A model generated the notes under the pieces. The model was not told the DNA's origin. It saw nothing but the letters and a program-made list of their open reading frames with translations, and searched no databases. Positions 1 to 33,596 of a DNA stretch of 33,596 nucleotides are shown here, piece after piece. Position 1 is the first letter of the stretch, and each line of letters begins with the position of its first letter. Source of the stretch: Succiniclasticum ruminis DSM 9236 (GTDB taxonomy: Bacteria; Bacillota; Negativicutes; Acidaminococcales; Acidaminococcaceae); assembly GCF_900112895.1 (NCBI RefSeq), contig NZ_FONL01000019.1, positions 1 to 33,596 on the forward strand. The letters are read 5' to 3'. A program made the position numbers and the translations under genes.

Positions 1-1
1 A

Positions 2-121
2 CCGGATTTCATCCACGAAGAAGATTTTATTTATTATGCCGAAGGGATGCAGGGCATCGGGTTAAAGATTGAAATTAAATATGGCAAAGTAACGGAAATT
101 AAATGCGGCGTTCTTAATTAA
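2..121 (+). CDS. C-terminal end of an unidentified protein (partial)
   Basis: The window opens inside a reading frame that gives 39 codons and a TAA stop. The visible tail is acidic, then beta-rich and basic (it includes YYAEGMQGIGLKIEIKYGKV). The 5' part lies outside the window, so no domain can be assigned. It is read as a real gene end because the frame is open to the window edge, the residue pattern is protein-like (alternating hydrophobic and charged residues) and a terminator-like palindrome follows at 208-246. The function is unknown. Confidence 0.5.
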   Translation, partial: PDFIHEEDFIYYAEGMQGIGLKIEIKYGKVTEIKCGVLN

Positions 122-207
122 CGAAAGGCATACGGTACGGCGAAAAGAGAGTATCGTATAGCTGGTGAATGACGTGGCGCCAGGTTAAGCAAATTTATAT
201 TTAATTA

Positions 208-246
208 AACAGCCGTGGGATCTGATTCCCACGGCTGTTTTGTTTT
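208..246 (+). terminator. Palindromic repeat copy 1, probable rho-independent terminator
   Basis: The left arm AACAGCCGTGGGA (208-220) and right arm TCCCACGGCTGTT (227-239) pair perfectly over 13 bp around a 6-nt loop, followed by TTTGTTTT. It is one of seven related palindromes in the window (others near 4125, 7807, 10699, 12253, 30386 and 33218). The arms here vary in a compensated way (GGGA/TCCC instead of GGAA/TTCC), which supports a folded RNA. It probably ends the transcript of the partial gene at the left edge. Confidence 0.7.
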
Positions 247-255
247 CTAAATGAA

Positions 256-310
256 AACCCCGCCATGGCGGCGGGGTTCCCCTAAGCCATAGCCTTGAGC
301 GGGCTATGGC
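256..310. repeat. Two further stacked palindromes
   Basis: AACCCCGCC (256-264) pairs with GGCGGGGTT (270-278), and GCCATAGCC (286-294) pairs with GGCTATGGC (302-310). Read on the minus strand, the first hairpin is followed by TTCATTT, so it could terminate a leftward transcript. With the repeat at 208-246 this makes three consecutive hairpins in about 100 bp. The stretch from 122 to about 550 otherwise shows no gene I can support. Confidence 0.5.
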
Positions 311-436
311 AATAATTCCGGGCGCCACGGCCTCCACATTTTCGAGAAAAGCCACTTCGTTGCGGTCATGCCAGTCTCTGACGTGTTCGCGGATGTCGCC
401 CGTCATGCTTATAAACCGCAGGTTCGCGCAACCGTG

Positions 437-475
437 TCCGGGAAAGATGTTCCCGGAAGGTTTTTATGGTATAAT
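437..475 (+). promoter_or_regulatory. Hairpin with T-run followed by an extended -10 box
   Basis: TCCGGGAA (437-444) and TTCCCGGA (450-457) form an 8-bp stem followed by AAGGTTTTT, a terminator shape. Directly after it, TGGTATAAT (467-475) is an extended -10 motif. No convincing -35 is present. The pair could end one transcript and start the next, which would cross the broken dipeptidase tail. No experimental-grade support is possible from sequence alone. Confidence 0.35.
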
Positions 476-550
476 GTAAGAAATAAACCCCATGAGTGTC
501 ATTTTTGAATATATTTAGTAAAAAGGAAGAAGGTAAATGATTTTAAGGGA

Positions 551-695
551 GATTTGCCGACGCGCTGCGAGAAAACTCCCTCAAAATCTTTGAGGACGGA
601 AGCAGCTTTCCAACAAACTGTTAATGAAATTTAAGAGCGGCGTGGGCATCGAGTACGAAAAGCAGCCCAAACCGGACACGCCGAAGAACTATTGA
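551..695 (+). pseudogene. Broken 3'-end copy of the C69 dipeptidase gene
   Basis: About 145 bp match the last part of the intact C69 dipeptidase gene at 7987-9567 (compare 9424-9567) almost base for base, through the stop codon and a few bases past it. Shared stretches include CTCCCTCAAAATCTTTGAGG and ATCGAGTACGAAAAGCAGCC. Compared with the intact copy there are substitutions and a 1-nt deletion near position 596 that breaks the frame. The rest of the gene is absent. This is a relic of a second dipeptidase copy or of a partial duplication; it should not encode a functional protein. Confidence 0.85.
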
Positions 696-779
696 TACAA
701 ACTCATTTATTTTTATCAGGTATATGACAGGGTGAAATTGTAGTACCGTATAACATAAAGTCGGGGGGCGGTGGCGTGC

Positions 780-2744
780 ATGAAGACCGGGAAGAAATCT
801 TTAAATCGTTTTGGGAATTATTTTTCTGCTAAGTGGGTTTCCGCTTTGCTGGCGGTATTTGTGTTTGTTGCAGGGATGATGGTAAGCATTGCCGAGGCTG
901 CGGCTGATTCCGCCAGCGCTTCAGGATCGGCTAAAGTATTGCGTATGAAAACCCTTTGGGAGAACGTTGATTTAAATGTATATTCCCGCTACAATGGAGA
1001 ATACCGTGCTTTAGGCGGATCCCAGGCTGCAGAAACGGTGTTCGGAAAAACAAGTCCGGGGAAGACCATAAAACTTCAGATTTATCCGGAAAACAAGTTT
1101 AAAGGCGGAACATCCGCAATCTATTTCGGAACCTATAAAATACAAAAGGGGTTTCCCAAAATCGCGTCCAAAGATTATGAAAGAAAAACGCAGAGCCAGA
1201 CACAATCGTTCACGATCCCCCAGGGCGTGGAGATGGTCATCGCGCACGTGTATATGACCTGGACTACAGGAGATCCCAAAAATCCTTTATACGATGACGG
1301 TGTTGCAACGCGCCATTATGTCCTTTTCACTTCGGATGACGCTTTTCGCAGAGCCTACAAGATATTTACAGGGAAAACGCTGAATAAAATAGTTCCACCG
1401 AAGACAAACGTTTCACAAGACAAAACGAAGACTAAAACAGTAACTGAGAAGGCCAAGGCAGATTCACCGGTAATAAAAAACGGCGAGCCTTCCGGTGATG
1501 ATTCCGGCGGCATTGGCATCGTTGAAATCGGCGGCGGGCTGGTGCTGGTTTCCATAGGCGGATACCTCGGGCTGCACTTCCTCGGCGGCGGCGCCGCAAC
1601 CGGGGAAGCAGGGGCGGAAGCGGTTTCCGATCTGACGTCTGCAGAACCGGATATACCTCCGCAGCCTTCCGTCCCACCGGAGCCAAAAGAGTATGTCTAT
1701 ACTGACCCCGCGGGGTTCCAGACCTTGTATGTGCAGGATCCGGAGACAGGACAGTGGACAAACTATGAGACGGGCAACCCGGTCGACATGGACAGTTTGA
1801 AGGAATACGACAAACAGCGCATGCAGGACATGGCCTGGAGCCATAACGAAACGAAGAACCTTGCGGACCGGACCACAGCTTTTGATAACGATTTGAAGCA
1901 GGATTACCGGAACATGCTGGAGGAAGAAGCCCGGATCCAGCAGCAGACCAAAAAAGACATGATGGCCATCAAGAGCGGCACCTACGGTATGACCGACGCG
2001 GAGAGGCAGGCTTATCTGAACGACCGGCAGGCGAAACTGGAAGCGGACAAGGAAGCGGCAGACAAGAAAGCCGCAAGGCTGGATACGGCGGTCAAGACAT
2101 TAGAAGTGATAGAAAAAGGCGCGGATATTTCAATCAGCGTCCTGTCCACGGTAACCCCGGGCGGGAAGCTGGTAGCCAACATATATACCGGCGTGAAGAA
2201 CGTCACGGTTGGCGGGATGCAGGCGGCGGTGGATGGAAAGAGCATCATGGGAGGCATTGTTAAAGGGGCTGCCAAAGGCGGCGCGGATATCCTCCAGAAT
2301 ATGACCGACAAGATTCCTGCCGGGAAATGGGGTTATAAGCTGGCGACCTATGTGACTTCAGAAACAATGAAAGAAGGAATCGTTGCATACGTTGACGGGG
2401 AGAATGTAGTCAAAGCATCGGTGAAAGGCATGGTCCAGGGATGGTCGAAATTCGGCGTAGACCAGATAGGAGGCGCGCTAAGCGACAAGGCTGCCGCGAA
2501 CAATAACCTTGCCATGAAGGAAAAATATCTTAAAATTAGGGACAACTGGAGCAAAGACCTGAAGCCGAAGAGTGTCAAAGCAGTGCGGACGTTGAATTTC
2601 CAGCGTTATTTCGCAAAAGAGCAGAGTCGTTTGATAAATCAGGGCCTTGGGCAGACGTTTGCCAACGAAGCCAGCGCCAGGGCATACGAAATGGGCGTGG
2701 AAGGAAAGAGTTTTACGGAATCTGCCTTTGGCGATAAGTGGTGA
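780..2744 (+). CDS. Large exported protein with internal glycine-rich membrane segment and coiled-coil region
   Basis: About 654 residues, no recognised family. A GTG start at 771 is possible, but the ATG at 780 lies at a better distance from the G-run at 762-767. A signal peptide is clear: a basic start, then hydrophobic WVSALLAVFVFVAGMMVSIA and an AEA/AAA cleavage site near residue 40. A roughly 150-residue beta-rich domain follows, then a Lys/Thr-rich linker, a glycine-rich hydrophobic segment that may cross a membrane, and a Pro-rich hinge. Next come a charged helical region (many Glu/Lys/Gln) and a glycine/alanine-rich segment similar in style to the pore or linker regions of large secreted proteins. 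It has almost no cysteine. It may be a cell-envelope or secreted effector-like protein, but that is inference only. The zinc-ribbon gene follows after 112 bp. Confidence 0.8.
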   Translation: MKTGKKSLNRFGNYFSAKWVSALLAVFVFVAGMMVSIAEAAADSASASGSAKVLRMKTLWENVDLNVYSRYNGEYRALGGSQAAETVFGKTSPGKTIKLQIYPENKFKGGTSAIYFGTYKIQKGFPKIASKDYERKTQSQTQSFTIPQGVEMVIAHVYMTWTTGDPKNPLYDDGVATRHYVLFTSDDAFRRAYKIFTGKTLNKIVPPKTNVSQDKTKTKTVTEKAKADSPVIKNGEPSGDDSGGIGIVEIGGGLVLVSIGGYLGLHFLGGGAATGEAGAEAVSDLTSAEPDIPPQPSVPPEPKEYVYTDPAGFQTLYVQDPETGQWTNYETGNPVDMDSLKEYDKQRMQDMAWSHNETKNLADRTTAFDNDLKQDYRNMLEEEARIQQQTKKDMMAIKSGTYGMTDAERQAYLNDRQAKLEADKEAADKKAARLDTAVKTLEVIEKGADISISVLSTVTPGGKLVANIYTGVKNVTVGGMQAAVDGKSIMGGIVKGAAKGGADILQNMTDKIPAGKWGYKLATYVTSETMKEGIVAYVDGENVVKASVKGMVQGWSKFGVDQIGGALSDKAAANNNLAMKEKYLKIRDNWSKDLKPKSVKAVRTLNFQRYFAKEQSRLINQGLGQTFANEASARAYEMGVEGKSFTESAFGDKW

Positions 2745-2856
2745 AACAGGAAAAGGCTGATTGCAGCCGGCTGTTTATTTAACTGCTATTTGCAGTGAAC
2801 CATACAAAATGCTTGTTGTGTCAGGCGGTTTTGTCTGACGGGAAGGAGCTTCGGAT

Positions 2857-3381
2857 ATGATACTGGCAGGAAGTTTTGCGGGCGCGGTGGAAGTAGCGGA
2901 ACAGAACTGCAGCGAATGGTTATTGGCCGGCAACGGCGAGGTGTTCCACGCGGGAGAGCTGCACGAGGTCGCGAAAGAGTTTGACGCAGAGACGCCCCTG
3001 GGGGAAGATGAGTTCCTGGTGGTGACGGATGACGGTTCCATCGGATTATTGTTCCCCAACCTGAAGGAACCGGAAATGTATTTCGTATCGCCGCAGTGGG
3101 CCGTGGTGAATATATTGAAAGAGGATCCGCGGAAATATATCGTTCCGGGTGACAGGGCTGCGGCGGGCACCCAAACTGCCGGTAACGTTGCGAATTCTGC
3201 ACCGCAGAACGCAGCTCCGGCTGCAAAAGCCTTCTGCAAAAATTGCGGCGCGGAGCTGAAACCCGGCAGCCGTTTCTGTGAACACTGCGGCGCAAAGAAC
3301 GCACCGGAATTCTGCACGAACTTCGGGGTGAAGCTGGAAGCCGGAAGCCAGTTCTGCGGAAATTGCGGTGTGAGGATATAA
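2857..3381 (+). CDS. Zinc-ribbon domain protein with one degenerate ribbon
   Basis: 174 residues, preceded by GGAAGGAG at a good distance from ATG. The N-terminal ~105 residues form an unrecognised domain. An Ala-rich linker leads to two C-terminal zinc-ribbon units. The first has a full four-cysteine set (FCKNCG ... FCEHCG). In the second the first pair is CTNF instead of CxxC (FCTNFG ... FCGNCG), so one ligand is missing and that ribbon may bind zinc poorly. Such ribbons are commonly found on regulatory or membrane-associated Firmicutes proteins and act in protein or nucleic-acid contacts. It could be co-transcribed with the exported protein upstream. The role is unknown. Confidence 0.8.
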   Translation: MILAGSFAGAVEVAEQNCSEWLLAGNGEVFHAGELHEVAKEFDAETPLGEDEFLVVTDDGSIGLLFPNLKEPEMYFVSPQWAVVNILKEDPRKYIVPGDRAAAGTQTAGNVANSAPQNAAPAAKAFCKNCGAELKPGSRFCEHCGAKNAPEFCTNFGVKLEAGSQFCGNCGVRI

Positions 3382-3478
3382 ACAAACGATTCGTTTGTAT
3401 TTCTTTGAGGTTATGTTACAACCGACCGTTGTGAGTTGTATTTGAAATCCACGATAAAATTTGTGATACAAATCGTGG
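3382..3478 (+). promoter_or_regulatory. Two palindromes between the zinc-ribbon gene and the next gene
   Basis: ACAAACGATTCGTTTGT (3382-3398) is a perfect 17-nt palindrome followed by ATTTCTTT, a weak terminator shape right after the stop codon. CCACGAT (3449-3455) pairs with ATCGTGG (3472-3478), with a nested TTTGT-GAT-ACAAA, just before the Shine-Dalgarno of the next gene. The second could be a leader hairpin or operator for the gene at 3495. The function is inferred only. Confidence 0.3.
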
Positions 3479-3494
3479 TTCGCAGGTGAATGAT

Positions 3495-4106
3495 ATGTAT
3501 GAGCTGAAAATTGACGAACTCAGTAAAATCTTAGAAAAAGAAGAGCCGGAAGGCGTGGATTTCTTTCTTATGGCGGATGAAAGACCATATAACGGAATAG
3601 AATCACACAGGGACGCCCTTCTTTTTGCCGTGCATTTGATAAATGAAAACGAAAAGCAGACGATAAAAAAAGCGGAAGAACTTTTCGGGAAAGAGTACGC
3701 GGATAAACTGCATCTGTTTACCTGCGATATCGGCAAAGCGGAAGCAAAACGCCTCGACCCCGGAGAGCTCCTTTTTGTTCCGGACGTACTGCGCAAAGAC
3801 CGTTACGGAAATAAAAAATATGACAGTGACTGGGTTCCCAACGATGAAAACTGCGGCAAACAAATACCGTACTGGTACGCGTTTCTGGAGCCGCCGCATG
3901 GGACGAAATACGGACCGGAAGACCTCCGGCGGATCAACGCGGTCCTGTTTCCGGACGGCGCGGAAGGCCTGGAAGCGTATGAATGGACGACTGACTGGTC
4001 GGATATTTTTGATGACGGGCATGAATGGTGGGGCGCGTCGTGCTGGAGCGTATACGACAGCCGCAGGAATCGCTTTGTCGTATTACTGGCTTCGGCAACA
4101 GACTGA
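3495..4106 (+). CDS. Hypothetical protein (about 203 aa), C-terminus formed by a repeat element
   Basis: A GTG at 3486 is possible, but AGGTGA (3484-3489) sits five bases before the ATG at 3495, which is chosen. The protein is soluble, acidic and rich in Trp/Tyr near the end (DWSDIFDDGHEWWGASCWSV), with no signal peptide. I recognise no family; the acidic, aromatic-rich style resembles small immunity-type proteins, but nothing proves that. The last codons (VVLLASATD, stop) lie inside a repeated sequence at 4078-4166 that recurs behind other genes, so the natural C-terminus may have been replaced when the repeat arrived. Confidence 0.65.
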   Translation: MYELKIDELSKILEKEEPEGVDFFLMADERPYNGIESHRDALLFAVHLINENEKQTIKKAEELFGKEYADKLHLFTCDIGKAEAKRLDPGELLFVPDVLRKDRYGNKKYDSDWVPNDENCGKQIPYWYAFLEPPHGTKYGPEDLRRINAVLFPDGAEGLEAYEWTTDWSDIFDDGHEWWGASCWSVYDSRRNRFVVLLASATD

Positions 4107-4166
4107 CAAATTCATAATTAGTTTAACAGCTGTGGAATTTATTTTCCGCGGCTGTTTTGTTATAAT
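4078..4166 (+). repeat. Palindromic repeat copy 2, longest version (terminator plus TATAAT)
   Basis: This is the fullest copy of a recurring element. Its left part (4078-4109) matches 6144-6175 at 27 of 32 bases, all differences being transitions. The central AT-rich spacer resembles those at 7790 and 10680. The palindrome AACAGCTGTGGAA (4125-4137) pairs with TTCCGCGGCTGTT (4144-4156), followed by TTGTTATAAT. The hairpin with T-run fits a rho-independent terminator. The terminal TATAAT (4161-4166) could serve as a -10 box for the gene at 4274. Confidence 0.7.
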
Positions 4167-4273
4167 GCGTATAGAAATCGGGATTTTCAGAAGTCGGGCG
4201 GCAACGGCTGACAAAGCGGAACGCACGGCAGGACTGATGGAAAAACAATGATCCGGAGGTAACGGCAAACGAT

Positions 4274-6136
4274 ATGGAAGAAAAGGAACTTGCGGTAAAA
4301 AACTGGCTGGCGCATCTCCGCCGCCACCCCATGCCGGAAATCGTCTCGGAAGAGTGCATGGCCGCGCTCTCGTCAGTGGAGGCGCAGTACGGTGAAACGG
4401 AAAGCTACGGCGCGGGGCTGGAGGTGCGGCTGGGGAATCCCGCGGCGTATGTGGATTACATCATGAATATCGACGAGGAAATCATTCCCAAGGTGAAAGC
4501 GCTGTGGTACGAAATCGACTACGAGGAATTTTCCCGGGCTGCCGCAACGGGCAAACGAATCGAGCCGTGCCTCTTTGCCAATGTGGGTGAGGAAGATTAC
4601 CGGACATTCTGGGATGATGTGCTGCCGCCATTTTTGGGCGAAGAACGGGCGAAACGCCTGCGCGCTCCGCTGGACAGGGTGACGGAGCGTCTCCCCGAAA
4701 AAGCGTTTATCAAGCAAATCGGCACCATGACGAGCCGGGGCGAACTGGACATCATGCGCCTCGTGATTTCGTTTCCTTCCTGGGAGAGCATTTTCCCGGG
4801 CCTGACTGCCATCGGCTGGCAGGGCGATACGGCGGAACTTGCGTCTGCGCTGGAGCCGTGGAAGGAATCTCAGAGAATTGCCGTCAATATCGACCTCGGC
4901 GCGGACGGCGTGCTGCCCAAGATCGGCATCGAAGTCTTTTCACGCTGGCGGCATCCGCTCATCGTCGACAAATTTATCATGCGCCTGGAAGATGCGGGGC
5001 TGTGCCTTCCGGAAAAAGGAGAAGCGCTGCGGCGCTGGATCCGCATCCGCCCCGATGCGGACCCCTTCCGCCAGACGCTGATCAACTATTTCAAGCTGAA
5101 CTACAAGGATGGAAAAATTACCGAAGCAAAAGCCTACCTGGAGCAGACGCCCTATATCAACCACAATTATTTTGACGCCTATGAATTCCCCGGCCGCGTG
5201 GCTTTTTACCTGAGGGACGGGGAGCGGGCGCTTTCCGCGGACAGCGCCCTGCGGCTCCTTGCCCAGTGCGGGGAAAACCGCCTGCGCCGGGCGCGTTTTA
5301 TGGGCGTTGAAGGCTATGAAGAGTTTGACCGCCTTCTGGGCGTGTGCAGGGAATACAGCATCCGTGCGGAAGTATCACTGGCGGAACCGGTATCGCGGGA
5401 AGCGCTGGAACAGATGATTGCCGCGGGAGCAGACAGCTTTCTTATGGATATGGAAGAAGAAACCGGCTGGGCGGCGAATGCGGAAACGCTTCGCGCTTTA
5501 GATTTTGCCGGGTTCCGTCTCCGCTGGTTCATGCACCGGGGCAATGCGCAGGACCTGCCACGCGTCATCCGTCTCGCCGGAGAAACGGGTGCGCAGGAAC
5601 TCATCATCACGGGCATGAAGCCCTGCAGTCCCGGTTTGCGCAGGGAAACTCCTGACCGCGGACAGATTATCGCAGCGGCTGAAATAATAAATGCGTGGCA
5701 AAAAGAGAACCTCCGGAACGGCGAGGCAGCAAACGAAACGCAGGATGGCGAGGTAGCAAACGAAACGGCGGGTACTGACGCAAAAAGCCGCATGGAGCTT
5801 ACGGTAGAAAGCTGCTTTTCGCCGCTGCGCGCCGTGATGGGCGGCGCGGACGAGAAGAGAAACGGCAACCGGGGCATCGGGCGCGGCTGCGAGGCGGGAT
5901 GCTGGTTCTTCGCCGTGCAGGCAGACGGCAGTTTCACGCCTTGCCCGTATCTGGACGCACAGGAAACGTACGGTTCCATTACGGAGTATTGGGAACATTC
6001 ACCCTTGTTGAAAAACATCCGTAAGCAGAGCGGCCATGAAGGCTGCCCCTACGCAAGGCGCTGCCTGCCGTGCTTCGCGGTCATCAAAGAGGTGGGCGAC
6101 TGCCCGTTGCACCCTTTGCATGGGGATCGTCCATGA
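4274..6136 (+). CDS. SPASM-domain protein with a degenerate radical-SAM barrel (candidate peptide maturase)
   Basis: 620 residues. GGAGGT lies 13 bases before the ATG. Residues 1 to about 300 form a domain I cannot name (it contains VNIDLGADGVLPKIGIEVF and a GLCLPEKGEAL-W stretch). Residues ~310-480 read like a radical-SAM barrel: GVEGYEEFDRLL stands where GGEP-type motifs occur, followed by strands such as IRAEVSLAE, ADSFLMDME and AQELIITGMKPCSPG. The CxxxCxxC loop that binds the radical 4Fe-4S cluster is absent; the expected place reads GRVAFYLRDGER. The C-terminus is a cysteine-rich SPASM-type region (GCEAGCWFF, TPCPYL, GCPYARRCLPC, GDCPLH). Family knowledge: SPASM proteins modify ribosomal peptides. 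Nif11-like precursors lie downstream. Inference: an inactive or repurposed barrel acting as a peptide-binding partner. An acidic Glu/Asn/Thr linker (ANETQDGEVANET) separates barrel and SPASM. Confidence 0.75.
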   Translation: MEEKELAVKNWLAHLRRHPMPEIVSEECMAALSSVEAQYGETESYGAGLEVRLGNPAAYVDYIMNIDEEIIPKVKALWYEIDYEEFSRAAATGKRIEPCLFANVGEEDYRTFWDDVLPPFLGEERAKRLRAPLDRVTERLPEKAFIKQIGTMTSRGELDIMRLVISFPSWESIFPGLTAIGWQGDTAELASALEPWKESQRIAVNIDLGADGVLPKIGIEVFSRWRHPLIVDKFIMRLEDAGLCLPEKGEALRRWIRIRPDADPFRQTLINYFKLNYKDGKITEAKAYLEQTPYINHNYFDAYEFPGRVAFYLRDGERALSADSALRLLAQCGENRLRRARFMGVEGYEEFDRLLGVCREYSIRAEVSLAEPVSREALEQMIAAGADSFLMDMEEETGWAANAETLRALDFAGFRLRWFMHRGNAQDLPRVIRLAGETGAQELIITGMKPCSPGLRRETPDRGQIIAAAEIINAWQKENLRNGEAANETQDGEVANETAGTDAKSRMELTVESCFSPLRAVMGGADEKRNGNRGIGRGCEAGCWFFAVQADGSFTPCPYLDAQETYGSITEYWEHSPLLKNIRKQSGHEGCPYARRCLPCFAVIKEVGDCPLHPLHGDRP

Positions 6137-6143
6137 GTTCCTG

Positions 6144-6175
6144 TCGTACTGCCGGCTCCGGCAGCAGACTGACAA
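6144..6175 (+). repeat. Left part of the palindromic repeat, without its hairpin
   Basis: This matches 4078-4109 at 27 of 32 bases (shared ending CAGACTGACAA). It lies eight bases after the stop codon of the SPASM-protein gene. The right half with the AACAGCCGTGG palindrome is absent. The sequence forms its own small GCCGGC-type hairpin. It shows that the repeat family has a modular left segment. Confidence 0.5.
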
Positions 6176-6216
6176 CGTAACGTTTTTGCAGAAACTTGTA
6201 TACTTTCAGAAGTCTG

Positions 6217-6274
6217 TTGCGTTATAGAATCAGAGTATGATAAAATAAAATGATTTTAAAATAGTAATTACTAT
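6217..6274 (+). promoter_or_regulatory. Candidate promoter and palindromic operator of the FAD oxidase gene
   Basis: TTGCGT (6217-6222), an 18-bp spacer and TAAAAT (6241-6246) make a plausible promoter. A perfect 14-bp palindrome ATAGTAATTACTAT (6261-6274) lies where the transcript would start, the usual place for a repressor site. Lactate and glycolate oxidase genes are often controlled by GntR-type repressors, but no regulator is encoded nearby, so this is inference. Confidence 0.35.
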
Positions 6275-6342
6275 GTAATTTGAAAAAAGTATAGTATTAC
6301 ATCATTAAGCGAAGATAAAAAATCTTTAATTAGGAGGCTAAC

Positions 6343-7767
6343 ATGGCTTATCAATCCCTGACACCCGAGGTACTTGCACAACTGACCGCCGCGCTCCCCG
6401 GGAGCGTCCTGAGCGGGGACCAGCTCACCGAAGACTATGCCCACGATGAGATGATATCCGCCGGTTTCCGTATGCCGGACGCCGTAGTTCTGGCACAGTC
6501 TACGGAAGACGTTTCCAAAGCCTGCAAAATTCTCTACGAGAACAACATCCCCATCATTCCCCGCGGGGCCGGAACCGGGCTCAGCGGCGGCTGCGCGCCT
6601 ATCTGCGGCGGTGTTGTCATCGATCTGACCAAGATGAATCATATTCTGCGCTGGGATCTGGAAAACGGCCTGGTCCACATTGAAGCCGGCGTCCTGCTGG
6701 CTGACCTGACCGCCGCCTGCCTGGAACGCGATATGTTCTATCCGCCCGACCCGGGCCAGCGGTTCGCCGCGGTGGGCGGCAACGTGGCTACCAACGCCGG
6801 CGGGATGCGGGCCGTGAAATACGGCTGCACCCGGGAATATGTCCGCACCCTGAAAGTGGTGCTTCCCGACGGCCGTGTGGTGAAACTGGGCGGCGAACCC
6901 AGCAAAAACAGTTCCGGCTATTCCCTCCTGCATCTGATGGTTGGTTCCGAGGGAACCCTGGGAATCATCACGGAAATCGGACTGAAGCTTATCCCCAAAC
7001 CGAAATTCCAGGTCTCCCTGCTGGGCATGTTCGAGGATCTGGAGGCCTGCATCCGCTGCGTGCCTGCGGTCAAAGGCTCCGGACTGGAACCCCAGTCTCT
7101 GGAATTTATGCCCCGCTCCGGTGTAGTGCGGGCGGAGAAATTCATGGAAAAGACGGTTTATCCTGCCAAGAGCGAGGGGACTGACGTGGGAGCCTATCTT
7201 CTCACCACCTTTGATTGCCGCCGGGAAGAAGAGATGGACGAGATCATGGAGGCAGCCGCTGAAGTTATGCTGGAAGGCGGCGCGCTGGATGTGCTCGTGT
7301 TTGATAATCCCAATTCGATGAAAACGGCCTGGGATGTGCGCAGGGCCGTGCCGGAATCCATCCTTGAAACCTATGACAAGGTGGAGGAATGTGATATCGT
7401 GGTTCCTACCAGCTACATCGCGGAGGTCGTGGATTATGCCCTGAGCCTGACGGACGAAGTGGGCCTGGATATTCATACCTACGGACACGCCGGGGACGGC
7501 AACATCCATATCAAACTCTGCGCCAACGGCATGGAGGAACAGGAGTTCCGCGCCCGTTCCGATAAATTCCTCGACCTGATTTATGCCCGGGGCAAGGGGA
7601 TGAACGCCCTGATCTCCGGTGAACACGGCATCGGTGCCGTTTCCGTCCATCGCCTGGAAGACTATGCCGGTAAAGACGTGATGGATCTGATGCGGGGCAT
7701 CAAGGCTGTATTCGATCCGAAAGGACTTTTGAATCCGGGCAAGGTCTGCACGTACGTGAAAGACTGA
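6343..7767 (+). CDS. FAD-binding lactate/glycolate-type dehydrogenase (GlcD family)
   Basis: 474 residues, the usual family length, with AGGAGG six bases before ATG. The N-terminal PCMH-type FAD domain has PRGAGTGLSGGC at residues 73-84 and GGNVATNAGGMRAVKYG for the cofactor pocket. The C-terminal FAD-linked oxidase domain has HAGDGNIH, GEHGIG and the closing DPKGLLNPGK. The family oxidises 2-hydroxy acids such as D-lactate or glycolate, passing electrons to quinone or, in anaerobes, to an electron-transferring flavoprotein. No EtfAB or iron-sulfur partner lies here, so the acceptor and exact substrate are undecided. The gene has its own candidate promoter and ends at a terminator-type repeat, so it is probably monocistronic. 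Confidence 0.93.
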   Translation: MAYQSLTPEVLAQLTAALPGSVLSGDQLTEDYAHDEMISAGFRMPDAVVLAQSTEDVSKACKILYENNIPIIPRGAGTGLSGGCAPICGGVVIDLTKMNHILRWDLENGLVHIEAGVLLADLTAACLERDMFYPPDPGQRFAAVGGNVATNAGGMRAVKYGCTREYVRTLKVVLPDGRVVKLGGEPSKNSSGYSLLHLMVGSEGTLGIITEIGLKLIPKPKFQVSLLGMFEDLEACIRCVPAVKGSGLEPQSLEFMPRSGVVRAEKFMEKTVYPAKSEGTDVGAYLLTTFDCRREEEMDEIMEAAAEVMLEGGALDVLVFDNPNSMKTAWDVRRAVPESILETYDKVEECDIVVPTSYIAEVVDYALSLTDEVGLDIHTYGHAGDGNIHIKLCANGMEEQEFRARSDKFLDLIYARGKGMNALISGEHGIGAVSVHRLEDYAGKDVMDLMRGIKAVFDPKGLLNPGKVCTYVKD

Positions 7768-7806
7768 TCTGCCAGGTTCTTGCAGCGACAATTTTATAAT
7801 AAGTTC

Positions 7807-7846
7807 AACAGCCGTGGAAGTAATTTTCCGCGGCTGTTTTGTTATA
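7807..7846 (+). terminator. Palindromic repeat copy 3, terminator of the FAD oxidase gene
   Basis: AACAGCCGTGGAA (7807-7819) pairs with TTCCGCGGCTGTT (7826-7838), followed by TTGTTATA. The upstream spacer (GACAATTTTATAATAAGTTC) resembles that of copy 2. It lies 39 bases after the stop codon of the FAD oxidase gene. Confidence 0.75.
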
Positions 7847-7899
7847 CGGAACCGGCAATGTAACTGTTGATACAAACCGGGGTTCATAATCAACAGTCG

Positions 7900-7928
7900 T
7901 TGTTTTCTTTTTGTGTTTCATTTATAAT
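7900..7928 (+). promoter_or_regulatory. Sigma-A type promoter of the dipeptidase/precursor operon
   Basis: TTGTTT (7900-7905), a 17-bp spacer and a perfect TATAAT (7923-7928) precede the dipeptidase start by about 58 bases. This is one of the best promoter matches on the plus strand and probably drives the dipeptidase together with Nif11 precursor 1. Confidence 0.6.
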
Positions 7929-7986
7929 ATATATGACGGATATTTGTTGTATCATTTTGATTTTGAAAGGCAGGGTGTAAGGTATT

Positions 7987-9567
7987 ATGTTAAAAAAGAT
8001 GATTGCAGGTATGGCGCTGGTTTCGCTTATAACCGCAAGCGCCGAGGCATGCACCGTCATGGTGGTGACGAAGGGCGCGTCAGCGGACGGGAGCACGATG
8101 GTTTCACACTCTAACGACGGCCGCGGCGCGGAAATGAATCTGATTTATGTGCCGGCGAAGGATCACCCGAAAGGCAGCAAACGCCCTGTTTATCCTACGG
8201 CGGTGGCGCTCAATACCATGCCGGAGTACAACGCCTTTGACCAGCCGAACCTTGTCGCGCCGGAACGGAGCGAAGGGTACGATTACCCCGGCAAACCCCG
8301 CACGGTGCCCATCGGCTACATACCCGAAGTGGAGCACACCTACGCCTATATGGACGCGGACTACGGCGTGGCCAATGAACACGGCCTGATGTTTGGCGAA
8401 TGCACGGACATGTCCGCGCATCTGCCGGAAGTGCCGTACAAAAAAGGCGGCGGCATATTCTACGCGGCCGAACTGAGCCGCGTCGCGCTGGAACGGTGCA
8501 AAACCGCCCGCGAGGCCATTCAGCTTATGGGCAGCCTGATCGATGAATACGGTCTCTGGGGCACCGCCGAGACGTTAGCCGTTGCCGACAAGGACGAGGC
8601 CTGGGTCTTTGAAATGCAGATGTCGCCCACAGGCAAAGGCGGCCTCTGGATCGCGGAAAAGATACCGGACGGAGACTTTTTCATAGAGGCGAACCAGCTC
8701 AGGATCCATGCGATACGGGAAGGCGACCCGGGCCAGATCTTTAACCCGCGCCTGCCGGAAATGCTTAAGGAATTCGGCTGGGCGGCCTACGACGAGGAAG
8801 GCCGGCTGGACTGGATGAAATCCCTCCAGTCCAAAGAATTCCATCACCCTTATTATTCCAAGCGGCGCGTATGGCGGGCCATGAGCCTCGTCGCGCCGTC
8901 CAAGAACCTTCCGTCCCGGGTCGCGGACTGGGATTCGAAAACCTATCCGCTTTCCATCCGCCCCGACAGAAAACTGAACGTGGAAGATATTGCGCGCATC
9001 CACCGCGACTATTACCAGGGGACCAAATTTGACAAGTCGAAGAGCCCCCTGGCCGGTCTGTACGGATCGCCGTACCATTATGTAGTAGAAATGGGCGAGC
9101 GTTCCATCCTGTCTTCCAAGACGAGTTACAGCCACATCTCCCAGGCCGGCGGCATGCTTCCGTCCCCGGTCGTATGGATGTCGATGGATACGCCCTTTGA
9201 AAATCCTTTCATTCCCTTTGCCGTATCGAAGGTGCCCGAAGAGTACCGCGCCCTGCGCGACACCTATGACCCGTCGAAGATGTTCTGGGCCTCCAACCAG
9301 GTCATGGCGCTGACGCAAGGCTATTTTAACATTATGGCTCCCACCGTGAAGGAAGCGGTGGAACAGGCGGAGAAAAACTCCATGCAGCTTGTCGGTTCGT
9401 CCTCCGGCCTGACGAAGGAACAGTTTGCCGATGCGCTGCGCAAGAACTCCCTCAAAATCTTTGAGGACTGGAAACAGCTTTCCACTAAGCTGTTAATGAA
9501 ATTTAAGAGCGACGTGGGCATCGAGTACGAAAAGCAGCCCAAACCGGACACACCGAAGAGTTATTGA
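7987..9567 (+). CDS. Exported C69-family dipeptidase
   Basis: 526 residues. The start MLKKMIAGMALVSLITASAEA is a signal peptide. The next residue, Cys22 (CTVMVV), is the expected N-terminal nucleophile of the C69/PepD (Ntn-hydrolase) family, so secretion should itself expose the catalytic cysteine. Family features visible: ASADGSTMVSHSNDGRG just after the cysteine, ANEHGLMFGECTD, EAWVFEMQ and a long C-terminal part. Enzymes of this family cleave dipeptides and act outside the cytoplasm when a signal peptide is present. The Nif11-type precursor begins 30 bp downstream, probably in the same transcript, so a role in trimming or degrading the peptide is possible (inference). A broken copy of the 3' end lies at 551-695. 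Confidence 0.9.
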   Translation: MLKKMIAGMALVSLITASAEACTVMVVTKGASADGSTMVSHSNDGRGAEMNLIYVPAKDHPKGSKRPVYPTAVALNTMPEYNAFDQPNLVAPERSEGYDYPGKPRTVPIGYIPEVEHTYAYMDADYGVANEHGLMFGECTDMSAHLPEVPYKKGGGIFYAAELSRVALERCKTAREAIQLMGSLIDEYGLWGTAETLAVADKDEAWVFEMQMSPTGKGGLWIAEKIPDGDFFIEANQLRIHAIREGDPGQIFNPRLPEMLKEFGWAAYDEEGRLDWMKSLQSKEFHHPYYSKRRVWRAMSLVAPSKNLPSRVADWDSKTYPLSIRPDRKLNVEDIARIHRDYYQGTKFDKSKSPLAGLYGSPYHYVVEMGERSILSSKTSYSHISQAGGMLPSPVVWMSMDTPFENPFIPFAVSKVPEEYRALRDTYDPSKMFWASNQVMALTQGYFNIMAPTVKEAVEQAEKNSMQLVGSSSGLTKEQFADALRKNSLKIFEDWKQLSTKLLMKFKSDVGIEYEKQPKPDTPKSY

Positions 9568-9597
9568 TGCAATAAAATTTTCAGGAGGGATTTTACC

Positions 9598-9837
9598 ATG
9601 CCGGTCAACAGAAACGAAATCACAAAGGAAATGATTGCCAAAGCCCTGCAAAGCAAATCCGCAGAGGAATTGATAGCGCTGGCGAAGAGCGAGGGATTTG
9701 AGCTCACGAAGGACGAGGCTGAGGCGTACATGGCGGAGCTTGCTGATGTGGAACTGGACGGCAGGGAAATGAAGAATGTGGCCGGCGGCACATGCTATAT
9801 GGCGGACGAACCCTGCAAAAAGTACAGCAACAGCTAA
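9598..9837 (+). CDS. Nif11-like leader peptide precursor 1
   Basis: 79 residues with a strong AGGAGG Shine-Dalgarno. Residues 1-64 are a Nif11-type leader: a basic, polar start (MPVNRNEITKEMI), SAEELIALAK, an ELTKDEAEAY helix, AELADVELD and a final VAGG. Leaders ending in GG are normally cut by a C39-type peptidase during export. The predicted core is TCYMADEPCKKYSNS, 15 residues with two cysteines spaced Cys-Tyr-x5-Cys. Precursors 2 and 3 have the same design with different cores. The two cysteines may form a disulfide or a thioether ring; the sequence does not decide. The exported dipeptidase lies upstream and a nucleotidyltransferase-like gene begins 13 bp downstream. Confidence 0.9.
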   Translation: MPVNRNEITKEMIAKALQSKSAEELIALAKSEGFELTKDEAEAYMAELADVELDGREMKNVAGGTCYMADEPCKKYSNS

Positions 9838-9850
9838 CGATTACAAAGTT

Positions 9851-10675
9851 ATGATGGAGAACAGGGAATACAGATTTGCGCGGGAGGACATCGTTACGTT
9901 GCTTTGCGAGGTAGCGTCGCAATATGCCAGACGGAACGCGCCTCCGCTGGACGTGTTGATTTACGGCGGCGCCGCGGTTACTCTCCGGCATGAATTCCGG
10001 ACGGCGGCCCACGACATCGACTATGCGCTCCTGAAGCCGTCACCCCTGTTTGAGGACTGTGTGGAAGACGTTGGAAAAAGGTACAGGCTGCCTCCCTTTT
10101 GGATGCACAGGCTGGATCGATTCACGTTCGCCCCGCGCTTTCGCGATAATTTTTACCGTCATGCCGATGCGCTCCGCCTGAACGCAGAGTCCGGTAATCT
10201 GTCTTTTCTGGTGCAGGACTCTGACTGGCAGCTTGCCAACAAGCTCTGCTGGTTTCGCCGTTACAGGAAAAATGACGGCCGGGACATTGCAGGCATCCTG
10301 CAGGGACGGGATGGTGATGCAGCCAGGCAGGTTTCCCAAAGTGTGCGGGATGTATTTGGCGGGGACGCAACATTTGCTTCCGATGGAACGATGCTGTCGG
10401 ACGCCCTGGAGCAGGGTATAAACCCCGGTGAACTGGCCGCCCGGCTTGACGGGCGCGCCCTGTATTATGAAAAGGTCTATCGCTGGCTGTTTCCCTTATT
10501 GCGCCGGAAAGATGATCCGGCCGCCCGGAACATCTGCTGGGCGGAAAGTCTGTTCTGGAGGACGGAAGGGGACGTCCAAACCACGCTGGCACGGTACGGA
10601 ATCCATCTTTCTCCCGTCATCGTGAACCATATCGCCCGTGTGATGTTCAAACCGGAATTTTGGAGTTTGTTATAG
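9851..10675 (+). CDS. Nucleotidyltransferase-fold protein (DNA polymerase beta-like superfamily)
   Basis: About 274 residues from the ATG at 9851 (a second ATG follows at 9854); an open frame extends upstream into the precursor gene and is not used. The motif LIYGGAAVTLRHEFRTAAHDIDYAL fits the superfamily pattern of a GG pair followed by a D-x-D metal-binding pair. The later LANKLCWFRRYRKNDGRDIAGIL resembles the helical segment of AbiEii/MNT-type relatives. Members transfer nucleotides to proteins, antibiotics or RNA; no substrate can be read here. No clear Shine-Dalgarno is seen, and the 13-bp gap to precursor 1 suggests translational coupling. Possible roles: peptide modification, a toxin-like enzyme, or a passenger. 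Confidence 0.65.
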   Translation: MMENREYRFAREDIVTLLCEVASQYARRNAPPLDVLIYGGAAVTLRHEFRTAAHDIDYALLKPSPLFEDCVEDVGKRYRLPPFWMHRLDRFTFAPRFRDNFYRHADALRLNAESGNLSFLVQDSDWQLANKLCWFRRYRKNDGRDIAGILQGRDGDAARQVSQSVRDVFGGDATFASDGTMLSDALEQGINPGELAARLDGRALYYEKVYRWLFPLLRRKDDPAARNICWAESLFWRTEGDVQTTLARYGIHLSPVIVNHIARVMFKPEFWSLL

Positions 10676-10698
10676 TATGACAAATTCATCTTTTATTC

Positions 10699-10710
10699 AA
10701 CAGCCGTGGA
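10699..10710 (+). repeat. Half copy of the palindromic repeat (copy 4)
   Basis: AACAGCCGTGGA (10699-10710), with upstream TGACAAATTCAT (10679-10690), matches the left half of copy 2. The right arm is missing. The sequence passes straight into the Shine-Dalgarno of the next gene, so the hairpin cannot form and transcription could continue. This may be a deletion across the palindrome. Confidence 0.6.
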
Positions 10711-10726
10711 GCAGGGAGGAATAATC

Positions 10727-11266
10727 ATGAGAAGTTGTATAAGGACTGCATGGCTTACAGTGGTTCTGATGTTTGCCATGGTGGCAACGGCGCTGGCCAA
10801 TTATCCCGGTACATTGGATGGTGGGAATCTTGTGCTGGTGGATGGCGGCATGGGCGTGGGATATTATGCAGACAGGTCATCGGTGAAGGTGGAGCAGTAT
10901 GCGCCCCCAAAGTACCGGCTGGCCATCAATGTGGTGGGCGTAGAGTTCTCGGATGAGTATTGGCGGAGCCATGAGACGTATATTGGCGGCCCGTACACTA
11001 AGGGTGACAGCTTTACGCTTACGTTCCGCTACAACTGGGACAGGAAGGTCATTTCCTACCAGCGGGGAAAGACCTGGCTGGATTGGGATGTCAACCGCGA
11101 TTACAGCCATGCAGAGGGCGATCCCATGATTCCCTTTGCTGCCGAGGTTGCCTTTGTAAGCGCCTACAACATGAGATTCTTTAATGACAAGCTGGGCTAC
11201 AGCCCGGTGCTGAAGAAGTATCAGAGGGTCATTGACGAACAGCTTTACCGCAGGCTGGGGATTTGA
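10727..11266 (+). CDS. Small exported protein of unknown function
   Basis: 179 residues from the ATG at 10727, eight bases after AGGGAGG; an in-frame GTG at 10706 lies inside the repeat and is less likely. The signal peptide MRSCIRTAWLTVVLMFAMVATALA ends in ALA-N. The mature part begins NYPGTLDGGNLVLVDGG and contains GVGYYADRSSVKVEQY, an extended beta-rich pattern, then many Tyr/Trp residues and a helical end. It resembles small secreted proteins common in Negativicutes, but I do not know a family name. Its Shine-Dalgarno abuts the half repeat, so the gene may be read from the precursor 1 operon. Confidence 0.75.
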   Translation: MRSCIRTAWLTVVLMFAMVATALANYPGTLDGGNLVLVDGGMGVGYYADRSSVKVEQYAPPKYRLAINVVGVEFSDEYWRSHETYIGGPYTKGDSFTLTFRYNWDRKVISYQRGKTWLDWDVNRDYSHAEGDPMIPFAAEVAFVSAYNMRFFNDKLGYSPVLKKYQRVIDEQLYRRLGI

Positions 11267-11359
11267 AGTTAAGCGGGATCGTCGGTGTAAGAGAAGGATA
11301 TCTGATTCAAACGGGAAGAACAACTTAGCGACAAGTACTGATTTTGTTAAGGAACCGAT

Positions 11360-11932
11360 ATGGAAAAGAAAAGATGCAATTTCAGCTTCGGCGCAAAAGA
11401 ATATCACGCAACGGATAAATTTGTGATATATCACGATACGCGCTGGTGCAAGCCCGAGCACAGAGACCGGGAACTTTTTGCGATGTTGATTCTGGAAGGA
11501 ATGCAGGCCGGCGTGAGCTGGAACCTTATTCTGAATAAAGAGGACAACTTCAGAAAAGCGTTTGACGGATTTGATCCGGAGATTGTAGCAAACTATGACG
11601 ATGCAAAACTGGAAGAACTGATGCAGGATCCCGGCATCATCCGTAACCGGCAGAAACTGAAAGCGGCCGTCACCAATGCAAAAGCGTTTCTGCAGGTGCA
11701 GAAAGAGTTCGGCAGCTTCGATACCTATATTTGGGGTTTCACAGGCGGAAAGGTGATCGACCATCATCTGGCGGACGTGAAAGATATGCCTGCAAAGGAC
11801 GCGCTTTCCGAGAAGGTCAGCAAGGACCTTAGGAAACGGGGGTTCAAGTTCGCAGGGCCTGTCATTATCTATTCCTACCTGCAGGGAATCGGGGTCATAA
11901 ATGACCACTGGGAATATTGCGACTACAGATAA
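11360..11932 (+). CDS. tag: DNA-3-methyladenine glycosylase I
   Basis: 190 residues, the usual Tag length, with AAGGA before the ATG. Tag removes 3-methyladenine from alkylated DNA, the first step of base excision repair. Visible family features: YHDTRWCKPEHRDRELF near the start, LEGMQAGVSWNLIL, DPGIIRNRQKLKA, and KRGFKFAGPVIIYSYLQ-IG-VNDH near the end. The zinc ligands of the family (an N-terminal Cys and His, and a C-terminal His-x3-Cys, here HWEYC) are in place, so it should be active. It lies between an exported protein and precursor 2 with no obvious functional link. Confidence 0.93.
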   Translation: MEKKRCNFSFGAKEYHATDKFVIYHDTRWCKPEHRDRELFAMLILEGMQAGVSWNLILNKEDNFRKAFDGFDPEIVANYDDAKLEELMQDPGIIRNRQKLKAAVTNAKAFLQVQKEFGSFDTYIWGFTGGKVIDHHLADVKDMPAKDALSEKVSKDLRKRGFKFAGPVIIYSYLQGIGVINDHWEYCDYR

Positions 11933-11972
11933 CCGGGGCAAGAGAGAAAACAACAGAAAGGAAGGTAACAGT

Positions 11973-12218
11973 ATGCTCATCAACAAAGATGAACTCACAA
12001 AAGAAATGATTGAAAAAGCCATGCAGTGCAAAACCGCGGAAGAGCTGGTTGCGCTGGCAAAGACCGGCGGCTATGAGCTGACTAAGGAAGAGGCTGAATC
12101 GTATCTGGCGGAACTGGCCGACATCGAGCTGGACGGGGAGACCCTGAATAGGGTATCCGGCGGCGCTAAAGTCTGTTACAATGTTTTAAATTGCTGGACC
12201 AAAGTCAGAAATAATTAA
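11973..12218 (+). CDS. Nif11-like leader peptide precursor 2
   Basis: 81 residues. AAGGAAGG precedes the ATG at 11973; an upstream in-frame ATG at 11901 lies inside tag and is rejected. The leader (residues 1-64) is nearly the same as in precursors 1 and 3: NKDELTKEMIEKAMQCK, TAEELVALAK, ELTKEEAESYLAELADIELD, ending VSGG. The predicted core is AKVCYNVLNCWTKVRNN, 17 residues with Cys-Tyr-x4-Cys. It starts 40 bp after tag, may be co-transcribed with it, and is closed by a copy of the palindromic repeat. No maturation enzyme is adjacent. Confidence 0.9.
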   Translation: MLINKDELTKEMIEKAMQCKTAEELVALAKTGGYELTKEEAESYLAELADIELDGETLNRVSGGAKVCYNVLNCWTKVRNN

Positions 12219-12252
12219 TCGTATTCTGCATCGTCAAAATTATATTTACTGC

Positions 12253-12290
12253 AACAGCCGTGGAATTTTTATTCGCGGCTGTTTTGTTTT
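12253..12290 (+). terminator. Palindromic repeat copy 5, terminator of precursor 2
   Basis: AACAGCCGTGGAA (12253-12265) faces CGCGGCTGTT (12274-12283), followed by TTGTTTTG. The right arm lacks the TTC of other copies, so the stem is about 9-10 bp. It stands 34 bases after the stop codon of precursor 2. Confidence 0.7.
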
Positions 12291-12402
12291 GCTTTACAAA
12301 CCCCGCAGGAAGTACGGCAAAGTTTCCCCGGGTCCGTACAAATGGACACAAAAATATGGTAAAATTATTATGTAGATATCATGGACTCAGGTTACATGAT
12401 AA

Positions 12403-12418
12403 TGTTTCACGTGAAACG
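12403..12418. promoter_or_regulatory. parS-like site 1
   Basis: TGTTTCACGTGAAACG matches the ParB/Spo0J binding site consensus TGTTTCACGTGAAACA at 15 of 16 positions, with a perfect 14-bp palindromic core (12404-12417). Bacterial parS sites cluster around the chromosomal origin and load ParB for segregation. Two more sites with the same core lie at 16229 and 24000. It stands upstream of the exonuclease gene. Confidence 0.8.
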
Positions 12419-12445
12419 TATTGATTTACACAAAGAGGAAAAACA

Positions 12446-13033
12446 ATGAATTTCTTTGTCATTGATTTTGAATTTACATTTTACAAAAGGCCGGTGGGAA
12501 GGCCCCGTGGTTTTTTCAACGAAATCATAGAGGCCGGCGCTGTTTTGCTTGATTCCCGCGGGGCCGAAACCGGCAGGATGCATGCGTTTGTCAAGCCGCA
12601 TTTTTATCCGAAACAGGCGAAAGACGCCTACGATTTCTGCATGATTACGGAAAAAGAAATGAAGAAAGCCATTGAATTTCCGGAAATGGTCAGGCAGATT
12701 TCAGCTTTATACACGCCGGGCAACTGTTATTTCGTTACATGGGGCAACGAAGATTTCAGAGTCCTGGATATTGGCTGCCAGCGTCACGGCATTGAGAACC
12801 CCGTGCGCAAGGAGGACTGCCTTGATCTGGCGCTGGCCTACAGACTCTGGAAAGATGACAGTTTTACCACCGGCCTTAAAGCAGCCGCGGAAGAGCTGGA
12901 TACCGGTTCGGAAGGACTCTGGCATACTGCGTATGACGATGCGTTTAACACCGGCAAGGTCCTCTTCAAATTACTGGAAAAAGGCTGGAGCCTGGAAGAA
13001 TTCCTGGCAGCCCAGGCGATGAAAAACCAATAG
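12446..13033 (+). CDS. DEDDh-family 3'-5' exonuclease
   Basis: 195 residues, with AGAGGA before the ATG. The three exonuclease motifs are present: D-x-E at the start (VIDFEFT), a middle Asp (WGNEDFRVL), and a final H-x4-D (HTAYDDAFNT) that marks the DEDDh subgroup. The length and single-domain build fit stand-alone RNase T/KapD-like exonucleases acting on RNA or DNA 3' ends. No helicase or polymerase domain is attached. It may be monocistronic. The parS-like site lies 28 bp upstream. Confidence 0.85.
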   Translation: MNFFVIDFEFTFYKRPVGRPRGFFNEIIEAGAVLLDSRGAETGRMHAFVKPHFYPKQAKDAYDFCMITEKEMKKAIEFPEMVRQISALYTPGNCYFVTWGNEDFRVLDIGCQRHGIENPVRKEDCLDLALAYRLWKDDSFTTGLKAAAEELDTGSEGLWHTAYDDAFNTGKVLFKLLEKGWSLEEFLAAQAMKNQ

Positions 13034-13117
13034 TTGGAACTAGTTCTTTTCCTGGCTATACGAACAGGAAACGGATGGAGAAGACCGTAAGTCTTATGTA
13101 AAGAGGGAGGTCCTATT

Positions 13118-13648
13118 ATGAACATCAAAAAACTTATAGTATCAGCAGTCACGGCACTGGCGGTCATGGCAACAGCATCATGCTTCGCGCAGATACCCGA
13201 AACGGAACTGAACATTGGCGGCATAGAGCCCGGACAGGACATTGGCTATACCGAACAGATTTACGGAAAACCCGGCAAGTTCGAAGACGAGGGATTTATC
13301 CGGGTTTACAATTATAATGATAAATTTATTGTAAGGGCAAAGCTGAACCGCGGTTTCAAAGTCACATCCGTTGCCATATATGAAAAAGGACTCACAACTC
13401 CCAGCGGGTTAACAGTTGGTGTACCATATAAAGAAGTGGCGAAACTGTTTGGCAAGGTAAAAGGGATTAAGTTCCAGGGCGAGGGAGTTGAAGCGAAGCT
13501 TAAGGGTTGTACAGACTACACGTATTTCAGCGGTGACAGGCAGGCAGTTTTCCTCGTAGGCAAGAAAGGTATAGTGCAGGCTATCAGGGTAGAGGAGCTG
13601 GACGAACAGAAGTACTTAGAAGCAAGAAGAAGAAAATATCAGGCATGA
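13118..13648 (+). CDS. Exported protein with two BamE-like repeats (tentative)
   Basis: 176 residues, AGGGAGG before the ATG. The signal peptide ends near ATASCFA-Q; the cysteine does not sit in a good lipobox. The mature part has two similar halves: GGIEPGQDIGYTEQIYGKPG ... RVYNYN and later GLTVGVPYKEVAKLFGKV ... YTYFSG. Each has the G-x-P/V, helix, GKP/GKV, then Y-x-Y strand order seen in BamE/SmpA-like folds. That assignment is by pattern only. It probably acts in the cell envelope. The gene ends at a clear terminator. Confidence 0.7.
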   Translation: MNIKKLIVSAVTALAVMATASCFAQIPETELNIGGIEPGQDIGYTEQIYGKPGKFEDEGFIRVYNYNDKFIVRAKLNRGFKVTSVAIYEKGLTTPSGLTVGVPYKEVAKLFGKVKGIKFQGEGVEAKLKGCTDYTYFSGDRQAVFLVGKKGIVQAIRVEELDEQKYLEARRRKYQA

Positions 13649-13747
13649 CGGACCCATAAAGATGGTTTGCTGAAGAAGATATTGAGCCGGATGAAACAAC
13701 ACCTGATAATGTAATATTGTAATAATAAGATCCCCCGAATCTTTCGC

Positions 13748-13780
13748 AGCGCCTGCCGGAAAAAGCAGACGCTTTTTTAT
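13748..13780 (+). terminator. Rho-independent terminator
   Basis: AGCGCCTGC (13748-13756) pairs with GCAGACGCT (13765-13773), with one C-A mismatch, followed by TTTTTAT. It closes the exported-protein gene. The 330 bases from here to 14114 hold no gene, only the leader of the ORF6N gene. Confidence 0.7.
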
Positions 13781-13996
13781 TAACACAACCATTGTGTAAT
13801 GAAAACGATTACAACAATCGTCGAAGCCCATAATTTCTGATTTCCAAAGCTTTATTAAAGTTTGTCCTGCAATTCTTAACGTAATGACATTGGCGTAGCG
13901 CTTAAAGATTTAATCTTTTCATCTGACGTGTCACAGAGTCCGGTTTTATTAAAAAAACGCGCTGTCATTTACAGGGTGCCGCAAATAAAAAGATTG

Positions 13997-14026
13997 CCAG
14001 GCGTTTCAATGCGCCTGGTGATTTTT
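13997..14026 (+). terminator. Terminator-like hairpin in the leader of ORF6N gene 1
   Basis: CCAGGCG (13997-14003) pairs with CGCCTGG (14012-14018), followed by TGATTTTTT. It lies upstream of the candidate promoter, so it probably shields the gene from read-through. An identical hairpin occurs in unit 2. Confidence 0.6.
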
Positions 14027-14039
14027 TGCGTTAAGAGGC

Positions 14040-14068
14040 TTTTCATTTTCAAAGTTCAGCGTTATAAT
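14040..14068 (+). promoter_or_regulatory. Candidate promoter of ORF6N gene 1
   Basis: TTTTCA (14040-14045), a 17-bp spacer and TATAAT (14063-14068). The -10 box is perfect and conserved in unit 2; the -35 is weak. A small inverted repeat (CGTTATAATAATAGCG) overlaps the -10 box and may be an operator. Confidence 0.45.
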
Positions 14069-14113
14069 AATAGCGAACGTTTGTTTCAAATTTATTATAC
14101 AGGGAGGTTATTT

Positions 14114-15004
14114 ATGGATAATGATTCAGAATTGATATCGCTGGATGCTGGCGAGATCAAACGCCGGATATTTGCCATCCGGGGTAGGCAGGTTATGATG
14201 GACAGTGATTTGGCGGAATACTTTGGTACGACTACCGGTAATTTGAACAGGGCTATGAAGCGTAATATAAAACGCTTTCCTGAATCTTTTTGTTTTCAGC
14301 TTACTGATGATGAAATATTGAGATGCCAAATTGGAATCCCGATGCAAAAACGTGGTATTAAAGGTGGCAGAACATATTTACCCTATGTTTACACAGAGCA
14401 AGGTATTGCCATGCTGACTTCGGTTCTGCATACGGAAAGGGCGATTGCCGCCAGCATTTCAATCATGGAAGCTTTTGTTGAAATGCGCCGCTTCATAGCC
14501 AACAATGCTGCATTGTTTGAGCGGATCAGCAAAGTGGAACTGAAGCAACTGGAAGCGGATAAAAAGTTTGACCGGCTTTTTGAGTATGTAAACACGTGCG
14601 CGGAAACAAACCAGAAACTCTTTTTTGACGGACAGATATATGATGCGTTCAGCCTGCTTATAGAGTTGATACAGAAAGCAGAGCAGGAAATTATCCTGAT
14701 AGACGGATACGTGGATGTGAGCACGCTGAACGTATTAGCGAAGAAAAAAACCGGTGTGGCCGTGACAATTTATACATTCCCAAAGACAAAACTGACAGCG
14801 CAGGACGTAGCCGCCTTTAACGCGCATTACCCGCAGCTGGATGTGAAATACACCAATATATTTCATGACCGTTTTCTGATTTTGTACAGAAAGAAAGTGT
14901 ACCACATTGGGGCTTCATTGAAGGATGCGGGGAAGAAATGTTTTGGCATTACGCTGATGAAGGACGCAGGATCAGAGTTGATGAAAAAGCTTGCGAAGAC
15001 ATGA
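14114..15004 (+). CDS. ORF6N-domain protein with C-terminal PLD-like region, copy 1
   Basis: 296 residues from the ATG at 14114, six bases after AGGGAGG; an open frame further upstream is leader sequence. The N-terminal ORF6N DNA-binding domain, typical of phage and mobile-element proteins, covers about residues 10-95 (RRIFAIRGRQVMMDSDLAEYF ... YLPYVYTEQGIAML). A helical linker (FIANNAALFERISKVELKQL) leads to a C-terminal region resembling one phospholipase-D half-site (DGYVDVSTLNVL ... HDRFLIL ... YHIGASLKDAG). The usual HKD lysine is arginine here (HDR), so catalysis is uncertain. This copy has Tyr (LILYRKK) where copy 2 has Asp (LILDRKT). Its N-terminal half differs from copy 2 and contains RGIKGGRTY. 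Confidence 0.85.
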   Translation: MDNDSELISLDAGEIKRRIFAIRGRQVMMDSDLAEYFGTTTGNLNRAMKRNIKRFPESFCFQLTDDEILRCQIGIPMQKRGIKGGRTYLPYVYTEQGIAMLTSVLHTERAIAASISIMEAFVEMRRFIANNAALFERISKVELKQLEADKKFDRLFEYVNTCAETNQKLFFDGQIYDAFSLLIELIQKAEQEIILIDGYVDVSTLNVLAKKKTGVAVTIYTFPKTKLTAQDVAAFNAHYPQLDVKYTNIFHDRFLILYRKKVYHIGASLKDAGKKCFGITLMKDAGSELMKKLAKT

Positions 15005-15137
15005 AACCTTTTGATTTGCCAGGTCCATTGGCGTAGCCGTACTTTAAGTTTTAATCTTCCCACCGGACGTGTAACAGCGCCCGGTTTTACAAAAAATGCG
15101 CGCTGTCATTTACAGGGCGCCGCAAATAAAAAGATTG

Positions 15138-15168
15138 CCAGGCGTTTCAATGCGCCTGGTGATTTTTT
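15138..15168 (+). terminator. Terminator-like hairpin in the leader of ORF6N gene 2
   Basis: CCAGGCG (15138-15144) pairs with CGCCTGG (15153-15159), followed by TGATTTTTT. It is the duplicate of the hairpin at 13997-14026 and probably ends the transcript of copy 1. Confidence 0.6.
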
Positions 15169-15180
15169 GCGTTAAGAGGC

Positions 15181-15209
15181 TTTTCTTTTTCAAAATTCAG
15201 CGCTATAAT
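15181..15209 (+). promoter_or_regulatory. Candidate promoter of ORF6N gene 2
   Basis: TTTTCT (15181-15186), 17 bp, TATAAT (15204-15209). The overlapping inverted repeat CGCTATAATAATAGCG is a better palindrome than in unit 1 (CGCTAT/ATAGCG), as if an operator is maintained. Confidence 0.4.
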
Positions 15210-15253
15210 AATAGCGAACATTTGTTTCGATTCGTTATACAGGAGGGATGTTT

Positions 15254-16141
15254 ATGGAAAATAACACAGAATTGATATCGTTAGATGCTAATGATATCAA
15301 ACGCCGGATATTCACTATACGGGGAAAGCAGGTGATGCTAGACAGTGATTTGGCGGAGCTCTATCAAGTTGAAACTAAGAATTTGAATAAAGCCTCCAAT
15401 CGGAATGTTGAAAGATTTCCGGAAGACTTTAGATTTAAGTTAACAAAAGAGGAGTTTGAGAACTTGAGGTTCCAAACTGGAACCTCAAGTGAAAGTTACG
15501 GTGGACGTAGATACATGCCATATGTTTATACCGAACAGGGTATATCAATGTTAGCCAGTGTGTTAAGAAGTAAAATTGCAATTCAGGTGAGCATTAATAT
15601 TATGCGGACTTTTATTGAAATGCGCCACTTCATAGCCAACAATGCCGCATTGTTTGAGCGGATCAGCAAAGTGGAATTGAAGCAACTGGAAGCAGATAAA
15701 AAGTTTGACCAGCTTTTTGAGTATGTAAACACGCACGCGGAAACAAACCAGAAACTCTTTTTTGACGGACAGATATATGATGCGTTCAGCCTGCTTATAG
15801 AGTTGATACAGAAAGCAGAGCAGGAAATTATCCTGGTAGACGGATACGTGGATGTGAGCACGCTGAACGTATTAGCGAAGAAAAAATCCGGTGTGGCCGT
15901 GACAATTTATACATTCTCAAAGACAAAACTAACAGCGCAGGACGTAGCCGCCTTTAACGCGCAGTACCCGCAACTGGATGTGAAATACACCAATATATTT
16001 CATGATCGTTTTCTGATCTTGGACAGAAAGACCGTGTACCACATTGGGGCTTCACTGAAAGATGCGGGGAAGAAATGCTTTGGCATTACACTGATGAAGG
16101 ATGCGGGATCAGAGTTGATGAAAAAACTGACGAAGACATGA
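15254..16141 (+). CDS. ORF6N-domain protein with C-terminal PLD-like region, copy 2
   Basis: 295 residues. An ATG at 15248 directly abuts AGGAGGG, so the ATG at 15254 (spacing six, as in copy 1) is chosen. The N-terminal ORF6N domain shows RRIFTIRGKQVMLDSDLAEL ... NLNKASNRNVERFPEDFRF ... YMPYVYTEQGISML. From FIANNAALFERISKVELKQL onward it is almost identical to copy 1 down to the DNA level, with the same PLD-like region (HDRFLILDRKTVYHIGAS). The contrast of a variable DNA-binding half with a fixed C-terminal half points to domain exchange or gene conversion. The biological role is unknown; such genes are usual in phages and mobile islands. Confidence 0.85.
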   Translation: MENNTELISLDANDIKRRIFTIRGKQVMLDSDLAELYQVETKNLNKASNRNVERFPEDFRFKLTKEEFENLRFQTGTSSESYGGRRYMPYVYTEQGISMLASVLRSKIAIQVSINIMRTFIEMRHFIANNAALFERISKVELKQLEADKKFDQLFEYVNTHAETNQKLFFDGQIYDAFSLLIELIQKAEQEIILVDGYVDVSTLNVLAKKKSGVAVTIYTFSKTKLTAQDVAAFNAQYPQLDVKYTNIFHDRFLILDRKTVYHIGASLKDAGKKCFGITLMKDAGSELMKKLTKT

Positions 16142-16194
16142 AACCTTTTGATTTGCCAGGTCTGTTGGCGTAGTGCTTTAAGATTTAATCTTCT

Positions 16195-16226
16195 CACCGG
16201 ACATGTAACAGCGTCCGGTGTTTTTT
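16195..16226 (+). terminator. Terminator behind ORF6N gene 2
   Basis: CACCGGAC (16195-16202) pairs with GTCCGGTG (16213-16220) and is followed by six T. Related hairpins occur at about 13920, 15061 and 23762, the last with a perfect ACCGGACG/CGTCCGGT stem. Confidence 0.7.
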
Positions 16227-16228
16227 AA

Positions 16229-16244
16229 TGTTTCACGTGAAACT
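16229..16244. promoter_or_regulatory. parS-like site 2
   Basis: TGTTTCACGTGAAACT has the complete 14-bp core GTTTCACGTGAAAC (16230-16243) and matches parS at 15 of 16 positions. It lies just behind the terminator of ORF6N copy 2 and just before the end of the dnaB operon. The site at 24000 has the same 16 bases. Confidence 0.8.
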
Positions 16245-16320
16245 TTCTGCTTTACCGCAAAACGTTAAAAACGCTAATGCAATACGGCGAAAATGCAGCA
16301 TCGCATTACTTTTACATAAA

Positions 16321-16360
16321 AAACGGCATTCGTTTTCACTCGAATGCCGTTTCTTTTTTT
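16321..16360 (-). terminator. Bidirectional terminator at the end of the replication operon
   Basis: AAACGGCATTCG (16321-16332) pairs perfectly with CGAATGCCGTTT (16341-16352). On the minus strand it follows the dnaB stop codon by 27 bases and is followed by T-rich sequence; on the plus strand it is followed by CTTTTTTT. It ends the minus-strand operon. Confidence 0.8.
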
Positions 16361-16379
16361 CATCTCCATCCCATCTCCC

Positions 16380-17930
16380 TCACACCGCATCCCTTTCATT
16401 CAGTCCAATGAACTTCGTGCAGTCGTTTTTGAAAAACAGATTGACCTTGCCGGTGGGACCGTTGCGGTGTTTGGCGATGATCAGCTCCGTCAGGTGGACG
16501 GGGGAGGCGCCCGCGTTTTTATAATAGTCTTCCCGGTACAGGAACATGACGATGTCCGCGTCCTGCTCCAAGGATCCGGATTCGCGCAAATCGGAAAGCA
16601 TGGGCTTCTTCACCTGGCGCGTTTCCACGCTGCGGCTCAGCTGGCTCAGGGCCAGCACCGGCACATTCAGCTCCCGGGCCAGGGCCTTAAGTCCCCGGCT
16701 GATCTCGCTCACCTCGTGCTGCCGGTTTTCGGAATTGGTCCGGCGGTCCGGGGCCTGCATCAGCTGCAGGTAATCGATCACGATTAGGTCCAGCCCGCCC
16801 TTCGCTTTCAGGCGGCGGGCCTTGCCGCGCATTTCCTGAATGGTAAGGCCCGGCGTGTCGTCGATATAAATGCTGGAGCCCGCCAGTTTGTCGGAGGCCA
16901 TCCAAATCCTGTCCAGCACCTGCTGCTTTTGTTTTTGCGTTTCTTCCGCAACGGCTTTGCGTTCTTCTGCCGTACTGTCCTCTGCGGCCTTATCGCCAAC
17001 GACAAAAACCGGCTGATGCGTCTCGCCGCATTCCATCCCATCACTGCTCTTCGTCGTAGCGTGCAGCGTCTGACTTCCCGCCGCATCAGCCTGCTTCAGA
17101 TATTTCAGCGTGGCATCCTCTCTCCTTGGCCGCAGCTCGCCTGTCTCCAGATCCGCTTCGGTGCAGATCATGCGCTGCACCAGCTGGTCGCGACTCATCT
17201 CCAGACTGAAAAAGGCCACGCGTTTCGGCGCCTCATCTTTGCCCGCGCCACGCAGCGCCACGTTTTGGGCGATGTTCAGGGCCAGGGCGGTCTTGCCCAT
17301 GGAAGGCCGCGCCGCCAGGATGATAAAATCCGAAGGCTGCAGCCCCGCCGTCACTTCGTCCAGATCGGTGAAACCGGTGCGCAGGCCCGTCACCGGCTCA
17401 TCGCTTTCCACCATGCTGCCCATGCGGTCCACGGTACTCTCCACGATTTCCTGGATCGGCACGAAATCCCGGCCCCGTCTGCGTCCGGTGAGTTCGAGCA
17501 GCTGCTTCTGCGCCGAATCCACCGCGTTCCGGATCTCCCCGTCGGGGCATTCGTAGCCCAGGCTGGCGATGACGGTGCCGCTTTCGATGAGCTGCCGCTG
17601 CATCGCCTTGTCCGCTACAATCTGCGCGTGAAATTTTACGTTGGCCGCCGTGGGCGCCACTTCCCCCAGCAGCGTGATGTAACTGACATCGCCAACCTCC
17701 TGCAGTTTGTTCATCTTTCTCAGTTCTTCGATGACGGTGACAAGATCCACCGGCTCGCTGCGGCCGTACAGATTCAGCATGGCCCGGTAGATGACCTGAT
17801 GGGCCTGCCGGTAAAAGTCGTCCGGCTTCAGGATCCCGGACACGGTGCCCACCGCTTTATTGTCGATGAGCATGGCGCAGAGCACGTTCTGCTCCGCGGA
17901 AATATTTTGCGGAATGATTTTCTCCTGCAT
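16380..17930 (-). CDS. dnaB: Replicative DNA helicase DnaB, with an internal insertion
   Basis: 516 residues; the family is usually about 440-460. The N-terminal domain (1-105) begins with the typical PQNISAEQNVLCAML. The RecA-like domain has Walker A ARPSMGKT (207-214), FFSLEMSRDQLVQRM, Walker B DLIVIDYLQLM (381-391) and KHRNGPTG (487-494). About 70 extra residues (~268-338), rich in Thr/Glu/Lys/Gln, sit between the first helices after LETGELR and the SIYIDDTPGLTIQEMR motif. There are no intein signatures, so it is probably a surface loop. It is the last gene of the minus-strand replication operon, 75 bp after dnaC; the phage-like neighbours suggest it is a mobile-element helicase, although the chromosomal one cannot be excluded. 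Confidence 0.93.
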   Translation of the reverse strand: MQEKIIPQNISAEQNVLCAMLIDNKAVGTVSGILKPDDFYRQAHQVIYRAMLNLYGRSEPVDLVTVIEELRKMNKLQEVGDVSYITLLGEVAPTAANVKFHAQIVADKAMQRQLIESGTVIASLGYECPDGEIRNAVDSAQKQLLELTGRRRGRDFVPIQEIVESTVDRMGSMVESDEPVTGLRTGFTDLDEVTAGLQPSDFIILAARPSMGKTALALNIAQNVALRGAGKDEAPKRVAFFSLEMSRDQLVQRMICTEADLETGELRPRREDATLKYLKQADAAGSQTLHATTKSSDGMECGETHQPVFVVGDKAAEDSTAEERKAVAEETQKQKQQVLDRIWMASDKLAGSSIYIDDTPGLTIQEMRGKARRLKAKGGLDLIVIDYLQLMQAPDRRTNSENRQHEVSEISRGLKALARELNVPVLALSQLSRSVETRQVKKPMLSDLRESGSLEQDADIVMFLYREDYYKNAGASPVHLTELIIAKHRNGPTGKVNLFFKNDCTKFIGLNERDAV

Positions 17931-18005
17931 CGGTTGTTATCTCCTGTTGCTATAAAAATTTGCGTTACGTTTCAGGTGAACGAATGCGAAACCGCGCTTC
18001 GTTTT

Positions 18006-18812
18006 TCATTTCAGCGGCAGCCTCTGTTGCACCGTTTGCGGCAGACTCTGCTGCAAGGTTTGGAGCAGACTCGGCTGCACGGTTTGCGGCAGACACTCCG
18101 TCACAGCAGTTTCCCCGCAGGCAGCCTCCGATCCCTCAAACCCTTCCATCGTTTCCTGTCTGCCGGCGCTCCCGCCTTTCACCATGGCCTCCGCTTTCCG
18201 CTTCTGCTCCAGGTTGGTGTTGCGGCGTTCTCCGGGCATCAGCACGGTGTAGCTGATGTTCCGTTTCAGAAGACGGGTGACGGCCATGGCCCGCTTGGCG
18301 TTGCTGCCCTCTTTGGTCAGGATGTCCTCATGGAAGGCCGAGGTGAAGAGCAGGGGGACGTTCCTTGTCAGGCAGGTGTTCACGATCTGGATGAAGATCT
18401 GGTTGCAGTACGAGGTCTCCGGTTCCGAACCCAGATCGTCCAGCACCAGCAGGTCCTTGTCGCAGATCTGGGCGAGGAAGTCGCGGCGGCCTTCAAAAGC
18501 CATGGTGTTCAGCTCGATCATGACTGTGTTCATGTTGGTGAAGAGGCAGTGGTAGCCCCGGTCCGTCAGGTCGCTGACGATTTCCGCGGCGAGGTAGCTT
18601 TTGCCCGCCCCGGCCCCGCCGAAGATCGACAGTCCGGTGCCGTCCTGCCGCAGTTCCTCAAAGTGGTCCGCGTACTTCCGGGCCACGCCGGTGGCCGCCG
18701 GGTTCTGCCCGTTATCGTGGGCGAAATCCCAGGCGCACAGCTTTTCCAGCCCGAAGGCCTGATAGCGTTTTTCCCATTTTATGATTTCCTGCAGGCCGCG
18801 CTTTTCGCTCAT
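18006..18812 (-). CDS. DnaC/IstB-type helicase loader ATPase
   Basis: 268 residues from the ATG at 18812, which overlaps the stop of the upstream gene as ATGA; a GTG at 18821 is also in frame. The overlap implies translational coupling. Walker A is GGAGAGKS (residues 65-72) and Walker B is LLVLDDLGSE (121-130), as in loaders that place DnaB on DNA. The last ~30 residues are three imperfect 8-residue repeats (LPQTVQPS, LLQTLQQS, LPQTVQQR) coded by a 24-bp tandem repeat, unlike the core of the family. It follows the initiator-type gene and precedes dnaB, the usual phage order initiator-loader-helicase. Confidence 0.9.
   Translation of the reverse strand: MSEKRGLQEIIKWEKRYQAFGLEKLCAWDFAHDNGQNPAATGVARKYADHFEELRQDGTGLSIFGGAGAGKSYLAAEIVSDLTDRGYHCLFTNMNTVMIELNTMAFEGRRDFLAQICDKDLLVLDDLGSEPETSYCNQIFIQIVNTCLTRNVPLLFTSAFHEDILTKEGSNAKRAMAVTRLLKRNISYTVLMPGERRNTNLEQKRKAEAMVKGGSAGRQETMEGFEGSEAACGETAVTECLPQTVQPSLLQTLQQSLPQTVQQRLPLK
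18017..18096 (-). repeat. 24-bp tandem repeat at the 3' end of the helicase-loader gene
   Basis: Units start at 18017, 18041 and 18065, each beginning GCAG and containing CTGYTGCAMSGTTTG-like sequence, with a partial fourth from 18089. The repeat encodes the Gln-rich C-terminal tail of the loader. Length variation between strains would be expected from slippage. Confidence 0.75.
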
Positions 18813-19948
18813 GCCGCGCACCCCCTGTCACCCAGCCCCAACAGCCGGGCTGCTTTTTTCTGGGCCGGGGTGGTGGGGAGGAAAAGATTCCGCACGGCCT
18901 GTTTTTCTTCTTCCGGCGTGAACGCTTCCGTTCCTTCCCCGGGCAGGTAGAAGGGGCAGCGTTCCCCAGGCTGCCAGTCCGCGCCGCCGGCATTGGGTTT
19001 ATCGAAGTAGTTCCCCGCCAGCACTTTGGCGAAATTGCCCGGCTCCAGCAGCCAGCCCAGGGTGACGGTCCAGGTCCTGCCGGCTTTTTTGCCCAGCAGG
19101 AAATCGCTGCTCCCGATGCGCTCCACGGTTTTCACAATGGTTTCTTCCCCGTAGCGCTCCAGCAGATACTGCAACTTCTTTTGCAGCAGGGGGACCAGCC
19201 CGGTGAATTTCCGCAGGGGCAGTTTGTTCCAGGCATCTAAGATCCGTTGGTATTTCCTTACAGGCTTATGGCTTATAAGCATATCAGCATATAAAGCATA
19301 TTTATTATTATTATTATTAATATTAATATCAGTAATACCGTTTTGCGTTACATGTTGCGTTACAACACCCGTTACATTTTGCGTTACATCATGCGTTACA
19401 AACCGCGTTACATCTGGCGTTACACATGTTGTTACATTCTGCATTACAACACCAGCTGTCTGCAACATTTTGCTTTCCTCTACGTCCGGTGAAGCGTTTT
19501 CCGCAGGCGCGTCTTCCACAACTGTTTCGTGCGCGCCTTCCGCTTTCTCCTTTTCCTTTTTCAGTTCCCTGCACTTTGCCACACGGAGGCGTGTCTGTTC
19601 CCGGATCCGCTTTTGCCTGGCTTCGTCTCTCGGTGTCAGGCCTTCCGCTGTTTTCTTCTGACAGCCGGTGAACTGCAGCAGGCCGCCGGTGAGGGTGAGC
19701 CGGCCCAGCGTCTGCAGCCAGGCCACGGCCTTTTCCACCAGCGTCACGGGGAAATGGAAACAGGAAGCGATTTCCGGAACGGACATGGGCACGCCGGGGA
19801 CCAGGCAGACAGCGTTGTCCGGCCTCGCGGCGGCAATGGCTTCCATGCAGTGCCATACGCCCAGCACGGAGGCTCCTTCCGGGTCTTTCATCATAATAGC
19901 GGTAATGTTCAGCAGGTCGTTCGTGACCTGTGCGTTCTGGTTTTCCAT
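18809..19948 (-). CDS. Phage-type replication initiator (replisome organizer/DnaD-like)
   Basis: About 379 residues from the ATG at 19948 (MENQNAQVTNDLLNI), preceded by AAAGGAG; longer in-frame starts up to 20125 lie in leader sequence. The N-terminal part (about 1-105) resembles a winged-helix initiator domain (SVPEIASCFHFPVTLVEKAVAWLQTLGRL). A charged Lys/Glu helix follows, then eight VTxx tetrapeptides and an Asn-rich stretch. The C-terminal part (YADMLISHKPVRKYQRILDAWNKL ... WTVTLGWLLEPGNFAKVLAGNY) is typical of phage replisome-organizer C-terminal domains. The VT repeats are the translation of an iteron-like DNA array at 19347-19448, so the gene probably contains the replication origin it acts on. 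It sits upstream of the loader and helicase genes. Confidence 0.8.
   Translation of the reverse strand: MENQNAQVTNDLLNITAIMMKDPEGASVLGVWHCMEAIAAARPDNAVCLVPGVPMSVPEIASCFHFPVTLVEKAVAWLQTLGRLTLTGGLLQFTGCQKKTAEGLTPRDEARQKRIREQTRLRVAKCRELKKEKEKAEGAHETVVEDAPAENASPDVEESKMLQTAGVVMQNVTTCVTPDVTRFVTHDVTQNVTGVVTQHVTQNGITDININNNNNKYALYADMLISHKPVRKYQRILDAWNKLPLRKFTGLVPLLQKKLQYLLERYGEETIVKTVERIGSSDFLLGKKAGRTWTVTLGWLLEPGNFAKVLAGNYFDKPNAGGADWQPGERCPFYLPGEGTEAFTPEEEKQAVRNLFLPTTPAQKKAARLLGLGDRGCAA
19268..19330. other. AT-rich tract next to the iteron array (candidate DNA-unwinding element)
   Basis: A run of about 60 bases that is nearly all A/T, with ATT/TAT triplets and several CATAT/GCATAT words, adjoins the GTTACA array. 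It encodes only Asn-rich and Tyr/Ala residues, so protein constraint is weak. AT-rich tracts next to iterons are the usual site of origin melting. Confidence 0.55.
19347..19448. repeat. Nine-copy 12-bp iteron array (candidate phage/element replication origin)
   Basis: The hexamer GTTACA (ATTACA in the last copy) starts at 19347, 19359, 19371, 19383, 19395, 19407, 19419, 19431 and 19443, exactly every 12 bp. Six copies are preceded by TGC, CGC, GGC or similar, giving a consensus near TGCGTTACA. Such arrays inside the initiator gene are known as replication origins in lambdoid and many Gram-positive phages. The AT-rich tract at 19268-19330 is adjacent. Confidence 0.75.
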
Positions 19949-20216
19949 AAAATGGTATGAGCTCCTTTCGGGAGACGCTGATTCAACGCCGCAGAAAGCA
20001 TTGCCCCTCAGTGTGTAAAATGAATCCATTGATGCTGTCGCCACACGGATTCCTTCATTAGAAAGCATCGCGTCCTCCTTGTAAAAAGAATCCTTTGAGC
20101 CGGCCATCCGCGCAGATTCCTTCAATAGAAAGCATCGCGCCCCATGCGCGCAAATGAATCAGCGTTTCCTAAAGTTGTTTCTTAAAATTTATAGTTTCCT
20201 GATGTTTACCTGTTCT

Positions 20217-20849
20217 TTACACTACGTTGCGTTCTTTCAGAAGTCCCCGCATGCGGCGCAGCGTGTTCTTCTTCGTCTTGCTGATGAACTGGTGCGTGCA
20301 GCCCGTTTCGCGGGCATATTGCCGCATCTTTTTCCCGTCGTAATAGAGAGCGCGGATGCAGGCGCGTTCCCGCGGGCTTGTCTGGTCCAGGGCCGCCCGC
20401 ACTTCCTTTTTCAGTTCAGCCAGCAGCAGCGCCTGTTCCGGTTCCGTGTCCCGGCTGGCGGGAAGAAGCCGGCCATAAGGGGCCTCTTCCTCCGTTCCGC
20501 CTTCACTGCCGGCTGTACTGTCCGGCACTTCCTTCTCGAAACGCTCGCGCTCTTTACGTGTCTCGCTGATTAGGGCGCAGCGGATGACTTTGTACAGCAG
20601 GTTAGGGAACGTTTCTTCCACCACCCCGCCCTTATAGCCCGCGATGAATTTCATCAGGGCCAGCCAGGCGATGCCGCGGATCTCATCCCGCCCCAGCCTG
20701 CGTTCCAGCACATGGATCCGGAAAAAGATCTGTATGATGGGTTCCGCGCAGGAACAGAAACGTTCCATGGCGCTTTTATCTCCCGCCTGCGCGTCCCGCA
20801 GCAGTTTTTCCCAGGGAATCCGTTCCCTGTCGAATATAAAATGTTCCAT
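20217..20849 (-). CDS. Sigma-70-like RNA polymerase sigma factor
   Basis: About 210 residues from the ATG at 20849 (MEHFIFDRE), ten bases after GAAAGGA; an ATG at 20861 overlaps that sequence. The N-terminal half fits sigma region 2 (AMERFCSCAEPIIQIFFRIHVL ... DEIRGIAWLALMKFIAGYKGG ... FPNLLYKVIRCALISETRK). The linker is acidic. The end is a region-4 helix-turn-helix (SPRERACIRALYYDGKKMRQYARETGCTHQFISKTKKNTLRRMRGLL). Such small sigma-like factors occur with the DUF1659/DUF2922/YvrJ genes in Firmicutes. It is first in the minus-strand operon and could regulate the module. About 270 bp separate it from the initiator start. Confidence 0.8.
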   Translation of the reverse strand: MEHFIFDRERIPWEKLLRDAQAGDKSAMERFCSCAEPIIQIFFRIHVLERRLGRDEIRGIAWLALMKFIAGYKGGVVEETFPNLLYKVIRCALISETRKERERFEKEVPDSTAGSEGGTEEEAPYGRLLPASRDTEPEQALLLAELKKEVRAALDQTSPRERACIRALYYDGKKMRQYARETGCTHQFISKTKKNTLRRMRGLLKERNVV

Positions 20850-20912
20850 TACTCTTTGCATCCTTTCATATACTTTTTTTTATTCAGATTTTGTCCTCGC
20901 GAAGACTGAAAA

Positions 20913-20941
20913 ATCGTAGCATAAAAAGCAGTGAAAAACAA
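20913..20941 (-). promoter_or_regulatory. Candidate promoter of the sigma factor/replication operon
   Basis: Read on the minus strand: TTGTTT (20941-20936), a 17-bp spacer and TACGAT (20918-20913), about 65 bp before the sigma-factor start. Only a moderate consensus match. Confidence 0.35.
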
Positions 20942-20962
20942 CACACTGTGCAGGTTTAAAAT

Positions 20963-21051
20963 ATGTGGAGCACATGTAGTAAACTTGTTGTAAACGGATA
21001 AAAAATTATAGAGAAGTATACATGAAAACGGATAAAAAACGGATACGGATG
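20963..21051. promoter_or_regulatory. Palindrome and ACGGATA repeats in the divergent control region
   Basis: ATGTGGAGCACAT (20963-20975) is a perfect inverted repeat. ACGGATA occurs at 20994, 21028 and 21039, with ACGGATG at 21045. These lie between the minus-strand sigma/replication operon and the plus-strand Xre gene, where a phage-type repressor would bind. The ~400 bases between 20862 and 21263 contain no gene. Confidence 0.4.
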
Positions 21052-21063
21052 GGGCGGCGTGTT

Positions 21064-21105
21064 TTTTAATAAAAAAATTCCGGCAAAAGCTTGCGCAAGT
21101 GCCGG
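21064..21105 (-). terminator. Hairpin with T-run on the minus strand
   Basis: CCGGCA (21080-21085) pairs with TGCCGG (21100-21105), with a nested CTTGCGCAAG. On the minus strand the stem is followed by AATTTTTTTATT, a terminator form. It would stop leftward transcripts entering from the Xre side. Confidence 0.5.
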
Positions 21106-21296
21106 TAATGAGTTATAATCTGTAATCGTGTTGTGCTTGCCTGTACAGGCAGACCGTGCGGATTTTTTAATGGAAAACTGATTTTGCTGATAATCGGTGC
21201 CGTTCCTTCTGATGGCATTATTGTGTATGGAAACAGAAACGGCGGTTTTTAGCGAATTACTATATGGGAAGTTGTTTTTTTATAAATCACGATAGC

Positions 21297-21758
21297 ATGA
21301 TAGCGTTCGGCCGGTGGCTGGCCGAACAACGAAAAACAAGATTTTGGTCACAAAGTGTGCTGGCTGAAAAGTTGGACGTAAGCCAGAACAGTGTGTCCCG
21401 GTGGGAAACCGGCGTAGCGTTTCCTTCCCAAGGCCACTTGCAAAAAATAGCGGAACTGTTCGGTGTGACGCCGGATGACATCCTGCGGATTGCGAGGCAG
21501 GGGTCACTCACGGAACCCGAACCGGCGGGGTATTGCATTGCGGAAACCAATGCAAAGCCGGATCCGGACCGAGAGACGCCGGAAGACAGAATTCGCAGGC
21601 TTAAAGCGGAACTCAGTCTTATGCAGATTGAGAATAAGACGCTGAAAGAAAGAAAACATGAGCTTGAGGCGGAACTCGGTTTCGTGCGGGCTGATAATTT
21701 GAAGCTAAAGGTTGCTAACCGGCAACTGAAAGCTGCCGTGCAGCAGTTCATCGATTAA
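21297..21758 (+). CDS. Xre-family transcriptional regulator with C-terminal coiled coil
   Basis: About 153 residues from the ATG at 21297 (MIAFGRWLAEQRKTRFWSQ), the usual start of the family; an in-frame ATG at 21264 adds 11 unlikely residues. Neither start has a clear Shine-Dalgarno. The helix-turn-helix covers residues 5-60 (SQSVLAEKLDVSQNSVSRWETG). The C-terminal half is a long heptad-like helix (DRIRRLKAELSLMQIENKTL ... ELEAELGFVRADNLKLKVAN), a dimerising coiled coil. Lacking a peptidase domain, it is not a LexA/CI-type self-cleaving repressor. It stands opposite the sigma/replication operon and may control it through the palindrome at 20963. Confidence 0.85.
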   Translation: MIAFGRWLAEQRKTRFWSQSVLAEKLDVSQNSVSRWETGVAFPSQGHLQKIAELFGVTPDDILRIARQGSLTEPEPAGYCIAETNAKPDPDRETPEDRIRRLKAELSLMQIENKTLKERKHELEAELGFVRADNLKLKVANRQLKAAVQQFID

Positions 21759-21873
21759 TATCTACTCAAAGGGAGGGGTCAGGTAAATTTGCTTTTATAA
21801 AACCACCGTTGTTTCATTCCATACCGTCCAATACGCAACTGTACCATTAATAAATACCGGCACAACACAAGAT

Positions 21874-21914
21874 ACCGCAGCGATTTTTCATAAGATCGCC
21901 GCGGTGTTTTTTTT
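21874..21914 (+). terminator. Rho-independent terminator of the Xre gene
   Basis: ACCGCAGCGAT (21874-21884) pairs with ATCGCCGCGGT (21895-21905), with one mismatch, followed by G and eight T. Confidence 0.8.
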
Positions 21915-21947
21915 GCAAAAAAATTTAAAAAAATTATAAAAACGCGG

Positions 21948-21977
21948 TTGCCGTTTTTCGATTTTTGCGGATATAGA
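21948..21977 (+). promoter_or_regulatory. Candidate promoter of the amidase gene
   Basis: TTGCCG (21948-21953), an 18-bp spacer and TATAGA (21972-21977). It follows the terminator and an A/T-rich block. The remaining leader (to 22089) carries small inverted repeats but no gene. Confidence 0.35.
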
Positions 21978-22089
21978 AGTGTAAGGGCAAAACGGGGAAA
22001 CACGGAATCATCCGTGGTTCCGGACCGCAAACAAAAAGGCAGCATAAAACCACAACACGCTGCCGCAAAAAGAAAAGGAGTGATTGTTC

Positions 22090-22731
22090 ATGTTAGTTGA
22101 AAACCCTACACACATTACCGAAGCAAAAATCAAACGGATGGCGAAGCAGGCGAAAGGCAGGATCACCACCATCTACCTGCACTGGACCGCCGGGCATTAC
22201 GGCCAGGTGTATGACGATTACCACCTGTGCATCGACAGGGACGGCACGGTGTACGCCACCTGCGACGACTTCTGCGAGCGCAAGTCCCACACCTGGCACC
22301 GGAACACCGGCACCATCGGCATCGCCCTGTGCTGCGGGCACGATGCGGAATGCGAAGTGCCCACGGCGATCTGCGCGAAGGCCGCCTGGAGCGCCACGGA
22401 ACCCGGGGAGTACCGGGACCCCTACCAGGCCATGATGGACCTGGGCAGTGAACCGCCTACGGCCAAACAAATCGATGTGCTGGGAAAGATCGTGGCCATC
22501 CTCTGCAACGAGCTGGACTTTCCCAACAGTTCCGACCGGGTGATGACCCATTGCGAGATTGCGTTCCGGGACGGCTACGGCCCCGGCAGCGGGGATCCGG
22601 AAACGAAATGGGACCTGTGGTTCCTGCCGGACGACGCCCGGGAGGGGAAACTGTACCCCGGGGGCTGCCTGATCCGGGGCAAGGCGGCGTACTATCTGTG
22701 GGGCATGAAGCACCGGAAGAAGGCAGCCTAG
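22090..22731 (+). CDS. N-acetylmuramoyl-L-alanine amidase (Amidase_2 type)
   Basis: 213 residues from the ATG at 22090, nine bases after AAGGAG; a TTG at 22084 is less likely. The zinc amidase pattern is visible: YLHWTAG with the first His, YHLCIDRDGTVY, HTWHRNTGTIGIALCCG with the second His, and THCEIAFRDGYGPGSGDPETKWDL with the third ligand region. It should cut the bond between muramic acid and the stem peptide. No signal peptide or cell-wall binding domain is seen. Phage endolysins of this type rely on a holin, and no holin is obvious unless the membrane-inserted YvrJ acts so, which is speculation. It lies with DUF1659, DUF2922 and YvrJ. Confidence 0.88.
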   Translation: MLVENPTHITEAKIKRMAKQAKGRITTIYLHWTAGHYGQVYDDYHLCIDRDGTVYATCDDFCERKSHTWHRNTGTIGIALCCGHDAECEVPTAICAKAAWSATEPGEYRDPYQAMMDLGSEPPTAKQIDVLGKIVAILCNELDFPNSSDRVMTHCEIAFRDGYGPGSGDPETKWDLWFLPDDAREGKLYPGGCLIRGKAAYYLWGMKHRKKAA

Positions 22732-22755
22732 TGTCCGGCGGGCGGCAGGGCGGAG

Positions 22756-22880
22756 GGCGCATCCGGGACCAATCCGATGCGCCGGTGAAAACGGTTTGAC
22801 CTGCGGCGAAACGCAAGTTGCGGAGCCGCCGCAGTGCAAATACAGCGGGCGTGCCATGCGGCATGCGGCAGAATCGTAGG
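22756..22880 (+). other. Structured intergenic region between amidase and DUF1659 genes
   Basis: GGCGCATC (22756-22763) pairs with GATGCGCC (22776-22783), and CTGCGGCG (22801-22808) pairs with CGCCGCAG (22827-22834). A GC-rich inverted region (GTGCCATGCGGCATGCGGCA) follows. No T-run follows any stem, so these are not simple terminators. The ~215-base gap contains no gene; a structured leader or processing region is possible. Confidence 0.35.
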
Positions 22881-22949
22881 GCCTGCAGATGTAAGCCGCG
22901 GACGCAGTAAGTCCCGCACCAGTATTTTACGGGAAAGGAGGTGAAGCCG

Positions 22950-23174
22950 ATGGCAGCAGTTATGAACGTAATCAAACGATCCCTGTCCGTTTCCATCGCC
23001 CGGGGCGAAGATGCGGACGGGAATCAGGTGACCAAGAGTTATGTCTACTCCAACATCAAGCCCAACGCGGAACCGGCGAAGATCCTGGCAGTAGGCAAAG
23101 CCCTGGGCGGCCTGTTCGACAACGACATTACCGGGCTGGTAGTGGTGGAACGATCTACCCTGACGGAAGAGTAA
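22950..23174 (+). CDS. DUF1659 family protein
   Basis: 74 residues from the ATG at 22950, eight bases after AAAGGAGG; a GTG at 22941 overlaps the Shine-Dalgarno. The sequence pattern KSYVYSNIKPNAEPAKILAVGKALGGL ... VVVERSTLTEE fits the DUF1659 family. The function is unknown. In Firmicutes it commonly stands beside DUF2922 and YvrJ, as here. Confidence 0.85.
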   Translation: MAAVMNVIKRSLSVSIARGEDADGNQVTKSYVYSNIKPNAEPAKILAVGKALGGLFDNDITGLVVVERSTLTEE

Positions 23175-23182
23175 GGGCGGAA

Positions 23183-23263
23183 AAAAGAAAAAGGGCGGGC
23201 AACCGGTGAGGTTGTCCGCCAAAAACAGTAAATCGTTGGAAAAAATTTACAACTAACAGCGAG
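23183..23263 (-). ncRNA. Candidate small RNA B (minus strand, about 80 nt)
   Basis: A minus-strand promoter at 23298-23270 would start RNA near 23263. It would run leftward to the stem GGCGGACAACC (23220-23210) / GGTTGCCCGCC (23204-23194), closed by a 5-nt loop and followed by CTTTTTCTTTTTT, a textbook terminator. The interval lies wholly between DUF1659 and DUF2922 and has no open frame of note. Regulation or target is unknown. Confidence 0.45.
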
Positions 23264-23269
23264 GACTTA

Positions 23270-23298
23270 ACTATAGCGCAATATGCGTGGTTTGTCAA
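23270..23298 (-). promoter_or_regulatory. Minus-strand promoter of candidate small RNA B
   Basis: On the minus strand: TTGACA (23298-23293), a 17-bp spacer and TATAGT (23275-23270). The -35 box is perfect. The sequence is closely similar to the promoter at 23977-23950, including the spacer start AACCACG/AATCACG. Confidence 0.6.
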
Positions 23299-23316
23299 GA
23301 GTAAGGAGGAAAAAAT

Positions 23317-23538
23317 ATGAGTGCAGATACAGATCTGGATCTGGTGTTCCGGAACGCGGCAGGCAAAAAGGTGACCCTCAACATCGAGGAACCCAAGACC
23401 GGCGTAACGAAAGCGGAAATCGACGCCGCCATGCAGGTTGTGGTTGATAACAACATTTTCAACACCAGCGGCGGCGACATCGTGGACGCGGTGGAAGGTC
23501 GCCTGCGCACGATCACCCTTGATGTTGTCGGAGACTGA
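23317..23538 (+). CDS. DUF2922 family protein
   Basis: 73 residues, AAGGAGG before the ATG. The pattern LDLVFRNAAGKKVTLNIEEPKTGVTKAEIDAAM ... NIFNTSGGDIVDAVEGRLRT matches the DUF2922 family (short beta-alpha protein of unknown role). It lies 17 bp before yvrJ and probably shares a transcript with it. Confidence 0.88.
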   Translation: MSADTDLDLVFRNAAGKKVTLNIEEPKTGVTKAEIDAAMQVVVDNNIFNTSGGDIVDAVEGRLRTITLDVVGD

Positions 23539-23555
23539 CGCAAGGAGGCCGCGAC

Positions 23556-23723
23556 ATGGATACCACGGAAGTATTCAGCTTTATTAAAGACTTCGGCTTT
23601 CCCGTGGTGCTGAGCTGGTTTTTGCTTGTACGCATGGAAGACAGGCTGGCGGGCCTCACGGAAGTGATCGGGGAACTGAGCTGCAACATCGCTGCCATGC
23701 GGGGGGACGTTGCGAAAAAATGA
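23556..23723 (+). CDS. YvrJ family small membrane protein
   Basis: 55 residues, starting at ATG 23556 after AAGGAGG. It has one hydrophobic segment (FGFPVVLSWFLLVRMEDRL), followed by a helix LAGLTEVIGELSCNIAAM, the usual YvrJ build. YvrJ-type proteins are of unknown function and lie next to DUF1659, DUF2922 and sigma-like factors in many Firmicutes. Too short for default gene finders, but its Shine-Dalgarno, position and family pattern support it. A holin-like role with the amidase is speculation. Confidence 0.85.
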   Translation: MDTTEVFSFIKDFGFPVVLSWFLLVRMEDRLAGLTEVIGELSCNIAAMRGDVAKK

Positions 23724-23761
23724 AAAAGGCGCGCTGTCACTGGCAGTGTGCCGCAAATGAA

Positions 23762-23795
23762 AAAAAACCGGACGTGTAACAGCGTCCGGTTTTTT
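23762..23795 (+). terminator. Terminator behind yvrJ
   Basis: ACCGGACG (23766-23773) pairs perfectly with CGTCCGGT (23782-23789), followed by TTTTTT. The stem and loop (TGTAACAG) are those of the hairpins in the ORF6N duplication units. Confidence 0.8.
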
Positions 23796-23802
23796 GTGTG
23801 CT

Positions 23803-23943
23803 TGAAAAGAAAAACTCCCGGCCTGCACATACCAGGAGTTTTTTCCGGGTGGTACGTAATGTCTGTATACACCCGAGTGTGTTTCGCATGTGCCCGTTTA
23901 TTATTTCCAGAAGGCAACTGGATAAATAATAATGCGAAACACA
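23803..23943 (-). ncRNA. Candidate structured small RNA A (minus strand, about 140 nt)
   Basis: A near-perfect minus-strand promoter (23977-23950) predicts a start near 23943. The RNA would begin with GTGTTTCGCAT (23942-23932), which pairs with ATGCGAAACAC (23889-23879). Inside this stem is a second one, with CCAG/CTGG around a short loop and AT-rich flanks (TTATTATTT/AAATAATAA). A second hairpin follows (CGGGTG 23875-23870 / CACCCG 23852-23847). A terminator stem AAAACTCC (23841-23834) / GGAGTTTT (23817-23810) followed by TTCTTTTC closes it. Promoter, folded body and terminator together make a complete small-RNA gene. No minus-strand gene lies downstream, so a leader or riboswitch is unlikely. 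The RNA family is unknown to me. Confidence 0.6.
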
Positions 23944-23949
23944 AGGATG

Positions 23950-23977
23950 ATTATAGCACTGTATCGTGATTTGTCAA
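23950..23977 (-). promoter_or_regulatory. Minus-strand promoter of candidate small RNA A
   Basis: On the minus strand: TTGACA (23977-23972), a 16-bp spacer and TATAAT (23955-23950). Both boxes match the sigma-A consensus perfectly. A similar promoter lies at 23298-23270. Confidence 0.7.
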
Positions 23978-23999
23978 CAGGGTTGGGAAATTTTTTTAG

Positions 24000-24015
24000 T
24001 GTTTCACGTGAAACT
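24000..24015. promoter_or_regulatory. parS-like site 3
   Basis: TGTTTCACGTGAAACT is identical over 16 bases to the site at 16229 and has the full 14-bp core (24001-24014). It lies at the border between the replication/amidase module and the AT-rich island. The stretch from 24016 to 24335 contains no gene. It holds AT-rich sequence and GGACAAATGGAC ... TATAAT (24094-24122), similar to 12335-12364. Confidence 0.8.
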
Positions 24016-24335
24016 TTTTGATAAAAACCCCCAAAATTTTACGCCAACTTCTAAAGCCTGCACAGGGCGCGGCTTGTAGCACTTCTGCAAGTACGGACAA
24101 ATGGACGAGAAATGGAGTATAATTAGAGCAGGGGGCACCAGGGGGTAGATTAATTAATCATTTGAGGAACTCGTTTTTGCCAATCAACTATTGACAAAAT
24201 AATTGGCCTAAAATTCATGTGAGCGCAATGTTTTATAAAATTGAAAAACTCAATTTATTTTTGATTCATTGATATATTTTTGTTATTATATTCATAGGAA
24301 AGATTAATTATTTGAATATCGAAGGGGTTGATGAT

Positions 24336-24542
24336 ATGAATTACAATAAACTATGGAAATTGTTAATTGATCGCAATTTAAAAAAGAAAGATTTACGTGA
24401 GATGGCAGGATTAACAACGAATGTAATGGCAAAGATGGGAAAAGGCGGGGATGTTTCAACTAATGTATTGCGTAAGATTTGTGAAGCCTTGGATTGCCAG
24501 TTGTATGACATTGTTGAGCTTGAATCAGACATGAACCGATAG
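24336..24542 (+). CDS. Small Xre/Cro-type regulator of the restriction-modification locus
   Basis: 68 residues from the ATG at 24336, after AAGGGG; a TTG at 24312 is in frame but unlikely. The helix-turn-helix pattern is DRNLKKKDLREMAGLTTNVMAKMGKGGDVSTNVLRKICEALDCQL, a common small regulator type that often precedes DNA cytosine methyltransferase genes as a control protein. Its codon use is AT-rich, like the following 3.2 kb. A reading frame starts directly at its stop codon and runs into the Z1 fragment. Confidence 0.85.
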   Translation: MNYNKLWKLLIDRNLKKKDLREMAGLTTNVMAKMGKGGDVSTNVLRKICEALDCQLYDIVELESDMNR

Positions 24543-25169
24543 GGGATTGTAGCGGTTATATTTGCCAAAGAAATAGTTAACAACTGGCTTCATAGATATG
24601 TTTTTGTTTGTCTTAAGAATTCTAAAAGATTACAGAATCTTATAACCTGGCTTCATTCAAACCAAGCAAGGGCTGCAAAGATGAGAATACTGGTTATTGA
24701 TGATGAAGCTGACCAGGCAAGTATTAATACTGCTAAAATGGGAAATCCGCAAGATGAGGAAGAGATTGAGAGAACCACGGTAAATCGGCTGATAATTGAT
24801 CTTGTTAAAGGAAATGATTGTGAAAGCAACCGGTCGAATGCTCAATTTCAGGCTATGAATTATGTCAGCTTTACTGCTACACCATATGCTAATGTATTAA
24901 ATGAAGCCTACAGAGACTCTTTATATCCAAGTAATTTTATCTGTAACTTGCCTGAATCTAAAGAATATTTTGGTCCTAAAGTTATTTGGGGAAGTAAAGC
25001 AGATGACAATTATAATGGCTTAAATATTTTGAGAACAATACCTGAAAGCGAGATGAAAGAACTCAAACTGCTTCATAAAGGTAGCACTTCAACATTACCT
25101 ACTGAATTTCAAAAGTCGATAGCCTGGTTTTTATGTTCTGCAGGACTAATCCAAGAGCTGTTTTTTTAG
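24543..25169 (+). pseudogene. Fragment of a Z1-domain protein (restriction-associated)
   Basis: The frame is open from the stop of the Xre gene. Similarity to Z1-domain proteins appears from FVCLKNSKRLQNLITWL onward: ILVIDDEADQASINTAKMG, AMNYVSFTATPYANVLNEAY, SLYPSNFICNLPESKEYFGP. Z1 proteins are usually several hundred residues longer and belong to ATPase-like components of restriction systems. Here the N-terminal part is missing (no start codon fits; the ATG at 24681 is internal). The C-terminal part is cut off after SIAWFLCSAGL, where the sequence switches to a methyltransferase in another frame. Most likely inactive. Confidence 0.75.
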
Positions 25170-26356
25170 AGAATGTTGAAAATTTGGTGCTTCATGATCA
25201 TGGGAATACGATTGAGACGATCATTAAAACCTTGGAAGATGAGCTCAGATACCGTGTTATCGGTGTAAGTTTAGATGATGACGGGAATTATGTTTATAAC
25301 CGTTCATCTTTGGTAAGGAATTCAAAGGATTTTGGCGTTCCGCAAAACAGGCCAAGAGTGTATTTAATGGCCTTTAGTAAAAAAATCTACGGTAATGCTG
25401 TGAAATTATTGACGAAGTCATTACCTACAAGTGGAAATAAAATTATTTTCCGTGATGTAAATGAAATATTGGAACCCGTTGTAGAAGACAGATATTATAT
25501 GGCGCAAGGGTATTTGGAAACATTAAAAAGGCATAAAGCCCGCCAAAAGAAAAACGGATATGGATTCGGTTATTGTGTGGTTAACCAAACTAAGTCTGAA
25601 CATCCTTTAGCATATACTATTTTAGCTACAGGCGGATCCGGAAAAGAGCGGAATTTAATATATCAACCCAAAGAAGGAGTCGCGGGAAAAGTAATTCCGG
25701 AAAAGCAAACACCTCTTAATGCAGAAGGAATACGTTTCATGACGCCAACTGAATGGGGGCGCTTGCAAGGTTTTATCGGGTATGCTTTTTTAGATGAAAA
25801 TGGGAAAGAAAAATTTGAGTTTCCGAATGAAATTACTGACGGTTATAAATACAAACAGTTTGGGAATTCGGTAACAATTCCTGTTATTGAAACAATGGCA
25901 AATTTTATGTTAGAGTGCTTTGGTGTTTTAGAGAAACAACAGGTTGATGTTGTTCGTGCAATAGCTGATAATAATTCATGTTTTTCCAAACGTGATGTAA
26001 TGGAAATACTGGACTTAAACTCTGCACAAGCCGGATATTTGTTAAGAACGATGGTTGATTCTGGTGAAATTTTGAAATTTTCAAGGGGTAAATCAACCAG
26101 ATATGCTAAATATGCTGACAGGTTGATACTTCCGCCTGTTAGTAACGAGGATAAAGTACTTACCATGTTTGAAACTCGTAGTATAATTACTAATTCAGAT
26201 ATCACAAAGGAACTGAATTTAAAGGTTTCAACCACTAATGTTTTACTTTCTAACATGGTAAAAAAAGGGTTGCTTAAAAGGTTGGCAAGGGATGTGTTAA
26301 AAGAGTATACAGGTCTTTTAAAAACTGGCAGAATACTTCTTGAAGCAATAAAATAA
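25130..26356 (+). pseudogene. 5'-truncated C5-cytosine DNA methyltransferase with C-terminal winged helices
   Basis: The frame from 25133 begins in the middle of the methyltransferase: NPRAVFLENVENLVLHDHGN holds the ENV motif (motif VI), then FGVPQNRPRVYLMAF (motif VIII) and, near the end of that domain, RLQGF and KQFGNSVTIPV (motifs IX/X). The SAM-binding motif I and the catalytic Pro-Cys motif IV are absent, lost at the junction with the Z1 fragment. Residues from about 275 form two helix-turn-helix modules (FSKRDVMEILDLNSAQAGYL and NSDITKELNLKVSTTNVLL). It should not methylate DNA. The C-terminal modules are intact. Confidence 0.8.
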
Positions 26357-26426
26357 TGTGATATATTGGAACAGTTGCATATGTTGAAGAGATAGTTTTA
26401 TAATTTTTATTTTTGGGAGTAAATAT

Positions 26427-27749
26427 ATGGAGTTCTTTAAACAACCTAAACAACCAAAATGGAAAATCGTTGAATATTCAAAGAATCAAATAAAAAAAGC
26501 TGGGAAGATTATTAAGCATCTGGATTCTACTTCCGAACAAATGGAAGAAGCAACAAAAATAATTGATAATTGGCGTGCAGCACATGCTTTTCCTCTTCAC
26601 GTTATTTATACGCACCTACGTAGAATGGCATTAATTAATAAAAGAATAGTAGTTGCAGAAAGGTTAAAAAGACTTGATTCTATAATTAATAAACTCAAAA
26701 GAGAGAAAACCATGAGTTTATTAACGATGCAAGATTTAGGAGGATGTCGTTTTATTGTACCTAGAATAAAAGATGTATATAAATATCATTTCATATATGT
26801 GCAGATAAATTTTCGGACCGGAGAGTATTATATTGGGAAGGTTAACAGAAAGAGATGGAAAGAACTGAAGAATTATAAAGGCTCCGGGTTATTGTTTCAA
26901 AAAAAGTACAAAAAACATACGGAAGAATTTGTCCAATATTTTATTGCTTGTTGTAAAACAGCCGAAGAAACGGAAAAATTGGAAGCACAAATAGTAAACA
27001 GTGAACTCCTTAAAGATCCACTATGCCTCAACTTGGTTAAAGGGGGCGGGGGAACTAGCAAACATGACAGTGAAGAGCGAATTATTCATATACGTGAATA
27101 TTTATTGGCACACCCTGAACAGTATCAGGCTATGCTTGCTAAGAATAAAGAACTATATTGTTCGGGGCCGACGCCTGCTTTAAAAGCACGAAACGAAAGA
27201 ATAAAAGCTACTGCATCACAAAGCAAATATCGTGAAATGTCCAGGAAGCGAATTATTCGCTGGAAAACTGAACATCCAGAAGAGTATGCAGCCTCGCGTG
27301 AAAATAATCGTATTGCGATGCAAAGCGAAGAATCTAAACAAAAAAGAAATGCTTCACTGCAGAAGTGGCGTGAAGCTCATCCGAAAGAATACGCTGAATA
27401 CAGGCGCAAACAAATAGAAGCAGCCCATAGCGCAGAAGCAAAAGCCAAGCGTAGTAAGTCTTTAAAAGAATGGAATCGGACGCATCCGGAAGAAGTTAAG
27501 CGAAGAGCTGCAAAAGTAGGTAAGTCAAGGCAGAAGGCTGTTAATATGCTTGATTTAAAAACCGGAGAAGTTTTGAAATCTTTTAACAGTCAGCAAGAGG
27601 CTGCGGAGTGGCTGGTACAACAAGGGTTAGCGAAAAATACAAAGTGTAAAGGTTCTATAAGTGCAGTTTGTCTGAAAAAACTGATCCCTGGTCATGGTAC
27701 TAGAAATCAAGCACACGGATACGGTTGGGAGTTTAAAGAGGAGAAATAA
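26427..27749 (+). CDS. RelA/SpoT-domain N-terminus fused to a GIY-YIG/NUMOD-type endonuclease
   Basis: 440 residues, TTTGGGAG before the ATG. Residues 1-119 resemble the beginning of a RelA/SpoT nucleotide synthetase (NWRAAHAFPLHVIYTHLRR, RLKRLDSIINKLKREKTMSL, MQDLGGCRFIV). At about residue 120 the sequence changes to a homing-endonuclease-like protein: FIYVQINFRTGEYYIGKV (GIY-YIG-like), YKGSG, then DPLCLNLVKGGGG, several Lys/Arg-rich HPEE repeats and an end like a NUMOD1/IENR1 DNA-binding segment (VNMLDLKTGEVLKSFNSQQEAAEWL). The rest of the synthetase domain is not found downstream. An endonuclease gene seems to have landed inside the conserved part of the RelA/SpoT gene, in frame. The synthetase is probably dead; the endonuclease may work. 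Confidence 0.75.
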   Translation: MEFFKQPKQPKWKIVEYSKNQIKKAGKIIKHLDSTSEQMEEATKIIDNWRAAHAFPLHVIYTHLRRMALINKRIVVAERLKRLDSIINKLKREKTMSLLTMQDLGGCRFIVPRIKDVYKYHFIYVQINFRTGEYYIGKVNRKRWKELKNYKGSGLLFQKKYKKHTEEFVQYFIACCKTAEETEKLEAQIVNSELLKDPLCLNLVKGGGGTSKHDSEERIIHIREYLLAHPEQYQAMLAKNKELYCSGPTPALKARNERIKATASQSKYREMSRKRIIRWKTEHPEEYAASRENNRIAMQSEESKQKRNASLQKWREAHPKEYAEYRRKQIEAAHSAEAKAKRSKSLKEWNRTHPEEVKRRAAKVGKSRQKAVNMLDLKTGEVLKSFNSQQEAAEWLVQQGLAKNTKCKGSISAVCLKKLIPGHGTRNQAHGYGWEFKEEK

Positions 27750-27752
27750 TCC

Positions 27753-28415
27753 ATGCAACTGCCAAAATCAGAACAACTGAATATTGCAAGCTTATCCAGC
27801 CTTTTTGAATACGGCAATCCGGATTCTTCCACTATTTTGCTGCAGATGGTGGATGATCATGATCTGGCTGTGATAGAAAATGAAGTGGCGGCCATCCGGA
27901 AGACGGCGGATGACTTCCATTTGCTTGCCATTAAAGTGAAGGACTGGAATCTGGATCTGTCTCCCTGGAATGCGCCGGCCGTGTTCGGGAAAGAAGGCTT
28001 CGGCGGTGGCGCGGCGGAAACGCTGGCTGCTGTGCTGGATTTGTGTTCGGACGACAGCAGGCGGTATTATGTCGGAGGGTATTCTCTTGCCGGCCTCTTT
28101 GCTTTGTGGGCGGCGTATCAGACGGACGTGTTCGCAGGGGTGGCGGCGGCGTCGCCTTCAGTCTGGTTTCCCGGTTTTGCGGATTACATGGAAGAGCATG
28201 CGATAAAATGCAGGCGGGTTTATCTGAGTCTGGGGGACAGGGAAGAAAAGGTGCGGAATCCGGTGATGGCTGCTGTAGGAGAGAACATCCGCAGGGCGTA
28301 TGACTGCCTGGCAGGGCAGGGAGTTGATTGTGTGCTGGAGTGGAACAGGGGAAATCATTTTAAAGAGCCGGATATAAGAACGGCAAAAGCGTTTGCCTGG
28401 CTGATAGGGAATTGA
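27753..28415 (+). CDS. Alpha/beta-hydrolase, esterase-like
   Basis: 220 residues; GAGGAG lies inside the end of the preceding gene, only three bases away from it. Composition returns to GC-rich here. The nucleophile motif GGYSLAGLFALWAAY contains the active Ser (GxSxxG variant). SLGDREEKVRNP supplies the acid region and EWNRGNHFKEPD the His. There is no signal peptide, so it should act in the cytoplasm, perhaps as an esterase of the enterochelin-esterase or EstD type. Substrate unknown. Confidence 0.8.
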   Translation: MQLPKSEQLNIASLSSLFEYGNPDSSTILLQMVDDHDLAVIENEVAAIRKTADDFHLLAIKVKDWNLDLSPWNAPAVFGKEGFGGGAAETLAAVLDLCSDDSRRYYVGGYSLAGLFALWAAYQTDVFAGVAAASPSVWFPGFADYMEEHAIKCRRVYLSLGDREEKVRNPVMAAVGENIRRAYDCLAGQGVDCVLEWNRGNHFKEPDIRTAKAFAWLIGN

Positions 28416-28470
28416 CTGGTGTTGGGGAAGAGGTAAGTTGTAAAAGAGGTTTTCGTATGAGGTAGCGAAA

Positions 28471-28863
28471 ATGAAGCGGGCATTTCTGTTGGTTCTTTTT
28501 TGTGTGGTCCTTCTGGCAGGCTATACGGTAACAAGGACATTGCTGGCAAAAGAAAAAGCGACTCTTACGTTTCATTCCTTTGATGGAGGCGGACCGCGTT
28601 ACAGTGTCGTGTTTGATTCGGATATCGTTTCCTGCCAGAAGGAGAAACGGTATAAAAAGCCGGATCATAAAAGGTTAAAGGGAGCAGGTTACGATGTCGT
28701 ATTCACGTTTACGGGCCTGAAGACAGGGGAAACGATTGTGACGGTGCAGAAAAGGTCGCCGGTTAAGGAGGCATTGAATGAAGACAGGCAGTATAAGCTG
28801 AAGGTAGATAACGATCTGAATGTAAAAATCGAAGCAGTAAATCCGGCATCCGCTGTGAGGTAA
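28471..28863 (+). CDS. Small exported or membrane-anchored Ig-like protein
   Basis: 130 residues, GAGGTAG before the ATG. The start MKRAFLLVLFCVVLLAGYTV is a signal peptide or anchor. The remainder is beta-rich (TLTFHSFDGGGPRYSVVF ... YDVVFTFTGLKTGETIVTV ... RQYKLKVDNDLNVKI). This order resembles chagasin (I42 inhibitor) or similar Ig folds, where the F-TGLK-GET and R-S-P parts form loops, but the usual inhibitor motifs are not complete. Function unknown. Confidence 0.7.
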   Translation: MKRAFLLVLFCVVLLAGYTVTRTLLAKEKATLTFHSFDGGGPRYSVVFDSDIVSCQKEKRYKKPDHKRLKGAGYDVVFTFTGLKTGETIVTVQKRSPVKEALNEDRQYKLKVDNDLNVKIEAVNPASAVR

Positions 28864-28896
28864 GAGTCATGTAATACAAATAAGGAGAGAATCATT

Positions 28897-29874
28897 ATGC
28901 CGATCAACAAAAATGAACTCACGATGGAACAGGTGAGGAAGGCATTGTCCGGCTTTTCCGTTTGTTTGCTGCTGTTTCTTTTGTGTGGATCATCCGCGTT
29001 GGCGGCGGAGATCTTCAGGGAGACCGTTCCCCTGGAGCGGAACCGTGTGCTGTTGCATCTGGAACGGTACGTAGAGAAGGACGGTAAGAGGAAGCAGCCC
29101 CTCCTGCTCGTGCATGGGGTAACCTATTCGTCCCATGAGTTCGATGTGGATTATAAAGATTACAGCCTGGCGCGCTATTTCGCCGGGCACGGGTTTGAAG
29201 TCTGGCTGCTGGATATTGCAGGGTTTGGCAATTCCGGCAGTATCGGGGACGGCTTCCGGCCGGATTCCGATTACGCGGCGGAAGACATCGCGGCGGCTGT
29301 GCGGTGTATCATGCGGCGCAGCCGGGTTTCCTTCGTGGATGTGCTGGGGTGGAGCTGGGGAACCGTGACAAGCGGGCGTTTTGCGGCGCGTCATCCCGAA
29401 ATGGTGCGCAGGCTTGTGCTCTACGCCCCGATTGTGGCAGGGCTTGGGGAGCAGCCGGTGGCTGAACCCTTCCATACGAATACATGGATGCACGCGGCGG
29501 AGGATTTCCAGACCGCTCCGGACGGCGGCATTGATTTCCGCATTGTGGAAAGGCCTGTGGCGGACACGTTTCTTTCCAACGCCTGGCGCAATGACAAAAC
29601 GTCCAGCCCTAACGGCGGCCGGAGGGATTTACTGGTAAGCCCGGATACAAGGCTGATTCCCACGGCGGACATCAAAGTTCCGACGCTCATCATCGTCGGT
29701 TCCAAAGATCCCTATGTATCCCCGGCGTTATGCGAAGAGGCGTATAAAACGCTGCCGGACAGGAATTCCCGTCTGGAGATCATAGAGGGCGGGGGTCACG
29801 CGATGCTCATGGAGCGGCCCTATTACAGGAAGTTCCGTGCAAAGGTCAGGGCCTTCCTCTCTTCTGTAAACTAA
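28897..29874 (+). CDS. Exported alpha/beta hydrolase with a Nif11-leader-like N-terminus
   Basis: 325 residues. AAGGAGA lies eight bases before ATG. The first residues MPINKNELTMEQVRKAL match the Nif11-type leaders (compare MPIKPNELTKEMVMKAM), and the DNA around the start matches too. From residue ~19 it becomes a signal peptide (FSVCLLLFLLCGSSALAAE). The alpha/beta-hydrolase body has LLLVHGVTYSSHEF (oxyanion region), GWSWGT with the nucleophile Ser, SKDPYVSP with the acid and GGGHAMLMER with the His. A GTG at 28933 would give a normal signal peptide without the leader part. The gene looks like a join of a precursor gene's 5' end to a hydrolase gene. Substrate unknown. Confidence 0.85.
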   Translation: MPINKNELTMEQVRKALSGFSVCLLLFLLCGSSALAAEIFRETVPLERNRVLLHLERYVEKDGKRKQPLLLVHGVTYSSHEFDVDYKDYSLARYFAGHGFEVWLLDIAGFGNSGSIGDGFRPDSDYAAEDIAAAVRCIMRRSRVSFVDVLGWSWGTVTSGRFAARHPEMVRRLVLYAPIVAGLGEQPVAEPFHTNTWMHAAEDFQTAPDGGIDFRIVERPVADTFLSNAWRNDKTSSPNGGRRDLLVSPDTRLIPTADIKVPTLIIVGSKDPYVSPALCEEAYKTLPDRNSRLEIIEGGGHAMLMERPYYRKFRAKVRAFLSSVN

Positions 29875-30084
29875 CCAACAGATGAAAAGATAAACAGATG
29901 AAAAGTTATCTGGAAAACATTTCCCGGGTGAAGGGGAAGATCCTCTGCACCGGAGAAGAAACCGGCCCGCGGCTTTTTTGACCGGTGCGAGGAAATCGAA
30001 GACCGGGCGATTTGTAAAAAGAGCGATGTAAAGTTTTATCCCAAAAAGTGATGGTTAATATATAACATAAAGGAGGATTTTATT
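29875..30084 (+). other. Intergenic stretch with a possible coding relic
   Basis: No intact gene is seen. The words MKSYLENISRVKGKIL (29898 onward) and, in another frame, EEIEDRAICKKSDVKFYPKK ending at a TGA near 30049 look protein-like but are separated by a frameshift and stop. They may be the remains of a small gene. An AAAGGAGG at 30070 belongs to precursor 3. Confidence 0.25.
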
Positions 30085-30333
30085 ATGCCAATTAAACCGA
30101 ACGAACTGACAAAAGAAATGGTCATGAAAGCCATGCAGTGCAAGGATGCCGATGAACTGATCGCGCTGGCAAAGAGCGGCGGCATCGAACTGACGAAGGA
30201 AGAGGCCGAAACCTATTTGGCGGAGCTGGCTGATTTCGAATTGGACGGCGACAACCTGAAAAAAATCGCCGGCGGCATTTTCGAATGCTACATGAGAAAT
30301 GACTGCATGTATGCCTTTGACGATTGGAAATAA
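30085..30333 (+). CDS. Nif11-like leader peptide precursor 3
   Basis: 82 residues, AAAGGAGG before the ATG. The leader (1-64) is almost the same as in precursors 1 and 2: NELTKEMVMKAMQCK, ADELIALAK, ELTKEEAETYLAELADFELD, final IAGG. The predicted core IFECYMRNDCMYAFDDWK has 18 residues and Cys-Tyr-x4-Cys. It lies alone between the hydrolase with the leader-like start and a cation ATPase, and is closed by a copy of the palindromic repeat. No maturation enzyme or transporter is adjacent. Confidence 0.9.
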   Translation: MPIKPNELTKEMVMKAMQCKDADELIALAKSGGIELTKEEAETYLAELADFELDGDNLKKIAGGIFECYMRNDCMYAFDDWK

Positions 30334-30385
30334 CGCGGACCGTTTTACCCGGTATGTTTCCGGAATCCGGTTCATAGTGTGAATA

Positions 30386-30426
30386 AAAGCCGTGGAATTT
30401 ATTTTCCGCGGCTTTTTTGTTATAAT
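30386..30426 (+). terminator. Palindromic repeat copy 6, terminator of precursor 3
   Basis: AAAGCCGTGGAA (30386-30397) pairs with TTCCGCGGCTTT (30404-30415), followed by TTTGTTATAAT. The first arm base pair differs from other copies in a compensated way (AAAG/CTTT). The final TATAAT (30421-30426) could start the ATPase transcript. Confidence 0.75.
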
Positions 30427-30538
30427 GGCTTATAGATGGGACTGTGGATACCAATCGTTGTGTGATTTGAATAAGGATGAAAAGGCTTGCTTTTGAAAGG
30501 GCAGCCGGGTAATTGGACAGACAGGAGCGGCAAAGGAA

Positions 30539-33169
30539 ATGAACGGCAAAGGATTGACCACTGCCGAAGCCCTGGAAAGGGCGAAGCAGGGAAAGAACGT
30601 ATTGACCCAGGGAAAGAAGAAGAGTCTGTTTTCCGTGATCGCGGAGCAGTTTGCGTCGCCGCTGCTGCTTCTGCTGGTGGCTGCCTCGGTCATTTCCATC
30701 ATGACCGGGGAAATCGTGGACGGCATCATTATCATCGTGGTGGTGCTGGCTAATGTCATCATCGGCACCGTGCAGGAACTTTCGGCGGAGAAATCCGTGG
30801 AGGCCCTGCGGCAGATCAACGCGTCCACGGCGGTGGTGATCCGGGACGGCGTGGAGACGGAGATTCCCGCGTCGGACCTGGTGGTGGGCGATTACGTGAT
30901 CCTGGAAGCGGGTCGCGTGGTGCCTGCGGACCTGGCTCTGGTGCAGACCAGCTCCCTGAAGGTGAATGAATCGGCCCTGACGGGCGAGAGCGTTGCGGTG
31001 GAGAAGGACTGCAGCGAAACCAGCGATGAGAAGACGCCCCTCGGCGACCGCAAGGATAAGGCCTTCATGTCCACCCTGGTGGAATACGGCCGCGGCGAGG
31101 GCGTGGTGGAAAAGATCGGCGACCATACCGAGATCGGCAAAATTTCCGGCATGCTGCATCAGATCGAGAAGCAGGAGACGCCGCTGCAGAAGAATCTGGA
31201 CAGCATCTCCAAGGTGCTGGGCATCGCGGGCGTGGTCCTGTGCATCCTGATGTTTGCCTGCCAGATTTTTATTTACCGCACCCCTGTCATTGAAACCCTG
31301 ATGATCTCCATCGCCTTTGCCGTGGCGGTCATCCCGGAAGGGCTGGCCACCGTGGTCACGCTGGTGCTTACGGCGGGCATCCAGGAGATGAGCAAGCGCA
31401 ACGCCATCGTGAAGCAGATCCATGCGGTGGAAACCCTGGGCGCGGTGAATGTGATCTGTTCCGATAAGACGGGCACCCTGACCCAGAATCGGATGACGGT
31501 GGTGAAGTGGTATCTTTCCGGCGAGGCGTTGGAACCGGAAGAACTGCCTGCGGACAGCAAGGTGTTTGCCAGACTGCTGGAGGGCTTTCTGGCCTGTAAC
31601 GACGCGAAGTATTCCGAAGAGACCGGCGAGGAAATCGGCGATCCCACGGAAACAGCCTTCATCAAGTACGCGAAAGACAAGAAGCTGGGCTATTACGATA
31701 TCATGCGTGATATCACCCGCTTTGATGAGATTCCTTTTGATTCCGGCCGGAAGATGATGACCACCCTGGACCGGGTGGAACGGGACGGAGAAATTAAAAA
31801 TATTTCCTACACGAAGGGCGCCATCGATTCCGTCATCGTCCGCTGCGACCGCATCCTGGATGAGGACGGCATACGGGAGATCACCAACGAGGACGTGGTC
31901 CTTGCCACCCAGGCGGCGGACATCATGAGCTCCGAAGCGCTCCGGGTGCTGGCCCTGGCCTACCGGGAAGGGGATACCGTTCCCCAGGAAAAGGATATGA
32001 TCTTCGTAGGGCTGGGCGCCATGATCGACCCGCCCAAGGAAGGCGTGAAGGAAACCGTGGACGAGTGTCATCACGCGGGCATCGACGTGGCCATGATCAC
32101 GGGCGACCATAAGATCACGGCTTTCGCCATCGCCAAGGAGCTGGATATCGCCACGGATATTTCCCAGAGTATTTCCGGCGCGGAGATCGATGAGATGGAT
32201 TCCGATGAGTTTAAGAAGAATGTGCTGGATTACCGCGTCTTCGCCCGGGTATCGCCGGAAAATAAAGTGCAGATTGTGCAGGCGTTCCAGTCCCACGGCA
32301 AGATCTGCTCCATGACCGGTGACGGCGTCAATGACGCGCCTTCCCTGAAAGCGGCGGACATCGGCGTGGCCATGGGCATCGGCGGCACGGAAGTGGCCAA
32401 GGATGCCGCGGAGATGATTCTGGTGGACGACAATTTCATCACCATCAAGAACGCGGTGATGGAAGGCCGCAATCTGTTTAACAATATTAAGAAGTCGGTC
32501 GTGTATCTGCTGCGGTCCAACTTTGGCGAAGTGGTGCTGATGGCATCGGCCATTTTTGCAGGGCTTTCGTCGCCCCTTTCCACCATCCAGATCCTGTGGG
32601 TGAACCTGCTGACGGATACGGCGCCTTCCCTGGCTCTGGGCATGGACGTGGGTTCGGATGCCGTCATGAATGAAAAGCCCAGGGACGTAAAGGCCGGCAT
32701 TTTGAACCGGAGCGATTACCTGAACATCGTGATCCAGGGCCTGATCAGCGGCGGCGTGACGCTGCTGGCGTTCCTGCTCCCCGTGATCATGCAGTATGGG
32801 ACGGGAAATATTCTGGCGAATCTGGAAGGAAACGAAGAACTCCTGAAACTGTGCAGGACCTACTGCTTCAGCACGCTGGCCATCAACGAGATGCTGATGG
32901 CGTACGTCTGCAAGACCAAGGGCAGCCTGGCCTTTGCCACGAAAGAATCCTGGAACAACAAGGCGCTGAATATCATCACGGCCGTGGGCATCCTGCTGCA
33001 GATCGGCATCCTGGTGGTTCCCCCCATGCGCACTTTGCTGAAGCTGGCGCCTGTGGGAACGGTTGACATCGCGCTGATCCTCTTCATCGCGGTGGCCGGC
33101 GTCCTGATCAACGCGGCGATTACCCTGGCGAAAGAGCGCTTGGATATTAAGCGGGAGAGAAATCTGTAA
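30539..33169 (+). CDS. Type II P-type cation-transporting ATPase (calcium-type)
   Basis: 876 residues, a usual length, with AAAGGAA before ATG. Order of motifs: TM segments 1-2 (about 40-78), actuator TGES (148-151), PEGL in TM4 (266-269) as in calcium pumps, phosphorylated Asp309 in DKTGTLT, TGDHKIT, and GDGVNDAPS (594-602). The C-terminal half has more membrane segments (NLLTDTAPSLALGMD in TM6). The PEGL and the DTAPSLALG segments favour Ca2+ (or Mn2+/Na+) export over heavy metals. It is likely alone in its transcript, between two repeat copies. Confidence 0.93.
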   Translation: MNGKGLTTAEALERAKQGKNVLTQGKKKSLFSVIAEQFASPLLLLLVAASVISIMTGEIVDGIIIIVVVLANVIIGTVQELSAEKSVEALRQINASTAVVIRDGVETEIPASDLVVGDYVILEAGRVVPADLALVQTSSLKVNESALTGESVAVEKDCSETSDEKTPLGDRKDKAFMSTLVEYGRGEGVVEKIGDHTEIGKISGMLHQIEKQETPLQKNLDSISKVLGIAGVVLCILMFACQIFIYRTPVIETLMISIAFAVAVIPEGLATVVTLVLTAGIQEMSKRNAIVKQIHAVETLGAVNVICSDKTGTLTQNRMTVVKWYLSGEALEPEELPADSKVFARLLEGFLACNDAKYSEETGEEIGDPTETAFIKYAKDKKLGYYDIMRDITRFDEIPFDSGRKMMTTLDRVERDGEIKNISYTKGAIDSVIVRCDRILDEDGIREITNEDVVLATQAADIMSSEALRVLALAYREGDTVPQEKDMIFVGLGAMIDPPKEGVKETVDECHHAGIDVAMITGDHKITAFAIAKELDIATDISQSISGAEIDEMDSDEFKKNVLDYRVFARVSPENKVQIVQAFQSHGKICSMTGDGVNDAPSLKAADIGVAMGIGGTEVAKDAAEMILVDDNFITIKNAVMEGRNLFNNIKKSVVYLLRSNFGEVVLMASAIFAGLSSPLSTIQILWVNLLTDTAPSLALGMDVGSDAVMNEKPRDVKAGILNRSDYLNIVIQGLISGGVTLLAFLLPVIMQYGTGNILANLEGNEELLKLCRTYCFSTLAINEMLMAYVCKTKGSLAFATKESWNNKALNIITAVGILLQIGILVVPPMRTLLKLAPVGTVDIALILFIAVAGVLINAAITLAKERLDIKRERNL

Positions 33170-33217
33170 GGGATGTTCCCGGGGAAGAAAGTTCATACTT
33201 GTCTCAGTAAATAATGC

Positions 33218-33255
33218 AACAGCCGTGGAATGTAAGTTCCGCGGCTGTTTTATTA
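33218..33255 (+). terminator. Palindromic repeat copy 7, terminator of the ATPase gene
   Basis: AACAGCCGTGGAA (33218-33230) pairs with TTCCGCGGCTGTT (33237-33249), followed by TTATTATG. It lies 49 bases after the ATPase stop and directly before the IS200-type element. Confidence 0.75.
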
Positions 33256-33341
33256 TGGCTTTAGCTTGGGAGCCGAATCCCTCAAGGGGATTTGGCTCAA
33301 AAACCACCTGCTACGCAGGTGGGATTAATGCTTAAGCAAAA

Positions 33342-33407
33342 GGGCAACATCCTTCTTGTATAATGATAGTGTTCAAGCCGTCACTAAAACAAGAAAGGAT
33401 GTTGCCC
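33342..33407 (+). promoter_or_regulatory. Stem-loop that would hide the transposase ribosome-binding site
   Basis: GGGCAACATCCTT (33342-33354) pairs perfectly with AAGGATGTTGCCC (33395-33407), with an extra CTTGT/ACAAG. The right arm contains the AAAGGA Shine-Dalgarno and ends one base before the ATG. IS200 is known to limit transposase in this way. TATAAT (33359-33364) in the loop may be a promoter inside the hairpin. Confidence 0.7.
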
Positions 33408-33408
33408 T

Positions 33409-33596
33409 ATGGCAAATAGTTTAGCACATACCAAGTGGGTATGCAAATATCACATTGTATTTACACCAAAATACAGAAGAAAAATCATTTATAACCAATT
33501 GCGTTTGGATATCAGAACGATTCTTAAAGATTTGTGCAAATGGAAAGGTGTAGAAATCATCGAAGGAAATTGTATGCCAGATCATGTCCATCTATT
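33409..33596 (+). CDS. tnpA: IS200-type transposase TnpA (partial, 3' end outside window)
   Basis: The ATG at 33409 gives 62 codons to the window end, beginning MANSLAHTKWVCKYHIVFTP and continuing KYRRKIIYNQLRLDIRTIL ... EGNCMPDHVHLL. The HIVFTPKYRRK pattern and the H-x-H motif in MPDHVHL are those of the Y1 transposase family, which moves single-stranded DNA. The catalytic Tyr lies beyond the window. Shine-Dalgarno is in the preceding stem-loop. Confidence 0.9.
   Translation, partial: MANSLAHTKWVCKYHIVFTPKYRRKIIYNQLRLDIRTILKDLCKWKGVEIIEGNCMPDHVHL

Follow-up and report, generated by a model that had tools for sequence, protein, structure and literature searches.

Aromatic prenyltransferases of the CymD/DMATS type act on small molecules and, to our knowledge, none of them carries a C-terminal radical-SAM half. 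On the other side, radical-SAM-like proteins of a named pseudo-SAM kind are gathered in NCBIfam under TIGR04347 ('pseudo-SAM/SPASM'). These proteins lack the radical-SAM motif, and we know of no fusion of any of them to a prenyltransferase. A precedent for an ABBA prenyltransferase connected with peptides is MppC, which comes from a cyanobacterial lanthipeptide cluster. MppC geranylates a Trp of the core and needs the Nif11-like leader; it is a soluble prenyltransferase, and the accessible part of its description mentions no radical-SAM half (PMC12715784).

The gene described here belongs to Succiniclasticum ruminis DSM 9236 and lies on contig NZ_FONL01000019.1, in a window that corresponds to the whole stretch of DNA analysed (33,596 nucleotides). 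Its product resembles several of these systems in part. Like MppC, it has an ABBA-type half, here a predicted one, and would be tied to Nif11-like leaders and directed to an aromatic side chain of the core, a likeness that is drawn from descriptions and not from sequence comparison. It shares its predicted N-terminal fold with the CymD/DMATS-type indole prenyltransferases but has no sequence similarity found to solved structures and is not matched by the Trp_DMAT model. Its C-terminal half is predicted to share the fold of PqqE and SuiB (6c8v and 5v1q) and keeps most SPASM cysteines, but is devoid of their CxxxCxxC loop, and it is not matched by TIGR04347.

Computation establishes the two folds, the loss of the motif and the fusion of the genes. 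Taken separately, the kinds involved are already known, whether radical-SAM pseudoproteins, SPASM domains or RiPP prenyltransferases. Neither their combination in a single protein nor the prenyltransferase family itself is matched by the library models used, and no description of a prenyltransferase/pseudo-radical-SAM fusion or of this prenyltransferase family was found in the open-licence PMC literature, as judged from titles and starts of abstracts among the matches listed.

The fusion gene and its family

The features of the window that are relevant to this gene are gathered in Table 1. The protein has one paralog in its own genome (contig C18, 57% identity), and 33 homologous loci emerged when a single genome of each species was scanned; several of these loci come from the same genome or repeat genomes included elsewhere in the analysis (e.g. 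L019 and L003). The titles of these loci refer to Selenomonas, Schwartzia, Succiniclasticum, Acidaminococcaceae, Selenomonadaceae or Selenomonadales, Clostridiales, Lachnospiraceae and Spirochaetia, and many of them mention rumen, reticulum or other ruminant-gut samples. The fusion is present in Selenomonas ruminantium strain HD4; the other carriers are mostly MAGs from ruminant guts. Viral origin was considered and rejected, a pattern scan of viral contigs having given no relative.

Table 1. Features of the window related to the fusion gene, with the evidence on which each of them is based
Feature	Position	Strand	Basis
Prenyltransferase/pseudo-radical-SAM-SPASM fusion gene	4274..6136	+	ATG start, ORF of 620 aa
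Predicted ABBA (PT-barrel) aromatic prenyltransferase fold, residues 1-304	4274..5185	+	AF2 model, VIA, profile match, conservation
Degenerate radical-SAM barrel and variable linker, residues 305-505	5186..5788	+	Fold, conservation, length, alignment with intact unfused relatives
Site of the missing 13-14 residues (CPLRC(P/S)QC in unfused relatives), about residues 313-318	5210..5227	+	9 fused sequences aligned with 7 unfused ones
SPASM-type domain, residues 506-613	5789..6112	+	Cysteine conservation
Peptide with Nif11-like leader and core TCYMADEPCKKYSNS, a non-adjacent candidate substrate	9598..9837	+	TIGR03798, 33.6 bits (cut-off 32.3)
Peptide with Nif11-like leader and core AKVCYNVLNCWTKVRNN, a non-adjacent candidate substrate	11973..12218	+	TIGR03798, 32.2 bits (just below cut-off 32.3)
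Peptide with Nif11-like leader and core IFECYMRNDCMYAFDDWK, a non-adjacent candidate substrate	30085..30333	+	TIGR03798, 28.3 bits (below cut-off)

Of 36 homologous ORFs, three short or partial ones (L035:2581, L035:4739 and L039) were excluded from the alignment, which comprises 35 rows. Domain statistics were calculated on 33 of these 35 rows, including the window copy, its paralog and some near-identical sequences, after removal of two rows without C-terminal half. These rows cover the protein completely or almost so, and their average identity to the window copy is 0.68 in the prenyltransferase half, 0.40 in the barrel and 0.56 in the SPASM domain. The AF2 model of the fusion protein, built from the 35 sequences, displays a pLDDT of 85.1 and a pTM of 0.82.

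Selection was estimated on five pairs of sequences, three including the window copy and two its paralog. The dN/dS ratio is below 1 in all three domains of the five pairs (range 0.05-0.76, the highest value being based on few changes and dS being saturated for the pair formed by the window copy and its paralog), and its minimum is found in the prenyltransferase half in each pair. A promoter scan near the gene gave 1 match versus 1.5 expected, and PHROGs gave no match for the protein.

Genomic environment

The fusion family resides in RiPP clusters of the Nif11/NHLM type that encode a second, intact radical-SAM/SPASM enzyme. The paralog of contig C18 belongs to such a locus (L085), where co-directional genes encode successively a DUF7005 protein, a radical-SAM/SPASM protein, a Nif11 peptide, a B12-type radical-SAM methyltransferase, a pair of membrane-fusion adaptors, a pair of ABC transporters of the NHLM type and the fusion, the families being named from tested relatives except for the first transporter and one of the adaptors, which were recognized by eye. 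In L085, the radical-SAM/SPASM partner occupies positions 2268-3875, the Nif11 peptide 3985-4236 and the fusion 13649-15508. Among the 33 loci, many of which lie on short contigs, 19 harbour Nif11-type peptides detected with a profile built for the analysis. A radical-SAM protein is encoded by 14 loci, two of which (L024 and L041) have one resembling other radical-SAM types, and 13 loci encode an ABC transporter of one cluster, which includes a member of the NHLM type. The window copy is located outside any RiPP cluster, about 3.5 kb upstream of the nearest Nif11 gene, in a genome with 23 Nif11-type matches.

The distribution of these genes was compared in 59 genomes of the family. The fusion is carried by 8 of them, all within one genus, Nif11 leaders by 10 and the partner radical-SAM enzyme (threshold E <1e-60) by 7, the 7 being included in the 8 and the 8 in the 10. 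The partner is thus found in 7 of the 8 genomes with the fusion versus none of the 51 others and, within the genus (14 genomes), in 7/8 versus 0/6, for which a hand count that ignores kinship gives a chance of 8/3432. In G056, the eighth genome with the fusion, a fragment of the partner is encoded where a contig breaks off (L051:2-283), and two genomes of the genus harbour Nif11 leaders but neither the fusion nor the partner. In-frame TGA codons were reported in some matches to the partner enzyme and recoding was considered; this reading was abandoned because the C37 copy has an open frame of 544 aa without TGA.

The N-terminal half, a putative aromatic prenyltransferase

The VIA comparison of the predicted structure matches residues 3-295 to ABBA/DMATS prenyltransferases, i.e. 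CymD (6os3; Z 16.2, rmsd 4.1, 266 aligned residues), FunA (Z 15.3), DMATS1 (15.2) and FgaPT2 (14.8), as well as CdpNPT and PriB. The assignment of the fold depends on VIA: a plain Foldseek search of the PDB with the model of the fusion gave radical-SAM and other barrel enzymes and no ABBA enzyme among its best 50 matches. No prenyltransferase model of Pfam or NCBIfam matches this half, Trp_DMAT (PF11991) gives no match in the fusion protein or in its genome with E up to 10, and sequence searches against solved structures did not provide any meaningful match. The weak Pfam matches of this half and of standalone sequences to TelK_muzzle, DUF7650 and OB_MEIOB_N were treated as noise.

A second family, made up of standalone proteins of about 340-390 aa, has members in 4 of the 33 fusion loci and, at the level of the order, in 5 of the 63 genomes searched. 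It is homologous to the N-terminal half according to a profile comparison including 9 standalone rows (probability 95.5, E 1.5e-8); an earlier comparison with only 4 such rows was weak (probability 0.8, E 0.074). The model of this family (pLDDT 84.9, pTM 0.86) has 50 best structural matches that are all titled prenyltransferases, including LimF. When its profile was compared with solved structures, a single match was obtained, the indole prenyltransferase NotF, with an E of 1.2 that is suggestive only. A cyanobacterial relative of the N-terminal half (residues 70-297, 26% identity, E 2e-6) is carried by a Pseudanabaena plasmid, where it is fused to a 2OG-Fe(II) oxygenase and adjoins LanM and Nif11 leaders.

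Conservation was examined in 50 prenyltransferase rows that include fused, unfused, standalone and cyanobacterial copies. Three standalone relatives, from L054-L056, gave modest E values (2e-6 to 5e-5) and were retained in the analysis. D82, R155, R162, K274, K286 and Y288 are conserved in 49 of these rows and E50, D61 and D207 in 46; at E50 and D61, all four misses are gaps, attributed to the trimmed starts of four unfused rows. According to the work on TleC, indole prenyltransferases use a catalytic Glu, basic ligands of the diphosphate and tyrosines within the barrel, i.e. E106, then R119, K187, R248 and R378, and Y252, Y317 and Y382 in TleC (PMC4786772). The conserved E, R, K and Y residues of the N-terminal half form a candidate catalytic set, with a putative role for each of them, the positions being matched by conservation and strand order and not by superposition on a solved active site.

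Since the N-terminal half is predicted to adopt an ABBA-type fold, the protein is most likely an ABBA-type aromatic prenyltransferase joined to a radical-SAM/SPASM protein that has lost its radical chemistry. The preliminary description of this gene had delimited an unnamed N-terminal domain of about 300 residues, which is better conserved than the rest of the protein, and had envisaged that this domain could be used for catalysis, a proposal that the predicted prenyltransferase fold makes plausible. It had also envisaged a chaperone or partner of the Nif11 peptides. The link with Nif11 holds, the eight family genomes with the fusion all being among the ten with Nif11 leaders, but the ABBA-type fold of the N-terminal half does not favour a chaperone as the main reading.

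In its developed form, this alternative would make the pseudoenzyme a chaperone or carrier that serves both the Nif11 peptides and the true radical-SAM maturase, with a PT-barrel that binds without catalysing. Such a function is consistent with the co-occurrence of the partner enzyme, with the lack of any HMM naming the N-terminal half a prenyltransferase and with the retention of most SPASM cysteines. However, no other part of the protein is as conserved as the N-terminal half, which has the lowest dN/dS in the five pairs and shares its charged and tyrosine residues with the standalone copies, which is not expected from a dead barrel. A purely binding role is therefore considered unlikely.

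Candidate substrates

By analogy with MppC, the prenyltransferase half of the fusion probably prenylates the cores of Nif11-leader peptides, a reading to which we give a probability of about 0.7. A set of 50 distinct Nif11 cores, collected with a loose regular expression and including a few doubtful frames, contains 48 cores with Trp or Tyr. In 30 of the 50, a Trp or Tyr adjoins a Cys, versus 17.3 +/- 3.1 in per-core shuffles, none of which reached this number in 5000 trials. In the vicinity of the unfused gene pairs described below, 15 of 24 leader-bearing peptides, found by regular expression without a Nif11 HMM and including other leader types, have a Trp at their C-terminal end. One of these unfused-pair loci also carries a peptide-arginase-like gene (UPF0489, 52.5 bits, above the cut-off; NF052474, 281 bits for a cut-off of 350). 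The aromatic/Cys and terminal-Trp patterns of the cores suit an aromatic prenyltransferase, and the pairing of aromatic residues with Cys may equally be attributed to radical-SAM cross-links.

An active prenyltransferase could also use a free small aromatic acceptor, for example Trp as CymD does, instead of a Nif11 peptide. Indeed, the best structural matches of the N-terminal half are prenyltransferases of free Trp or indole compounds, and the window copy is not adjacent to a Nif11 gene. Against this, members of the family sit in Nif11/NHLM-type clusters, the cyanobacterial relative adjoins LanM and Nif11 leaders, and most peptides near the unfused pairs end with Trp, so that a free acceptor appears rather improbable.

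The C-terminal half, a radical-SAM/SPASM module without radical-SAM motif

In the predicted structure, residues 300-613 display a radical-SAM/SPASM fold, with VIA matches to PqqE (6c8v; Z 21.3, rmsd 3.3, 257 aligned residues) and SuiB (5v1q; Z 20.2). A Foldseek search of viral models returned mostly radical-SAM names, together with several rows without names, and none called prenyltransferase. The sequence itself gives only faint signals: Pfam SPASM (PF13186) scores 12.4 bits over residues 539-597, below its cut-off of 21.5, NCBIfam SPASM (TIGR04085) scores 12.6 bits, below its cut-off of 27, the NCBIfam NirJ2 model gives a weak match over residues 532-600 (E 1.7e-4), and the library HMMs also leave weak radical-SAM traces in the protein.

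CxxxCxxC is absent from the 620-aa protein of the window and from the barrel of each of the 33 fused rows whose C-terminal half is complete; the sole string of this type among the 35 aligned rows, in L022:2398-4203, is located inside the SPASM domain. In the 33 rows, the barrel and linker vary in length from 125 to 232 residues with 3 invariant columns out of 202, the barrel being shrunk to 125-126 residues in three Spirochaetia copies, and 13 of the 108 columns of the SPASM domain are invariant. The cysteine pattern of SPASM domains is C-..-Gx4C ... CxxCx5CxxC ... C. C514, C539, C557, C591, C597 and C600 are kept in all 33 rows and C610 in 30, and the CxxCx5CxxC motif is intact in 29, being missing in the window copy, where His588 replaces the first Cys of the family CxxC, and in three close relatives. 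The preliminary description had suggested a radical-SAM pseudoenzyme, with what looked like the later strands of a barrel in the middle of the protein, SPASM-like cysteines at the C-terminus and no CxxxCxxC. The predicted structure agrees with it, as it combines a barrel fold without cluster ligands with most of the cysteines expected for auxiliary clusters.

The C-terminal half could in principle remain a radical enzyme by means of other cysteines or of a cluster lent by a partner, since the six SPASM cysteines are found in every row and the barrel fold is preserved in the predicted structure. However, the nine fused rows aligned with unfused relatives are devoid of the entire loop that carries the motif, and no motif was found in the other rows. 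The few invariant barrel columns and the shortened Spirochaetia barrels are hard to reconcile with a conserved SAM site, and radical chemistry in this half appears very improbable.

Unfused gene pairs and probable route to the fusion

A profile search of 398 genomes of the phylum detected distant prenyltransferases in two genomes besides that of the window. In one genome, G325, the prenyltransferase gene is followed, after about 75 bp, by a distinct radical-SAM/SPASM gene whose motif is intact (CPLRCPQC), in the same order as in the fusion, and the pair adjoins a Nif11-like peptide and NHLM-type transporters, both identified by eye. A prenyltransferase is present in 7 of 63 genomes of the same class, G325 included. 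The unfused pairs examined come from six of these 7 genomes and from G089, which belongs elsewhere in the phylum, G504 being left out with its two partial matches. Besides G325, six genomes thus harbour a prenyltransferase gene and a radical-SAM gene within 3 kb on one strand, in the G325 order; in G089, the prenyltransferase frame is truncated and its end reads in another frame.

Both halves of the fusion are homologous to the products of these pairs (L093, L094 and L103-L107). The N-terminal half of the window protein matches the G325 prenyltransferase with an E of 8e-19, and its C-terminal half matches the G325 radical-SAM enzyme with an E of 1e-23 and 26% identity, in an alignment that begins just past the motif. 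As at the fusion loci, leader peptides ending in VAGG are found in the loci of the unfused pairs (by regular expression, Nif11 being recognized by eye). Unlike the fusion, the pairs consist of two genes, their radical-SAM enzyme is longer at its N-terminus by about 90 aa, and its motif is intact in all seven (CPLRCPQC in six, CPLRCSQC in one). All nine fused rows aligned with the seven unfused sequences lack exactly 13-14 residues covering this motif, and some fused rows retain a worn GGE from the GGET(L) found downstream of it. In a phylogenetic tree, which gave long-branch warnings, the fused rows are grouped together (97/99) and separated from the unfused ones (100/95).

Relatives with an intact CxxxCxxC therefore exist outside the fused class but not among the fused rows, which indicates a loss that has become fixed after the fusion. 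A local mutation, an assembly error or a pseudogene, to which the SPASM cysteine lacking in the window copy might point, is ruled out for practical purposes by homologues sharing the absence of the motif in all 33 checkable rows and in many assemblies, Selenomonas ruminantium HD4 included, and by an open frame with dN/dS below 1 in all domains. The unfused pairs, the shared gene order and the missing loop are most simply explained by neighbouring genes that fused in the same order before the loop was lost; in the three Spirochaetia copies, the loss extends further into the barrel.

Proposed mechanism and significance

In the mechanism proposed, the prenyltransferase half would transfer an isoprenyl group from DMAPP or GPP to a Trp or Tyr of the Nif11 core. 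Less surely, the pseudo-radical-SAM/SPASM half probably still carries auxiliary Fe-S clusters and may dock the leader, or an already cross-linked core, so as to present the peptide to the prenyltransferase. The chances that this half is a scaffold are about equal to the chances that it is not; if it is, this function would be the reason why it was retained once its catalytic cluster was gone. The window copy is a stand-alone paralog of the operon copy of contig C18 and would act in trans, its targets being some of the peptides behind the 23 Nif11-type matches of the genome.

Taken as a whole, the scenario is one to which we would give even odds: a maturase would have fused to a neighbouring ABBA prenyltransferase, lost its cluster loop and become a module that guides the peptide, possibly with Fe-S clusters still in place, within a new peptide prenyltransferase family acting on Nif11 RiPPs of ruminant gut bacteria. 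Since other bacteria still keep the two genes apart, with the motif intact, direct tests can be made of the loss, of its effect on the product and of the role of auxiliary clusters without the radical cluster. If true, the fusion would be a clear case of a radical-SAM enzyme converted into a non-catalytic module of another enzyme, and it would reveal a prenyltransferase family invisible to the Pfam and NCBIfam models searched, in gut bacteria that harbour many candidate substrate peptides.

Other contexts of the prenyltransferase

The prenyltransferase domain of the fusion protein is also found in other arrangements. On a plasmid of Pseudanabaena galeata (L088:7668-9461), it shares a single protein with a 2OG-Fe(II) oxygenase, which constitutes a second kind of fusion, and its neighbours include a LanM gene and two Nif11 genes. 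A genome of the same genus as the source genome carries a tandem of two standalone ABBA-like prenyltransferase genes (L052:452-2562, minus strand).

In the clusters L103-L107, which hold the prenyltransferase and an intact radical-SAM/SPASM enzyme as an unfused pair, the leaders look by eye Nif11-like and nitrile-hydratase-like, and many cores end at their C-terminus in RW/KW. In L105, the locus tested among these, the genes next to the pair include a peptide-arginase-like one and one for a radical-SAM/SPASM enzyme that carries TPR. In another unfused locus, from genome G089 (L094:4927-6239, minus strand), the prenyltransferase frame ends early and its end seemingly continues in a different frame, which points to either a disrupted gene or an error of assembly.

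Repeated elements and Nif11-associated proteins

The window carries three copies, with at most 3 mismatches, of a 26-base palindromic intergenic element (0 expected). It also harbours two tandem genes (13928-15004 and 15248-16141), named ORF6N/Bro-like by eye, whose C-terminal halves are almost identical.

Coordinates of the palindromic element and of DUF7005 proteins
Feature	Location	Remark
Palindromic element, copy 1	window 4129-4154	terminator-like
Palindromic element, copy 2	window 7811-7836	
Palindromic element, copy 3	window 30389-30414	
DUF7005 protein	L049:7375-8268	PF22541
DUF7005 protein	L105:9777-10919	PF22541
DUF7005 protein	L050:4992-5855	by clustering or by eye
DUF7005 protein	L085:1270-2157	by clustering or by eye

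A nucleotidyltransferase-like gene (window 9776-10675) overlaps the 3' end of a Nif11 gene; its match to DUF6036 (E 0.015) lies below the model's cut-off, and proteins of similar look adjoin Nif11 genes in two loci from other records, L036 and L050. An alpha/beta-hydrolase-like protein (by eye; window 28897-29874) bears an N-terminal Nif11-leader-like stretch, MPINKNELTMEQVRKAL, that precedes a signal-like segment. In L050, from a Spirochaetia MAG, a single frame (7626-8417, minus strand) encodes a Nif11 leader (43.5 bits) followed by a HINT/intein-like domain (weak match to the intein-protein model NF038136, E 3e-5), and its product is possibly a self-processing precursor.

DUF7005 proteins recur in the RiPP clusters of four loci, including L085, the own-genome paralog locus. 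Those of L049 and L050 contain an HExxH-like motif (HECAHYE), and the N-terminus of the latter resembles a Nif11 leader. The DUF7005 protein of these clusters is a candidate leader protease.
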